From Candidatus Parvarchaeota archaeon (GTDB taxonomy: Archaea; Nanobdellota; Nanobdellia; Parvarchaeales; Parvarchaeaceae), in the NCBI GenBank assembly GCA_023378865.1, contig JAMCSP010000019.1, positions 1 to 52,763 on the forward strand: DNA of 52,763 nt, given 5' to 3'. This document shows, piece after piece, positions 1 through 52,763 of the stretch. Made by a program: the position numbers and the translations under genes. The notes under the pieces were generated by a model. It did not search any database and was not told where the DNA came from. It saw only the letters and a list, made by a program, of their open reading frames with translations. Every line of letters starts with the position of its first letter. The stretch's first letter is position 1.

Positions 1-165
1 AGGGAATGTATCTGTTACATATCTTTCATTTACCAACAGCCCTAAATCACTGAAGTAGTCAGAATTCTTTACAAATTCCCTTTTCAAAGTGGGATTACCG
101 TTTGCATCATTCTTGTATGGCAACGACTTAAGCAGTTTTTCGATCTCTGATGATTTCTTTGCCAT
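1..165 (-). CDS. Unknown protein, N-terminal fragment (cut by window edge)
   Basis: An open frame starts with ATG at 165 and runs off the left edge of the window, giving 55 residues that begin MAKKSSEIEKLL. The visible part is charged and lysine-rich with no signal peptide or membrane segment. I do not recognise a family. The upstream AT-rich stretch (166-239) contains TATA-like sequence, which fits a promoter for this gene. Confidence 0.5.
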   Translation of the reverse strand, partial: MAKKSSEIEKLLKSLPYKNDANGNPTLKREFVKNSDYFSDLGLLVNERYVTDTFP

Positions 166-239
166 ATTTTTAATTTAATTACTTTTTAATTGTGAATTAA
201 AGACAATTTCTAGTATAAATATTTAACTACTTCTGATAT

Positions 240-755
240 TTAACTAAAATAAGAAGTACTCTTATAATCTGATAATCTAATACTGGTCGCCGCTACAATT
301 TTTTTAAACGACTCTTTATCCAGATTCTTTATAAGGTCATAATTCAGGTATACCTTGTAATCGCCAGAATGCAACGGTTTTATATATGCGGCAGGCATAA
401 CCTTCCCTTTCATTTTTATGCCGAAGTACTCTCTCTCATAATCATTATCCCTTGTTCTGTAGATCCCCGACATATAAAACAAGGGAACACTATCACGCAT
501 AAAACTGCTGTCATAATCTGACGAGCTTCCGCTTTTTATTACATAATCACTTGATTTTCCCGGGAACCTTGAATCCTTCTTTCTCTTCCTTACAAGATCA
601 ATTTTTATATTCTTGAAGTAATCCGATAAATCATTATACGGAAATTTTAATATCTTTTCAGGATCTTCATTTTTCAAATCCTCAAGAATTAAATCCAAAC
701 TTTTTCTTAAGTTATCCAGCCCTTTAAACTCTTTATTTGTATTTTTTCTAAACAT
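240..755 (-). CDS. Uncharacterised 171-residue soluble protein
   Basis: ATG at 755 and a stop at 240 give 171 residues. The N-terminal 60 residues are helical, charged and lysine/aspartate-rich. The rest is rich in Tyr, Ser and Asp (for example SGSSSDYDSSF near residues 76-86) and looks beta-rich. There is no signal peptide, membrane helix or cysteine pair. I do not recognise a family. It lies on the same strand as the preceding partial gene with a 74-bp AT-rich gap, so it may have its own promoter. It is probably a lineage-restricted protein. Confidence 0.5.
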   Translation of the reverse strand: MFRKNTNKEFKGLDNLRKSLDLILEDLKNEDPEKILKFPYNDLSDYFKNIKIDLVRKRKKDSRFPGKSSDYVIKSGSSSDYDSSFMRDSVPLFYMSGIYRTRDNDYEREYFGIKMKGKVMPAAYIKPLHSGDYKVYLNYDLIKNLDKESFKKIVAATSIRLSDYKSTSYFS

Positions 756-804
756 GCTTTTTAAAAGAAGGCTAATCCTATAAAAGCTTTTTCATTTCAA
801 AAGA

Positions 805-1122
805 TTAAGCTGGCTTATATTTCCTGGATATAATATGTGCAAGAGCAAAAAAGAAAAAAGAAGTGCCTAAAGCATATACCAATATGCCTAATAAATCAGA
901 ATTATTTACGGAATTAAATAACTGCAACAAATAACCCGCTAAAAATATAAAGTTCATTGACAGAAAGATTATGAATACGCTGATTGAATTTTTATTAAGC
1001 CTTATTAACTGAATGGCTTTCAAGGGGTTTTTATAGAAGGTTGCTGTAAATCTTATTACAGATACGGTTATAATCACCCCTATAAATGCGATCGAAACCG
1101 CTTCATAAAGTGCGTTTCCCAT
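805..1122 (-). CDS. Small membrane protein, second gene of membrane cassette A
   Basis: This protein of about 105 residues has three predicted membrane helices (roughly residues 8-25, 45-70 and 75-97), with basic residues between the first two and a basic tail. A GTG codon at 1128 could also start it, but the ATG at 1122 is preceded by GGGGTG, a good archaeal Shine-Dalgarno match, so I chose 1122. Its start lies inside the end of the upstream gene (1103-1465), so the two are translationally coupled. It has the same place and general form as the protein at 2027-2332, the second gene of a similar pair beyond speD. Function is unknown. Confidence 0.55.
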   Translation of the reverse strand: MGNALYEAVSIAFIGVIITVSVIRFTATFYKNPLKAIQLIRLNKNSISVFIIFLSMNFIFLAGYLLQLFNSVNNSDLLGILVYALGTSFFFFALAHIISRKYKPA

Positions 1123-1465
1123 AAACACCCCAAAAAGATTTAGACCATCCGATTATTACATAGCTGACAAGAAGGTAAGTAAACGTTCCCAAAAGCTCCG
1201 CAGCCATTTTTACGAAATAATTACTCATAAATGAACCGAATGAATAAACAGCAAAGACTACAACAAATAAAACAGAAGCAAATAAAAGAACTGAGAAATT
1301 TTTCTTTGAATCCTTCTCATTTAATGCCCACCTAACTAAAGGAGTCTTATCCTGCCTGTGCTTGTATAGCACAGATATATTCGCTATGCTTAAAATAGAA
1401 ATAATAAACCCATTTATCACTTCAAAAATTACCCAATAAAAATGGAAATCTTCGTACAATACCAT
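1103..1465 (-). CDS. Small membrane protein, first gene of membrane cassette A
   Basis: A 120-residue protein with helices at about residues 10-30, 55-78 and 85-108. The loop after helix 1 contains KHRQDKTPLVRWALNEKDS. The protein at 2329-2694 has the matching loop KHRKDKAPLTSFFLNKDS at the same position, so these two are paralogues although the rest has diverged. The gene overlaps the next membrane gene by 20 bp. I know no family with this motif. A conserved charged cytoplasmic loop between hydrophobic helices suggests an interaction or regulatory role rather than a transporter, but that is a guess. Confidence 0.55.
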   Translation of the reverse strand: MVLYEDFHFYWVIFEVINGFIISILSIANISVLYKHRQDKTPLVRWALNEKDSKKNFSVLLFASVLFVVVFAVYSFGSFMSNYFVKMAAELLGTFTYLLVSYVIIGWSKSFWGVYGKRTL

Positions 1466-1555
1466 AAATTATAAATTAATCATATATTGGGAGTATAAAA
1501 ATATTCTTATTTTGTTTACTTTAAATTGAATTTAGCTACTTTAAATAGATAATTA

Positions 1556-1563
1556 TTTAAATA
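1556..1563 (+). promoter_or_regulatory. TATA box of speD
   Basis: TTTAAATA is centred about 24 bp upstream of the speD ATG at 1584 and no Shine-Dalgarno precedes that ATG. In archaea transcription starts about 24-26 bp after the TATA box, so this predicts a leaderless speD mRNA. Confidence 0.55.
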
Positions 1564-1583
1564 GAATTCTTCAATAATAAACA

Positions 1584-2030
1584 ATGAGAAAAAACAGTAA
1601 AAAATTGGGTTTGTTCGAAAGCAACCTTGTTCCGGTAGTAGGAAAGCACGTTTTTGGCAATCTGTATGATGTAGATGATTCTATTCTAAAAAACCTTGAA
1701 TACCTTAAAGAATCGGTAATAGCTGCAGCGAATGCCGGCAATCTTCATATAATTGACATAATGGAAAAGCAATTCAATACAATGAACTCTCCGGATCTTG
1801 GAGGAGTATCTATAATAGCATTAATAGTTGAAAGCCATATATCATTGCACACCTGGCCAGAAAGCAGGTATGCTACAATAGATATATACTCCTGTGGTAA
1901 TGAAAGCAATCCTTCGCTTGCATTTGACTATCTTGTTTCTATCATGAAACCCAAGAGCTATAGGGTTTTTACCGCAGACAGAAGCAACCCATCAAGCGAA
2001 AACGAAACTAAAGTATTCAATGACTTTTAA
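1584..2030 (+). CDS. speD: S-adenosylmethionine decarboxylase family proenzyme (SpeD, class 1B)
   Basis: This family makes decarboxylated AdoMet as aminopropyl donor for spermidine; some archaeal members decarboxylate arginine instead. The core motif VESHISLHTWPE (residues 82-93) holds the self-cleavage site between Glu83 and Ser84, which becomes the pyruvoyl group. His89 and Cys104 match the His68 and Cys83 of the Thermotoga enzyme. The length of 148 residues is somewhat longer than typical class 1B proenzymes. It stands alone on the plus strand between two minus-strand membrane cassettes and its last 4 bp overlap the convergent gene at 2027-2332. No spermidine synthase is in the window, so AdoMet and arginine specificity cannot be separated here. 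Confidence 0.9.
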   Translation: MRKNSKKLGLFESNLVPVVGKHVFGNLYDVDDSILKNLEYLKESVIAAANAGNLHIIDIMEKQFNTMNSPDLGGVSIIALIVESHISLHTWPESRYATIDIYSCGNESNPSLAFDYLVSIMKPKSYRVFTADRSNPSSENETKVFNDF

Positions 2031-2332
2031 GACAAAGACATAAACAGGAAAAATAAAGTAAGAACAGTGAATAATATGATATTGCCGTATTCCCATATAA
2101 GAGTCGTTGGATTGCTTAATGAAACAAACATAGTTATCCCGTAGTTTATTGCTAAAACTAAAGTAGTCAGAAAGAAGAATACAAACGCATACTGCTTGTA
2201 TTTTTTAATGTAAAATGAGGATAAAAACAAAGTTTGATTCTTATTGAGTTTTTTCCTGAGCATTAAAACAAACAGCAGCATTAAGACTCCCAAGATTAAT
2301 GATATAACACCATATATAAAGTCAATATTCAT
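2027..2332 (-). CDS. Small membrane protein, second gene of membrane cassette B
   Basis: A 101-residue protein with three hydrophobic helices (about residues 5-25, 48-70 and 80-100) and a basic loop (LRKKLNKNQ) after the first. Its ATG at 2332 overlaps the stop of the upstream gene by 4 bp (ATGA type) and is preceded by GGAGG, so translation is coupled. It occupies the same position in its pair as 805-1122. It ends convergently over the last 4 bp of speD. Function unknown. Confidence 0.55.
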   Translation of the reverse strand: MNIDFIYGVISLILGVLMLLFVLMLRKKLNKNQTLFLSSFYIKKYKQYAFVFFFLTTLVLAINYGITMFVSLSNPTTLIWEYGNIILFTVLTLFFLFMSLS

Positions 2333-2694
2333 ACAAACCTCCTAAACAGCTTAAACCAGCGGAAAGATATGTAAATAACAACAAACAATGCAATTATCCC
2401 AAATATATATGCAAGATAGAAGAAAATCTGATCAACACTGTACAATAAAGGATAACTATTAAGTATCTTCTGGAGAAATGTAAATAACCCTGTCAAAAAG
2501 AGCATAAAGGCAGGATAAATAAACATATTTAACTCTTTTGTAGCTGAATCTTTATTCAGAAAGAAAGAAGTTAATGGTGCCTTGTCTTTTCTATGCTTTA
2601 AAATAGCAAAGAAGCTTACGCCTGAAAATATTGCGCTTATAACCCCTCCTACAAAAAGCACAGCAAATATCACTGTGTAGGCTATATTTAGCAT
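2329..2694 (-). CDS. Small membrane protein, first gene of membrane cassette B
   Basis: A 121-residue protein with helices at about residues 5-28, 55-75 and 85-112. The loop KHRKDKAPL around residues 33-41, followed by an LN-x-DS stretch, matches the protein at 1103-1465. This supports duplication of the whole two-gene unit around speD. The C-terminus is basic (WFKLFRRFV). No known domain is recognised. Confidence 0.55.
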   Translation of the reverse strand: MLNIAYTVIFAVLFVGGVISAIFSGVSFFAILKHRKDKAPLTSFFLNKDSATKELNMFIYPAFMLFLTGLFTFLQKILNSYPLLYSVDQIFFYLAYIFGIIALFVVIYISFRWFKLFRRFV

Positions 2695-2729
2695 AATGTA
2701 TCTATTAATTTAAACTATTTATAATTTTA

Positions 2730-3176
2730 CTAGATTGTATTTTTAAAGAATGCCAATATTTCTTCGGCATGCTTATCCGGAGAAACCTTTGGGTATACCT
2801 TCACTATTTTACCATTTTCATCTAATATGAATGTCACTCTAGAAGCAACACCTAACATAGACTTTATTCCAAGTTTCGTAACAATCTTTTTATCGGAATC
2901 ACTTAATAATGTAAATGGGATAGAATATTTGCTTTTAAATTTTTTATGGGATTCTATGCTGTCAACGCTTATTCCAAACACAGGAATTCCTAAAGATTTA
3001 AATGAATTGATATTATCGCGGAAGCTGCATGCCTCTTTTGTGCATCCTGGGGTATCATCTTTGGGATAAAAATATACTACACTCTTTTTGCCCTTTAGAT
3101 CAGACAAAGAAACTTCCTTTCCGTCATCTGCTTTAAGCCTAAAATCAGGAAACATATCTCCTTCCTTAACTTCCAT
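2730..3176 (-). CDS. bcp: Peroxiredoxin, Bcp/PrxQ subfamily
   Basis: Thiol peroxidase that reduces hydrogen peroxide and organic hydroperoxides. The motif DDTPGCTKEAC places the peroxidatic Cys at residue 45 and a resolving Cys at residue 50, the five-residue spacing of PrxQ proteins. The thioredoxin fold is complete (VVYFYPK strand, FGISVDS, FTLLSD). The frame is open for 30 more codons upstream, but that extension would overlap the divergent endonuclease III promoter and has no family match. I therefore start at the ATG of MEVKEGDMFPDF at 3176, giving 148 residues, the usual family length. The 35-bp gap to nth must hold divergent promoters. Confidence 0.93.
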   Translation of the reverse strand: MEVKEGDMFPDFRLKADDGKEVSLSDLKGKKSVVYFYPKDDTPGCTKEACSFRDNINSFKSLGIPVFGISVDSIESHKKFKSKYSIPFTLLSDSDKKIVTKLGIKSMLGVASRVTFILDENGKIVKVYPKVSPDKHAEEILAFFKNTI

Positions 3177-3211
3177 ATACATATAAAGAAAAACAAGTAT
3201 ATAAGTTTTAT

Positions 3212-3862
3212 ATGCCTGAATTCGTTTTACTTGATCATAAAAAGGCGGAAATAGCCATAGAGACACTTGAAAACAGATATAAAAACGTAGGTTATTACCT
3301 TAATTTTAATGGGCCTTTACAGCTATTAGTTGCTGCGATATTATCTGCGCAGACAAAAGATACAGTTGTAAATGAATTAACCCCTGAGCTTTTCAAGAGA
3401 TATAAAACGATAGAAGAGTTTGCAGAAGCCAATCCAAATGAGCTTTTAAAATATGTGAAAAGAGTTAGCTTTGCAGAAAACAAGATAAAGCACATAATAA
3501 GCTGCTGTCGTATAATAAGAGAGAAGTACAATGGAGAAGTGCCTGATAAGATGGATGAGCTGCTTTCCTTGCCGGGCGTTGGAAGAAAAACAGCAAATAC
3601 TGTTTTGATAAATGCATTCAATATAGTGGAAGGCATACCGGTAGATACCTGGGTAATAAAGCTTTCCTATAGAATAGGATTAAGTAAAAGCAAAAAACCT
3701 GATGAAATAGAAAATGACCTTAAGAACCTCGTTAATAAAAGATATTGGAAAAATTTTGCTTATGTGCTTAAGGAGCATGGCCACCAGATCTGCCAGTCTG
3801 TAAAACCAAAATGCGAGATATGCCCTATAAAAGAGCTATGCCCAAAAAATGGAGTTAATTAA
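3212..3862 (+). CDS. nth: Endonuclease III (DNA glycosylase/AP lyase)
   Basis: Removes oxidised pyrimidines and cleaves the abasic site. The helix-hairpin-helix motif LPGVGRKTAN (residues 120-129) contains the catalytic Lys126, and Asp145 in VDTW is the conserved acid. The 4Fe-4S loop is complete: Cys194, Cys201, Cys204 and Cys210 (C-x6-C-x2-C-x5-C). Length of 216 residues is typical. One oddity is that the usual VDTH is VDTW and the following Arg is Lys; these residues contact DNA in the family, so specificity may be shifted. The gene diverges from bcp and is followed by a terminator-like hairpin. Confidence 0.94.
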   Translation: MPEFVLLDHKKAEIAIETLENRYKNVGYYLNFNGPLQLLVAAILSAQTKDTVVNELTPELFKRYKTIEEFAEANPNELLKYVKRVSFAENKIKHIISCCRIIREKYNGEVPDKMDELLSLPGVGRKTANTVLINAFNIVEGIPVDTWVIKLSYRIGLSKSKKPDEIENDLKNLVNKRYWKNFAYVLKEHGHQICQSVKPKCEICPIKELCPKNGVN

Positions 3863-3875
3863 ATGTTCATTTTTA

Positions 3876-3890
3876 ACTGTACTATACAGT
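3876..3890 (+). terminator. Short hairpin after nth
   Basis: ACTGTA-CTA-TACAGT is a perfect 6-bp stem with a 3-base loop, 14 bp after the nth stop and set in AT-rich sequence. It may mark the 3' end of the nth transcript, but archaeal termination depends mainly on T-runs, so this is weak. Confidence 0.3.
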
Positions 3891-3990
3891 GAATAATTAA
3901 AAATACATTATTTCATCATGCAAAAGAGAGAAAAAAAGCAAAAAGTATTTATGTAAGTTCTATTCTATTATAGAGTAAGGGGATGAAAAT

Positions 3991-4086
3991 ATGTCAAGCA
4001 TAGTTTTAGTAGGTGCAGCGGTTTTGTACTTATTGATACTTATAGCAATAATACTTAGAAACAATTCCCTTGCCTCTAGAGTTTAA
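3991..4086 (+). CDS. 31-residue single-helix membrane peptide
   Basis: An ATG at 3991 opens a 31-codon frame: MSSIVLVG, then about 20 hydrophobic residues, then a polar basic tail ending NNSLASRV. It is preceded by AAGGGG (Shine-Dalgarno-like) 8 bp upstream and by a TATTTATG box around 3947. It lies alone in the 263-bp gap between nth and the dCTP deaminase gene. The clean helix, ribosome-binding site and promoter argue for a real micro-protein. There is no homology to rely on and function is unknown. Confidence 0.45.
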   Translation: MSSIVLVGAAVLYLLILIAIILRNNSLASRV

Positions 4087-4125
4087 AAATTAAAAAATGG
4101 GCGGGGTATCATTTATTTGTATTTA

Positions 4126-4644
4126 TTAAGGTTTATCCTGATTTGAAAATTTCCCGGAGTATTTTGCCTTTCCCTTTAGCTCTTCTAGTACTATTTGACA
4201 GATTTTGGTATTTGGCTTTATAGCAAGCGCTATTGGGGATAGATTAGCCATTTCCAGTACTATCTTTCCGGAAGTGCCTGGCTGCATAAAGCCGCTGCTT
4301 ATATGTGTTAGCAGCCCTAATCTCGCAAACCTTGACCTGCCGTCTATTCTGGCAGAGATATTCTGCGGAAGTGATATCCTTTCTATTGTTACTGCATGAA
4401 CTAATTCTCCAGGCTGAATGAGAAAACTTTCGCCCTTCTTTATCTTTATCTCTTCTGTCAGTTCCTTGTAATCTGTAGAATCATCAACTACAACCATTTT
4501 ATTTACCTTTTTGAACACTCTAAAAACATAACCTAACCTTAGATCAACAGATCCCGGGCCTATCTGCTCCCTATTTAATGGATCTATCTTTAATTCCTTG
4601 GAGTCCAGAAGCTTTATTATTTCATCGTGCGATAAAACCGCCAT
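4126..4644 (-). CDS. dcd: dCTP deaminase / dUTPase family protein
   Basis: Trimeric dUTPase-fold enzyme of pyrimidine deoxynucleotide metabolism. The family signatures are present: GPGSVDLRLG (residues 29-38), GRSRFARLGLLTH (102-114) and the SGKIVLEMAN stretch containing Glu131, the expected catalytic acid of deamination. The C-terminal YSGKF tail resembles the flexible nucleotide-covering arm. Length of 172 residues fits. One key residue differs: where E. coli Dcd and the Methanocaldococcus bifunctional enzyme have Asp in IDPG/IDAG, this protein has Gln121 (FMQPG). That makes dUTP hydrolysis doubtful and perhaps also deamination. The gene stands alone on the minus strand; an AT-rich 95-bp gap separates it from the giant gene. 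Confidence 0.85.
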   Translation of the reverse strand: MAVLSHDEIIKLLDSKELKIDPLNREQIGPGSVDLRLGYVFRVFKKVNKMVVVDDSTDYKELTEEIKIKKGESFLIQPGELVHAVTIERISLPQNISARIDGRSRFARLGLLTHISSGFMQPGTSGKIVLEMANLSPIALAIKPNTKICQIVLEELKGKAKYSGKFSNQDKP

Positions 4645-4739
4645 ATATAGTTAATACCTACAAACATTAAAAACATTTACATTTTAAGGAATAAATTAAA
4701 ATAATACGTGAATTATAATAGGATATAAGAATACATTTT

Positions 4740-7700
4740 TTAAGAAACTGAAGCGTTAAACTCAACAGTAGGCATAACCCCGTTTGGAGGATAGGCACGG
4801 GTACGTAGCCAATAAACAGTCATACCGTTAGGTGCATAAGATGCTTCATTATTACCGACTTCTATTTCAAAAGGGAGACTTGCATTGTTTGATGCCCCTG
4901 TTATATACCCTGTATTATTTACATAATTTTGATATGTGTAATAAGTTGTATTTGTATATATCTGTGTCCAAACTGAAGCAGGATATTCGCTATTTTCATT
5001 TGGTAAGGTTCCTTGATTTTTAGTTCCACCTTGACTATTAGAAGGAGAAGCTTGAGAACTGACATTAACACCGCCCGGTGAACCTTCAAAATCAATTAAA
5101 GTATATGTTCCAGCAATATTAGGGCTGGCATCTGAACTTCCAGTGTAATTGCTAAATCCAGGCTCACTCCACCCCCAAACATCACCTTGGAAAGAAGTGG
5201 TTTGTGTTCCGTAGTAATCTACAATTATGGGAGCAGTGAAGGATGAAGAGGTATAAATACCATTCTCACCACCTTCTGATGTTGTGCCACCTTTAATAGT
5301 TACGCCATTGTTGACAGATACCGAACCATTCGAAGTTATACTGTTTATACCACTTGCCAGACTTGTTCCTGCAAAGTTCCAATAATTAGTGAATACGTTT
5401 GCACCATTATCATATTCTGCATATGTAGAGGAAAGCTGCGGTGCCTCACCAGTTGTATTATTGTTGAATAAGTTCGTAGTGTTGGAGGCAAATCCTATCG
5501 CTATGTCAGTCAAATTTGTATTTGCAGGTATACCATTCGGTAATTTTATCCAGAATATCGCATACTTTGAGTTATAACTTTCAAGCCAGCTGTCTATTAC
5601 CTTACCATTTGTAGTATTAAAGAATTCTACATTCTGGAATGCATAGTGCCCTGTTTTATTGATATACTTGCTGTTTGAGGAGTTTATAGTCATATTAATC
5701 ATCTGCTGGAACGGCTGTGAAGTAGTAGACTTTTGAGAGTTTATAATTTTTAATTTAATATACTTGTAAATACTTTTTGGTAATGGGCCTAATTTAGAAA
5801 AGTTTATAACTAATTTACCAAATGAAAATGTGTAACCAAAAGAAGAATTTGGAATATAAGTTGTATTTGAAATTGTTACATTGTTAATACTATAACTGTA
5901 ATTACCAAAACTACTTGCAATTTTTATCAAATTTGAGCTTGAATAATTTATTTTATTGCCGTATTTTACGGTCCAATTAGTACTAGTCGGAAGTCCCTCC
6001 TCCACAAATTCCTTTACGCATAACCAGTTTGAAAGGTTATCAGAAGTTCCCACTTCTGCAGTGCCATTTGATGAACAGTTTACACTAGATCCCGCAGAAT
6101 AGCTATAAATTCCTAAACCCGAGGAATTGAAGTTCATTTTTATCTCGCTTCCCGTTTTATTGCTCTTGTTTATTCCATCGTAATCAACCCACCAATTGCT
6201 GCCTTTAGGTAAGGTACTTTGATTGAAGGTAGTGGTACAGTTCCAGTTAGAAAGGAAGTATATATAACCTGCCTCTACTGTCTTTATCTTAGGAGTGCAA
6301 TCTAAAGAGGTATTTGCTTTGACAGTAAAGTTTCCTGGGGGTGTTGAAAAAGTAGATATTGACTTAGTAAATGAATAGTTACTTATGATTACAGAAGGCA
6401 TAACTCCGTTTGGTGGATATGAACGAACACGAAGCCAGTTTGCTGTATAACCCCCCGTATCAGAAGAAGACCCAGAAGCAGCTTGGCCTAGCATAATGTA
6501 TAAAGGAGTTGATAAAGAATTAGAGGTGCTTGATTCAGAGACAGTTTCCATGTTATTATAATTATAGTTAGGCACTATCTCCAATAATTGTGAACCTGTT
6601 GCCGTCCAAGCAATTCCTTCTATTATAGGAGCATTATAAGCTGTTTTACTATTAGCTATATCTGAGTATGAAGTAGTTAATATCTCAAACTGCATATCTC
6701 CTGAGTACATTCCATAGGACTGACCGTATCCATCCTCATACATATAAATCGGTTGCCCACCGTCTATCTGCGTATCACTTCTAGCAAGTTCTATTGTTGG
6801 GCGTGCATTAGAACCGCTTGTTATTCCTAATTCTAATATCCCTGCAGAACTGACAGCAGAGGTTGTTCCTATCGAAACGTAATTGTTATGACCATTGTTA
6901 GTAAAAGAAATTCCATTATCCCAAGTATAAGTATCTCCTGAGGAAGTAAGTTCCTGCCATCCTGAAGGTAACCCTGAACCTGCAAAATTCTCATAATAAT
7001 TGAATACATTAGCCCCGTCATCATATTCCGCATATGTTGGTGAAAGCTGTGGTGCTTCACCTGTTGTCTTATTATTGAATAAGCTTGTAGTGTTGGAAAC
7101 AAATCCTATCGCTATGTCAGTCAAATTTGTATTTGCAGGTATACCATTCGGTAATTTTATCCAGAATATCGCATACTTTGAGTTATAACTTTCAAGCCAG
7201 CTGTCTATTACACTGCCATTTGTAGTATTAAAGAATTCTACATTCTGGAATTCATGACCAGCAGCTAGATTTATGTACTTTCTGTATGCAGAGTAGGAGA
7301 AATTAACCATCTGCTGGAATGAGGCAGGTGTAGCTGAATTCTGATTATTATAAATCGAAACCAAAGCAATATGTGGAGCAGGATAGACTGATTTAGTTAT
7401 TCCATCATATGTTATGCTTAATGCCGAACTATTATAATACAACCCTGTTTCAGCAAAGGAAGTATTACAAAGCGTCGAATTCGAGAAGATTATGTTTTTA
7501 ATGTTGCCTGCTGACAAATATCCGGATGAAGGAGAAGGAGAATAAGTAGTAACACAATTTGAAGTAGAAGAGGAATTATGCAATGTTGGAACTAAATAAG
7601 AGTAATTGCCTCTTAATACAGTGAAATTTATTTCTGGGGTAATAGAATATTCATCTATGTTGTCATATATTACCGACCAATTATAATTAAGCGGAAGTCC

Positions 7701-10700
7701 TTGTTCCTCAAACTCCGTTACACAGAACCAGGTTGAAATATTGTCAGAAATACCCACAGCTGCAGTGCCATTTGATGAACAGTTTACACTAGATCCCGCA
7801 GAATAGCTATAAATTCCTAAACCCGAGGAATTGAAGTTCATTTTTATCCGATTTCCTGTGCTATTGCTCTTGTTTATTCCATCGTAATCAACCCACCAAT
7901 TGCTGCCTTTAGGTAAGGTACTTTGATTGAAGGTAGTGGTACAGTTCCAGTTAGAAAAGACATATGTAGATCCTGCTTCTACGTTTCTTGTCTGAGGATT
8001 ACAAGCTAGAGAGGTATTTGCTTTTATACTAAGGTTTCCAGATGAAGGGTATAAAGTTAATGCAGGTAAACTGGTTACATTTACTGTTGGCATTACTCCA
8101 TTTGGTGGGTAAGCAGCAATCGCATTCCAATATATATTAGCATATGAGCCAGTCAATCCGCTTGGAACATAGGTTAGATATGAAATGTATTCGGCAGAGT
8201 TTCCAGAGACGGTTAAAATCACGTTATTTATTCCATTTTGAAGACTTACATCAGATACATAGTACTCGTTACTGGAAGTGGGTGTTTCAGGGGTGGTAGC
8301 AGGCGCTTCATAAGTTATCCCTGCATAATTTATCTGATACTTTGAAACGCTATACGAATATACATAAGTCAAAAAGGTTAATGGAGTTTTAACAATAGAA
8401 GAAGGCAACATTGAGTAAAGTCCATAGAAATAGTTACCCCATGATGTCTGTGTATAACCCATATAGTCCTGTGAAAAGGAAACTGGCACGCCACCCAAAT
8501 TACTCCATCCGCTTGGCAATGCTGATAATCCGCCAAATCTTTGATAATAATTAAATATATCAGCACCATTATCGTATTCTCCATATGTAGGAGAAAGTTG
8601 CGGGGTTTCGCCTGTTGTTTGGTTGTTAAATAGGTTAGTGTATTTAGGTGCGAAGTAGATAGCTATGTCCTTTATAGTGGAATTAGCTGGTATTCCGTTT
8701 GGTAATTTAATCCAAAATATCGCATATTTAGATGTGTAATTCTCTAGCCATGAATCTATAACTTTACCACTTGTAAGATTCAAGAACTCAACATTCTGAA
8801 ATTCATGCCCCTGTGTAAGGTTTATGTACTGCTCATATGAAGGATATGATAAGTTTATCATCTGCTGGAATGGTGAAGGTGTTGCTACATCCTGGGCATT
8901 ATGTATGTAGACTAAGAAGACTTGCTTAATTTCACTAGTATTTCTCTTGTAAGTTATCTCGACTTTGGAGAAATTGTATATTCCTTTCTCTGAAATAGTA
9001 GTTTGACAAGCCGTTGAATTAGAAAATACAATGATCTGGGTATTACCCACTAAAAGATAGCCTGATGAAGGGAAAGGAGAATAGGTAGTAACACAATCTA
9101 AAGTAGAAGAAGAGTTATGCAATGTTGGAACTAAATAGGAATAATTGCCTACTACTGTAGTGAAATTTATTTCTGGGGTAATAGAATATTCATCTATGTT
9201 GTCATATATTACCGACCAATTATAATTAAGCGGAAGCCCTTGTTCCTCAAATCTAGTGATTGCAAGCGTTGAGTTAATAAGATTTGTGGGCATAACACCA
9301 TTTGGAGGTGCAGATGGAGAGTAATAATCAATAGGATTATTAGACCACAATGCAGTGTATGCACCACCGCCATCTTCAAAGTAATCCAATTCTATCCTCT
9401 GCGTTCCTATGTTTGAGATAGTACCTGAATAGGCAGTGAAACCTTCTGTATGCCATTCGCTTACTAAATTGTTTGGATTAGATGTTCCTCCAAGCCAGTA
9501 TTCTCCATTACCTCCATAAGCGGAAGTTGAGTAACCCAGTGCAATTCCGTCGTCTGATCCAACTGAAAAAGAAGTGGAGGAATTTACCTCTGCCCAGCCT
9601 ATCGCCTTTATTATCCAGGAATTTGCAGTGTTTGAAACAGGCGGATTTGGATATGCGGAACCTCCCGAGTAGCCCTCCTGGTAATTAATTACAACATTTG
9701 ATTCAGTAGTTCCATCAACATCCTGCGAACTGCCTAAAACCGGAGTATAAAATGGAGGGGTTGAAGAGGACATAGCGGCACATGAACTTATTGTTACACC
9801 GTTGTTTAAAGCGGCTGCATATACGTTGTTTTGATAACTGCCACTATCACAAGTTCCGCTTGAATCAAAGTAAATCTGGTACTCTAATCCTTTATTCATG
9901 ACGTTGCCTATATCGTCATATTCACCGTATATCGGTGAAAGTTGCGGCGCCTCCCCAGTGGTTCTGTTATTGAAATTATTTGAATAAGTAATAAGTGTCT
10001 GATTGAATATCATATCTATTGTGATGCCACTTTTCCCGGCAATACCTCCTATCCTAAGCCAGTATATCGTATCGCTAGAAGTATTTGAATTGCCGGATTC
10101 AACCCACGAGGGTATGACAGTTCCATTCTTGTATGTAAACATTATATTTGTCAAGCCGGAATTCTCGTATTTAGAGTATCTTGACGAGTTTATGCTTAGC
10201 ATCTGCTGGAATGGCGAAGGAGTTTCTATTGACTGATTATTATATATTGAGATAGGAATTATAACTGGCTTTCTATAAGCAAAGGTATCATTTGAGAATT
10301 TAACAGTAAAGTTTGAACCAACCTCTATATAAGAGCTTGAGATGTTAGGGGTAAACCCATAATTATAATGTACAGAAGGATAAATTTCAAAGCTATAATT
10401 CTTATTATAAGAAGTAGTAAACTCTATCGTATTTGATTTAGAAGACTGGTTATGACCAGCAAGATTTACCTCCCAAACATAGCCTGAAGGAAGGTTAACT
10501 TCGTTGAAATAAGTATGACATATGCTATTAAAGGTTATTGATATAGTTGAACCAGAAACTACATTGCCGCTTTCGGGTGACGGAATGAAACTACACTGCG
10601 ACTCATTTTTAACCTGCACAGAAAATGAAAAGGAAGAAAGAACAGAATCATTGAATGTCACATTCTTTCCAGTAGAAAAGTTTCTCATCCCATCGTATGT

Positions 10701-13700
10701 TACTGACCAGTTATAGTTCAAAGGCAAACCTGTTTCAGTGAAGGTTGTTACACAATAAGAAACTGAAAAGTTTATTTTGATACTTGATCCAGCAGCAATC
10801 TCTCCACCTGAGGGTGTTGGAATATATGCACAGCCAGATACAATTATTACAGGTATCGTGAAATTATACAGCCCTTTTGAGTTATTAAATGAGATATGGG
10901 TAGAAGTAGATGTATTAAATTTATTGTCAAAAGTAACATTCCACCCAGTACCGCTAGGCAAACCGGCCTCAGTGAAATTGGAGATACAATATCTTTCGGT
11001 AAATTTCACATAATTATATGAACCGGCTTCAGAATAGCCTTTCGATTCATTAGAAACAAAGTAACAATTATCATATTCTGATGTAGGAATAGAGAAAGAA
11101 TAATTGCCCTTTATAATATTGAAACCTATTTCTGATGAAACTGATGAATTTGTAATATTATCATAATCAACGGACCAGCTAACTCCAGAAGGCAAACCTG
11201 TCTCTATAAATTCCGAAGAGCAGTTAGTGGAAAAGCCAATTTTGGTCGTTGAGCCAGCGACTAGATAACCGCTGCTCATATTAGGCGTTAAATAGCAGTT
11301 AGCCGATACCTGTATTCTGGGGACTGAAAAGGAGAAATTACCATAAATTGAATCCACATCCAATGAAGTATTTGATGAATAGTTGGTTATGCCATCAAAT
11401 TTAACACTCCAAGTTATACCTTTTGATAGGCCAGTTTCATTGAATAAGGTTGCGCAGGAAGAGGAAAATGAAAGCAGCAATGAAGAGCCAGCTGCTATAT
11501 GACCGCTACTTGGATTAGGAGTAAAAACGCAGTTGTACTCTTTTACATTGTATGCAGTGAAATTAAAAGTTCCCGGAACTGTTGAAATCTGCAAAGAGGT
11601 ATTATCAGAACTGTAATTCACACCATTATATGTAAAGGTCCATTTACTATCCTTTGGAAGATTACTCACTGTAAATGTAGTATAACATTTCGTCTGATTA
11701 AATACTAAATAAGCCGTAGAACCGGCTGCAAGATTAGATGATCCATTTTCGGCAACATATAAACAATTATCTATTGTCAGATTTGGAACAGCAAATCTAT
11801 AAATGCCTGGCTGCGTGACTAATTGAATGCTTGTCGTTGTTGAACTGAAGTTTTCATTATCATATGTTAAATTCCATTCACTACCGGGTGGCAGACCATT
11901 TTCATAAAACGTAGTAGTGCATCCTCCACTATAGTTTATGGTTAAACTAGAGCCTGCCACTGCAATTCCGCTAGAAGGATTTGGACGATATGAACAGCTT
12001 GAATTGCCGATAAATGGTAAAGTATATGAATAACTACCATTTATGGATGGAACTTTTATAACGGTGCTGTTTGATGAAACGGTAGTGCCATTATATGTAA
12101 CAAACCAGTATTCACCGTTTGGCAAACCGGTTTCTGTAAACTTTGTGATGCACTTTGCCGTAAAATGAACATAAAAGAAAGCACCAGCAGCTGTACTGCT
12201 AGAAGAAGGTTGCGGTTCAAATATACAATTAGACATGTTTATTGAGTAAAATTTCGCAGCAAAAATGCCAGCAGGAGTTGTTATTGTAATATTGTTAGTT
12301 GAAGGACTTTCGGTTATGCCATCAAAAGTAAGCTTCCATTGTACCCCATCAGGTAAACCCGTTTCTATAAAAGTGGTATTGCAGTTATTCTCTACAAACG
12401 AGATATTCTTGTTTCCGCCTGCAGTAAGATAGCCTGAAGAAGGAGATGGAAGAAAAGAACAATACGAATAATCAACAGTCTTTACAGAGAAAGAAAAGTT
12501 TCCTGGAAGCGTAACAAAACTTATATTTGAGATACGGGATGAATTCGTACTTCCATTGTATACAACCGTCCATAGTGCGCCAGAAGGCAGACCATTTTCT
12601 AAAAACGTTGAAATACATTCTTTTGTATAGGATATTTTAGAAGACTTTCCTGATACTAAATAGGCAGATCTGGGTTTTGGATAGTAAAAACATCCTGAAT
12701 TGATAGGAACTACACTAGAAACATATGAATGATTGCCTGGAGAAGCGTATATAACTATAGTATCATTGTAAGAGCTGCTTGAAACTCCATCAAAAGTAAC
12801 ATCCCACTTAGTATTGCTAGGAAGACCTGTTTCATTAAACAATGTTTTACATGCATTTGTATAAGTTATTAGAACTGAAGAACCAACTGTGGCAGTTCCA
12901 TTTCCAGAACTAATATTGATATGACAACCTTGTTCTGAGATGCTATTAGGTCTTATATAATAATTATATGTATTAGTAGAAAATGAATTATTGAAAGTTA
13001 TCTCAGAGGAAGAGGAAGATTCTAAGAGATTGTTAAAAGTAACATTCCACTGCGTATTGCTAGGAAGACCTGTCTCCTTGAATGTAGTAAGGCAGAATTT
13101 TCCTATAAAATTAACATTAAGAACTGAAGAGGTATTAATTGTTCCTTGCGTCACATTGGAAACATAGAAACACCCATTGCTCTCTGCTGTAAATATTTTA
13201 AAATTGTACACACCAATTTGAGTTAAGAATAAAATTTGATTTGAATCAGAAGAAGCATTTATCCCATCAAAATAAACTTTCCATTGCGTGTTACTGGGTA
13301 AACCAGTCTCTTTAAAGTAAGTAACACAATCATTTTCAAAAACTATTGACAGGTTATCACCAGGCGTTATGTAACCTGAGGAAGGCTGGGGCTTGTATGA
13401 GCATGAACTGCTTATTGGAATGCTTTTCACGTTATAAGGATTAGCAGAGGAATTTGAAGAGTTAACTATTATTTTGTTTGAGTAAGAGGAATAAAGAGTA
13501 TAAGCGTAGATAGCCTGAGGAATAGGTAAATTATAATCAAAATAACTCGGATAAGAGTAATTTACCTCCCATTTAATACCGTTTGGCAAGCCAGTCTCCG
13601 TGAAAATTGTTCTACATGCCGCAGTAAAATGCACTGTAAATGAAGAACCTGCCATTATTTCACTACTATAACTAGCAGAGAAGACACATCCGTTAATCTT

Positions 13701-16667
13701 TATTGGAGTTATATAGAGTGAATAATTTCCAGGCTTAGTAACAACTGAAGTATAATTCTTTACGGAGAAGTTAGTAATATTATTAATTGATATACTCCAA
13801 TTTGTATTAACTGGTAAACCTGTTTCGGTGATGTTAGATATACATGAAACTGGAGAGAATTGAATTGTTGTATTGCTTCCAGAGATAAGATTTCCACTTG
13901 AATTTAATGAATCAAAAAGACAACCCCTACCGGCAGTGTTCTTTATTTCATAAGAATAATTACCAGGAAAGTTTAATATAGACAAATTATTTTTATTGCC
14001 AGAAACGGTTGTTCCATCATAGGTTACTGACCAGTATACATTTTTGTATAAACCTTTCTCATAAAATGTAGATATACATTTTTCAATGTAGTTTACGGTT
14101 AACGCTGTACCTGCAGTATTATTTCCGCTTATTGGCTGTGGTATAAAGTAACAATTTCCTCCCGCACTTACATTGCTTATGACAAATGGAAAAGTACTGT
14201 ATCTTGTTTTTATCGATATTAATGTACCTATAGATGAATTCGTTTTTCCACCGTAATTTACCTGCCACAAACTACTAACAGGCAAGCCTTTTTCATAGAA
14301 ATCTGTGTAACATAAACTATTAAAGCCGATATTAACAACAGATCCTGCTTTTACCGTTCCAACTGATTCATTCGGTGAAAAAACGCATGTTCCAAGAGTG
14401 ATCTTTCCCACTGAAAACGTGTAATTTCCTGGAAAATTACTGAAAGATATGGAGCTTGTCTGAGAATCTAAAGTACTGCCATTAAACACCACTTGCCATG
14501 ATGTGCCTGAGGGTAAGCCTGCTTCTGCAAAAACTGTATCACATGTAGTAAGGTTAAATGTTACATGTATATTATTACCAACCTCTGTTGATCCTGATGT
14601 AACATTCGGTGCATAGTTACAACCTTTATAGCTTGTCTGAGGTATTTGATAATAATACTTTCCCTGTGGGAGAAGAAACGACATGTTAGGATTTATGGAA
14701 TGTTTAGTTACAGCCGCAAAGGTAACAGTCCAGTTGGCTCCAGAGGGTAAACCCGGATCTATGAAACTTGTTATACAGCTATCTGTAAACGAAACTGTTT
14801 CATTAGAGCCTGCAACCACATTTCCAGAAGAAGGGGAAGGAATATAGTAGCAATCTTTGCTGATAGGTATTGAAGGGATTGAAAAGTTATAGGAACCATT
14901 TATAGTATTGAAGTTTAAACTCGTAATAGTTGAAGATTTTGTGATATTGTCAAAGGTTACGTTCCAATTTGTGTTATTAGGCAGACCTGTCTCTGCAAAC
15001 TCAGTACCACATTCTCCAGAAAAGCGTATTCTTTGCAGACTTCCAGCTAGGATACTTCCATTTTCTGGATTTGGAGTGAAGGTACAGTTGCCTACCCTTA
15101 TAGTTGATACATTGAATGAAAAGGTTTTTCCTTTATAGTAAGGGAACTCTATGGAAGAGTTAAATGCACCGTCCCTTATCTGATTATCGTAATCAACGGA
15201 CCAGCTAACTCCAGAAGGCAGACCATTAGAAACAAATACAGTATGACATGTCTGTGAAAAATATATAGAAATGGAAGAACCTGCTGTTAAATTTCCAGTT
15301 GAAGGTACGGGGGAATACACACATCCGCCATTGGTTGAATTTGAAACCGAGAATACGGTGGAGATATTAGATGTATTGAATTTTATTACGTTTGCAGTAG
15401 ACTGTAGTGCTTTATTACCGTACTTTACACTCCAGTTAATCCCTATAGGAAGATTTTTTTCAGAGAAGGTAGTGATACAGCTGGGGGAGAATAGAACGGA
15501 AATTGAAGATCCTGCAATAATTGGGTTAGGTAGATTTATAGTGGGATTAAAAGTACAGTTACCTATTGTTACGCTTGATACACTCAGATTGCTTAGTGAG
15601 TAGTTTGTATCTATACTCAAAAAGAAAGAAGATGAACGCTCTATTTTATTGTCGTACTCAGCACTCCATGTTGTACTGTTTGGCAACCCTTCTTCACTAA
15701 TAGTTGTATTGCATGAAGAGTTAAATGTTATAAGAATGTTCCCGCCGGCAGTTGAATTTCCATTTTCCGGACTAGGGGTAAAAATACAATTGTTCTTTTT
15801 AATAATTGAGACATTAAATATGGGGATTAAGGAAGCATTTTTTACAGGAATAAAAACGATCTGCGTTAAATTTGAAGTAGTTGTAATATTGTCATATTTT
15901 ACTGTCCAGTTATAACCTGAGGGTAAACCGGTTTCCAAAAAGGTCACTTTATTTGATTTAGAACTGCATGTTGTGAAGAAGATTATAGACTTAGAAGAAC
16001 CCGCATTTACATATCCAGACTGCGGATAAGGATAGTAAGGGCAGCCGTTATATGCTGAATCCGACACTGAAAAAGGATAGTCTCCATATGTAGATATGAA
16101 GTAAGTCGAATTAGTATTTGCATTCCTTGAAACGTTATCATAAGTTATCGTCCAGTTTATATGGTTGGGCAGACCGTATTGATTAAAAGTAGTATTACAA
16201 ATCGCAGAAAACGAAATGTAAATAGAAGAGCCTGCAGTTATTGTACCAGATTTGGAGGTAGGCAAGAATATACAGCCACCAAAGAAAACTTTGTTGACTT
16301 TGAAGGAGAAGTTTTTAAGAAATGAAGAATAATTCAAATAATTTGCATTTGAATATAATACGCCAGAAGGAAGCGAAATTGACCAAATCGAGTTGACAGG
16401 TAATCCTGACTCGTAAAAAAGAGTGTATTTCGGCACAGGAATCGATTTGGTGCTATTTGTAGTATTTACTGGCGGAGTAACACTTATGTTATTTGGTGGC
16501 GTTATGGTTATGGGTTTTAGTCCGAATAACTTTGCAAGATTAAAATTCAAAAAGCCGGGGATAGTACTTAAAAAGAATAGAATAATAAGGAGTATAGAAA
16601 GCACCACAATAAAAGTAGTAAAGTGGATTTTATAGCTTTTCTTTTCAGGTGGTTCAATAAGTCTCAT
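4740..16667 (-). CDS. Giant secreted surface protein: tandem cysteine-bearing repeats plus four DUF2341-type modules
   Basis: A 3,975-residue protein anchored by an N-terminal helix (residues about 17-39) behind a basic start, so almost all of it lies outside the cell. Residues about 75-2127 form about 26 tandem repeats of 75-95 residues. The consensus is F-x-E-x-GLP-x-G-x-x-W-x-V-x-Y-D, then a Cys before a P-x-P-SSG turn, then AGS and a second Cys ending the repeat. Two cysteines per repeat suggest disulphide-locked beta domains. Modules of DUF2341 type (PFQQM ... YW-I-KLPNGIPA ... GEAPQLS-YGEYD ... NGVMP) start near residues 2128, 2585, 3100 and 3636. The first carries a PA14-like insert (SDDG, then a LDYFEDGG stretch). 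About five more repeats lie between modules. N-x-S/T sequons are very dense, suggesting heavy glycosylation. The likely role is cell-surface adhesion or an S-layer component. No C-terminal anchor is present. Confidence 0.88.
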   Translation of the reverse strand: MRLIEPPEKKSYKIHFTTFIVVLSILLIILFFLSTIPGFLNFNLAKLFGLKPITITPPNNISVTPPVNTTNSTKSIPVPKYTLFYESGLPVNSIWSISLPSGVLYSNANYLNYSSFLKNFSFKVNKVFFGGCIFLPTSKSGTITAGSSIYISFSAICNTTFNQYGLPNHINWTITYDNVSRNANTNSTYFISTYGDYPFSVSDSAYNGCPYYPYPQSGYVNAGSSKSIIFFTTCSSKSNKVTFLETGLPSGYNWTVKYDNITTTSNLTQIVFIPVKNASLIPIFNVSIIKKNNCIFTPSPENGNSTAGGNILITFNSSCNTTISEEGLPNSTTWSAEYDNKIERSSSFFLSIDTNYSLSNLSVSSVTIGNCTFNPTINLPNPIIAGSSISVLFSPSCITTFSEKNLPIGINWSVKYGNKALQSTANVIKFNTSNISTVFSVSNSTNGGCVYSPVPSTGNLTAGSSISIYFSQTCHTVFVSNGLPSGVSWSVDYDNQIRDGAFNSSIEFPYYKGKTFSFNVSTIRVGNCTFTPNPENGSILAGSLQRIRFSGECGTEFAETGLPNNTNWNVTFDNITKSSTITSLNFNTINGSYNFSIPSIPISKDCYYIPSPSSGNVVAGSNETVSFTDSCITSFIDPGLPSGANWTVTFAAVTKHSINPNMSFLLPQGKYYYQIPQTSYKGCNYAPNVTSGSTEVGNNIHVTFNLTTCDTVFAEAGLPSGTSWQVVFNGSTLDSQTSSISFSNFPGNYTFSVGKITLGTCVFSPNESVGTVKAGSVVNIGFNSLCYTDFYEKGLPVSSLWQVNYGGKTNSSIGTLISIKTRYSTFPFVISNVSAGGNCYFIPQPISGNNTAGTALTVNYIEKCISTFYEKGLYKNVYWSVTYDGTTVSGNKNNLSILNFPGNYSYEIKNTAGRGCLFDSLNSSGNLISGSNTTIQFSPVSCISNITETGLPVNTNWSISINNITNFSVKNYTSVVTKPGNYSLYITPIKINGCVFSASYSSEIMAGSSFTVHFTAACRTIFTETGLPNGIKWEVNYSYPSYFDYNLPIPQAIYAYTLYSSYSNKIIVNSSNSSANPYNVKSIPISSSCSYKPQPSSGYITPGDNLSIVFENDCVTYFKETGLPSNTQWKVYFDGINASSDSNQILFLTQIGVYNFKIFTAESNGCFYVSNVTQGTINTSSVLNVNFIGKFCLTTFKETGLPSNTQWNVTFNNLLESSSSSEITFNNSFSTNTYNYYIRPNSISEQGCHINISSGNGTATVGSSVLITYTNACKTLFNETGLPSNTKWDVTFDGVSSSSYNDTIVIYASPGNHSYVSSVVPINSGCFYYPKPRSAYLVSGKSSKISYTKECISTFLENGLPSGALWTVVYNGSTNSSRISNISFVTLPGNFSFSVKTVDYSYCSFLPSPSSGYLTAGGNKNISFVENNCNTTFIETGLPDGVQWKLTFDGITESPSTNNITITTPAGIFAAKFYSINMSNCIFEPQPSSSSTAAGAFFYVHFTAKCITKFTETGLPNGEYWFVTYNGTTVSSNSTVIKVPSINGSYSYTLPFIGNSSCSYRPNPSSGIAVAGSSLTINYSGGCTTTFYENGLPPGSEWNLTYDNENFSSTTTSIQLVTQPGIYRFAVPNLTIDNCLYVAENGSSNLAAGSTAYLVFNQTKCYTTFTVSNLPKDSKWTFTYNGVNYSSDNTSLQISTVPGTFNFTAYNVKEYNCVFTPNPSSGHIAAGSSLLLSFSSSCATLFNETGLSKGITWSVKFDGITNYSSNTSLDVDSIYGNFSFSVPRIQVSANCYLTPNMSSGYLVAGSTTKIGFSTNCSSEFIETGLPSGVSWSVDYDNITNSSVSSEIGFNIIKGNYSFSIPTSEYDNCYFVSNESKGYSEAGSYNYVKFTERYCISNFTEAGLPSGTGWNVTFDNKFNTSTSTHISFNNSKGLYNFTIPVIIVSGCAYIPTPSGGEIAAGSSIKINFSVSYCVTTFTETGLPLNYNWSVTYDGMRNFSTGKNVTFNDSVLSSFSFSVQVKNESQCSFIPSPESGNVVSGSTISITFNSICHTYFNEVNLPSGYVWEVNLAGHNQSSKSNTIEFTTSYNKNYSFEIYPSVHYNYGFTPNISSSYIEVGSNFTVKFSNDTFAYRKPVIIPISIYNNQSIETPSPFQQMLSINSSRYSKYENSGLTNIMFTYKNGTVIPSWVESGNSNTSSDTIYWLRIGGIAGKSGITIDMIFNQTLITYSNNFNNRTTGEAPQLSPIYGEYDDIGNVMNKGLEYQIYFDSSGTCDSGSYQNNVYAAALNNGVTISSCAAMSSSTPPFYTPVLGSSQDVDGTTESNVVINYQEGYSGGSAYPNPPVSNTANSWIIKAIGWAEVNSSTSFSVGSDDGIALGYSTSAYGGNGEYWLGGTSNPNNLVSEWHTEGFTAYSGTISNIGTQRIELDYFEDGGGAYTALWSNNPIDYYSPSAPPNGVMPTNLINSTLAITRFEEQGLPLNYNWSVIYDNIDEYSITPEINFTTVVGNYSYLVPTLHNSSSTLDCVTTYSPFPSSGYLLVGNTQIIVFSNSTACQTTISEKGIYNFSKVEITYKRNTSEIKQVFLVYIHNAQDVATPSPFQQMINLSYPSYEQYINLTQGHEFQNVEFLNLTSGKVIDSWLENYTSKYAIFWIKLPNGIPANSTIKDIAIYFAPKYTNLFNNQTTGETPQLSPTYGEYDNGADIFNYYQRFGGLSALPSGWSNLGGVPVSFSQDYMGYTQTSWGNYFYGLYSMLPSSIVKTPLTFLTYVYSYSVSKYQINYAGITYEAPATTPETPTSSNEYYVSDVSLQNGINNVILTVSGNSAEYISYLTYVPSGLTGSYANIYWNAIAAYPPNGVMPTVNVTSLPALTLYPSSGNLSIKANTSLACNPQTRNVEAGSTYVFSNWNCTTTFNQSTLPKGSNWWVDYDGINKSNSTGNRIKMNFNSSGLGIYSYSAGSSVNCSSNGTAAVGISDNISTWFCVTEFEEQGLPLNYNWSVIYDNIDEYSITPEINFTVLRGNYSYLVPTLHNSSSTSNCVTTYSPSPSSGYLSAGNIKNIIFSNSTLCNTSFAETGLYYNSSALSITYDGITKSVYPAPHIALVSIYNNQNSATPASFQQMVNFSYSAYRKYINLAAGHEFQNVEFFNTTNGSVIDSWLESYNSKYAIFWIKLPNGIPANTNLTDIAIGFVSNTTSLFNNKTTGEAPQLSPTYAEYDDGANVFNYYENFAGSGLPSGWQELTSSGDTYTWDNGISFTNNGHNNYVSIGTTSAVSSAGILELGITSGSNARPTIELARSDTQIDGGQPIYMYEDGYGQSYGMYSGDMQFEILTTSYSDIANSKTAYNAPIIEGIAWTATGSQLLEIVPNYNYNNMETVSESSTSNSLSTPLYIMLGQAASGSSSDTGGYTANWLRVRSYPPNGVMPSVIISNYSFTKSISTFSTPPGNFTVKANTSLDCTPKIKTVEAGYIYFLSNWNCTTTFNQSTLPKGSNWWVDYDGINKSNKTGSEIKMNFNSSGLGIYSYSAGSSVNCSSNGTAEVGTSDNLSNWLCVKEFVEEGLPTSTNWTVKYGNKINYSSSNLIKIASSFGNYSYSINNVTISNTTYIPNSSFGYTFSFGKLVINFSKLGPLPKSIYKYIKLKIINSQKSTTSQPFQQMINMTINSSNSKYINKTGHYAFQNVEFFNTTNGKVIDSWLESYNSKYAIFWIKLPNGIPANTNLTDIAIGFASNTTNLFNNNTTGEAPQLSSTYAEYDNGANVFTNYWNFAGTSLASGINSITSNGSVSVNNGVTIKGGTTSEGGENGIYTSSSFTAPIIVDYYGTQTTSFQGDVWGWSEPGFSNYTGSSDASPNIAGTYTLIDFEGSPGGVNVSSQASPSNSQGGTKNQGTLPNENSEYPASVWTQIYTNTTYYTYQNYVNNTGYITGASNNASLPFEIEVGNNEASYAPNGMTVYWLRTRAYPPNGVMPTVEFNASVS
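5489..5600 (-). repeat. 112-bp exact repeat (copy 1; copy 2 at 7100-7211)
   Basis: These 112 bases recur without mismatch at 7100-7211, an offset of 1,611 bp (537 codons). Both lie in the conserved core of DUF2341 modules 4 and 3, coding for the YNSKYAIFWIKLPNG region. Similarity continues less perfectly on both sides. Confidence 0.9.
6056..6253 (-). repeat. Near-exact 198-bp repeat (copy 1; copy 2 at 7760-7957)
   Basis: 6056-6144 equals 7760-7848 and 6158-6253 equals 7862-7957 exactly, both at an offset of 1,704 bp. Only the short stretch between them differs. The copies encode the TLPKGSNWWVDYDG repeat units that precede the third and fourth DUF2341 modules. They indicate recent duplication or gene conversion. 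Confidence 0.9.
7620..7697 (-). repeat. 78-bp exact repeat (copy 1; copy 2 at 9159-9236)
   Basis: These bases recur exactly at 9159-9236 (offset 1,539 bp). They encode the GLPLNYNWSVIYDNIDEYS type repeat unit found before DUF2341 modules 2 and 3. The different offset from the other pairs shows that several separate duplication or conversion events happened here. Confidence 0.9.
10290..16445 (-). repeat. Tandem protein-repeat array (about 26 units) in the giant gene
   Basis: The 5' half of the giant gene encodes about 26 consecutive units of roughly 225-285 bp. They are clearly related at protein level (GLPxGxxWxVxYD, CxFxPxPSSG, AGS, terminal C) but strongly diverged at DNA level. The array is therefore old, unlike the near-identical blocks in the 3' half of the gene. 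Confidence 0.85.
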
Positions 16668-16737
16668 ATAGTCATTGTATTGCTGTTTATTACAATTATT
16701 ACGTATATTATTAATATTTATCAGTATAATAATATGA

Positions 16738-17496
16738 ATGAAAATACTATCCTGGAATGTAAATGGACTAAGAAGCGTTGCAAGAAAAAACGAAATACAA
16801 AAGATAATAAATTCGCAGATTTATGATGTAATACTCCTGCAGGAAACTAAAATTGAAGAAGCAAGCAGTATAATAAAAACAGACCAATACCTGCAGTACA
16901 TTATGCCTTCCAGCAGTAAAAAGGGGTACAGCGGAGTAATGACAATGTGCAAGAGCAAGCCCCTTAACGTTATCTACGGAATCGGAAATGAAAGATACGA
17001 TAAAGAAGGGAGGGTTATAACTGTAGAATTTAGCAACTACTTTGTAATAAACAGCTATTTTCCTAATTCCAGGAGGGATCTGAGCAGGCTAGATTATAAA
17101 ATAGGATTCAACGAAGAGATGCTTGAATTTATGGAAAAACTGAGAAATAAAAAACCGATAGTAATAGGCGGGGATTTCAATGTTGCACACACTGAAATAG
17201 ATATAGCTAGGCCTAAACAAAACGAAGGAAATGCTGGTTTTACTATGCAAGAGAGGAAATTCATTGATAAACTTGTAGGAAAAGGATACATTGATACATT
17301 CAGACTATTCAACAAAGAAGGAGGAAATTATTCATGGTGGACTTATTTATACAAGAGCGCAAGGAAAAATAATATTGGATGGAGGATAGACTATTTCTTT
17401 GTATCCGATGAATTGAAAAATAAGGTAAAAGCAGCAGGTATACTTGAAAAGCAGGAAGGATCAGATCATGCACCAGTATTTGTAGAAATCAATTAA
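16738..17496 (+). CDS. xth: Exonuclease III / AP endonuclease
   Basis: Metal-dependent AP endonuclease of base-excision repair. All family signatures are present: WNVNGLR with Asn7, LQETK with Glu36, GGDFNVAH with Asp146 and Asn148, the WRIDYFF motif with Asp218, and GSDHAP with Asp243/His244. Length of 252 residues is typical. It diverges from the giant gene across a 70-bp AT-rich gap that must carry both promoters, and its last 4 bp overlap the convergent KaiC-like gene. Together with nth and the PolX gene in this window it could supply a short base-excision repair path. Confidence 0.95.
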   Translation: MKILSWNVNGLRSVARKNEIQKIINSQIYDVILLQETKIEEASSIIKTDQYLQYIMPSSSKKGYSGVMTMCKSKPLNVIYGIGNERYDKEGRVITVEFSNYFVINSYFPNSRRDLSRLDYKIGFNEEMLEFMEKLRNKKPIVIGGDFNVAHTEIDIARPKQNEGNAGFTMQERKFIDKLVGKGYIDTFRLFNKEGGNYSWWTYLYKSARKNNIGWRIDYFFVSDELKNKVKAAGILEKQEGSDHAPVFVEIN

Positions 17497-18188
17497 AAGA
17501 CAGGCTGGTCCTGGAAAATGTTTATGCCATTGCTCCCTATGTCAAAAGGATGCATTCCAGTACTGTGCGATGAGAATCTCATCTTGACTATGGATATTGC
17601 CTTTTGATAGAAATTCTGATTGTATATCATTGAAAGCAGTATTACCATGTCAGAAAGATAAATCGGTATTGCTATGTCCTCTGATAATTCCATCGTGTTT
17701 ATATTGCCGTATCTTTCTATTGTAACCAAGGCCGTACCAAATTCCCTAAGCATTTTAAATGTATCTGTAAGTATATTTCTCTGCAAGGTAGGATCTTTAA
17801 CCTCCCAAAGAAAAGGGGTAAGGGGATCTATTACTATTCTAGCATGCTTTTCTTTTCTTGTTTCAAGTATCTTTGGCAGCTCTATCGAAAGAAAATTCTT
17901 GAAATCGTGGCCGTTCATCCTTGAAAAGACAAAATTTGAATTTAAGTTCTCCTTGAATTCATTGAATCCAAATGAATCGCACTGCTCTAAGAAAGAGTCT
18001 ATGTCCTGTTCCATGCTTATGTAAAAAACCTTCTCGTTGTTTTTTAGTCCTTCTCTAAGAAATTCGGTGCAGAATACACTCTTGCCGGCACCTGGCGAAC
18101 CATATATCGCTACTACGCTGTTTTTCACGAATCCGCCATTTACTATTGCATCAAAACCATTCACTCCGCTTTTGATCCTTTCAACCAT
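17493..18188 (-). CDS. Single-domain KaiC/RadA-like ATPase
   Basis: RecA-superfamily ATPase of 231 residues. Walker A is GSPGAGKS (residues 30-37), followed by a conserved ISMEQD segment and a Walker B-like ARIVIDPLTPF. The opening SGVNGFDAIVNGGF is typical of the archaeal KaiC-like/GvpD/FlaH group. There is one ATPase domain only, so this is not a double-domain KaiC clock protein. Such proteins are common in archaea, often of regulatory role, but the substrate here is unknown. The 3' end overlaps the convergent xth gene by 4 bp; the polX stop-start gap on the other side is 31 bp. Confidence 0.8.
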   Translation of the reverse strand: MVERIKSGVNGFDAIVNGGFVKNSVVAIYGSPGAGKSVFCTEFLREGLKNNEKVFYISMEQDIDSFLEQCDSFGFNEFKENLNSNFVFSRMNGHDFKNFLSIELPKILETRKEKHARIVIDPLTPFLWEVKDPTLQRNILTDTFKMLREFGTALVTIERYGNINTMELSEDIAIPIYLSDMVILLSMIYNQNFYQKAISIVKMRFSSHSTGMHPFDIGSNGINIFQDQPVF

Positions 18189-18219
18189 ATATAATAAAGC
18201 ACTGCTTAGGATTTATTAA

Positions 18220-19926
18220 TTATCTCCTTAGCTTCAATACCTCTTTGTATTCTAATGTATTTATAATGTCCTTTTTCTCGAGCCACCCTCTTCTGGCTAT
18301 TGCTGCAGCAAGGTCCAAAAACCGCAGATGCTCTGTCCTATGTGAATCGCTTCCAAGAGAAAACTTTATCGAATAACTTTTTGCCTTTTTCACTAAATCA
18401 AACGGTAAATCTGATCTTTCAGGGTAACCATCTATTTCCAATAAAACATCATTATTTTTACAAGCTTCCATTACCTTATCAAAATCAAGCTTCAAACCTT
18501 CTCTTTGCCCTATTATTCTATCAGTTGGATGCGCAACAGTGTTTATCATCCCGCTGTTTATCGCTTTGATTAGTCTAGCAGTCAGTTCTTTGCTGCCCAT
18601 GTTAAGGTTCTGGTGCATTGCCCCTATTACAAAATCTAACTCTTTTAAGGACTCATTTTTTAAATCCAATGAACCGTCTTTTAATATCTCAAGCTCAACT
18701 CCCTTCAATATTTTTATACTGCTTTTTTCATTGAATGAATCTATTTTTTTATTTAACTCCGAGAAACGTTTCTCATCCAGGCCATGCGCAACCGGCAGAC
18801 TCTTACTATGATTTGTAAGAGCAATGTACTTTAAACCCCTTTTTTCGGCTGCGTAAGCCATCTCTTCCAGCGAGTTCATCCCATCGCTGTCTTTAGTATG
18901 AGCATGCAAATCGCCGATAACTTCACTGTACTCCACAATTTTTGGAAGCTTATGTTCCTGTGCTGCTTCTATTTCTCCAGTATTTTCTCTTAGTTCCGGT
19001 TGTATAAAATCCATTCCAAGTTTATTGTATATCTCCTCTTCGCTTTTACCGGCTATAGAATTCTTTCCTTTAAACAAGCCGTATTCATTTAGCTTCAAAC
19101 CCTTTGATATCGCTATTTTCCTTAGTTTTACATTATGATCTTTATTGCCGGTGAAATACTGCATAGCAGCACCGAATGATTCTTTTGGAAGCACCCTTAT
19201 GTCGCAGGTTGTTCCTATGCCTAATTCTACCGTAGTTTTCGTAGGCCCCTTAACCACAATGCCTTTTACTTCATCCATCTTTGAAAAGAAATCCATACCT
19301 GCTTCAGGTTTTTCGGAGATTGCAAGTATATCTATATCCCCTATCGTTTCCCTCATTCTACGCATCGAGCCTGCTATCTCCACTCTTTCAAAAAGGCCGC
19401 TTTTTCTTAATTTTTCTATCAGTGAACCTGCATATTCAATTACATAACCAAGAAGAAGTCTGTCGTTTTTAACGTTCATAAACGACTCAAGGTTCTTCTT
19501 AAGCTCCTCTTCGCTTTTCTTACCAAAACCCTCTATGTTTTGTATTTTTCCTTCGTCCAATGCTTTCTTAAGGTCTTCTACTGTTTTTATGCCTAATTTC
19601 TTATAAAGTAGATAAGCCCTCTTCGGGCCCATTCCTCTTATTTTCCTAAAGCTGTCAAAATCTATCGGATATTTCTTTTTTAAATCTTCATATTTGTCTA
19701 TTTTTCCCGTTTCTACGTATTCCTTTATTGAATTCGCTATTGATTTGCCGACACCCTCTAATTCAAGAAGCCTTCCCTCTCTGTATACCTTGCCTATGTC
19801 TTCTGACAGGCCAGAAATGGTTAGAGCAGCGGTTCTATAAGCTCTTGGTTCCCATTTAACACCTTCAATATCGAGAATATCGGCAATGTCACTCAGTTTT
19901 TCAGCCAAATCCTTGTTTGACCCCAT
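18220..19926 (-). CDS. polX: Family X DNA polymerase with C-terminal PHP domain (PolX)
   Basis: A 568-residue gap-filling repair polymerase. N-terminal HhH motifs (LEGVGKSIA near 56-64, IRGMGPKRA near 96-104, IEGFGKKSE near 131-139) bind DNA. The nucleotidyl-transferase core has GSMRR (186-190) and GDIDIL with Asp197/Asp199, plus a third acid at Asp242. The C-terminal PHP domain begins at about residue 337 with GDLHAHTKDSDG (His341, His343, Asp348), and further His/Asp metal ligands follow (for example SDSH near the end). This architecture is the bacterial PolX type with 3'-5' exonuclease activity in the PHP domain; it occurs in a minority of archaea. Start at ATG 19926. Confidence 0.94.
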   Translation of the reverse strand: MGSNKDLAEKLSDIADILDIEGVKWEPRAYRTAALTISGLSEDIGKVYREGRLLELEGVGKSIANSIKEYVETGKIDKYEDLKKKYPIDFDSFRKIRGMGPKRAYLLYKKLGIKTVEDLKKALDEGKIQNIEGFGKKSEEELKKNLESFMNVKNDRLLLGYVIEYAGSLIEKLRKSGLFERVEIAGSMRRMRETIGDIDILAISEKPEAGMDFFSKMDEVKGIVVKGPTKTTVELGIGTTCDIRVLPKESFGAAMQYFTGNKDHNVKLRKIAISKGLKLNEYGLFKGKNSIAGKSEEEIYNKLGMDFIQPELRENTGEIEAAQEHKLPKIVEYSEVIGDLHAHTKDSDGMNSLEEMAYAAEKRGLKYIALTNHSKSLPVAHGLDEKRFSELNKKIDSFNEKSSIKILKGVELEILKDGSLDLKNESLKELDFVIGAMHQNLNMGSKELTARLIKAINSGMINTVAHPTDRIIGQREGLKLDFDKVMEACKNNDVLLEIDGYPERSDLPFDLVKKAKSYSIKFSLGSDSHRTEHLRFLDLAAAIARRGWLEKKDIINTLEYKEVLKLRR

Positions 19927-19977
19927 AATCTATCTAAAAATTTCACGTATTTAAGAATAATTTACGTTGAATAACTG

Positions 19978-21228
19978 TCAAATTGACATAACAAACGGCA
20001 TTATATCTACAGCCTTTTTGATTTCTTTTATATGATTTTTTGAACAGCTAGCCTCACTGAAATTGCTGCTGAACCCAAACTTTTTGTTGGATATCATCAC
20101 AGGTATGTTTGAATTTATATGTCTCTTAAGCTCGCTAGAAGTAGCATGATCACATGTAAGCACTAACGTGTCTTTTTCAAGGTCCAAAGCGCCCGCCAGC
20201 CTTGATATTATTATTTTGTCAATGCTCTCAATTATAGCGTATTTATCCCTGAATTTACCAAGGTGTGAAACTGCATCGGTCTGTTTTATATGAAGATAAA
20301 CTGCATCGAATTTTGAAAGAGCCTTTACCGTTTTTTCTGCTTTATCATAAAAATCCTTTCTTATGTCCTTCTCTTCAATAGTATCAACAAGAGTCATGCC
20401 TGCAGCTGTTGCTATCCCTTTTTCAAGAGGCATACCGACAACTGCAGCCCATCTCTTACCATACTTTTCATTTATATCATAAAGCTTTGGATCTTTACTT
20501 GCAGCATCCCTTAAAAACAGATAATTTGGCAGATCCAAACCCCTCTTCTTCCTTTCTTTATAGACTTTTGAGTTTTTTATTACGGCAGCGGCCTTTGACA
20601 CGAAATCGTTAAGAAGTAAAGCAGTATACTCTGCTTCTTTTCTTACTGCCTTTATTTTGTGTATCTTTCTGTCAGTTATGCCTGTTGCAAAGCTTAATTT
20701 TACCCCATTTCCAAAGAACTTGGCAGTGTAACCCGGCTCATTATTTGATACAAAAGAAGAGAAAGCTTTTTTCCCAGAACGGAAAACCAGCCCAGCCCTA
20801 TAACCTTCTCCGGCCTTAAATTCGAAATCTGCACCTACCTTTACCTTTCTGTTTATTTCATCGGAAAGCTCCTGCAATTCCTGTTTTGACATGTAAGTTC
20901 TGACTGAATTTAATTTGCCGTTTATAACTGAGCCAAAATTCACTCTTATACTTAATTCGCCGTCCTTTGGCTGCATGTCAAGCCCAAGACACTCGAACCA
21001 GCCCCTTCCTGTAGAATATTTAAGGGGATCGTACCCTAAATCGGCCATAACGCCGGAATCACTTTGCGGTGCAAACTTGCCTAATACAGTAGGATAAGCG
21101 AACGCGGCATGCCTTAGAAACCTGTAAAGATTAGTCTTTATTGCATAATCCAGGGGTGTTTTATTTTTCAGCTGCTTAATTGGGAGATCTGCCATCCCGT
21201 CTACTATTATGAAAACAGTTTTACTCAT
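19978..21228 (-). CDS. apgM: 2,3-bisphosphoglycerate-independent phosphoglycerate mutase, archaeal type
   Basis: Interconverts 3- and 2-phosphoglycerate in glycolysis and gluconeogenesis. It belongs to the alkaline-phosphatase superfamily: VDGMAD (Asp10) and the QSDSGVMADLGYDP motif carry the metal ligands and the nucleophile, Ser56 by alignment with the usual GSDVAN form. C-terminal metal-site motifs are present (HIKQTDAVSHLG and TCDHAT). Length of 416 residues matches ApgM. Together with GAPN (46616-48139) it gives two steps of lower glycolysis that bypass 1,3-bisphosphoglycerate. Confidence 0.92.
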   Translation of the reverse strand: MSKTVFIIVDGMADLPIKQLKNKTPLDYAIKTNLYRFLRHAAFAYPTVLGKFAPQSDSGVMADLGYDPLKYSTGRGWFECLGLDMQPKDGELSIRVNFGSVINGKLNSVRTYMSKQELQELSDEINRKVKVGADFEFKAGEGYRAGLVFRSGKKAFSSFVSNNEPGYTAKFFGNGVKLSFATGITDRKIHKIKAVRKEAEYTALLLNDFVSKAAAVIKNSKVYKERKKRGLDLPNYLFLRDAASKDPKLYDINEKYGKRWAAVVGMPLEKGIATAAGMTLVDTIEEKDIRKDFYDKAEKTVKALSKFDAVYLHIKQTDAVSHLGKFRDKYAIIESIDKIIISRLAGALDLEKDTLVLTCDHATSSELKRHINSNIPVMISNKKFGFSSNFSEASCSKNHIKEIKKAVDIMPFVMSI

Positions 21229-21272
21229 TTATACCGCCCTTTAGATGAATAAAGCGATGAAGATATTTAAAT

Positions 21273-22049
21273 TTAGCTTAGATTACTGTTTGAACCGAGT
21301 ATGGCCAGTTTTTTTATAAGTTCATCATTTCTACTTGTTTTGCTATTGTCAGCTTTCTGCTCCTTAAGCAGTTCATTCAGCTTATCTGCTATATCTTTGT
21401 TTGCTTTTAACAGCTCATCAAGTTTAGATATTAACTCTGAAATTGAATGAAGATCATTCTCCGTGATATTTACAGTATTTGAATCCGCTTTAGCTGGTTC
21501 GCTGTAGTTTTCCACCTTACTTACAGAACTGCTTTTAATATAAGGATTGCCCGTGTAGTCTGCTGTTTTGTTACTGCTGATAGGCTTTACATCTTTTGGT
21601 TTAATTTCCGTCTTATTTTGAACGTTTTTAAGCTCCTGCGCCGCACTGATTTTCTTCTGTTCTGCTGCATTCTTTCTGAGCTTCTCAAGCAGGTCATTTA
21701 TATTTTCAACTTCCTGTTTTTCCATTTCGACCCTGCTTATTGTTTTCTTTATGTCTGTATACGAATCTTTATCCTTTATTTCAGGATTAGCAGGATTAGG
21801 TGTTTCTATCTTTTTACTGGATAAAAGAGGTTCCTGCTCTATAGGGTATGCAGTTTTGCTATTCACAACGTCCTTTTCTATACTGTTTATTCTGCTCTTG
21901 TAGTTTTCTATTTGATTTATCAATTCACTTTTTTTATCAACAGTTATCCTGTCTATATCTATGGAGCTTATGTTGAGGTTACTTTCAAATTCTGCTATTT
22001 TTTTCTTTACTTCCTCTATTTTATCTATAAGGCTGTCTTTACTGTCCAT
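21273..22049 (-). CDS. Coiled-coil protein, unknown function
   Basis: 258 residues, very rich in Lys, Glu, Asn and Ile. Predicted coiled coils lie at about residues 5-50 and 85-125, a low-complexity linker of Pro/Lys/Ser/Thr covers about 135-185, and a third helical segment (heptads of Leu/Ile) runs about 195-240. There is no signal peptide or membrane helix. I recognise no family. It lies between apgM and fibrillarin with its own upstream AT-rich gap. A structural or scaffolding role is possible but unsupported. Confidence 0.6.
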   Translation of the reverse strand: MDSKDSLIDKIEEVKKKIAEFESNLNISSIDIDRITVDKKSELINQIENYKSRINSIEKDVVNSKTAYPIEQEPLLSSKKIETPNPANPEIKDKDSYTDIKKTISRVEMEKQEVENINDLLEKLRKNAAEQKKISAAQELKNVQNKTEIKPKDVKPISSNKTADYTGNPYIKSSSVSKVENYSEPAKADSNTVNITENDLHSISELISKLDELLKANKDIADKLNELLKEQKADNSKTSRNDELIKKLAILGSNSNLS

Positions 22050-22117
22050 ATTATTATTTTAATCTTTATCCATTTATATCTTTCCCGAATGCCCTAACTG
22101 TCTAAATTGGAACTTAT

Positions 22118-22789
22118 TCATTTTTTCCGTAGTATAAGCAAAGAATGGTCCTTTTGATATGGATAGAGGTTTATTTCCCTTATAACATCAAATTTTGCCC
22201 TTAGTTTTTTTACTTCATTCCTTATTACTTCTCTTGGATCCGAAGAAACATCTATGCTTCTTGTTTTTACGGCAAAAACTCCTATTTTTCCGCTTTTTAA
22301 GAACAGATCAGCATTTTTTATGAAAATATCCGTTTGATCCCTCTGTGCAACATCCTGATAAAGCAGATCACATTTCGGTACGCTGCCTGAATAATCCTCT
22401 GGCTTCCTTGCATCGCCTACAATCGGAAATATATTCTTCCTCCATTCTGCAAGCAATATTAAATTTACTGCCATCTCCTCCGCTATTTCAACTGCATATA
22501 CCTGCCCATTAATACCGATTATATCGGAAACGTGAGAGACTGTAGTTCCAGAGGAAGCTCCAAGATAAAGCACTTTATAACCGTCCTTTATATCAATCCC
22601 ATTTAAGCCTTTATAAAATGCAGCTGCAAACTTGCTTCTATACGGAATCCATTCTCTGTATATCTTACCGTTCAAATTGAAGATTTTTTCACCATAAACT
22701 GAATCTCCTCCATAAGCACTTAAAGTTACAAGCGTACGCCTTCTATCTAAAAGCCAGTAGACTCTGTCAATTATTCTTTTAAGTTCCAT
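22118..22789 (-). CDS. flpA: Fibrillarin-like rRNA/tRNA 2'-O-methyltransferase
   Basis: Catalytic subunit of the archaeal box C/D sRNP, which methylates 2'-OH groups of rRNA and tRNA at guide-selected sites. The SAM-binding motif VLYLGASSGTTVSHVSDI is nearly canonical, followed by YAVEI (acidic end of strand 2), VGDAR and LLYQDVAQ. Length of 223 residues is normal. It overlaps the 3' end of nop5 by 19 bp, so the two are co-translated, as is usual for these partners. Confidence 0.95.
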   Translation of the reverse strand: MELKRIIDRVYWLLDRRRTLVTLSAYGGDSVYGEKIFNLNGKIYREWIPYRSKFAAAFYKGLNGIDIKDGYKVLYLGASSGTTVSHVSDIIGINGQVYAVEIAEEMAVNLILLAEWRKNIFPIVGDARKPEDYSGSVPKCDLLYQDVAQRDQTDIFIKNADLFLKSGKIGVFAVKTRSIDVSSDPREVIRNEVKKLRAKFDVIREINLYPYQKDHSLLILRKK

Positions 22790-23520
22790 TTCCTTACCTT
22801 GTTTATGTCCTTAAGCATCTTTTCCATAATAACACTGCTCTTATCCTCTTTTGAAAGCACATCGGTTTTTATGGCAAGAGAGGTATAAGCTGCGATCACT
22901 TTTGCCATTTTGCCTTTCAATTTATCCGGCACTGAAAGCATAAGTTCATGGTTGTATATTACGCCATATTTCGGAGTAGCTTTCTTTTTCCTGGCGGCAA
23001 ACATTGCTTTTTCAGCCCCAAGCACCTGTATTTTGGAGGAAGGCATGAGCAAAAGCGAATGTGAGCTGCCTGCTAAATAAATAATCCTTGCAGCTATATC
23101 TGAGCCTAAAACCGCATTTAGATTTGGATAATTTTTTTTGATTATATCATTAAGCCGGTCATTAACTACCTTTCTTAGATCTGAAAGATTGCTTAGCTCA
23201 TTTACTGAAAGCGATAAAAGTTGAATTTCCTCGTCATCCAAATCAAAACCCATGCTTTCAAGAGAGATTCCCAGCTTCTGTGAAGTGCTTTTTCTGTCGC
23301 AGGATTCTCTTAGTACAGATATAAACTTGTCCCTTTCTTTAAGTTTATCTGCAGCTTCAGGGTAGTAAAGAAAGTAAAGGTCATTTAACTGCTCAAATAT
23401 TGTGTTTTCCCCCTTTTCAAGTGAATCAGAGAAGGCTATAAGTTTTCTTATAAGGTCATCAACAGATAAACCTTCCTTTATCTTCTTTCTTGCTTTTTCT
23501 ATGAATTCTCTGTTATCCAT
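22771..23520 (-). CDS. nop5: Nop5 (Nop56/58-like) lacking the N-terminal domain
   Basis: Core scaffold of the box C/D sRNP. The Nop domain is clear from about residue 133 (LNAVLGSDIAARII) through the hallmark IQVLGAEKAMFAARK near 164-178 to the end. A coiled-coil region precedes it, with YYPEAADKLKERD corresponding to the FPEL segment of other Nop5 proteins and SMGFDLDDEE to the usual SMG-D-L stretch. Archaeal Nop5 is usually about 370-420 residues; this one has 249 and starts almost directly at the coiled-coil region. The roughly 100-residue N-terminal fibrillarin-binding domain is missing. An in-frame stop lies about 10 codons upstream, so a misplaced start cannot explain it. Confidence 0.9.
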   Translation of the reverse strand: MDNREFIEKARKKIKEGLSVDDLIRKLIAFSDSLEKGENTIFEQLNDLYFLYYPEAADKLKERDKFISVLRESCDRKSTSQKLGISLESMGFDLDDEEIQLLSLSVNELSNLSDLRKVVNDRLNDIIKKNYPNLNAVLGSDIAARIIYLAGSSHSLLLMPSSKIQVLGAEKAMFAARKKKATPKYGVIYNHELMLSVPDKLKGKMAKVIAAYTSLAIKTDVLSKEDKSSVIMEKMLKDINKVRKWNLKE

Positions 23521-23566
23521 TTTATGAGATTTATACCTCTTTTAATTTGTCTGCATTTCATTCAAA

Positions 23567-23578
23567 TGTATGCATACA
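23567..23578. promoter_or_regulatory. 12-bp perfect palindrome upstream of nop5
   Basis: TGTATGCATACA is fully self-complementary and sits 47 bp upstream of the nop5 start in a 171-bp gap. It could be a dimeric-regulator site. In AT-rich DNA one such palindrome can also arise by chance. Confidence 0.25.
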
Positions 23579-23691
23579 AAGCATAAGCATTGAATAGACA
23601 GCATACTACTAATGTATATTCTACTTATTAATATATTCCCAGTAATACGGTTCAATTTACAATGTTTTGCATAATCTTTGAAAATCGCTGC

Positions 23692-25272
23692 CTATTCATC
23701 AAATTTAGGGCCTTCTCCGTCGTTAGACTTGGAGATCTTAGATCCATCGCTTTCTATTGTTAAAGGAGTGCCATCAGAATCCATAGTCTGAAGTTCTACA
23801 GGTATTTTCCACATCTTTGAAAGCCTGCGCAATGACGCTGCTGTATAATTATTGTCAAGACTGAACATCTGCGATGCCTGTTCTTCAAAGCTTTCTCTTT
23901 CCTCCTCGGATAATTTTCCTATGTACCTTTTAAGAAAGCTCAGATCCTGCCTTAAAGTAAGTTTATTGCCATTAAAACTACCCTTAGGAACATACACCAT
24001 GGGTCCGTAATTCTCCGTCTCCAAAAGAAGCTGAAAACGCAGTATATTAGGATCCAGTTTTGAGCTGTTTGCAGCTTTTATCATGTCTATTATGTATTCT
24101 GGATATTTTCCGCCGTAAAGATTGTCTATCATCATATTGGTCTTTTCCTCTATCTCCTTTACCAGGGACTTGAAAAAGTTGAGATCTGCATATGAAAATA
24201 TAAATTCCCAATCGGTGTAGGATTTCGTTATCTCCAAAATTTCAGATAAACCCTTATTTTCCTTCTTCATATAAGTTCTTTTTTCTTCTTCTGAAAGTAA
24301 ATCATAAAGCATACCGTGCCTGCCTTCATCCCACCTCTTCTCTATGTCTTTAAACAGCCTAAAACCAAGGTAGTAAGGCAGCTGTGCAGGAGACAATACA
24401 TCAGCTACTTCCAGTATTCCTTTTCTCATCTTGAATGCCGTATCTATATCATACTTTGCCACTTCTTCTGCATACTTGTCCTCAACAAAAGTTGCAAAAC
24501 CTTCATGCATTATTTTTATTCTTGCACCCTTCATAAGCTGATTTATATCATATACGATTTCAAGCAGCTCCTTTTCCCAGGGATTAAATCTTACATTTTC
24601 AAGCGTAAACTTGTAAACATCATATATGTCTTCTTCCGGGTAAATCTGCTCCTTGCTGTAATAATCATTCTTTTTACTCCTGTGAAAATCGGGAAACATG
24701 TCAATCAGTCCGCTTAATGTCTGCGAGTAATCATACATTTTTTCCACGGTTTTTATATCAAGTCTGCCCTCCATCTCCCTGTATCTATCTCTGTAGTAAG
24801 CATGCTTATCTGAATTAGCAGTTATGCTTTTTGCAAGCCTGTTATTGTATTCTATGTGTAAATGTCCATAAACGTGGGCCATTACACTTAATACCTCGTC
24901 ATAAGTGTCATTTTGGTTTATGTAAACTGCAGTATATTCCTCTCTCTTAATAGGGTCATAGAATTTATGTCCAACCATCTCATATAAGACTCCCTGCCTG
25001 TACTTCATATTATTCTCCTGTATTATTTTCTCCTGTCCTGCTTCCCACGTTGGAAGAGGTGTACCATAAAGAGCTACCTTTTCTGCAAACTCTTCATTAT
25101 CCAGTATCTTAAATTCTACATTTCCAAATGAAAGGCCAAGCTTATTTACCATAAATGAAGCTATCTTTCTTGCTTCTGCAGTGTATTTTTCGTCTATTAT
25201 AGAGCCATGTGTGGCTATTATATCTATTTCTTTCCCATCTACCAACAACTTTTCAAGGGATTTCTTTGCCAT
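23692..25272 (-). CDS. spoVR: SpoVR family protein
   Basis: 526 residues, last gene of the PrkA/YeaH/SpoVR operon, 1 bp after the YeaH gene. Family hallmarks are the histidine motif MAHVYGHLHIEYNN (His133, His137) and HEGFATF (His256-Glu257), the local form of the usual N-E-G-W-A-T motif. Both look like a buried metal site, though the biochemical activity of SpoVR is not established. Known relatives are Bacillus SpoVR (spore cortex) and E. coli YcgB, always found with PrkA/YeaG and YeaH. The C-terminal 25 residues are acidic and low complexity. No membrane segment. Confidence 0.9.
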   Translation of the reverse strand: MAKKSLEKLLVDGKEIDIIATHGSIIDEKYTAEARKIASFMVNKLGLSFGNVEFKILDNEEFAEKVALYGTPLPTWEAGQEKIIQENNMKYRQGVLYEMVGHKFYDPIKREEYTAVYINQNDTYDEVLSVMAHVYGHLHIEYNNRLAKSITANSDKHAYYRDRYREMEGRLDIKTVEKMYDYSQTLSGLIDMFPDFHRSKKNDYYSKEQIYPEEDIYDVYKFTLENVRFNPWEKELLEIVYDINQLMKGARIKIMHEGFATFVEDKYAEEVAKYDIDTAFKMRKGILEVADVLSPAQLPYYLGFRLFKDIEKRWDEGRHGMLYDLLSEEEKRTYMKKENKGLSEILEITKSYTDWEFIFSYADLNFFKSLVKEIEEKTNMMIDNLYGGKYPEYIIDMIKAANSSKLDPNILRFQLLLETENYGPMVYVPKGSFNGNKLTLRQDLSFLKRYIGKLSEEERESFEEQASQMFSLDNNYTAASLRRLSKMWKIPVELQTMDSDGTPLTIESDGSKISKSNDGEGPKFDE

Positions 25273-25273
25273 A

Positions 25274-26353
25274 TCAATTTAAAAGAGTATCAAGAACTTT
25301 TTTCACATTTCCGTAAGAAATATCATTGCCGGATTTTACCTCATTTACTTTTTCTCTGTCGACTGCTTTTATCAGTTTATAAAAGCCATCAGAATCGCTT
25401 CCAACCTGCAAGTAAAATACTTTTGTAAGCCGGGGAAACAGCTTTTTAAGTGTATTGTAAAGTTTGCCATTGTCATCTGCATTCTCTCCGTCAGTTATAT
25501 GAAGCAGGAAAACATCCTCTGATTCATAGTCTACTCTTTCTTTGTATGGCGACATTGAAGGATATGCACTGCTCTCTGTCATATCCGTAACCAATTTGTA
25601 GGCCGGCTCAAATGAAGTTCCACCGCTAGCAACGAGCTTGTAAAAATCCTCCTTTTTACGCGGATCGAATTCGAACGCCTCATCGGTATGTGCCAGATAT
25701 CTTATTTTGACAGTGTCTTCATATTTTTGTCTAAGCCAGAACTCTATCAAACCTGCAATTGTGGCAGAAAATTCTCCGTATGTGTCCATAGATCCGCTTA
25801 CATCTCTCATTATAATAAACGTAGCTGATAAATTTGGAATTAGTTTTTCTTCAATAAAGTTATAACGCATGTCCTCTTCTCTTACATCCACCTTGAAGCC
25901 ATTCTTTTCGAAATAACCTGTCGCCATCTGTCTATCAAGCATAGCTTCTATGGTTTTTTCCTGGTTTTCATCCACGCCATTCTCGGCAGTCAGCAGCCTA
26001 TAGAGCTTTTTATCCTTCTTCCCTGGCTTAGAAAAAGAAAGTCCCCAATTTTCCATCATTTGCTTGAGCCTTCTCTTGTCTACACCTACTTTTACCTTTG
26101 AATTGTCACCGTTACCGCCTTTTCCTTCATTGCCTTCTCCGTCATCCCCTTCGCCATCGCCATCTCCTTCTCCTTCGCCATTGCCGCCCAACCCATTGTA
26201 GGATATTGTCGGATTTATCTTAACAGGTATTGTCTTTATAACGGTTTTACCGTCATTTATATCCCGTATATCCGTAGAAGTAAGTATAAGGTCATCTTCC
26301 TCGTCTATTTTTTTCCTGTATTTGTCTTCTGCATCACCCAATTCACTGGTCAT
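25274..26353 (-). CDS. yeaH: YeaH-like VWA-domain protein (DUF444 family)
   Basis: A 359-residue partner of PrkA-type ATPases. A von Willebrand A domain starts near residue 175 with a full MIDAS motif, RDVSGSM (Asp184, Ser186, Ser188), and further ligands around GGTSFEP and HITDGEN. The N-terminal part has a Gly/Glu/Asp-rich linker (about residues 54-84), as seen in YeaH proteins. The protein is shorter than the usual 420 or so residues. The ATG at 26353 lies 11 bp inside the end of the upstream AAA gene, so translation is coupled. AAA ATPase plus VWA protein pairs (MoxR-VWA, RavA-ViaA, PrkA-YeaH) commonly act as chaperone or metal-insertion machines. Confidence 0.88.
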   Translation of the reverse strand: MTSELGDAEDKYRKKIDEEDDLILTSTDIRDINDGKTVIKTIPVKINPTISYNGLGGNGEGEGDGDGEGDDGEGNEGKGGNGDNSKVKVGVDKRRLKQMMENWGLSFSKPGKKDKKLYRLLTAENGVDENQEKTIEAMLDRQMATGYFEKNGFKVDVREEDMRYNFIEEKLIPNLSATFIIMRDVSGSMDTYGEFSATIAGLIEFWLRQKYEDTVKIRYLAHTDEAFEFDPRKKEDFYKLVASGGTSFEPAYKLVTDMTESSAYPSMSPYKERVDYESEDVFLLHITDGENADDNGKLYNTLKKLFPRLTKVFYLQVGSDSDGFYKLIKAVDREKVNEVKSGNDISYGNVKKVLDTLLN

Positions 26354-28163
26354 AGAACAAAGTCCCCTCCTTGTATATTTTTAATGCTTCTTCTACGGCC
26401 TCATCGAAATAGCCGCGCTTCACAGTTAGAAAATTCTTTATGTAAGGATACAGTTCAGAGTTCCTGTCTATGTCTTTTCCAGATTCTCCAATAAAGTTCT
26501 TAAATTTATTTTCTGTTTTTATGAAGTCTTTGCCGGTAGACACCAGAAAATGCAGAAGATCCTCGAATTTCGTTTTGTAATTTACTATCCCTAGAGGAAC
26601 TTTTTTAAATTTAAATGCACTTATCTGGTTTTTCAATCCGTCTACATCAAAGTATCTGCCTGCTTCTGTAAGATATCCCTCTGTATCCTTAAATTCCTGT
26701 GATTGTTTTGCTGAAATCATTGAATCCACATATTCTGAGATAGCATTTGCGTAATCATTGAAATGCTCACCGAAATAAAATGAAAGCAACGCATAATCTA
26801 TCTCAAAATCCACATCGTTTGTTATAATTGAATCTATGTAGCCTTTTATTTTGTGGTATGCCTGCTCATCTATTTTTTCCTCATTTTTATAGATATAGCT
26901 TGCTATGTCAGAAAACAGAAGAGAATCTCTCGATTTATTTGAGGCGTAATTAAAATCAAGTATGCTGCTTATTGACCTTGACGATATACCAGAGGTCCAC
27001 CCGCTCTTATACTCATTAGAATTGTATATTATGCCATGTGCTGCATCCTTTATGTACCTGTTTTCTTCAAGGTCCTTCTTGGAAACGTAAGAGCTATAAT
27101 CCGGAAGCAGCTTACTTAGAAAATTCGACATAGACTGTGTCATCTTCTTTTCAAACTCTTTTAGATTCGAGGAATCGTAGTAATCAAGCAATTCCAAGAT
27201 GTTTTCTATTCTTTCATTGTCTCCGCTAATAATTTCCTCGCTGTCGATTCTAGACAGAACATTTAATTTAGCAAGATAATCCAAAAAATGTGGCACCATA
27301 TTCTTAACTGGTATTTTAGATTCCTCAGCAAGCTTTATTTCCTGGGAATACGAAAGATTACGCCTTACATTAACCTTTATTATTCTTTCAAGCAGCGGTC
27401 TCGACTCTCTTTTTTGTTCCTCATCCAGTTCCATAAAAGTCTCATTGCTGTGCATTATTATCAAACTATCGAGCGGAATCCTGTTTCCCATCGGATCAGA
27501 GAAATTATTGTCATAGATGTTGTTTAAAAGTTGGAAGACCTTTGGATTGATGCCTTCCAATCTGCTTTTATCTGCACTTATAGTTAAAATTGACCTGTTT
27601 GAATTTACTATCACACCCATAAAAGATGGAAGAAGAAAGCTGTCGCCAAACTCAACTATTGAGGACTGCGGAAAGACCCTGTCCAATTTTATTTTTTCAG
27701 GGCTTATTTTTCCATTTTCTATGATACTTTCTAGGTTGCGCTCACATTGATAGCAGATATCTGGCCTTTTGTGGTTAGTTACATTGTCTGAACCGTCCTT
27801 TTCTAGGTCTATTGGCAGTATGGACCTGTAAAGATTATAAGGATTTTCATTGTAATGGCATTTTGTACCGTTTATATTCAATGTGAACATTTCATTTGAC
27901 ATTGAATACTTTTTATATGCCCTTACGATGCTGTTTATGATTTCAGTCTTACCGCTACCGCTTGGGCCTATCAACAACAGTATAGGAGTATACCCCTGTC
28001 TTGAAATGAAAGAGGCCTGTTCCAAGGCGTTCATAAGGTTTTCCTTCACGTCTTTTATCCCGTATATGTCATTAAATGCATTTTCAGTGATTATGCTTTT
28101 CCTGACACGGTCTACAGTGCTTTCTTCCTTTTCAACCAGGCCTTCAAGGCCGACGCTACCCAT
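26343..28163 (-). CDS. PrkA-type AAA ATPase / putative serine kinase, second paralogue
   Basis: 606 residues. Walker A is GPSGSGKT (66-73), preceded by the IYGIKDVKENLM element of PrkA proteins. A PrkA-specific insert holds Cys/His residues (KCHY, then RPDICYQCERN), a possible zinc site. The FLLPSFMGV and SNRSILTISAD stretches correspond to pore loop and Walker B regions, although a classical DE Walker B is not obvious. SNETF fits sensor 1. The C-terminal half is helical and matches the PrkA C-terminal region only in general form. It starts 9 bp after the first paralogue. Whether it is a kinase, an unfoldase or both is unresolved in the family. Confidence 0.82.
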   Translation of the reverse strand: MGSVGLEGLVEKEESTVDRVRKSIITENAFNDIYGIKDVKENLMNALEQASFISRQGYTPILLLIGPSGSGKTEIINSIVRAYKKYSMSNEMFTLNINGTKCHYNENPYNLYRSILPIDLEKDGSDNVTNHKRPDICYQCERNLESIIENGKISPEKIKLDRVFPQSSIVEFGDSFLLPSFMGVIVNSNRSILTISADKSRLEGINPKVFQLLNNIYDNNFSDPMGNRIPLDSLIIMHSNETFMELDEEQKRESRPLLERIIKVNVRRNLSYSQEIKLAEESKIPVKNMVPHFLDYLAKLNVLSRIDSEEIISGDNERIENILELLDYYDSSNLKEFEKKMTQSMSNFLSKLLPDYSSYVSKKDLEENRYIKDAAHGIIYNSNEYKSGWTSGISSRSISSILDFNYASNKSRDSLLFSDIASYIYKNEEKIDEQAYHKIKGYIDSIITNDVDFEIDYALLSFYFGEHFNDYANAISEYVDSMISAKQSQEFKDTEGYLTEAGRYFDVDGLKNQISAFKFKKVPLGIVNYKTKFEDLLHFLVSTGKDFIKTENKFKNFIGESGKDIDRNSELYPYIKNFLTVKRGYFDEAVEEALKIYKEGTLFYDQ

Positions 28164-28172
28164 AAATCAGAC

Positions 28173-30383
28173 CTACTTAGTTATAAATAGATTATAGGCA
28201 ACACGTGCGCATTGATTACAATAACCAATGTCGATCAATTTGCTTATTATCCTGTCTTGGTCAAGTTCAGTAGCAGTTCCTGCAACGGATGCACTTAGTT
28301 TATCAACTATACCTGCAGTAAGCTGGGGATATCTCTCGATTATCGTAGGTGTAAGCATCTTTACAAGTTCATCTATGCTTTTTTTATTGTTGGTTACAGA
28401 AGCATCGTTTATTATACTGTATACGCTATCATGCATTACATCGCTTCTTAAGTTTGCCCTCTTTTCCAGGTCTGTAACGAAATCGTAGTCAATTGGCTGT
28501 ACAGTTCCAAACATCGGAACCCTTACCTTCTTGTCGTTTTCGCTGCCAGTCTTCTTTATGTAGTAAACGTTTATAACGTACTTATTTACAAGATCCTGTA
28601 CCTTTTCAGAGCCGTATTCAACCATAGATACATCATTTTTCATCATCCTCTTTATTTCGTCATATGCATCCTGTACTATTGTACTGCCTTCCCCTTTTTC
28701 TCTTGGCTGCACCCTTGCCTTTGTTTCCGGAGAAAGATCCTCTAGAGTATTAAGAAAGTCCTCTATATATCTTGTGTTGCTTTCAAGTATAGTTCCAAGA
28801 CACACCTTCTCTTTGAGTTCTTCCTTTGGTAAATAACCTGCTTCTACGCCCATCTTTCTGCTGAAATTCGCATAAGAAAGAAGCTTTGAAGGGGATTTTA
28901 CCATATCATCATATGGTATACCCAGCTTTACTCCTTCTTCCAGTTCTAAAATCGGCTTTTGCGTAGCTTCTCTTATTATATCTTCAAGAGACACCTTTAC
29001 CTCCGGCAGGAAAACTCCATTGTATATGTCAGCTTTTTGTTTAAGCGATATGTTCCCGGGATGAGATATACTTGCTTCTACCCATATCCTGGACAACATC
29101 CTAAGGAAATGAGGAGGATAGTGTATATTCAATTCCTTTGCAGCATGCTTATATATGTCGTCCAATGCCGTCTCAGCATCGGAAAGCTTTGTCATAGAGC
29201 GAAATACTATTATATTCGACCTACGCAGAAGGTAAGGCTTTATGCTGTCCGCTATCTTTTTATAGTCGTCCATGTTTGTGGTTCCTATCATTATTGCGTC
29301 AAACGATTCTTTAAAGGATGGAGAAACCTTTGTTCTGGTATCCTGTACAAAATCCAGAAGTGAATTTGCAAAGGATGAAGAACCTTTAAGTACTTCACTT
29401 ATGTATATTATATTTCCTCTTGGAGAAGGGGCCGACTGGCTGCCAAGTATACCAAAATCGTACGCTAAAACGTTTGAATTATCCCCTCCTAATTCATTCA
29501 GTATTCTGTAGAACATCCTTCCGCCGAATATTCCCTTATAATCCAGGTGCTGGTCATCTGCTGCAACAACCGGCTCCGATATGTGAATAATATCATCTTC
29601 GCTTGCAAGTTCCACGCTCACAAGTTTTTCGATAATATTCTGTATTTTCTCGTGATCCGGTTTATTGTCTTTCAAGACAAACTGGCTTAAAGAATCAACA
29701 AGCGTTGTTTTTATTTTGCTGAGAGTAGAGCTAACCGCCCCTCTTTTGTTTATAGTAGGAACAGTCCAGTATTCACTATCCGGTTTATCCATGCTTTCTA
29801 CAAGTTCTTCTATCTTTGTCTTTTTAGAAGAACCAGGTCTTTTCTGCAACAAGTAAATTTCATCCTGTATGTTTTCACCAAGGGTCAATTTTCTTTTTCC
29901 TTTAGAACCTAATTGAGAATGAACATCCTGCAAAAACCTGCGCTTATGCTCTTCCGTCAGCTCATTTAATGCAGGATTGTTTTCAAGGGAATCTAAGTCT
30001 AATTTCAAAACATATTGTGCCCCTCTGCCTTCAGAATAAACCCTTAAAGTCTCTGCTAAAGTATTAAGGAACTCGCTTTTACCAGCACCGGGTGGAGAGA
30101 TTATTACGGTAAGCTTGTTTTTCATGTCACTATTTCTTGCTGCTCTCTTAAGAAATGAAACGAACTCATCAGCAAAGTCGCTGGAATCGTATCTGGTCTT
30201 TATGTTTCTTTGATCGTTAGGTTGCTTTACAAGGAACTGCCATTTACCATCTTTTTTACCATATGACTCTATTGCCGCCAATGCTCTTTGATTTGCATTA
30301 TAGAATAGTTCAGGCCTGTCTTTACCGAACTCTAAAAATTCATCTAAACTCATTTTCTGTTTAAACGACGTCTTTTCTCCCAT
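28173..30383 (-). CDS. prkA: PrkA-type AAA ATPase / putative serine kinase, first paralogue
   Basis: First gene of the operon, 736 residues from the ATG at 30383. Walker A is SPPGAGKS (residues 96-103). FGGRMFYRIL followed by ISEVLKGS matches the Walker B/pore region of PrkA (YeaG), and GTTNMDD is sensor 1. The SYGKKDG... and CNQC near the C-terminus (Cys pair) are notable. A TTG at 30440 would add 19 residues, but the ATG at 30383 has GGGGGTTGAG just upstream and a TATATATA box before that, so I prefer it. In haloarchaea and bacteria PrkA, YeaH and SpoVR genes travel together, so this is very probably one functional unit. Confidence 0.85.
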   Translation of the reverse strand: MGEKTSFKQKMSLDEFLEFGKDRPELFYNANQRALAAIESYGKKDGKWQFLVKQPNDQRNIKTRYDSSDFADEFVSFLKRAARNSDMKNKLTVIISPPGAGKSEFLNTLAETLRVYSEGRGAQYVLKLDLDSLENNPALNELTEEHKRRFLQDVHSQLGSKGKRKLTLGENIQDEIYLLQKRPGSSKKTKIEELVESMDKPDSEYWTVPTINKRGAVSSTLSKIKTTLVDSLSQFVLKDNKPDHEKIQNIIEKLVSVELASEDDIIHISEPVVAADDQHLDYKGIFGGRMFYRILNELGGDNSNVLAYDFGILGSQSAPSPRGNIIYISEVLKGSSSFANSLLDFVQDTRTKVSPSFKESFDAIMIGTTNMDDYKKIADSIKPYLLRRSNIIVFRSMTKLSDAETALDDIYKHAAKELNIHYPPHFLRMLSRIWVEASISHPGNISLKQKADIYNGVFLPEVKVSLEDIIREATQKPILELEEGVKLGIPYDDMVKSPSKLLSYANFSRKMGVEAGYLPKEELKEKVCLGTILESNTRYIEDFLNTLEDLSPETKARVQPREKGEGSTIVQDAYDEIKRMMKNDVSMVEYGSEKVQDLVNKYVINVYYIKKTGSENDKKVRVPMFGTVQPIDYDFVTDLEKRANLRSDVMHDSVYSIINDASVTNNKKSIDELVKMLTPTIIERYPQLTAGIVDKLSASVAGTATELDQDRIISKLIDIGYCNQCARVAYNLFITK

Positions 30384-30616
30384 ATTACTCAACCCCCAGT
30401 ATATATAGGAAGGTATATCCTTTATATACTTTTTCTTCAAAAAATTCTAAATTTTCACTTAGATTTTTAATAAAATTTACAAATTTTACGCTAAAGTACC
30501 GCATAAAACCGCTGTTTTTTACTTTTACCATATCCATTTTTCACCTTCGATTTTTATAAGATTATATGATAGTAACCATGTGGAAATTAAATAAAAAAAT
30601 TAGATTTTAATCGCCG

Positions 30617-30656
30617 GCCCAAACAAAATCTGAGAATCATCAGAAATTATTTGGGC
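30617..30656. other. Hairpin in the 413-bp gap upstream of the PrkA operon
   Basis: The gap 30384-30796 holds no convincing gene. Within it GCCCAAA (30617-30623) pairs with TTTGGGC (30650-30656), and inside them CTGA (30630-30633) pairs with TCAG (30640-30643), separated by a symmetric internal loop of six bases per side. It lies downstream of hisS and about 230 bp before the prkA start, so it could be the hisS 3' end, a 5' leader structure or a small RNA. CTGA and a TGATGA-like string on the minus strand recall C/D boxes, but box spacing does not fit. Confidence 0.3.
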
Positions 30657-30796
30657 AAATCAGTTTGTCTTAATTGAATATGAAGAAAAATTGCAGTGCC
30701 ATGAGTATACTGAAACAACCAAAAAACTTTCAGCGGAAGCACCACTTTGCATTTAGTTATATTAAAAACAATTATATTTAAATCTATCGTTCTGTA

Positions 30797-32032
30797 TCAA
30801 AGCAGCTTTTTTACTTCATCGGCTATTGAATCTGCATTAAATTTCATTTCTCTTTTGCTTTCAAGGTCTCTAACAGTAACAAGATTATCTTGTAAGTCCT
30901 TTTTTCCTACTATCACTGCGTATTTAATCTTTTTAGAATTGCAGTAATCAAGGCCTTTTGAAAGGGAAACACTATCTAGAAGGATATCGGTTGTTATCCC
31001 TGCTCTTCTTAATGCTGCTGCTATTTCCCTTGCCTTCTCCATATTATCTACATTGAGAACACATGCTCTCTTGTAGAACTCATTTTTGTAATTTGCTACC
31101 AAAACCTCCATTATTACGTCAAATCCTATAGATCCTCCGACTATTGCAAAGTCTGCATCAAATTTGCTGCTTATCTTGTCATACCTGCCTCCGCCTGCAA
31201 GTACAACTCCCTTTAACTGCCCTTCTGTAAATTCGAACTCAAATATACTGCCGTCATAGTAATCCTGGCCTCTTACCAAAGACCTGTCAAAGTAAACTCC
31301 TTCTACGCCATAGCTTTTCTTCAGGTCTTTTATTAAGTATTCTACATCCTCTATGCCTTCAAGCTTGTCAATTTCTTTGCCATTCAGGTAATCTCTTACC
31401 TTTTCTGCTTTTTCTGAACCAATTAAATTACTTACATTCTTTGTAACCTCCTCTATTCCAATTTTATTCATCTTATCAATCTCCCTTAAAACCTGAACAA
31501 TTTTTTCCGTCTCTACCTGAAGAGTTTCCATTAAGGAGGTTAGGATTTTTCTATTGCTCAAATTTATCTTATAACCGCTTATGCCTAATCTCTTAAGAGC
31601 AAAGTCTATGCATGCTATGACCTCAGAATCGTACATTATGTTTGAAGAGCCGAAAACATCTATATCTGCCTGGATAAACTCCCTCCATCTGCCTTTCTTT
31701 GTGTCTTCGTATCTCCATACATTTCCTATGCTATATGCTTTGAGTGGAAAAACAAGCGATTTGTTTCCTGATACTACCCTTAACTTTGAAATTGTATGCT
31801 CAGGCCGCAGAGCAAGTTTTTCTCCTTTTTTGTCCTCAAAGGAATACAACTGTGACTCTATCTCCGGACCAGACTTGTTTGTAAACAATGACAGGTATTC
31901 AAAGGAAGGTGTTTCCACAGGCTCGAAGCCGAAAAGCTCATATGTTTTTCTTATGGTTTCCAGGGCCTGCTGCCTGAGGAATGCCTCTGCGCCTATAAAA
32001 TCCCTGACTCCTTTAACTTTCTCTGCTGTCAT
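30797..32032 (-). CDS. hisS: Histidyl-tRNA synthetase
   Basis: Class II aminoacyl-tRNA synthetase. Motif 1 lies in the ETPSFEY region, motif 2 is RPEHT ... VWRYEDTKKGRWREFIQ, and the His-specific motifs VRGQDYYDGSIFEF and AGGGRYD are present. Motif 3 is GGSIGFD. The C-terminal anticodon-binding domain (from about residue 322, RACVLNVDN) is complete. Length of 411 residues is normal. Start ATG 32032. It lies on the same strand as the upstream frameshifted gene, with a hairpin (32069-32086) between them. Confidence 0.95.
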   Translation of the reverse strand: MTAEKVKGVRDFIGAEAFLRQQALETIRKTYELFGFEPVETPSFEYLSLFTNKSGPEIESQLYSFEDKKGEKLALRPEHTISKLRVVSGNKSLVFPLKAYSIGNVWRYEDTKKGRWREFIQADIDVFGSSNIMYDSEVIACIDFALKRLGISGYKINLSNRKILTSLMETLQVETEKIVQVLREIDKMNKIGIEEVTKNVSNLIGSEKAEKVRDYLNGKEIDKLEGIEDVEYLIKDLKKSYGVEGVYFDRSLVRGQDYYDGSIFEFEFTEGQLKGVVLAGGGRYDKISSKFDADFAIVGGSIGFDVIMEVLVANYKNEFYKRACVLNVDNMEKAREIAAALRRAGITTDILLDSVSLSKGLDYCNSKKIKYAVIVGKKDLQDNLVTVRDLESKREMKFNADSIADEVKKLL

Positions 32033-32068
32033 TAATATACTAAGAAATCAGACATTTAAAAACATAAA

Positions 32069-32086
32069 GGCCATTTTTAAATGGCC
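32069..32086 (-). terminator. Perfect hairpin between the frameshifted gene and hisS
   Basis: GGCCATTT-TT-AAATGGCC forms a perfect 8-bp stem with a 2-base formal loop. It begins 11 bp after the stop of the minus-strand gene at 32097-32493 and ends 37 bp before the hisS start. It is likely to end the upstream transcript, or it sits in the hisS promoter region. Confidence 0.45.
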
Positions 32087-32096
32087 AAAATAAAAT

Positions 32097-32493
32097 TTAC
32101 TCTTTTTCTTTCTGTGCTTTCCCAAGTTTTGACTGTTTCCTAGACCTGTAGAAAAGGTACGCTGAAGCAGCTATAGCGACTGAACCTACCCCAAAAAGTT
32201 ATTGTGGCATCGGTCTGATAAGGTGCTGCTTTCGTAAGGAGATAGCCAAAATCCTTGTTAAATGCAGTGTTGAATGCATCTTTAAAGGAATTATACGTTG
32301 GGTAGAAATGCCTTAGAGCACTGCTTGGATTATCCTTCCAATCAGTGTAAAGTCTCCTCCAATCAACATTATACAGGGTATTATATTGATTATAGTAACT
32401 CTCAGCTTTGGCTTCTTCAACCCCGCCTGCTGAAAGTAGCCCCACACCTGCACCACCACTGATCAATGCAGAAAGTTTTTGTTTTATTCCCAT
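32097..32493 (-). pseudogene. Secreted, C-terminally anchored small protein interrupted by a +1 frameshift
   Basis: The first frame (32140-32493, 117 residues) opens with a signal peptide (basic MGIKQK, hydrophobic SALISGGAGVGLLSAGG, likely cleavage after EEAKA) behind an excellent AGGAGG site. It ends abruptly in a Cys/Phe-rich tail that looks wrong. At 32189-32197 there is a TTTTTGGGG run (minus strand). Reading one base further on gives GVGSVAIAASAYLFYRSRKQ and a Lys-rich end with a stop at 32097, a perfect membrane anchor with basic stop-transfer. The whole protein would be about 131 residues, exported and anchored. Either one T is extra (mutation or homopolymer error) or a programmed +1 shift occurs. 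The middle is Tyr/Trp/Asn-rich and not recognised. Confidence 0.6.
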
Positions 32494-32563
32494 AGTACCT
32501 CCTGGTTTTTTATTACTTTCAAATGATTTATACTAATATAAATACTTTAACTTTCTTAAAAAA

Positions 32564-33271
32564 TCAACTTCCGACTATTTTCATGTATGCTTTCTCAAGA
32601 TCCTTATATTTTTTCTGCAGGTTTTTGACAGTATCCTGTTTCATTATTTTCCCATTGTTTATGAATATTATCTCATCGCATACTTCCTTTATTTCCTGTA
32701 TTACATGTGAGCTTATCAGTATTAAACGATCCTTTTTCATAGATAAGATGAGTTTCTTGAACTTCATTCTTTCAGCAGGATCCAAACCACTTGTAGGCTC
32801 ATCTAACAACAGTATATCAGGCTCTGATATAAGAGCCGCTACCAGAGATACTCTCTGCCTCTGGCCCTTTGACAGCCTTCCTGTTCTCAAATTCAAAGGC
32901 GGGAGCTCAAGCAATTTACCGTATTTATTTATCTGCTTATCGGCATCATCCTTAGAAAGACCATTGAATTCTGCCGACATATGTAATGCCTCCGCTATTG
33001 TCTGCGTTCTGTCAGGTTCGGGAGATTCTATTACAGCGCCTATGCCCAAAAGCACACTCTTTAGGTCTTTTCCAACATCGAAACCATTTACAAAAACAGA
33101 ACCTGAGGTTGGCTTAAGCAGGCCCGCAAGTATCTTAAATGTGGTTGTTTTCCCTGCACCATTTGGACCTAAGTAACCGATAACGCCTTTGCCTTTGTGT
33201 GAAAATGAGATATTATCCAATGCTACCTTATCCCCGTATCTTTTTGTAAGGTTCTTTACATCTATGTCCAT
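32564..33271 (-). CDS. ABC transporter ATP-binding protein (ABC-2 exporter)
   Basis: 235-residue ATPase subunit. Walker A is GPNGAGKTTT, the signature is LSKGQRQRV, Walker B is ILLLDEPTSGLDP, and the switch His lies in ISSHV. These are the features of the ABC-2 (CcmA/NatA-like) subfamily that exports lipids, glycans, drugs or sodium. Its ATG shares one base with the stop of the permease gene, so the two form a coupled pair. Substrate cannot be told from sequence. Confidence 0.92.
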   Translation of the reverse strand: MDIDVKNLTKRYGDKVALDNISFSHKGKGVIGYLGPNGAGKTTTFKILAGLLKPTSGSVFVNGFDVGKDLKSVLLGIGAVIESPEPDRTQTIAEALHMSAEFNGLSKDDADKQINKYGKLLELPPLNLRTGRLSKGQRQRVSLVAALISEPDILLLDEPTSGLDPAERMKFKKLILSMKKDRLILISSHVIQEIKEVCDEIIFINNGKIMKQDTVKNLQKKYKDLEKAYMKIVGS

Positions 33272-34125
33272 TATCCTTTCACCTCCTTATATTTGTACAT
33301 GAATATGCTCGCTATAAAGAATATGACTATGTATCCAAGCATTATTTCTATGCCTTCCAAAGTATAAGGTTCATACTGTGTTATGGTAAAGTCTGCCCCT
33401 CTTGTAGGAACTTTTATCTGTGAAAAGTGTACAAAATGCGTTGAAAAGACGGTATAGACTACCTGCCCGCCGTAATTCACAAGGAACCATGGCTCTACTG
33501 ACAAAAAGCTCTGAAGAACGCTTGAAGCTATAGGCAAAACAACAATTAAAAGGATTACGACTGCTACTGTACTAGTTTGAGGATTGTTAAACAAGGAACT
33601 AAGGAAAAACGCAAAAGACAGTATGGAAAGCACGAAAAGCGCAACTAAACCAATGGAAGAAGCGAAAACCGACGGCAAGGTAGAAAAGAAATAAAATGAA
33701 GCTATGGCTGCGAAAAGATAGTATATCATGATTATCGAAAAAGACGCTAATAATGCTGCTAAATACCTGCCGATTAATATAGAGCTCCTCCTTGCGGGCT
33801 GTACTAGTATATAGTAACTATAATTTGATGCAAAATCCGTTGAGATAGCATTGCCCCCAAAAAATGCAGCCACTATTACAACTACATAAGTAATGTTCTG
33901 CATGAAACTGTAAAGATAGTTTGATGCGTTGTTGTACTCTGCATTTATTGCGTTTATTCCAAAATGTGCCTCTACTGCAAATACTGCTATGGATATCAAT
34001 GCAACAAGTATAGCGAGCGCGAGAAACCTTTTGGTTCTAAGATATGATTTTAATTGGTATTTAAATGAAACCGCTATCTCCGATATACGCCCTATGTCCC
34101 TAGAATGAACACTAGAATTAGCCAT
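33271..34125 (-). CDS. ABC-2 type transporter permease
   Basis: A 284-residue membrane protein with six predicted helices: one near 36-52, then four between about 95 and 200, and one near 258-278. A large extracellular loop lies between the last two (about residues 205-255). The N-terminal cytoplasmic stretch is basic (YQLKSYLRTKRF). This is the ABC-2 exporter permease layout. It overlaps the ATPase gene start by one base, so the two make one transporter. Upstream lies tRNA-Asp on the same strand. Confidence 0.85.
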   Translation of the reverse strand: MANSSVHSRDIGRISEIAVSFKYQLKSYLRTKRFLALAILVALISIAVFAVEAHFGINAINAEYNNASNYLYSFMQNITYVVVIVAAFFGGNAISTDFASNYSYYILVQPARRSSILIGRYLAALLASFSIIMIYYLFAAIASFYFFSTLPSVFASSIGLVALFVLSILSFAFFLSSLFNNPQTSTVAVVILLIVVLPIASSVLQSFLSVEPWFLVNYGGQVVYTVFSTHFVHFSQIKVPTRGADFTITQYEPYTLEGIEIMLGYIVIFFIASIFMYKYKEVKG

Positions 34126-34184
34126 TACTTATAATATGCTTATATTAATATAAGTCTTTACATCAGTTCAAAAAAAATCAGAAG

Positions 34185-34257
34185 CGCCCCGAGCGGGATT
34201 CGGACCCGCGTCAATGCCGTGACAGGGCACTATCCTAGACCACTAGACTATCGGGGC
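34185..34257 (-). tRNA. tRNA-Asp (GTC)
   Basis: 73-nt cloverleaf: acceptor GCCCCGA/TCGGGGC, anticodon stem GTGCC/GGCAT (one G-T pair) around loop CTGTCAC giving anticodon GTC, T-arm GCGGG-TCCGAAT-CCCGC, discriminator G. No intron and no encoded CCA. Confidence 0.96.
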
Positions 34258-34324
34258 TTGTATTCTTTAAAAAATCAGCTACAACTATTTAAAGTTTTAT
34301 TCGTTTCTAATATTTCTTTTAAGA

Positions 34325-35767
34325 TTAAGTTTTTATGTGAAGAATCAGAGAATTGGAACTCTTTTTGTAGTTTCTTCCATTGAAATCGAATTTTACGCTT
34401 GCCTTCTCCAATTCAAAGTTCCCAACTATGCCTATCTTGCTTTTTACCTCATACATGACTATTATCTCATCGTTTGGATTAAGCTCTTCTTCCTTCCAGG
34501 AAATAAGCATTTTATTGCCGTGTTTTGTTATTTTTCCCTCCTTCTGCCCTGCCTTTGCCACCTTCAGTGAATTTGGAGGTATCTCATCTTCTAATTCTAT
34601 ACCGTATATTTTCTTTCTTGAAATGTTCTTAAGTCTCAAAGCTATTTTTATGTCTATAAATCCTTCTACGGCCTTGTGTTCTATAACTTCTTTTTTGAAT
34701 ACCACTTTCCTGTTGAAATAAAGGAATATTATAAATGCCAACGCTATTATCAGGATTATAAGATATATTGGATAATAAGAAACGGAATACTGCAGAGTTA
34801 TGCTCTGGCCCGGCATTAATGATTTAATTGAGGGTATAATTGAGCCGTTTGCGATAACGGCAGAACCATTAGATGAAGACTTGGAGGTTAAAAACAGTGA
34901 ATTAAAGCCGCTTATGCTCAAAGCAATTGCACTCCGGTTTATAGGAACGTTTCCTTCATTTTTAACGGTTATCGAAGCGCTGCCTCCAAAAATGTTAAAA
35001 CTGGAGGTTTTGCTTACCAGAGGCTTATAGTATGTAAGTATGCTTACCGGAAAATACAATGTAGATGAATTCTTATTGTAATTTGTATAAACTGATATAT
35101 TGTATTTCCCAGGCGGAAGAAGATAACTTAAAGTGTTTATTGGAATTGAGAAGTTAAATGAATTCAGGCCTAAATTTCCCATAACTTCATTTTTTGAAGA
35201 TGAATAAACTAATTTTCCATTACTTGACAGATTATAGACAAAGGGCAATATCAAACCGGTTTGTCCTAAGGAGTTCATCACGTTTACCTGGAAGTAAATA
35301 TCATTGTAAGGATAAAAGAACTTTGAGGAGTTTATTGAATAAAGATATATCGAGGTTTTTGTTATTGGGATTATTGCAGCACTTAGATTAAAGTAATCGG
35401 ATATTCCATTATCGCTGTAAAGCATCTGCATTGTTATAGGATATGAGAAGAAAACGTCTTTTGACTCAAAAGAGAAAAGCACAGTTTTTGTCTGGCCGGG
35501 TAAAAGCTCAAAACTCTGCGGGAATGCCCCTATACTGTCAAAATAGCCGGAATAAATTATAGACGTCCTTCCTAAATTTAGAGATATATTTTGCGTCGTG
35601 TTCTGGTTATTGTAAAAGGTAAAATTAAAGTATGAAACAGCATTGCTTTGGACAGTTATAGAATTAGGGCTTACTTTCAAAGCATGGACATTACCGACTA
35701 AGAATACTGCAGACAGCAGTATAATAGTAAATATCACTAGCCTCTTTGCTGCATTGTTCATAACCAT
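34325..35767 (-). CDS. Membrane-anchored extracellular beta-domain protein
   Basis: 480 residues. An N-terminal signal peptide (about residues 8-29, likely cleaved after VHA) precedes about 300 extracellular residues rich in Asn, Ser and Tyr with many N-x-S/T sequons. They look like two or three Ig-like/NEW3-type beta domains (strands around NAVSYFNFTFYNNQ, then PGQTKTVLFSF, then GSASITVKNEGN and PGQSITLQYSV). A membrane helix follows at about residues 334-352. A cytoplasmic domain of about 125 residues comes last (IALRLKNISRKKIYGIELEDEIPPN), which resembles a CARDB/DUF11-like fold. The upstream TATA-like CTATTTAATA suggests a leaderless start at 35767. Exact function is unknown. Confidence 0.7.
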   Translation of the reverse strand: MVMNNAAKRLVIFTIILLSAVFLVGNVHALKVSPNSITVQSNAVSYFNFTFYNNQNTTQNISLNLGRTSIIYSGYFDSIGAFPQSFELLPGQTKTVLFSFESKDVFFSYPITMQMLYSDNGISDYFNLSAAIIPITKTSIYLYSINSSKFFYPYNDIYFQVNVMNSLGQTGLILPFVYNLSSNGKLVYSSSKNEVMGNLGLNSFNFSIPINTLSYLLPPGKYNISVYTNYNKNSSTLYFPVSILTYYKPLVSKTSSFNIFGGSASITVKNEGNVPINRSAIALSISGFNSLFLTSKSSSNGSAVIANGSIIPSIKSLMPGQSITLQYSVSYYPIYLIILIIALAFIIFLYFNRKVVFKKEVIEHKAVEGFIDIKIALRLKNISRKKIYGIELEDEIPPNSLKVAKAGQKEGKITKHGNKMLISWKEEELNPNDEIIVMYEVKSKIGIVGNFELEKASVKFDFNGRNYKKSSNSLILHIKT

Positions 35768-35801
35768 AGAAGTATTTTCAGTATTAAATAGATTTAAGCA
35801 T

Positions 35802-36938
35802 TTAAATTTTATTGTAAAGCGCTAGAAGTTTATCCACAGTCTTCTTTATATCGAACTCCTTTACTATTCCGTCAAATTTATATCTGTTCACATGCTCATA
35901 TATAATATTAGCTTTTTCTGCAAGATCCTTTACACTGTGTGCATTGAATCTTTCACCGCATTTTGCATAACTAAGCAATTCCTCCTGCGCGCCTTTTTCA
36001 GGCAAAAGAATCGGTAATCTGTAAAAGGATGCATACAAGTCTACAATACCCTGTGTTTCGAAAGTAGACGGATTACAGAGAAGATCTGAAGCGGCATAGT
36101 AAAGGGGTATATCCTTTTCCTTTACAAATCCGGTAAATATAACGTTCCTGTTGCCTATTCTTTTGCTTAATGAAACAAGTTCCTTAAGGTATGGCCCGGA
36201 TCCTGCTATTATTACCTTAAAACCGCTTGCAGACAGCGGTTTTGCAGCTTTTATAAGAAGGTCTATGTTCTTTTCCTTGCTTACCCTCCCGAAATATAGT
36301 ATTATTTTATCTTTGCTCTTTAGCCCCAGCTGTATTCTTGCCCTTTCCCTATTCTCTCTCTTCATTGAATTAAATTCCACCCCTGTTGGAATAATTTCTA
36401 TATTCCTTAAACCGCTGCTCTCGAGTATCCTTTTTACATACATTGTAGGCGCGATTATGCTATCAGTCTTTGAATAGAACCACTTTAGATACCGCATAAC
36501 CACAAATCTGCTTAGTTTAATCGCTGCTCTGTTATTAGTAAAATAAGCGGATATAGCTTCATCAGAAAACACCATCGTATGAAATGTTCCTATAAATTTT
36601 GAATTAAGTTGGATACTTGCCCGGTATGCAAACAAACCGGCGGTAAACGGCGTGTGGGTATGTATTATGTCTGGCATTATCTGCATTACACGTGAGCTTT
36701 CACGGCTTATCAAACCCATCGTGTACTGCGGATACTTTTTAAACTGCATACCTTTTATGATATACAGTCTTTTGTCCTTTTTGGCAAGTTTGGACATTTC
36801 ACTTCCGCCTGAAGCAAATATGTAAACTTCATGCCCCCTTCTTTCCAATTCCTTTCTTGTGTTAATTATAGATGTTACAACGCCGTCTCTGGATGGAAGA
36901 TAACTATCTGTATAAAATGCTATTTTTAGCGTTTCCAT
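35802..36938 (-). CDS. Glycosyltransferase family 4 (GT-B fold)
   Basis: A 378-residue retaining glycosyltransferase. The N-terminal FYTDSYLPSRDGVVTSI is typical of the group that includes diacylglycerol glucosyltransferases and PimB-like mannosyltransferases. HTHTPFTAG and IIPTGVEFN are further family marks. The C-terminal donor site has YFGRVSKEKN and STFETQGIVDLYAS, where the second Glu of the usual E-x7-E is replaced by Asp-Leu-Tyr. The likely role is glycolipid or surface glycan synthesis. It begins 1 bp after the dnaJ stop and is therefore probably the last gene of the grpE-dnaK-dnaJ operon, an unusual partner. Confidence 0.88.
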   Translation of the reverse strand: METLKIAFYTDSYLPSRDGVVTSIINTRKELERRGHEVYIFASGGSEMSKLAKKDKRLYIIKGMQFKKYPQYTMGLISRESSRVMQIMPDIIHTHTPFTAGLFAYRASIQLNSKFIGTFHTMVFSDEAISAYFTNNRAAIKLSRFVVMRYLKWFYSKTDSIIAPTMYVKRILESSGLRNIEIIPTGVEFNSMKRENRERARIQLGLKSKDKIILYFGRVSKEKNIDLLIKAAKPLSASGFKVIIAGSGPYLKELVSLSKRIGNRNVIFTGFVKEKDIPLYYAASDLLCNPSTFETQGIVDLYASFYRLPILLPEKGAQEELLSYAKCGERFNAHSVKDLAEKANIIYEHVNRYKFDGIVKEFDIKKTVDKLLALYNKI

Positions 36939-36939
36939 C

Positions 36940-37956
36940 TTAATCTGCAGAAATATGGGGTGCTTTTCTTTCCCCCAGCGCTTTTTCTATTTCATTTAAT
37001 TCCTTTATTCCGATTTTTTTAGGGAGGTCTATAGCAATGTCTATTATTAGATTGCCTCTCTGCCCATTCTGGCCATAAAGTCCTTTTCCCTTTAGTATCA
37101 GAGGGCCCGTTTCGCCTGCACTTACTGTGATTCTTTCGCTTCCCCAAGGCGTTGGCAAGTCAAGTTCTATACCGTTAAGAAGATCCCTTAAATCCAGGTA
37201 TAACCTTGTTCTCAGATCATTTCCAGCTACACTATAAGTATCGCTTTTTCTTATGTGGAAAAACACATATAAATCTCCATTTTCTCCGTTAACAGAGGGT
37301 TCCCCTTTGCCTTTTATTATTGTATAATCTCCTTCTTTTACTCCTCTCCTTATTGGAACGGAAAGCGTTTCCTCCTTTACTACAAAACCGGTGCCATTGC
37401 AGTTATCGCATTTCTTTTTAACTATAAAGCCAGTTCCGCCGCATCTATCACACGTAGTAGTGAATATGACATTCGATCCAAATTGATGTATAGTCCTGCG
37501 TATCTTTCCGCTGCCGTGGCATTTCGGACATTTTTCTCTTTCTTTTGCGCCCGAACCAGAACAAACAGGACAAATTACTCTATGCTTTATATTAAAAGTT
37601 TTTATAGCTGGATTGAACACTTCTTCCAAGGTTATGTCTAAATCGTACCTTAAATCTTCTCCTTTTGACGAAAAGCCGAAATTCCTGAATATATCTTCAA
37701 ATCCATGAAAATTAAATATGTCACTGAAGTCATTAAAATCAAAGCCTTGCTCACTGCCTTCCTGCTGTGATGAACTGCCGCCTTTGTTCATCAATATCCT
37801 GTACGCTTCATTTATCTCCTTGAACTTTTCCTCAGCATTTTTATCGCCTGGATTTAAATCCGGATGATATTTCTTAGCCAGTGTCTTAAAAGCCTTTTTA
37901 ATCTCTTCTTCCGATGCATTGGGACTTACACCTAACACACGATAAGGATCATCCAT
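36940..37956 (-). CDS. dnaJ: Chaperone DnaJ (Hsp40)
   Basis: Co-chaperone that delivers clients to DnaK and stimulates its ATPase. The J domain has the essential HPD in [11 protein letters not shown]. The Gly/Phe region is replaced by a Ser/Gln/Phe-rich stretch and is short. Four zinc-finger repeats are complete ([32 protein letters not shown]). The C-terminal client-binding domains follow ([15 protein letters not shown]-like end). 338 residues is slightly short for type I DnaJ, mainly from the reduced linker and C-terminus. The leader between dnaK and dnaJ is a copy of dnaK coding sequence (see the 28-bp repeat). Confidence 0.95.
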
Positions 37957-37982
37957 ATTATCCCTTGCAAGTGGTCTCTCTC
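37955..37982 (-). repeat. 28-bp exact repeat in the dnaK-dnaJ spacer (copy of 38553-38580)
   Basis: 28 bases starting at the first two bases of the dnaJ ATG and running back through the spacer are identical to dnaK codons at 38553-38580. The repeat fills 26 of the 31 bases between the two genes and supplies AAGGGAT, the putative ribosome-binding sequence, 5 bases before the dnaJ ATG. Confidence 0.93.
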
Positions 37983-37987
37983 AATCT

Positions 37988-39841
37988 TTAACTTCCGCTG
38001 TTTTCTTCCCCATTTTGCGGATTGTCGTTGTTTCCGTCATTTTCCTGCGTATTCTGCTGAGCATCGTTCTGTTGAGTCTGGCCCTGCTGGCTATAAATCT
38101 TTGAACTTAGTTTATTTATAATTGCTGTCAACTTATCCTTGTCTTCATTTACCTGCTCAATTGTAATATCCTCTTTTGCCGTGTCTTCCTTTATCTTCTT
38201 TATTATGTCATTTGCTTCGTTCTTCTCCTCTTCAGTGATCTTATCCTTGAAATCATTTAGTGTCTTTTCAAGAGAATAAGACAAAGCAGAAAGGTTATTC
38301 TTGGCCTCGATTAATTCCTTTATTTTCTTGTCTTTTTCCTCATTTTCCTTTGCGGCCTGCATCATCTTTTCTATTTCCTCCTTCGAAAGCTTGTGCGGAG
38401 CAGATATTGTTATCTTCTGCGTTTTTCCTGTAGCTTTATCCTTTGCAGAAACGCTTAGTATTCCGTTAGCGTCTATGTCAAAAGTTACCTCTATTTGAGG
38501 TACTCCCCTGGGTGCAGGAGGTATACCCTCAAGATTAAAGCTGCCAAGACTTATATTATCCCTTGCAAGTGGTCTCTCTCCCTGAAGAACATTTATAGTA
38601 ACGCTTGTCTGATAATCATCGGCTGTTGAAAAAACTTTACTTACTTTTATTGGTATTGTGCTGTTTCTTTCAATTATAGGCGTTGAAACGCCTCCCAGCG
38701 TTTCTATGCTAAGTGTCAAAGGCGTTACATCCAAAAGCACTATGTCCTTAATCTCTCCGGCCAAAACTGCACCCTGGATAGCAGCTCCCAATGCTACTGC
38801 TTCCATTGGATCCACTCCTCTTTCAAGCTTTTCTCCGAAAATATCGGTAAGGAATTTCTGCACTATCGGCATCCTTGTAGGCCCGCCTACAAGTATTATC
38901 TTCGAGACTTTATCCTTGTCAATATTTGCGTCCTTAAGAACATTTTCTATCGGCTGTCTTGACCTCTCTATTATAGGCCTTACAAGATTTTCCAGAGTAG
39001 CTCTGGATATTTTGATGTCTAGATTTTTAGGAGAGTTATTAACGACAGTTATATAAGGAAGATTTATCTCTGTTTCAAGAACTGTTGAAAGCTCTATTTT
39101 CGCTTTCTCTGCCGCGTCTCTTATTCTTTGCATTGCTACTTTGTCCTTGCTTATATCAAAATTCTCTTTTGTTTTGAAGTCTTTTACTATGTAATCTACG
39201 AGAGCATTGTCCATGTCTACCCCTCCGAGTTCTACATCTCCGGAAGTAGCCAAAACCTCGAACGTACCGGAAGATATTTCCATTAAGGTTACATCAAGTG
39301 TACCTCCGCCAAGATCGTAAACCAAAACCTTGATATCCGCGGATTTATCCAGACCGTAGGCCATAGCGGCCGCAGTCGGCTCATTTATTATTCTCACTAC
39401 ATCCAAACCGGCTATGCTTCCCGCATCTTTTGTTGCCTGCCTTTGATTATCGTTGAAATAGGCAGGAACCGTTATTACTGCCTTTTTAACCTCTGTTCCA
39501 AGAAATGCCTCTGCGTCTCTTTTTATTTTCTGCAGTATAAAAGCGGAGATCTGCTGCGGAGTATACTCCTTGCCATTTATGTTGTATTTATAATCGCTCC
39601 CCATCTTTCTCTTTGCTGCGAATATTGTATTCTGTGGATTTGAAATGGCCTGTCTTCTTGCAGGTTCTCCGACTAAAATCTGATTGTCTTTTGTAAACGC
39701 AACCACTGAAGGAAACATTTTACCGGCTATTGTTGCTCCCTCTGCACTCGGTATTATGGTAGGTTTTCCAGCCGTTACAACGGCTGCCTGCGAGTTTGAT
39801 GTTCCCAAGTCTATTCCTATTATCTTTTCTTTTTCTGTCAT
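37988..39841 (-). CDS. dnaK: Chaperone DnaK (Hsp70)
   Basis: 617-residue Hsp70. The ATPase domain has [15 protein letters not shown] (phosphate 1; the usual GTTNS is GTSNS), [13 protein letters not shown] (phosphate 2) and [13 protein letters not shown] (adenosine). The linker is [12 protein letters not shown]. The substrate domain follows with [10 protein letters not shown], then a helical lid and a Gln/Asn-rich low-complexity tail. GrpE and DnaJ lie on either side in the same operon; the start overlaps the grpE stop by 4 bp. DnaK is considered to have entered archaea by transfer from bacteria, and the intact grpE-dnaK-dnaJ order here is compatible with that. Confidence 0.97.
38553..38580 (-). 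repeat. 28-bp exact repeat, dnaK-internal copy
   Basis: This copy encodes [10 protein letters not shown]-like residues of the conserved DnaK segment [10 protein letters not shown], so it is the native source. The other copy (37955-37982) lies 598 bp away in the leader of dnaJ. Confidence 0.93.
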
Positions 39842-40290
39842 ACGCTGATTTTAACTTTCGGATACCTTATTATTTTTCCGTTAAGTTTATAACCTTTCTG
39901 CACCTCCTCGATTATCTTTCCTTTTTCTTCTTTACTTTCTTCAGTCGCAACGGCTTCGGCTATATCAGATGAAAAATCCATGCCTAAGACCTCCATCTGT
40001 TCTAAGCCATAATGCGATAATACTGAAATAAGAGCTTTGTAAAGCGCCTGCACTTTTTCGTCCTTATCCTGTTTCAATACGCTCTCGAAATCATCCAATA
40101 CTTTAAGCAAATCTATTATAAGCCGTTCATTTGAATACTTTATGTATTCAACCAACTCCTTTTCCTTTGATTTTTTATAATTGTCAACCTCTGCAAGCAG
40201 ATACATATACTTCGACTTGTAATCTTCCTCGTTTTGTTCTTCCTGCTTTTCATCATTTATATCCTGTGCAGCATTTGTATTTTCTTCCAT
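39838..40290 (-). CDS. grpE: GrpE, nucleotide exchange factor of DnaK
   Basis: 150 residues. An acidic, disordered N-terminus (to about 22) leads to the long helix ([22 protein letters not shown]), then the four-helix part and a C-terminal beta wing ([20 protein letters not shown]). These are family hallmarks. It precedes dnaK with a 4-bp overlap and follows the SecB-like gene by 43 bp. Confidence 0.93.
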
Positions 40291-40333
40291 AAAATTAGCG
40301 TAATAATAACCTTATTAGTAATATCTATTTTTA

Positions 40334-40774
40334 TTAATTTTTACTCTTTTTATCCTTTTCCTTTTTCTCATCTTTCTTTTCAGTTGATACTTTAGGCAAA
40401 GGCAAGATTGATGGAAGCTGCAGCATCTTTGAAAGAGACATAGCTTCTATTATGCTTATATTAAGGCTAGTCTGCAGTACTTCTTCAGTTATGGAATCAT
40501 CAAGCACTTTTTCATCCTGCCATTTGTTGTATATCTTATCGATATCCTCTGAGGTGTGCACTATAAAGCCTTCTATTACGATGTGCCCTAGTTCATCAGA
40601 ACTATTAGCAGTGAACTTCGCATCGAATCTGAACTGAAATTTAAGGACCTTGAACTTTTCATCTTTTTCAACGTCCAGAATAGTTATATTATTCGATATA
40701 CCCATCTGTGTTTCAGGTGGTATATTGTCCTCTCTTTTAGCATCTACCTTCGTTATCAAGTAATTTATTATCAT
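40334..40774 (-). CDS. SecB-like protein upstream of the DnaK operon (putative)
   Basis: 146 residues. The N-terminal two thirds look beta-rich and alternate charged and hydrophobic residues (FKVLKFQFRFDAKF, then HIVIEGFIVHTSED). They are followed by an EVLQTSLNISIIEAMSLSKMLQLPSILPLPKV segment (written here in parts: helix about residues 97-115, then a Pro-rich PSILPLPKV turn), and a Lys/Glu-rich tail. This pattern of beta sheet, helix ending before LP-x-P-x-PLP matches my memory of archaeal SecB-like proteins such as MJ0357. The position next to grpE-dnaK-dnaJ fits a chaperone. The match is from pattern only and is uncertain. Confidence 0.45.
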   Translation of the reverse strand: MIINYLITKVDAKREDNIPPETQMGISNNITILDVEKDEKFKVLKFQFRFDAKFTANSSDELGHIVIEGFIVHTSEDIDKIYNKWQDEKVLDDSITEEVLQTSLNISIIEAMSLSKMLQLPSILPLPKVSTEKKDEKKEKDKKSKN

Positions 40775-40859
40775 AGCATTCTATGAGGGTATTAGTATTT
40801 AAAAGTTTCCACTATATGAATAAAAAACTATATATTTATAAAAAATGCTCTAAAAAGAA

Positions 40860-41351
40860 ATGAACGAGGAAAAAGACGCGGATTATTACTTTGAAAAGTT
40901 GAAAGACAGTGGGCTAAACAAAGAAAAATATTATTCACAGAGTCTAAGCCCGACACATAAATATGACGTATTCCCAAATGAGAAAATTTTCATGAACTGG
41001 TTAATAGAAGGTGATTTTTTGGACCTTAGAAGTATGAATGACATAATATTTGCAGCCTATTCAAATCCATCTTCAGAAGAAAATATTGTTATAAATAAAT
41101 ACATAAAAGAAGAAAATAAACAGCAGGAGATATCAAATCTCTCTGATGAATGCACGGAAAATGTACTTTATATGTTTAAAATAATTACAAATCTGAAAGA
41201 ATACAGCACCGAAGATTTAATAAAAATACATGAAGAAATATTGGAAAAAATGGATAAAATGAAAGAAAAACTCAATAGTATAGTAAGCGGTGCATTTGAA
41301 TACTTCAAAAAGAAGGAAAAACGGGGCAATAAGGAACAATATATTGGCTAA
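40860..41351 (+). CDS. Uncharacterised helical acidic protein
   Basis: 163 residues from ATG 40860, Glu/Lys-rich and helical, with a predicted coiled coil in the last third (LIKIHEEILEKMDKMKEK near residues 122-139) and a basic end. It contains a Trp-bearing hydrophobic patch (KIFMNWLIEGDFLDL near residues 42-56). No signal peptide or membrane segment. It is divergent from the SecB-like gene and 32 bp before htpX, so it may be co-transcribed with the protease. I recognise no family. Confidence 0.55.
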   Translation: MNEEKDADYYFEKLKDSGLNKEKYYSQSLSPTHKYDVFPNEKIFMNWLIEGDFLDLRSMNDIIFAAYSNPSSEENIVINKYIKEENKQQEISNLSDECTENVLYMFKIITNLKEYSTEDLIKIHEEILEKMDKMKEKLNSIVSGAFEYFKKKEKRGNKEQYIG

Positions 41352-41383
41352 ACCATATTAAATAGTAAACATATCAAGGTATT

Positions 41384-42277
41384 ATGGGAATCGCAAAGAT
41401 ATCACTGTTATTCTCTGCATTATCGCTTATACTTATAGGATTTGGAGCGTTGATAGGATACTTTCTTGGAGGTATCTTACTTTGGATGTCTGTTTTCTTT
41501 TTCATAGCGCTGGCAATGAACATTTTTTCATACTTCAAAAGCGATTCTATAGCAATAAAGATGACAAGAAGCAAAATAATAGAGAGATCGGAGAACCCAA
41601 AGTTCTACGGTATTGTTGAAAAAGTTTCGCAGCAGGCAAATATACCAATGCCGAGAGTGGGAATAATGCCAACAGATGTTCCAAATGCATTTGCTACAGG
41701 GAAGGATGAAAATCATGCCGTAGTAGTAGCAACCTCCGGGATACTGCAAATGCTTAATGATGATGAACTAGAAGCTGTTATAGGACATGAGATAAGCCAC
41801 ATAACCCATAAGGATATTTTAATCTCCTCTATAGCAGCTACAATTGCTACCCTTATTTCTTACATTGGAAACATGATAATCTTTTCCGAGTTTTTCGGAG
41901 GGATGGATGAAAGAAATAATAACAGCAGTATAATACTTCTGATTGCAGCAATCCTTATCCCTATAGGCGCAATGTTTGTGCAGCTAGGCATATCCCGGGA
42001 CAGAGAAGCGTATGCAGACGAAGGGAGTGTTAGACTTCTGAAAAAACCGGACGAACTAATTTCTTCATTGAAAAAGATAAGCAATGTTAAGATAGCAAGC
42101 AGAAAACCTATATTAAACAGAAATAAAAGCAACAGTCCGCAGCCCGGGGCGTATTCCTCCTTGTTTATAGTAAATAACTTTTCAGCCCATGCCCTTACAA
42201 ACCTATTTTCAACTCACCCCTCTTTGGAAAAAAGAATAGAAAACATAAACAGGGTAAGAAATGAATTAGGGATATAG
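41384..42277 (+). CDS. htpX: HtpX-type membrane zinc metalloprotease (M48)
   Basis: A 297-residue quality-control protease for membrane proteins. Two N-terminal helices (about 5-30 and 32-50) are followed by the cytosolic catalytic region with VIGHEISHITHKD (His135, Glu136, His139). Two more helices (about 145-172 and 182-205) precede the third zinc ligand region SRDREAYADE. The C-terminal THPSLEKRIENI is the family end motif. It lies beside the DnaK chaperone block and an unknown HExxH protein. Confidence 0.93.
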   Translation: MGIAKISLLFSALSLILIGFGALIGYFLGGILLWMSVFFFIALAMNIFSYFKSDSIAIKMTRSKIIERSENPKFYGIVEKVSQQANIPMPRVGIMPTDVPNAFATGKDENHAVVVATSGILQMLNDDELEAVIGHEISHITHKDILISSIAATIATLISYIGNMIIFSEFFGGMDERNNNSSIILLIAAILIPIGAMFVQLGISRDREAYADEGSVRLLKKPDELISSLKKISNVKIASRKPILNRNKSNSPQPGAYSSLFIVNNFSAHALTNLFSTHPSLEKRIENINRVRNELGI

Positions 42278-42985
42278 TTATAAGTATTCTATCCAGCTTC
42301 TCAATCCACCGAAATCATAGTTTATCTTTATTTTTTGTTTCCTGCCGTTTTTTATAATACTAAAACCATTCTCCTGTTCAAAAATTAATATAGGATTTTT
42401 ATTTTCTGAGGAATAAATCTGATTTACAAACTTATCTTTTTGACCATCAAAACCCGATAAATCTATTATAGTAGCATTTGAAATCAATTCGAGCAGAGGC
42501 TTTTTAAAATCTTTTGCCAAAGCGTTTATTTTACTGTCATAGTTGTTTTCTAATTCATACAGCATATTTAGATGATAATTCAAAATAGAAAAGTCTATAA
42601 ATGTGTCTCTTCCGTTATCATTTTTAACATAAAAGCCATTTAAGTTTCCACCAAGTTTTTTGTATATACCAAACCAGTAAATTGAATGCAAAGGCGCATA
42701 TTCTACAGAAGATTCTTTTTTAAGCTTTCTTTCAATAAGGTGCGCTTCCTCATGTATAATCGTATCAAAAAGCTCTTTTCTGTACTCTCCAATTCTGCCT
42801 TTAACCGAAGAATTTATGCATATTTTGCCCCGATCTGAATTATATGAACCAAAAATGTTCGCAGGCAGATCTTCAAAATAATAATTTTTAAGGTCAAATG
42901 CACCAATCTTTTTCAATTCGGGAAAGCCTTTACTTAACTTGTCGATTGAATACTCAAGTAATGAATCCAAATCAGCTGTTTTCAT
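42278..42985 (-). CDS. Putative zinc metallopeptidase, HExxH type, unknown family
   Basis: 235 residues. The only clear motif is FDTIIHEEAHLIERKL, a gluzincin/SprT-like HExxH (His78, Glu79, His82). A later His100 in YAPLHSIYW could be the third ligand, at a spacing similar to SprT-like proteins. The region before it (IFGSYNSDRGKICIN) resembles the strand that precedes HExxH in that group. The C-terminal half is unrecognised. A TTG at 43003 could extend it by 6 residues, but the ATG at 42985 lies about 25 bp after a TATATATAAA box, the leaderless spacing. It abuts htpX convergently with no gap. Confidence 0.6.
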   Translation of the reverse strand: MKTADLDSLLEYSIDKLSKGFPELKKIGAFDLKNYYFEDLPANIFGSYNSDRGKICINSSVKGRIGEYRKELFDTIIHEEAHLIERKLKKESSVEYAPLHSIYWFGIYKKLGGNLNGFYVKNDNGRDTFIDFSILNYHLNMLYELENNYDSKINALAKDFKKPLLELISNATIIDLSGFDGQKDKFVNQIYSSENKNPILIFEQENGFSIIKNGRKQKIKINYDFGGLRSWIEYL

Positions 42986-43043
42986 TATTAGATTTGACTG
43001 CAATTTATATATAAAGATTGAAAAGATAGAATATGAAAGAAAC

Positions 43044-43117
43044 GCTCCTGTAGTCTAACTTGGATAGAACGCAGGCCTGCGGAGCCTGATATCTGGATTC
43101 AAATTCCAGCAGGGGCA
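43044..43117 (+). tRNA. tRNA-Arg (GCG)
   Basis: 74-nt cloverleaf: acceptor GCTCCTG/CAGGGGC (one T-G pair), anticodon stem CAGGC/GCCTG around loop CTGCGGA giving GCG, T-arm CTGGA-TTCAAAT-TCCAG, discriminator A. The D stem has one C-A mismatch. No intron and no CCA. Confidence 0.92.
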
Positions 43118-43153
43118 AATATAATAACAAAAAGTAATAATTATTCGTCAAAG

Positions 43154-43227
43154 GGGCAGTGGTCTAGCTTGGTTATGACACCAGCCTAGGGCGCTGGTGG
43201 TCCTGGGTTCAAATCCCAGCTGCCCCA
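43154..43227 (+). tRNA. tRNA-Pro with AGG anticodon
   Basis: 74-nt cloverleaf: acceptor GGGGCAG/CTGCCCC, D stem GTCT/TGAC, anticodon stem CCAGC/GCTGG around loop CTAGGGC, T-arm CTGGG-TTCAAAT-CCCAG, discriminator A. The anticodon is AGG, so A occupies the wobble position, where archaea normally carry G, U or C. It lies 36 bp after tRNA-Arg. Confidence 0.92.
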
Positions 43228-43461
43228 TTCTTGATGGGGGATAATGCTATCTAAAAGAAATGGGGCTGTTTTGCAGAATTTTTACCGATTCATTTGTTTT
43301 CTAATAAATTTTAGAAAATTTTTTTATCTTGATATAGTTCAATCTTTAAGTATATCAGTGTTTTCTAGGAAATAAGATAAATAAGTCTATCCAAAGTAGA
43401 ATACTTCTTATTTAGCGGATAAGTATTATATATACATTATTTTCATTCAGTATATTAGGAT

Positions 43462-45501
43462 ATGAGTCTTGAAAATTTATTTAATGATGAGCTAGAAACC
43501 GCTGATATAGACCTGCTTGGTAGGTGCATAAGATACACTTTTAAGAATATGACTGGAAAAATTTCACAATATGCCAATTTGAAATTAAGAGATATTGTAA
43601 GCGACTTAAGAATTATCGCAGAGAGTACCAAAGACAAAGATGCAGTTATAGAAGCAGCAAAGACGATATGGAGGTATAATGAAAATGTATCTATTGCAAG
43701 ATATATAACCAATGTATTAAGAAACATTGCAGAAAGTACCAAAGACAAGAATAAGATTATCAACGCTGCCAGGATAATGTCTTTGGATGAAATAGTGAAT
43801 ACTGCAGGAAAAGCTGGAGTTAATTACTTTTACTTAACGCAAATTGCAGCATACACTGAAGATAAAGATGCAGTTATAGAAGCAGCAAAGACGATAGGAA
43901 AGTATGATGGAGATGCTACATGGAATATAGCCAGTATGCTAGGGGTTATTGCAAATAATACCAAAGACAAGAATAAGATTATCAACGCTGCCAGGATAAT
44001 GTCTTTGGATGAAATAGTGAATACTGCAGGAAAAGCTGGAGTTAATTACTTTTACTTAACGCAAATTGCAGCATACACTGAAGATAAAGATGCAGTTATA
44101 GAAGCAGCAAAGACGATAGGAAAGTATGATGGAGATGCTATAGGAAGTATTGTTGCACGGGATATAGCCGGCGAATTAGGAATCATTGCAGAGAAAACGA
44201 AAGACAAAGATGCAGTTATAGAAGCAGCAAAGACGATAGGTAAATATAATGAAAATTTATATATTGCACAAAATATAACCGGAGTATTAAGAAGTATTGC
44301 AGAGAATACGAAAAATAAACTTACCGTAATGACTGCCTGCAGAGTCATAAACTTGGCTGGTTGGGACATATCTGACATGCTTAAAGCCGAAGATTTCAAT
44401 ACTATAAGAAAAAGAAAGCTTGATGAATTGATAAACGACAAGGAAAGCATTGATTCAGTAGTTGCTTACCTAAAATCCGGCCTAAAACTACCTGTCCCAA
44501 CAAAGGAAAACATAAAAAACTATAAGGATGTAGCTTCGGAGTATGTTTCTAAGGAATATGGAATAAATAAGCATTTAAATATAAATCAGATCCTTATGCT
44601 GTTCTCTGTAGATGAGTATAACAGGAAAGAATTAGTTGAGTTGATTAATAGGTCCGATGAAACCGGACTTAAGACCTATAGCGTATCAGCTGAAGGAACA
44701 AAAAGATTGGAGATTGATAGGAATAAACTTCCTTACCTTTCCGTTATATCTATAACTAGATCTAAGGATAAAAACATAGACAAGGAGGCTTACAAATTGA
44801 TATCTAAGATTGTGGGTGAAAAGGCTGTTGAGAAGGCAAGAAATGAATTTAATTCGCATTATAAAAACAAAATAAAGGAGATAGCCTCTTATTTAAATAA
44901 AGGGAATACAGACAACGCCATAGAATTGCTTAAAACCATGAAAAATGAATCAATAGATGATGTTTTGGGCTGCATAAACTACAGTGACAGAGGGTTTACT
45001 GTGGGCAAGGTAGTTCTCAGAGCCGTAGAGAGCAACAATCCTCTGGATTATGACAATAGAGTGCAGATTGCATGTGTATACCTTCCAAGAAATTTTGAAG
45101 ACGGTATATACAATTACTGCAAAGATTATAAATCTGAAGACAGAGAAAAGGGCTTCATACTTGTAAGATATGACATTGGAGGAAAGGCTCTAGGAAGTGC
45201 CATATGCTACATGGAAGATAGTACTTTCCTTGTCGATTCGGTGGAGGGACACCGGACGTTCAGGAAGCCACAGGTATTCAAAGCGGTATATCAGGATCTA
45301 ATAGCTAGGGCTGAGGAGAAAGGCGCTAAAATAGCGATTTTCAGCAATAGTGGCACAAACGAGACTCCTAGGAAATTCATCGATTTTCTTCGAGATATGG
45401 GCCTGAAGCAAGTAAGCATAAAAATGAAACTTAACACTAACAGCTACCTAGAAGCCAATAAAAACAATGTAAGCGGATATATTGTACGTTTTAAGTCATA
45501 A
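43462..45501 (+). CDS. Large helical-repeat protein with separate C-terminal domain
   Basis: 679 residues. Residues about 35-290 are built of helical units of about 35-40 residues with the recurring phrase TKDKDAVIEAAKTIGKY or TKDKNKIINAARIMS, similar in style to HEAT/ARM or TPR-like solenoids. Two consecutive 74-residue blocks are identical over 60 residues at protein and DNA level. The middle (about 300-530) is helical and charged. The C-terminal part (about 560-679) looks like an alpha/beta domain (GFILVRYDIGGKALGSAIC, FLVDSVEG, AVYQDLIARAEEKGAKIAIF) with some likeness to GNAT acyltransferases, not enough to assign. A TATATATA box lies about 30 bp before ATG 43462. The gene follows two tRNA genes. 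Confidence 0.75.
   Translation: MSLENLFNDELETADIDLLGRCIRYTFKNMTGKISQYANLKLRDIVSDLRIIAESTKDKDAVIEAAKTIWRYNENVSIARYITNVLRNIAESTKDKNKIINAARIMSLDEIVNTAGKAGVNYFYLTQIAAYTEDKDAVIEAAKTIGKYDGDATWNIASMLGVIANNTKDKNKIINAARIMSLDEIVNTAGKAGVNYFYLTQIAAYTEDKDAVIEAAKTIGKYDGDAIGSIVARDIAGELGIIAEKTKDKDAVIEAAKTIGKYNENLYIAQNITGVLRSIAENTKNKLTVMTACRVINLAGWDISDMLKAEDFNTIRKRKLDELINDKESIDSVVAYLKSGLKLPVPTKENIKNYKDVASEYVSKEYGINKHLNINQILMLFSVDEYNRKELVELINRSDETGLKTYSVSAEGTKRLEIDRNKLPYLSVISITRSKDKNIDKEAYKLISKIVGEKAVEKARNEFNSHYKNKIKEIASYLNKGNTDNAIELLKTMKNESIDDVLGCINYSDRGFTVGKVVLRAVESNNPLDYDNRVQIACVYLPRNFEDGIYNYCKDYKSEDREKGFILVRYDIGGKALGSAICYMEDSTFLVDSVEGHRTFRKPQVFKAVYQDLIARAEEKGAKIAIFSNSGTNETPRKFIDFLRDMGLKQVSIKMKLNTNSYLEANKNNVSGYIVRFKS
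43737..43918 (+). repeat. 182-bp perfect direct repeat (copy 1; copy 2 at 43959-44140)
   Basis: These 182 bases recur without mismatch at 43959-44140, an in-frame offset of 222 bp (74 codons). Absence of any synonymous difference indicates very recent duplication or active homogenisation. Confidence 0.95.
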
Positions 45502-45509
45502 AAGCCTAT

Positions 45510-45590
45510 GAAGCAATCAGAATTTGCTTCTTATATAAAATTTCCTTACTGCGGTAAAATCATAATTGCTACTGTTACCATGATTGCTTC
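45510..45590. terminator. Inverted-repeat region after the helical-repeat gene
   Basis: GAAGCAATCA at 45510-45519 is perfectly complementary to TGATTGCTTC at 45581-45590. The first arm can also fold locally (GAAGCAA with TTGCTTC at 45524-45530), and AATCAT (45558-45563) can pair with ATGATT (45580-45585). These folds are mutually exclusive. The region lies between two convergent genes and may act as a bidirectional terminator. Confidence 0.4.
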
Positions 45591-45635
45591 GAAAAAACGT
45601 TTAAAAACTGATTAGTTGTGACTTGTTGAAATTTA

Positions 45636-46532
45636 TTATGCTTTAAGATAATTTAACAAAACTTTTCTAATATCAGTGTTCCTGAACAAAAAGCCTGCAT
45701 CGATCGCATTTTTAGGTACTACCTTTTGACTGGGGAAAAGCAAAAGCCTTGCCATATCACCTAAGAGTAGATTAATAAAAGAACTCGGTACCCTAATAAG
45801 CTTTTTCTTATGCTCTATTTCCGCAATAACAGAGAAAAACTCACTCATTTGTATAGGATTTGGAGAAACCGCATTAAATGGTCCTTTTAGGTTTTTATAA
45901 ATGATAAAGCGGATCATTTCAGATAAATCCTGCAAATCTATCCATGAAAGCCACTGGTCTTTTTCATAAGCAGAGAAACCTTTTTTTACTAACTTATCTA
46001 ATCTTTCAAGTATCCCACCTTTACCGATAACTATGCCAGTTCTTATTATAGAGACATTTATTCCAAATTTTGCTGCTTTCATTGCTTCGTTCTCCCACAT
46101 TATACAGGTCTTACTTAAAAAATCAGCGCCTATACCCGAGCTTTCATTTAGCTCTTCATTAGTATTTTTCTTGTAGTATCCTATTGCTGAGCTATTCACA
46201 AGGATTTTCGGCTTCTTCTCTGCTTTTTCTATTGCATCAACTATATATCTAGTAGAGATTATCCTGCTCTTAATTATAAGATCTTTTTCTTTTCTTGACC
46301 ATCGTTTATTTGCAATTGATTCCCCTGCTAAATTTATTACTGCATCGCAACCTGATACTGCACTTGCTAAGAAGTTTATATCCTGCTTATAAGGATTCCA
46401 TTTTAAGTATTTTATTTTCCCTTTATCCTCTGCTTCTCCTCTTGTAAGAACTAAAACTTCATTTTCACTTGATAAGTCGCCCACAAGCTTCTTACCTATA
46501 AAACCTGTGCCGCCTGCAATCACTATTTTCAT
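45636..46532 (-). CDS. NAD(P)-dependent epimerase, TIGR01777/YfcH (SDR39U1) family
   Basis: 298-residue extended short-chain dehydrogenase. The Rossmann motif GGTGFIG (residues 7-13) and NLAGESIANKRWS (about 66-78) are characteristic of the TIGR01777 group. SSAIGYY holds the catalytic Tyr. The C-terminal DUF1731 region (VVPKNAIDAGFLFRNTDIR) is present. Its substrate is unknown in general. Convergent with the helical-repeat gene and divergent from gapN. Confidence 0.9.
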   Translation of the reverse strand: MKIVIAGGTGFIGKKLVGDLSSENEVLVLTRGEAEDKGKIKYLKWNPYKQDINFLASAVSGCDAVINLAGESIANKRWSRKEKDLIIKSRIISTRYIVDAIEKAEKKPKILVNSSAIGYYKKNTNEELNESSGIGADFLSKTCIMWENEAMKAAKFGINVSIIRTGIVIGKGGILERLDKLVKKGFSAYEKDQWLSWIDLQDLSEMIRFIIYKNLKGPFNAVSPNPIQMSEFFSVIAEIEHKKKLIRVPSSFINLLLGDMARLLLFPSQKVVPKNAIDAGFLFRNTDIRKVLLNYLKA

Positions 46533-46605
46533 ATTTATTTATTAAGTTAGACAATACAAATAAAAAAGCGTTTATAGTAATAATTATTACTATTGTTAAT
46601 GAGAA

Positions 46606-46611
46606 GGTGAT
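46606..46611 (+). promoter_or_regulatory. Shine-Dalgarno site of gapN
   Basis: GGTGAT lies 4 bases before the ATG at 46616 and matches the archaeal anti-Shine-Dalgarno perfectly. It overlaps a GTG that could otherwise be taken as the start (46607), so it decides the start at 46616. Confidence 0.6.
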
Positions 46612-46615
46612 AAAC

Positions 46616-48139
46616 ATGGAAAAATTAAAATTAAGCGAATACTTTTCTGAAATCTATGAAGACGGAGAATATCCAAGATTTAAGGTTTTTATAGACGGCA
46701 AATGGGTTAAAACCAAGGATAAATTTGACTTGATAAGCAGCATTGATGAAAGCAAGATAGCTGAAGTTGGATTGGTAAGCAAAGAGGACTTAGAGCTTGC
46801 ATTAAAGTCTGCAGATGAAAATAAACATAAAATAAGGGATTTGGCGGCTATAGACCGCTTGGAATTAATAAACAAAGTGAGAAAGGAGATAGATTTGCAT
46901 AGAGAAGAAATAGTAGAAACATTAATGAAGGAATCCGGAAAAGCTTACAGCTCTGCAAACGGGGAAATAAATGCTACAATCGAAAGGCTGAGACTAAGCA
47001 TGGAGGATTCAAGAAAGATAATGGGAGAATATATCCCTGGGGATTGGTCAAGTGATACTACAAGAAAAATAGCATTAGTCATACGTGAACCATTGGGGGT
47101 AGTCCTGGGGATTTCTCCATTCAATTATCCTGTCTACACCTCTGTAGCAAAGATACTGCCTGCATTGCTCTCTGGAAATGCAGTAATAGTAAAACCACCC
47201 AGTTCTGATCCAATAGCACTGCTTATGTGCGCAGAGATATTCAGAAAATGCGGTGTACCTGCTGGAACTCTGCAAGTCATAACGGGAAGCGGAGAAATTA
47301 CAGGGGACAGCTTAACCGAAAGCGATAAAATAAACATGATAAGCTTTACAGGAAGTACAAATGTCGGAAAGCACATTTCGAACGTCGCCGGTCTTAAAAA
47401 AATACACCTTGAATTGGGAGGAAAAGGAACGGCAATAATCCTTGAGGATGCTGACCTAGAATTGGCAGCAAAAGAGTGTGTGAAAGGCTCCCTAGAACTT
47501 GCGGGACAAAGATGCGATGCTGTAAGTCGTGTACTGGTACTTGATTCCATAGCTGACAAATTCTACGAAAAACTTAAGGAACACTTAAAAGATTACAAGT
47601 TTGGTAATCCGCTTGATGGAAAAGACATCAATATGGGCCCGGTTATAAATAAAAAAGCAGCTGAAAGAATAGATTCAATGGTAAAAGATGCGGTCAAAAA
47701 AGGAGCTAAACTTGTTAGCGGCGGAAAATTCAAGGATTCTTATTATGAACCGACATTGCTTGAAGACGTTCCATTGACTGCTGACATAGCAAACGAGGAG
47801 ACCTTTGGGCCGGTAATAACGGCAATAAGAGTAAAGAATGAAGATGAAGCAATAAAGATTGCAAATGAATCAAAATACGGTCTTGACTCAGCGGTTTTCA
47901 CAAATGATTTTTACAAAAGCTGGAGGATAATGAAAGCATTGCAGGTAGGCAATGTAACCTTAAACGGCGCACCTTCGCATGGAACTGCTTACTTCCCATT
48001 TGGTGGAGTAAAGGATTCTGGTGCTGGAAAAGAGGGGGTTGGGTACAGCATAGAAGAAATGACAAACATAAAAACGATAATCTTTAATTTGGGAGCAAAG
48101 GATCTCGGAAAGCCATACAGTGGAGAATTTAAGGATTAA
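46616..48139 (+). CDS. gapN: Non-phosphorylating glyceraldehyde-3-phosphate dehydrogenase (GAPN)
   Basis: Aldehyde dehydrogenase that oxidises glyceraldehyde 3-phosphate directly to 3-phosphoglycerate. Catalytic residues are in place: Asn170 (PFNYP), Glu266 (HLELGGKG) and Cys300 in AGQRCDAVSRVL, a sequence characteristic of archaeal GAPN rather than general aldehyde dehydrogenases. FTGSTNVGK is the cofactor loop. Length of 507 residues is normal. Start chosen at ATG 46616 (see the Shine-Dalgarno site). With ApgM it implies a glycolytic trunk that skips substrate-level phosphorylation at this step. Another aldehyde substrate cannot be excluded. Confidence 0.88.
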   Translation: MEKLKLSEYFSEIYEDGEYPRFKVFIDGKWVKTKDKFDLISSIDESKIAEVGLVSKEDLELALKSADENKHKIRDLAAIDRLELINKVRKEIDLHREEIVETLMKESGKAYSSANGEINATIERLRLSMEDSRKIMGEYIPGDWSSDTTRKIALVIREPLGVVLGISPFNYPVYTSVAKILPALLSGNAVIVKPPSSDPIALLMCAEIFRKCGVPAGTLQVITGSGEITGDSLTESDKINMISFTGSTNVGKHISNVAGLKKIHLELGGKGTAIILEDADLELAAKECVKGSLELAGQRCDAVSRVLVLDSIADKFYEKLKEHLKDYKFGNPLDGKDINMGPVINKKAAERIDSMVKDAVKKGAKLVSGGKFKDSYYEPTLLEDVPLTADIANEETFGPVITAIRVKNEDEAIKIANESKYGLDSAVFTNDFYKSWRIMKALQVGNVTLNGAPSHGTAYFPFGGVKDSGAGKEGVGYSIEEMTNIKTIIFNLGAKDLGKPYSGEFKD

Positions 48140-48186
48140 ATAAACCTACTGCAGAAAGATTTATAGTAGTATAATTAAAAAATTAT

Positions 48187-48555
48187 ATGGGAAAGAATAA
48201 CATTAAGAACTTAGCAGAGTTAATATACGATCCGGAAGAGGATTTCTTGTTAAGCAAGCAGGCTGCAATGGGCATAGCTGAAAGATTCTATAAGGAATTA
48301 GGAGATAGGGCGGAAAAATTCACTTTATTCTACAAGTCAAACAAAGAGAAGGTATACAAGCTAGCTGAAAAATATATGAATTTAAATTCATTCTCTAAGC
48401 TATTTAATTCTCTTACAGATGAGAAGGCTATGCAGGGCTTAATTTACAAAAACTTATTGATGATGGAGAATGATTTAAGAAAAAATTCATATGATCTTAA
48501 AAATACCTATAGAGAGATAGAGAAAAAAATCGAAAAAGATTACACTAATTTTTAA
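48187..48555 (+). CDS. Small helical protein, unknown
   Basis: 122 residues, almost entirely helical, Lys/Glu/Leu-rich, no cysteine. It may form a short helical bundle (segments about 10-50, 54-75, 78-118). It follows gapN by 47 bp with an AT-rich promoter-like stretch between (TTTATAGTAGTATAA). No family is recognised. Confidence 0.55.
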   Translation: MGKNNIKNLAELIYDPEEDFLLSKQAAMGIAERFYKELGDRAEKFTLFYKSNKEKVYKLAEKYMNLNSFSKLFNSLTDEKAMQGLIYKNLLMMENDLRKNSYDLKNTYREIEKKIEKDYTNF

Positions 48556-48806
48556 AATACAATTACTCTTTGACATTATAAAAACAGTTGGGAATTCTTC
48601 CTTGTTTGATGAGTAATAAAAATCGACAAAGTATAAATATAGAAAAAGCCAGTATTGTACTTAAAGGCAGATTAGGCAATAAGCCGAAAGCGCTACACCT
48701 AGTTTGGGAAATCTGATAAAATCTACTCACGTAGATTAGCTATGTGCAGGAGAAGCAGGTTTCTCAGGAGTTGGTATAACCGCTGCAGCAGTTAATTGAT
48801 TAAAAT
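48556..48806 (+). other. Intergenic stretch with predicted hairpins and a possible small RNA or decayed gene
   Basis: The 251-bp gap has a TATA box (TATAAATA near 48631) followed by folded sequence: AATCTAC-TCAC-GTAGATT (48720-48737) is a perfect 7-bp hairpin, and GAGAA/TTCTC (48750-48765) forms another. An ORF from ATG 48609 gives 35 residues (starts MSNKNRQS) and ends at 48716. A +1 shift would continue it as a Arg/Cys-rich tail to about 48797. Two frames are thus open across much of it. It may be a structured RNA, a leader for the RNase P/proteasome operon, or a frameshifted small gene. I cannot decide. Confidence 0.3.
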
Positions 48807-49019
48807 ATGGAGTACAAAGAAATAAAGAAGCAGGGCTGGGAAAAAATAATAGAAGAATTAATCGTAGGCATAGTTTTATTCATAGGACTAGTTTCATTGC
48901 TTTACAGCTGGGTAGACAGCGTATTCGGCGTTATAGTGGGCATACCTATGCTTACTTTTCTCGGTATTCTGGCGTCTTTTCTAGTCGTTTATGCAATAAG
49001 GGTATTCGATAAAGGATAA
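48807..49019 (+). CDS. Two-helix membrane protein upstream of pop5
   Basis: 70 residues with two membrane helices (about 17-36 and 42-64) after an amphipathic, charged start (MEYKEIKKQGWEKII). Its stop is 3 bp before the Pop5 ATG, so it is probably first in the RNase P-proteasome-exosome operon. I recognise no family. Confidence 0.6.
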   Translation: MEYKEIKKQGWEKIIEELIVGIVLFIGLVSLLYSWVDSVFGVIVGIPMLTFLGILASFLVVYAIRVFDKG

Positions 49020-49022
49020 AAC

Positions 49023-49331
49023 ATGCGTTATAAAAAAAGGTATTTTCTAATTGAATTAGATGGAGTTTCAAACTCAGAAGATTTTGAAAAACAGCTGTAT
49101 TCTACATTGAATAGAATAGAACCCCTGCTTTCAATAAGATCAAACTTTCGGGTTATAAAAGATCTCATAAAGACTGATGGCAACAAGACCTTTGGAGTAA
49201 TAGCAGTAAACAATGAATACAAGTACAGAGTTATATTTTCCCTTTCATTGATTAGTAAGTTTTATAAATCAAACTTGCTTACAATAATGAATAGCGGAAA
49301 TATAAAAAAGATAAAATCTTTTAAATTTTAG
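49023..49331 (+). CDS. rnp2: RNase P protein component 2 (Pop5/Rnp2) homologue
   Basis: 102 residues. The opening RYKKRYFLIELDG, central NFRVIKDLIKTDGNKTFGVIAVNNEYKYRVIFSLSLI (read as a strand, a turn and a strand-helix between residues 39 and 75) and end SGNIKKIKSF correspond to the Pop5 ferredoxin-like fold, where RYRYI-x-EV, G-I-x-R and VSGTIKKAK are usual. Pop5 commonly precedes the proteasome alpha gene in archaeal genomes, as here (10-bp gap). No RNase P RNA or other protein subunit is seen in the window. Sequence conservation is weak, so confidence rests partly on context. Confidence 0.6.
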   Translation: MRYKKRYFLIELDGVSNSEDFEKQLYSTLNRIEPLLSIRSNFRVIKDLIKTDGNKTFGVIAVNNEYKYRVIFSLSLISKFYKSNLLTIMNSGNIKKIKSFKF

Positions 49332-49341
49332 GAGGAAAACA

Positions 49342-50052
49342 ATGGAACCACCAGGGGATTTAATGGGATATGACAGAGCGATAACACTCTTCAATCCAGA
49401 CGGAAGAATTCTGCAGGTAGAATACGCTAAAAGAACCGTTTCACAGGGTTTTGCAGCGGTCGGCTTGGCAGGAAAGGAATGCATAGTTTTTGTCGCAGAC
49501 AGAAAAGCGCATGAACTTGAAAAATTAGTAATACCGGAAAGCATAGAAAAGATATTCCAAATAGATTTGCACATGGCTGCAGCGATATCTGGAATGATAG
49601 CTGATGGAAGAACACTTATAGATAAAGCACAGAATAGTGCGCAGGAATACAAAATGACTTATAATCAACCGGCTGATATACTACTAATAGTAAAGGGAAT
49701 AAGCGCTGAAATGCAGGCACTTACACAGTACGGCGGTGCAAGGCCATTCGGTGTTAGCATACTTTTCGGGGGGCTTAAAGACGGGAAAACATATCTTTAC
49801 ATGCTTGACCCTAGCGGAACATTTTTCCAGTACAGGGCTATAGCGATAGGCGGAAATTCAGAGACTATAAACAAAATACTTGAAAAAGAATATAAGACGG
49901 ATATGAATGCAGAATCACTGATTGATCTTGGAATGAAAGCAATCAAATCGGATGAAAGCAAGAATTCTCCGGAGAGATTCGAAATAGCCGTAATCGACAA
50001 GGACGGCTTCAGGAAACTCAGCAAAGAAGAGATAGCTAAATACATAAAATAA
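49342..50052 (+). CDS. psmA: Proteasome subunit alpha
   Basis: Outer-ring subunit of the 20S proteasome, 236 residues. The N-terminal GYDRAITLFNPDGRILQVEYA signature (residues about 9-29) gates the pore. The conserved RPFGVSILFGG and PSGTFFQYRAIAIGG are further hallmarks. It has AGGAGG 8 bases before its ATG. Gene order pop5-psmA-SBDS-rrp4-rrp41 is the conserved archaeal superoperon. Confidence 0.96.
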   Translation: MEPPGDLMGYDRAITLFNPDGRILQVEYAKRTVSQGFAAVGLAGKECIVFVADRKAHELEKLVIPESIEKIFQIDLHMAAAISGMIADGRTLIDKAQNSAQEYKMTYNQPADILLIVKGISAEMQALTQYGGARPFGVSILFGGLKDGKTYLYMLDPSGTFFQYRAIAIGGNSETINKILEKEYKTDMNAESLIDLGMKAIKSDESKNSPERFEIAVIDKDGFRKLSKEEIAKYIK

Positions 50053-50055
50053 TTC

Positions 50056-50730
50056 ATGGTAGATAGAGTAACTGCCAGATTAGAAAAGAACGGCAAAAGA
50101 TACGAGATAGAAGTGGACTGTGAGAAGGCCATGGATATCAAGGAAGGAAGAAGCAATGATATAGATTCCGCACTTCTTGTAGATAAGGTATTCAAGGATA
50201 TTAAAAAAGGTGAGGTCGCAGGAAACCTTCAAAAGGAACTTGGAACCGATGATATACGAAAATTAGCCATGAAAATAATAAAAGAGGGAGAAGTGCAATT
50301 GAGTACAGCTTACAAACAAAAAAAGGCCGAGATGCTTAAAAAGAGAATAATAGACAGGATAGCAAGCATGGCCATAGACTTAAACACCAATCTACCAATA
50401 CCAAGGCAAAGAATAGAAATCGCAATGCAACAGGTCCACCACAATTTTGATATAAACAAACCGGAAAAAGAACAATTCGAGGAAGTACTGCTTAAGCTGA
50501 AAAAGATTCTGCCTATAAAATTGGGAGAGTTCGATTACACTGTAGAGGTACCAATACAGTATGGAAATGACGCAATGTTATATTTAAAAAGGTTGACGAA
50601 CATAAAAGATAGTACAAGAAACGATAATTCACTAATTGTGAATTTTTCAGTTAAGGCAGGAAATGAAAATGAGTTGCTGAGCAAGCTTAAAAGCATAACA
50701 CACGGCAGCATAAATATAAGGAAAATATGA
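50056..50730 (+). CDS. sdo1: SBDS protein (Shwachman-Bodian-Diamond homologue)
   Basis: Ribosome-maturation factor that helps release aIF6 from the large subunit. 224 residues with the three usual domains: N-terminal FYSH domain (ARLEKNGKRYEIEVDCEKA), helical middle (REKKAEMLKKRIIDRIA-type helix, then INTN-PIP-R, here DLNTNLPIPRQRIEIAM) and C-terminal ferredoxin-like domain (LPIKLGEFDYTVEVP). It starts 3 bp after psmA and overlaps rrp4 by 4 bp. Confidence 0.95.
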   Translation: MVDRVTARLEKNGKRYEIEVDCEKAMDIKEGRSNDIDSALLVDKVFKDIKKGEVAGNLQKELGTDDIRKLAMKIIKEGEVQLSTAYKQKKAEMLKKRIIDRIASMAIDLNTNLPIPRQRIEIAMQQVHHNFDINKPEKEQFEEVLLKLKKILPIKLGEFDYTVEVPIQYGNDAMLYLKRLTNIKDSTRNDNSLIVNFSVKAGNENELLSKLKSITHGSINIRKI

Positions 50731-51401
50731 TAAACGTAAAGAATTTTGACATAGTAACACCGGGAGAACTTCTCTCAGATGAAAGAAACGGAAGAGAGGG
50801 AACATATGAAGAAAATGAAAAAGTGTATTCCCAATTCTTAGGGATGGTACAGATTTCTGATAGAGGAATAAATGTAAACCCTCTTGCCGGAAACTATTAT
50901 CCAAAAGAAGGAGATGACATAATAGGTGAGGTCACAGAAGTATCTGCAAAGTACTGGGTTGTTGACATAAATGCACCATTCTACACTAGATTAGATATGA
51001 GGGATGTTAACTTTAGAGCAGAAGAAGGGGAGCTTGACAGATACATAGATATAGGCGAGCTTGTTTACGCAAGGGTTTTCAGGGTATATACAAACAATGC
51101 AGCTGACATTTCAATGCGCGGTACAAGATATGGAAAACTTGAATCCAAGATGGTAAGTAAGATAGATCCGGTTAAGCTTCCCAGATTAATAGGAAAAGAA
51201 GGCGCAATGATAAACATGATTAAGGATGAAACAAAATGCGATATAGTCATTGGACAAAATGGGGTAGTGTGGGTAGACGGCGAAGACAATAACAGAGCCG
51301 CTGCATTATCAGCAATAAAATTCATAGACGAGCATTATGTGGATTCAGACCTTGCAGAAAAGGTCAGGAGGTTACTTGAAGATGTACGAGGAAAGATTTG
51401 A
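50727..51401 (+). CDS. rrp4: Exosome RNA-binding subunit Rrp4
   Basis: RNA-binding cap of the archaeal exosome, 224 residues. N-terminal domain (VTPGELLSD), S1 domain (about 64-140: GDDIIGEVTEVSAKYWVVDI) and KH domain with GKEGAMINMI (about 156-165). The order and lengths match Rrp4. It overlaps SBDS by 4 bp (ATGA) and rrp41 by 20 bp. Confidence 0.95.
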   Translation: MINVKNFDIVTPGELLSDERNGREGTYEENEKVYSQFLGMVQISDRGINVNPLAGNYYPKEGDDIIGEVTEVSAKYWVVDINAPFYTRLDMRDVNFRAEEGELDRYIDIGELVYARVFRVYTNNAADISMRGTRYGKLESKMVSKIDPVKLPRLIGKEGAMINMIKDETKCDIVIGQNGVVWVDGEDNNRAAALSAIKFIDEHYVDSDLAEKVRRLLEDVRGKI

Positions 51402-52089
51402 TAAGCGAAAATTTGATGAATTGAGGCCGATGGAAGCAGAAACAGGCATAATACCGAATGCAAAGGGCAGTGCTAGGTTCAAGATAGGAAATACTGAAGC
51501 GATTGCAGCAGTTTACGGTCCGGAAGAAGTAAAACCAAGACACATAGAAAAAGTAAATAAAGGTATAATAGTGTGCAAATACGACATGCTCCCTTTTTCA
51601 GTACCTGACAGAGCAAAGCCAGGAATGGACAGAAGAGACATAGAGATAAGCCAGGTTATAACTAATGCATTGAACAGAGCTGTTATCCTTGAGGATATGC
51701 CAAGGGCAATGGTAAATGTCAGAATATACATTACACAGGCAGACGCCGGAACAAGATGTGCAAGCTTAACTGCTGCCTCGATGGCGTGTGCAGATGCAGG
51801 ATTACCGATGAGAGATTTGGTTGCAGCGGTAGCAGCGGGCAAAATAGGAGACAGTATATGCTTGGACCTTACTAAAGAAGAGGAGGACTTTCATGAGGGG
51901 GGTGCTACAGATGTTCCAATAGGCATTCTTCCATCTAAGAATGAGATAGTCCTTCTTCAACTTGATGGAAAAGTCACAAGGGAAGAACTTAAAAAGGTAA
52001 TAGAAATAGGTAAAAAGGGCGCAATGGAAATTTACGAGCTTGAAAAAGCCGCTCTAAAAAGGAGGTTTTTAAATGAAAGTAAAAGTTAG
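51382..52089 (+). CDS. rrp41: Exosome catalytic subunit Rrp41
   Basis: 3'-5' phosphorolytic RNase PH-like subunit, 235 residues. RPMEAETGIIPNAKGSARF and the hallmark ADAGTRCASLTAASMACADA are present, and the active-site Asp cluster lies in the AAGKIGD...DLTKEEED...GGATDVPIG stretch. The frame is open 15 codons further upstream, but ATG 51382 has GGAGG before it and gives the family N-terminus. It overlaps rrp4 by 20 bp. Rrp42, which normally follows and forms the alternating ring with Rrp41, is not the next gene. Confidence 0.95.
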   Translation: MYEERFDKRKFDELRPMEAETGIIPNAKGSARFKIGNTEAIAAVYGPEEVKPRHIEKVNKGIIVCKYDMLPFSVPDRAKPGMDRRDIEISQVITNALNRAVILEDMPRAMVNVRIYITQADAGTRCASLTAASMACADAGLPMRDLVAAVAAGKIGDSICLDLTKEEEDFHEGGATDVPIGILPSKNEIVLLQLDGKVTREELKKVIEIGKKGAMEIYELEKAALKRRFLNESKS

Positions 52090-52763
52090 AGGTATTTACT
52101 CCACAGCTATAACAAAGTTACTGCTGGATGAAAAAATAGAAGTAACACAGGCTGCTGAAGCCATCAAGAAAGCATTAAACATAGAGGATGAAAGCAAACC
52201 TGATATAATAATAGAAGATACCGAAACAAAAGAGGGGGTTTACATATACGGAAACGGCAGCGAAAAGATAGTTGAACTGCTAAAAAGCAGGCTTAAAATG
52301 AGTATTTTTTATAAAGAAGAGATAGGAAAGATATACTGCGGTATAATAAAGAATACGGATCAAAAGGCAAAATCAATAGTTATATCACTTCCTGACGATG
52401 AAGAGGGAGTACTTGACCTTAAAAGTTTTTGGGGGTACGTTAAACCCGGTGCAAAGATACTTGTTCAATCAAAAGGAACCTATGACGGGAAGATAATGCT
52501 TTCCACGCAATTAAGAATATTTGGAGACAACATAATAATCATAAAAAATGGCTTTACAAAGATGAGCAAGGGGATACATTCAAATGAGGGAAAAACAAAA
52601 CTGTATGATATAGCAAAGGGCCTGAACCTAAAAGAATGGGGAATTCTATGGGTACAAGGTGCAGAAGACAAGGAAGAAGAAGTACTCAAGCAGGAATTGG
52701 AAGAACTGCAGAAAAAAGAAGCTGAAATAAACGAAAAATTCAATAATTGCACTGAGCCCAGCA
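52073..52763 (+). CDS. fau-1: FAU-1 / RNase G-E-like RNA-binding protein (partial, cut by window end)
   Basis: 230 codons visible. The start KVRGIYSTAITKLLLDEKIEVTQ (split here by position: residues 3-24) is the FAU-1/AU-1 signature, followed by an S1-like domain to about residue 100 (GIYCGII, GVLDLKSFWGYVKPGA region), then VKPGAKILVQSKG and LSTQLRIFGDNIIIIKNG that resemble the RNase E/G-like part. The DUF402 end is beyond the window. FAU-1 proteins bind AU-rich RNA and act in 5S rRNA processing in archaea. The ATG has GGAGG upstream and overlaps rrp41 by 17 bp. Confidence 0.88.
   Translation, partial: MKVKVRGIYSTAITKLLLDEKIEVTQAAEAIKKALNIEDESKPDIIIEDTETKEGVYIYGNGSEKIVELLKSRLKMSIFYKEEIGKIYCGIIKNTDQKAKSIVISLPDDEEGVLDLKSFWGYVKPGAKILVQSKGTYDGKIMLSTQLRIFGDNIIIIKNGFTKMSKGIHSNEGKTKLYDIAKGLNLKEWGILWVQGAEDKEEEVLKQELEELQKKEAEINEKFNNCTEPS

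Follow-up and report, generated by a model that had tools for sequence, protein, structure and literature searches.

The window, meaning the whole stretch of DNA that was analysed (52,763 nucleotides), corresponds to contig 19 of a genome that comprises 807,505 bases, is split into 35 contigs and is 91% complete. It contains a giant gene coding for 3,975 amino acid residues without an internal stop, which takes up 22.6% of the window. A preliminary description made from the sequence had reported a protein of this length at this position, occupying over a fifth of the window in a probably very small genome and built from about 26 two-cysteine repeats and four DUF2341-type modules. Its reading of the gene agrees with ours, and the repeat count can now be made exact: there are 26 tandem repeats, 25 of them with two cysteines, whereas the last one (R26) has none. 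The Pfam model DUF2341 (PF10102) indeed matches four stretches (42.1 bits for the whole protein against a gathering threshold of 23.4, E-value 1.2e-10), although module 1 on its own scores 18.3 bits and stays under that cut-off.

Comparisons were made within a set of 28 genomes of the genus, including the genome of the window (G000). A scan of the genome collection with the single protein found two close relatives only, TL2-4.bin18 and MAS3.bin171, both metagenome bins labelled "Nanoarchaeota archaeon". The features of the locus are as follows, the parts of the protein being given from its N-terminus onwards.

16738..17496, plus strand: exo/endonuclease/phosphatase family gene, right flank; borders the site that is empty in genomes G035 and G029
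4740..16667, minus strand: giant gene, ATG start at 16667
16557..16625, minus strand: N-terminal membrane anchor, residues ~15-37 (hydropathy; kept in all orthologs)
10287..16427, minus strand: stalk of 26 tandem repeats of ~78 residues, residues 81-2127 (repeat profile, orthologs, model)
10287..10517, minus strand: repeat R26, final stalk unit, without cysteines (repeat profile, orthologs)
9924..10286, minus strand: module 1, conserved DUF2341 half (Pfam, ortholog comparison)
9288..9923, minus strand: module 1, exchangeable half, PA14 lectin-like, with an Asp-Asp-Gly motif and its own cysteine pair, C2273/C2296
9006..9260, minus strand: repeat R27, two cysteines (repeat profile)
8559..8957, minus strand: module 2, conserved DUF2341 half (Pfam, module comparison)
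8088..8558, minus strand: module 2, exchangeable half, hypervariable, ConA-like by sequence pattern only
7722..8060, minus strand: two variant repeat units, cysteine pairs 19-20 residues apart
7467..7721, minus strand: repeat R28, two cysteines, 82% identical to R27 (repeat profile)
7008..7385, minus strand: module 3, conserved DUF2341 half (Pfam, module comparison)
6396..7007, minus strand: module 3, exchangeable half, 85% identical to module 3 of genome G039
6018..6350, minus strand: two variant repeat units with cysteine pairs
5787..6017, minus strand: repeat R29, without cysteines (repeat profile)
5397..5765, minus strand: module 4, conserved DUF2341 half, 90% identical to module 3 in DNA over 277 nt
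4770..5396, minus strand: module 4, exchangeable half, the C-terminal tip
4126..4644, minus strand: dCTP deaminase, left flanking gene; borders the site that is empty in G035 and G029

The anchor is the sole convincing hydrophobic segment of the giant protein by hydropathy, and the basic stretch KKSYK ahead of it suggests a cytoplasmic N-terminus. Elsewhere in the window (positions 23692-30440), SpoVR, DUF444 and two PrkA-like proteins are encoded consecutively in this very small archaeal genome; this arrangement is best known from bacteria.

The stalk and its repeats

The stalk repeats are ~77-79 residues long, apart from one of 95, and follow the consensus xTxFxExGLPxGxxWxVxYDGxTxSS...GxYxFxI...CxFxPxPSSGxxxAGSxxxIxFxxxC. 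Every one of them scores 65-97 bits against a profile derived from the array, and all 64 cysteines of the protein fall in pairs; thus, the array cannot be attributed to chance. Beyond the stalk, the three further repeats R27, R28 and R29, together with shorter variant units, lie between the DUF2341 modules. When 41 three-repeat stretches were compared with Pfam, the best match of the 78-residue repeat was to an all-beta domain of pullulanase (E-value 0.0012, six members). The repeat has no match in NCBIfam, no sequence relative in PDB by profile search and none in phage and plasmid records, and within the phylum it is restricted to this family except for one marginal match (12 of 279 genomes). 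It represents a protein family without a curated Pfam or NCBIfam model.

An AlphaFold model of repeats 22-24, for which 41 stretches from orthologs and neighbouring repeats served as input, is an all-beta sandwich with a mean pLDDT of 94.6 and no residue below 70. In this model the last strand of one repeat continues as the first strand of the next, strands 69-85 and 146-163 spanning the boundaries. The repeats are therefore predicted to be ordered beta-sandwiches, not the disordered segments that would have refuted the preliminary description, and with the continuous strand this supports the rod proposed there. Foldseek searches place the model nearest to Gram-positive pilins and multi-domain surface proteins (best E-value 1e-8), and the matches include giant adhesins (6fwv, 7vcr, 5irb, 9fls); since the TM-scores are low (0.2-0.35), we assign a fold class and not a family.

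The two cysteines of a stalk repeat are 24-26 residues apart. R27 and R28 carry such a pair, R29 lacks it, and in the shorter variant units the spacing is 19-20 residues. Counted over the genus, 304 repeats divide into 284 with both cysteines, 16 with neither and four with one (Fisher p ~1e-22), and at least two of these four do not look like true repeats by eye. Within the giant protein and its orthologs the counts are 180, 13 and zero. The cysteines of R26 are both present in the ortholog of genome G031 and both absent in four other orthologs. The array opens with a first cysteine and closes with a second one, and repeats without one cysteine are also without the other (R26, R29), which favours pairing inside the 25-residue interval over pairing between repeats. 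The membrane thiol oxidase VKOR is found in 26 of the 28 genomes, with two copies in this one. On these indirect grounds each cysteine-bearing stalk repeat appears to be closed by one disulphide, as the earlier idea of a disulphide-clipped rod had it. That the cysteines instead bind metal or anchor another cofactor seems very improbable: there are just two per repeat, their spacing ranges over 18-33 residues with pairing kept, one paralog has its first cysteine moved by several residues with the partner still in place, and VKOR is present. The second, divergent VKOR of this genome (G000:C25:211-594) shares a contig with two other cysteine-repeat proteins of 1,764 and 1,125 codons.

The stalk is recognizable in seven of the 28 genomes, this one included, a count that fragmented assemblies lower. 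Over the N-terminal 709 residues, the six other orthologs are 83, 72, 72, 71, 51 and 46% identical to the protein of the window. All six complete stalks, this one included, contain exactly 26 repeats. Compared between species, the repeats find their best matches at their own positions in 26/26, 26/26, 26/26, 24/26 and 23/26 cases and in 21/21 cases for the truncated seventh stalk, and within one protein the best match among repeats averages only ~41% identity. Repeat 13 is long in all orthologs. No tandem repeat is detectable in the stalk array at the DNA level, so the constancy does not come from assembly collapse or recent unequal crossing-over. Other repeat proteins of the genus differ in count, for example from four to six in a second giant family. 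Repeat number commonly drifts in adhesins; it is unusual among them for a long tandem array to keep one count, here exactly 26 units even at ~50% sequence identity. The stalk of G031 is nearer to that of the window than the stalk of G013 is (51% against 46%), yet PolX places G031 further away (67%, compared with 81% for G013), and whole-gene transfer is a possible origin of the G031 ortholog.

The DUF2341 modules and their heads

Each module consists of a conserved half, which ends in GEAPQLSPxYxEYDD, and an exchangeable half (the head), which ends in PPNGVMP. The number of modules at the tip is four in G000, five in G039, four in G037, six in G031 and five in G013. Using sequence clusters and reading of the sequences, we assigned the exchangeable halves to three types: PA14 lectin-like, hypervariable (ConA-like in sequence pattern) and a third type. 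The third type is cysteine-rich (...ENYTSCGxFF...GGGSCGPGGF...), occurs in module 2 of G037, G031 and G013, and is absent from the window.

Comparisons of module 1 show that heads are exchanged. Its conserved half in G000 is 70-81% identical to those of G039, G037, G013 and G002, whereas the exchangeable halves differ in kind: G000 and G039 have a PA14-like one, and G037, G013 and G002 have one of an unrelated type. Conversely, the G000 head shares 85-88% identity with heads at unrelated loci of G035, G036 and G004, as against 52-54% for the conserved halves there, and 80% with a head elsewhere in the G013 giant, as against 34% for the conserved half (head and conserved half pair by pair: 88/54, 88/53, 85/52 and 80/34%). 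Identity changes abruptly at the border between DUF2341 and head and again just past PPNGVMP. Between G000 and G036, the holder of the 85% head, identity in the housekeeping protein PolX is no higher than 66%; the head therefore moved more recently than the species split. At the DNA level, the DUF2341 halves and the R27/R28 pair of the giant gene amount to repeats 269-300 nt long and 71-90% identical, which offer ready material for homologous recombination. We also considered a target of a diversity-generating retroelement and rejected it: the genome (91% complete) has no RVT_1 reverse transcriptase, and the heads differ as whole domains.

The model comprising R26, the DUF2341 half and the head of module 1 is of moderate confidence (pLDDT 74.8). 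Most of the best Foldseek matches of module 1 are PA14 lectins (the yeast adhesins Epa and Flo, MpPA14 and the PA14 domain of another RTX adhesin), with a probability of 1.00, E-values of 1e-5 to 1e-3 (about 1e-5 to 1e-4 for Epa, Flo and MpPA14) and TM-scores of 0.4-0.55 when normalized by target length. A profile search independently reaches the structure of RsgI3 (E-value 0.009), which is also on the Foldseek list. The Pfam PA14 profile matches neither the giant protein at E-values up to 1 nor any of 22 members at E-values up to 0.1. Thus, the PA14-like module of the preliminary description is borne out by structure comparison and weakly by the profile match to RsgI3, but not by Pfam. An Asp-Asp pair is kept in 19 of 19 PA14-like head cassettes. 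In MpPA14, a DcisD motif is the binding site for calcium and sugar diols (PMC8092209), and we infer by analogy that the Asp-Asp of the heads may be its equivalent. The head of module 1 is predicted to be a PA14-type, probably calcium-dependent sugar-binding lectin; should the habitat be very acidic, its aspartates may bind calcium only weakly. While the Epa, Flo and MpPA14 lectins, which belong to the PA14/Flo5-like group, are the structures closest to module 1, whose conserved Asp-Asp may correspond to the DcisD of MpPA14, module 1 differs from them in lying under Pfam detection and in its extra conserved parts and N-terminal DUF2341 half.

The hypervariable heads of modules 2-4 have a mean column identity of 28% between their fixed ends. 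In Pfam, one member matched Cleaved_Adhesin weakly (E-value 0.005), and sequence profile searches of PDB gave nothing useful, so the label ConA-like conveys an impression of pattern. Of the glycan-binding tip envisaged in the preliminary description, module 1 is the part that gains support, from the Foldseek lectin matches and the invariant Asp-Asp, whereas for modules 2-4 such a role is plausible.

Distribution within the genus and resemblance to known systems

G035, a close relative (PolX 94% identical), lacks the gene at an otherwise intact locus, where the dCTP deaminase and exo/endonuclease genes are 195 bp apart with nothing between them. In G029 the same two genes are ~130 bp apart, and in G031 the giant gene is at another locus. 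In a tree built from three flanking genes, G035 falls among the carriers (support 83-96), which makes loss likelier than late gain. Its absence from the intact locus of so close a relative means that the lifestyle of the genus does not as such depend on the giant gene. The contigs of G007 and G009 end ~350 bp from the exo/endonuclease gene, exactly at the expected start of the giant gene.

The giant protein contains 195 N-glycosylation sequons, compared with 99 ± 8 in shuffled sequences, and nine other proteins of the window are without such an excess. The oligosaccharyltransferase family STT3 (PF02516) was undetected in this genome and was found in only seven of the 28. Most of the genus also encodes a second giant surface protein of ~2,900-4,000 residues, which carries four to six of the same cysteine repeats close to its C-terminus (contig C10 of this genome; loci L078, L091-L098 and L100) and may be the core envelope protein. 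Its copy in G009 is without any Pfam match.

The giant protein is most likely a giant modular adhesin, a known kind of protein, and it is notable for combining a constant stalk with swapped heads. With RTX adhesins such as MpAFP of Marinomonas primoryensis and AhLap of Aeromonas hydrophila, it shares N-terminal retention at the cell, tandem beta-sandwich extenders followed by distal domains of ligand-binding type (as judged from predicted folds) and a predicted PA14 sugar-binding head. AhLap has 28 highly similar extender domains and presents its ligand-binding domains from companion "split" domains (PMC12077191), much as the DUF2341 halves would present the heads here. MpAFP has roughly 120 identical repeats (PMC4083281), whereas the stalk repeats described here are diverged and fixed in count. 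Unlike RTX adhesins, the giant protein is archaeal, has an N-terminal membrane helix, carries cysteine pairs (presumed disulphides) in place of calcium in the stalk and uses DUF2341 as a platform for heads exchanged across loci. The calcium-binding nonapeptide repeats that define RTX proteins have no Pfam match in the whole protein, and we therefore do not class it as an RTX adhesin.

The nanohaloarchaeal SPEARE proteins are likewise giant membrane-anchored repeat proteins of small DPANN genomes, patchily distributed among relatives, with Ig-like repeats and a proposed role in host contact (PMC10266531). They are 8,880-9,409 residues long and combine some 75 Ig-like domains with a VirB4/TraG-like ATPase domain (PMC10266531). 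The latter has no Pfam match in the whole giant protein, and the likeness to SPEARE drawn here is one of architecture.

Pilins and surface proteins of Gram-positive bacteria (PitA, BcpA, TIE) provide the best structural matches of the stalk repeat and also have covalently locked stalk domains. Isopeptide bonds form the lock in many of them, in contrast to the putative disulphide of the giant protein, where we also saw no C-terminal sortase motif; the TM-scores of these matches are low.

Proposed function

The genus is presumably Candidatus Parvarchaeum or one close to it, DPANN archaea of acid mine drainage for which dependence on a host has been predicted (PMC10134863). In our view the giant protein is likely a membrane-anchored surface adhesin, in which a rigid stalk of fixed length carries swappable lectin heads that grip a partner cell. 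The N-terminus would be held in the membrane, and the 26 beta-sandwich repeats, with one disulphide each and joined by a shared strand, would make up a stiff stalk of fixed length. Past the stalk, each of the four heads would consist of a conserved DUF2341 platform presenting an exchangeable domain. The stalk would keep the heads clear of the cell surface and so free to attach to glycans of a partner cell, which is most likely the host archaeon. The stalk stays constant among related species while their heads are exchanged; in this reading, DUF2341 modules at this locus recombine with one another and with those at other loci, both inside a species and across species, and a change of head would retune the binding range of the cell.

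Of the other roles considered, the most credible, to which we give a modest chance, is self-adhesion or biofilm formation, with the heads binding glycans of sister cells, matrix or mineral-bound polymers instead of a host. PA14 lectins of RTX and yeast adhesins do act in flocculation and biofilm (PMC8092209). Head exchange between species, on the other hand, suggests changing targets and would seem to fit recognition of a partner or host better. A structural envelope protein, part of a coat resembling an S-layer or cell wall in which DUF2341 makes lattice or glycan contacts among subunits of the same cell, would agree with a highly repetitive beta protein rich in cysteines and sequons and with the many paralogous repeat proteins of the genome (89 repeat matches on nine contigs). 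We find this unlikely, as a lattice protein should be core, yet the gene is missing at the intact locus in G035 and G029, the heads differ between close species, and the second repeat-bearing protein of ~3,000 residues, present in most members of the genus, is a better candidate.

Least of all do we expect a protein that captures or scavenges polysaccharides, holding extracellular polymers for uptake. One PA14 relative in PDB is a domain of RsgI3, and PA14 domains also occur in glycosidases. RsgI3 comes from the clostridial anti-sigma factors that sense polysaccharides. But the giant protein has no catalytic domain according to Pfam, its immediate neighbourhood contains no glycosidase or transporter, and a long conserved stalk would be unnecessary for capture.

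Returning to the adhesin, we can extend the proposal more speculatively to a receptor-binding system, in which the disulphide-stapled stalk would serve as a ruler and lectin heads passed between species by way of the DUF2341 frame would set the host range, by analogy with the exchange of phage tail fibres; we hold this to be possible, though somewhat doubtful. With a constant stalk, variable heads and the gene naturally deleted in a near relative, the poorly understood question of how ultra-small archaea select and keep their hosts can be put as a concrete hypothesis of host specificity that is open to test.

Follow-up and report, generated by a model that had tools for sequence, protein, structure and literature searches.

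The 28 nt that lead into dnaJ on this archaeal contig are an exact copy of a coding segment of dnaK, and the copy is probably a sequencing or assembly chimera; failing that, it would be a copying mutation of known type and recent date. The preferred reading, to which a probability of about 0.57 is assigned from the sequence patterns described below, is that of a local error in which a chimeric read end was merged over the true dnaK-dnaJ spacer. The stretch analysed, here termed the window, is the 52,763-nt contig C19 of the draft MAG G000 (807,505 bases in 35 contigs). Because the named relatives of its DnaK are Candidatus Parvarchaeota MAGs, the archaeon is a member of the ARMAN-4/5 group of small archaea. 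The DnaK proteins of genomes G002, G026 and G018 are 95-96% identical to that of the window. Spacers were compared in nine same-genus genomes, and wider scans used rebuilt sequence, 807,375 bases for G000 and 738,061 for the sister MAG G002, whose alignments with G000 show 87% identity, i.e., a 13% difference.

The coordinates of all features are in Table 1. grpE is situated upstream of dnaK and overlaps its start by 4 nt, and the J domain, the CXXCXGXG region and the C-terminal domains of dnaJ are all intact as judged by Pfam profiles. The dnaK stop codon (37988-37990) and the dnaJ ATG (37954-37956) enclose a window spacer with the sequence AGATTGAGAGAGACCACTTGCAAGGGATAAT. Positions 37955-37982 and 38553-38580 are identical 28-mers, 598 bp apart (minus strand GAGAGAGACCACTTGCAAGGGATAATAT); the first of these occupies 26 of the 31 spacer nt together with the AT of the dnaJ ATG. 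The initial annotation had described such a copy, ending in the ATG, and a check of coordinates and sequence bears it out. The annotation had also judged a chance match very unlikely; a search of the window for the 28-mer pattern with up to 3 mismatches found these two places only, and 100 dinucleotide shuffles of the window gave a mean of 0.00 matches, which rules out a chance origin. Membership of a repeat family was likewise rejected, as the window holds the 28-mer only twice and no further near copy emerged when the rebuilt, near-complete MAG was scanned for exact repeats. Other near direct repeats of similar length in that scan are mostly in repeated genes.

Table 1. Positions of the genes, spacer elements, patches and chimeric contig tips (positions without a contig prefix are those of the window).
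Feature	Position	Strand	Basis or remark
grpE	39838..40290	-	NCBIfam GrpE models, scores under their cut-offs
dnaK	37988..39841	-	NCBIfam NF001413 and TIGR02350, above cut-off
dnaJ	36940..37956	-	Pfam PF00226, PF00684 and PF01556, above cut-off
dnaK-dnaJ spacer, 31 nt	37957..37987	-	gene ends
Donor segment inside dnaK, codes for ERPLARDN	38553..38580	-	28/28 identity to the spacer copy
Replaced 21 nt, GAGAGAGACCACTTGCAAGGG	37962..37982	-	ungapped G002 alignment and further relatives
7-nt junction match ATAATAT, including AT of dnaJ ATG	37955..37961	-	in the ancestral spacer and in dnaK
G000 patch, 18 nt plus 5-nt anchor CAATG (23 nt exact)	C10:17103-17125, replaced 17108-17125		inverted copy of 17236-17258, 133 bp away
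G000 patch, about 12 nt plus 3-nt anchor TGC (15 nt)	C10:343-357, replaced 345-357		inverted copy of 398-412, 53 bp away
G002 patch, 27 nt, in a coding gene	C48:1264-1290		inverted copy of 1367-1393, 103 bp away
Chimeric contig tips, G000	C20 left, C22 left, C23 right, C28 left		inverted copies of nearby sequence
Chimeric contig tips, G002	C32 left, C38 right, C43 right		inverted copies of nearby sequence

The copy is absent from the spacer in all nine same-genus genomes compared. In G002 and G018 the spacer is an identical 31-nt sequence, AGATTATTAGCAGTCTTTTCTTTAGAATAAT, terminating in ATAATATG; its length is also 31 nt in G004 and G009, and 32 to 34 nt in G026 and G007. The motifs AGATTATTAG and CTTTAGA are common to the spacers of G026, G007, G004, G009 and G013. 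It should be noted that the ancestral spacer (AGATTATTAG...CTTTAGAATA) is non-coding, yet conserved between species. Within the replaced segment (37962-37982), 11 of the 16 columns that are invariant in six relatives are altered in the window. By comparison with these relatives the copy is derived, not ancestral. Since the spacers of G002 and G018 are equally 31 nt long and the alignment of the window with G002 is ungapped (0 gaps over 327 columns), 21 nt of conserved spacer are, on this alignment, overwritten in register and none are added. Of the 28 nt of the copy, 21 are thus new, and the other 7 are a match that the old spacer already contained. That a microduplication or insertion created or lengthened the spacer, as the initial annotation had proposed, is accordingly extremely improbable. 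A tandem or dispersed microduplication would indeed leave a second exact copy of the dnaK segment nearby, as is seen here, but sequence was replaced with no net gain, and the spacer of relatives is different and conserved. The same annotation had named misassembly as the main alternative, and this has gained ground, as the relatives carry an unrelated spacer despite high overall identity.

The donor segment is kept as ERPLA(R/K)DN in the DnaK of close relatives, in agreement with the conservation assumed at the outset. Its nucleotide sequence matches that of the window at 25 of 28 positions in G002, the closest compared relative, and at 25 of 28 or fewer in close relatives, while the spacer copy and the window's own dnaK allele are identical at all 28. 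Because the donor is conserved and differs at 3 of 28 positions in G002, and the copy agrees with the window's allele throughout, the copy is, on these identities, templated by the window's own recent dnaK allele; the earlier proposal of dnaK as template therefore holds. The replacement is non-reciprocal, the dnaK donor being intact. One end of the patch shows the 7-nt microhomology between dnaK and the old spacer (ATAATAT on the minus, ATATTAT on the plus strand), and the opposite end is abrupt, without microhomology. The codon phase of the copy relative to dnaJ is that of the same segment in dnaK. Owing to this shared phase ahead of the ATG, any recombination between the two copies would remove 598 bp and leave dnaK and dnaJ fused in frame.

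A selected dnaJ leader, in which the dnaK copy supplies a ribosome-binding site or co-regulation of dnaK and dnaJ, was considered and is very improbable. The sequence AAGGGAT, gained only in the window among the relatives compared, is predicted to pair with the archaeal anti-SD at -4.0 to -4.7 kcal/mol, and the equivalent place in relatives reaches only -0.1 to -0.5 kcal/mol. These values refer to the canonical archaeal anti-SD sequence, because a search of G000 yielded no 16S 3′ end. However, relatives share the dnaK-dnaJ gene order without AAGGGAT, and the SD signal is weak genome-wide, with 21% of long ORFs at -5 kcal/mol or lower vs 14% of shuffles. Of the ribosome-binding-like character first attributed to AAGGGAT, the pairing itself thus stands, while the near-zero values of relatives and the faint genomic signal speak against a function. 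Because the old spacer is conserved, loss is indicated rather than gain: if the change is real, the comparison suggests that something was lost with the old spacer.

For similar events elsewhere, the alignments at 87% identity were scanned for clustered changes that agree with sequence on either strand in the surrounding 1 to 5 kb, with genes that have internal repeats set apart. Besides the window patch, two further convincing patches were found in G000, both in contig C10 and both inverted. The larger one lies in a small membrane protein gene, where it takes the place of an equally long conserved stretch and removes an invariant Ser-Pro. The smaller one, just upstream of a ribosomal protein S8e-like gene, replaces the conserved AAGGAGGTT and changes an invariant Arg-Arg to Leu-Leu; it is the weaker case, with only 15 nt in all. 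Both are length-neutral and derived in G000 relative to eight or nine relatives. The patch found in G002 is length-neutral relative to G007, the sole comparison for that patch. All coding patches keep their open reading frame. No patch was found in the 215 kb of G026 scanned, which is too little for a rate.

Several candidates were rejected. The 24-nt direct pair at C20:9467/11737 of G002 is a dispersed repeat, and G000 C28:1281-1312/1457-1479 appears to be a partial tandem duplication of a gene start, with a period of 176, near a contig end. The partner of G000 C22:478 is the contig tip itself, so it is probably a tail, and a 15-nt match at C35:3057 is AT-rich and close to the null. A 22-nt inverted pair was also observed inside a coding gene of G002 (C39:3415-3436/3504-3525), with no relative to polarise it. 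Other repeats are of a different kind. A gene at 43630-44240 of the window has near-exact internal repeats with units of about 120-230 nt, and the exact repeat copies in G000 are not those in G002, a pattern that resembles homogenisation in each genome separately. Exact tandem repeats of 943 and 834 nt, with periods of 816 and 807, are present at G000 C10:50550-52308, at the contig end, and C2:2494-4134.

A real mutation in cells, by a short templated replacement of the kind seen in SPDIR or template switching, is possible, but it is the less favoured explanation of the window patch. In the proposed route, a dnaK piece, provided as single-stranded DNA at the fork or by a template switch of the nascent strand, would be joined via the 7-nt microhomology and replace the 21 nt. 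Short-patch double illegitimate recombination (SPDIR) was reportedly described by Harms et al. 2016 in Acinetobacter baylyi. In SPDIR, a short genomic segment is exchanged non-reciprocally for ectopic intragenomic DNA, with microhomology at a junction. It has been described in bacteria, and we know of no case from archaea. The window patch is SPDIR-like in that 21 nt are replaced by ectopic DNA with the donor unchanged, and in that the donor is intragenomic, the organism's own dnaK. It differs from SPDIR in that microhomology is found at one junction and not at the other, and in that it is known here from sequence alone. The name SPDIR appears in PMC7192050, and Harms et al. 2016 stands as reference 24 in the reference list of PMC8116780. 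Template-switch mutations are frequent elsewhere, with 4017 unique events among great apes (PMC7954356), and the four-point model of that study likewise describes a locally templated cluster of changes that resembles many point mutations. However, the model covers reverse-complement copies, whereas the window patch is direct; the two C10 patches, being inverted, fit its orientation.

An origin in cells is also consistent with the exact local template, with the donor being the organism's own allele, with the non-reciprocal exchange, with the microhomology at one junction, with the restriction of the derived state to the window's lineage and with comparable patches in a second MAG. In addition, a search for MutS (PF00488) gave no match in G000, G002 or G026, and the control genomes matched, which would fit replacement in cells. 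G000 does encode RadA and a DHH-family protein. Together, the MutS result, RadA and the DHH protein neither prove nor exclude in vivo replacement.

Against a mutation in cells are the abrupt second junction and several properties of the patches as a group. Every patch found is perfect. In a mismatch-tolerant search of G000 and G002, at their 13% difference, no imperfect non-adjacent templated patches above the null were found outside repeated genes. Later point changes would be expected in many patches, because patches would form throughout the separation of G000 and G002. The absence of aged patches could also arise if patches formed in vivo were harmful and soon lost. All patches overwrite genus-invariant positions: such columns are altered in G000 at 24 of 34 positions inside its three patches vs 21 of 1404 outside, so that the three patches seem to show no selective filter. 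All are exactly length-neutral, even the non-coding one in the window. Thus the window patch has what a library or assembly chimera should display, being perfect, absent from relatives and apparently unfiltered by selection.

The structure of the assemblies was also considered. In both MAGs the overlaps between contig ends measure 126-127 nt, the mark of a de Bruijn assembly whose final k was about 127. At this k, both patch junctions lie inside one k-mer. An assembly tangle at the 28-nt repeat is unlikely, as the repeat is far shorter than k. At the very tips of several contigs in both MAGs there are inverted copies of 14-28 nt, with sources 49-480 bp away; where the branch point could be located, the anchors measure about 5-9 nt. 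Such inverted tips are what chimeric read ends leave behind. Chimeric artefact reads are a known product of library preparation (PMC10908179, PDSM or fold-back model), and Illumina contigs are known to contain local errors and chimeras (PMC11208441). PDSM or fold-back chimeras resemble the window patch in that a short exact copy of nearby sequence follows a microhomology, and the contig tips of G000 and G002 show the same architecture.

A chimeric read end is favoured because of the equal-length patches, the lack of ageing and of a selective filter, and the chimeric contig tips. On this explanation, a read would run from dnaJ into the spacer up to ATATTAT (plus strand), then jump 598 bp ahead onto the identical 7 nt in dnaK, as a deletion-type chimera, copy 21 nt of dnaK and end. 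During assembly, this 21-nt end would then be merged over the true spacer, in register with it. We infer that the chimera formed in reads rather than in cells. A perfect copy with one anchored and one abrupt end, of equal length and placed with disregard of conservation, would follow from such a chimeric read end.

Some observations weigh against the chimera. The window patch is direct, whereas fold-back or PDSM copies, and all the clear chimeric tips, are inverted; explaining the direct orientation would take either a jump during PCR or a rare deletion molecule. The window patch is also internal, with an in-register return, so that, compared with a PDSM read chimera, an extra merging step would be required. 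At a final k of 127 the wrong sequence should be outvoted unless coverage was low. Finally, the reading frame remains open in every coding patch; equal length permits this without making it necessary.

If the window patch is an error, as favoured here, it represents a class that consensus checks miss: length-neutral, frame-preserving and built from the organism's own sequence, hence easily mistaken for fast evolution or a regulatory gain. In public MAGs, such places could be flagged by comparing genomes with their relatives and looking for local templated patches that are perfect. If instead the patches are real, the window would provide an example of templated patch replacement from an archaeon, and such replacement would generate multi-base changes of a sort misread by substitution models. 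On that tentative and somewhat doubtful view, a host-dependent archaeon of the Parvarchaeota group, with no MutS found, would have segments of 12-21 nt replaced, in register and without change of length, by direct or inverted copies from nearby. The rate would be measurable, with about three recent events in 0.8 Mb, and the rewriting of the dnaK-dnaJ spacer would be among these.
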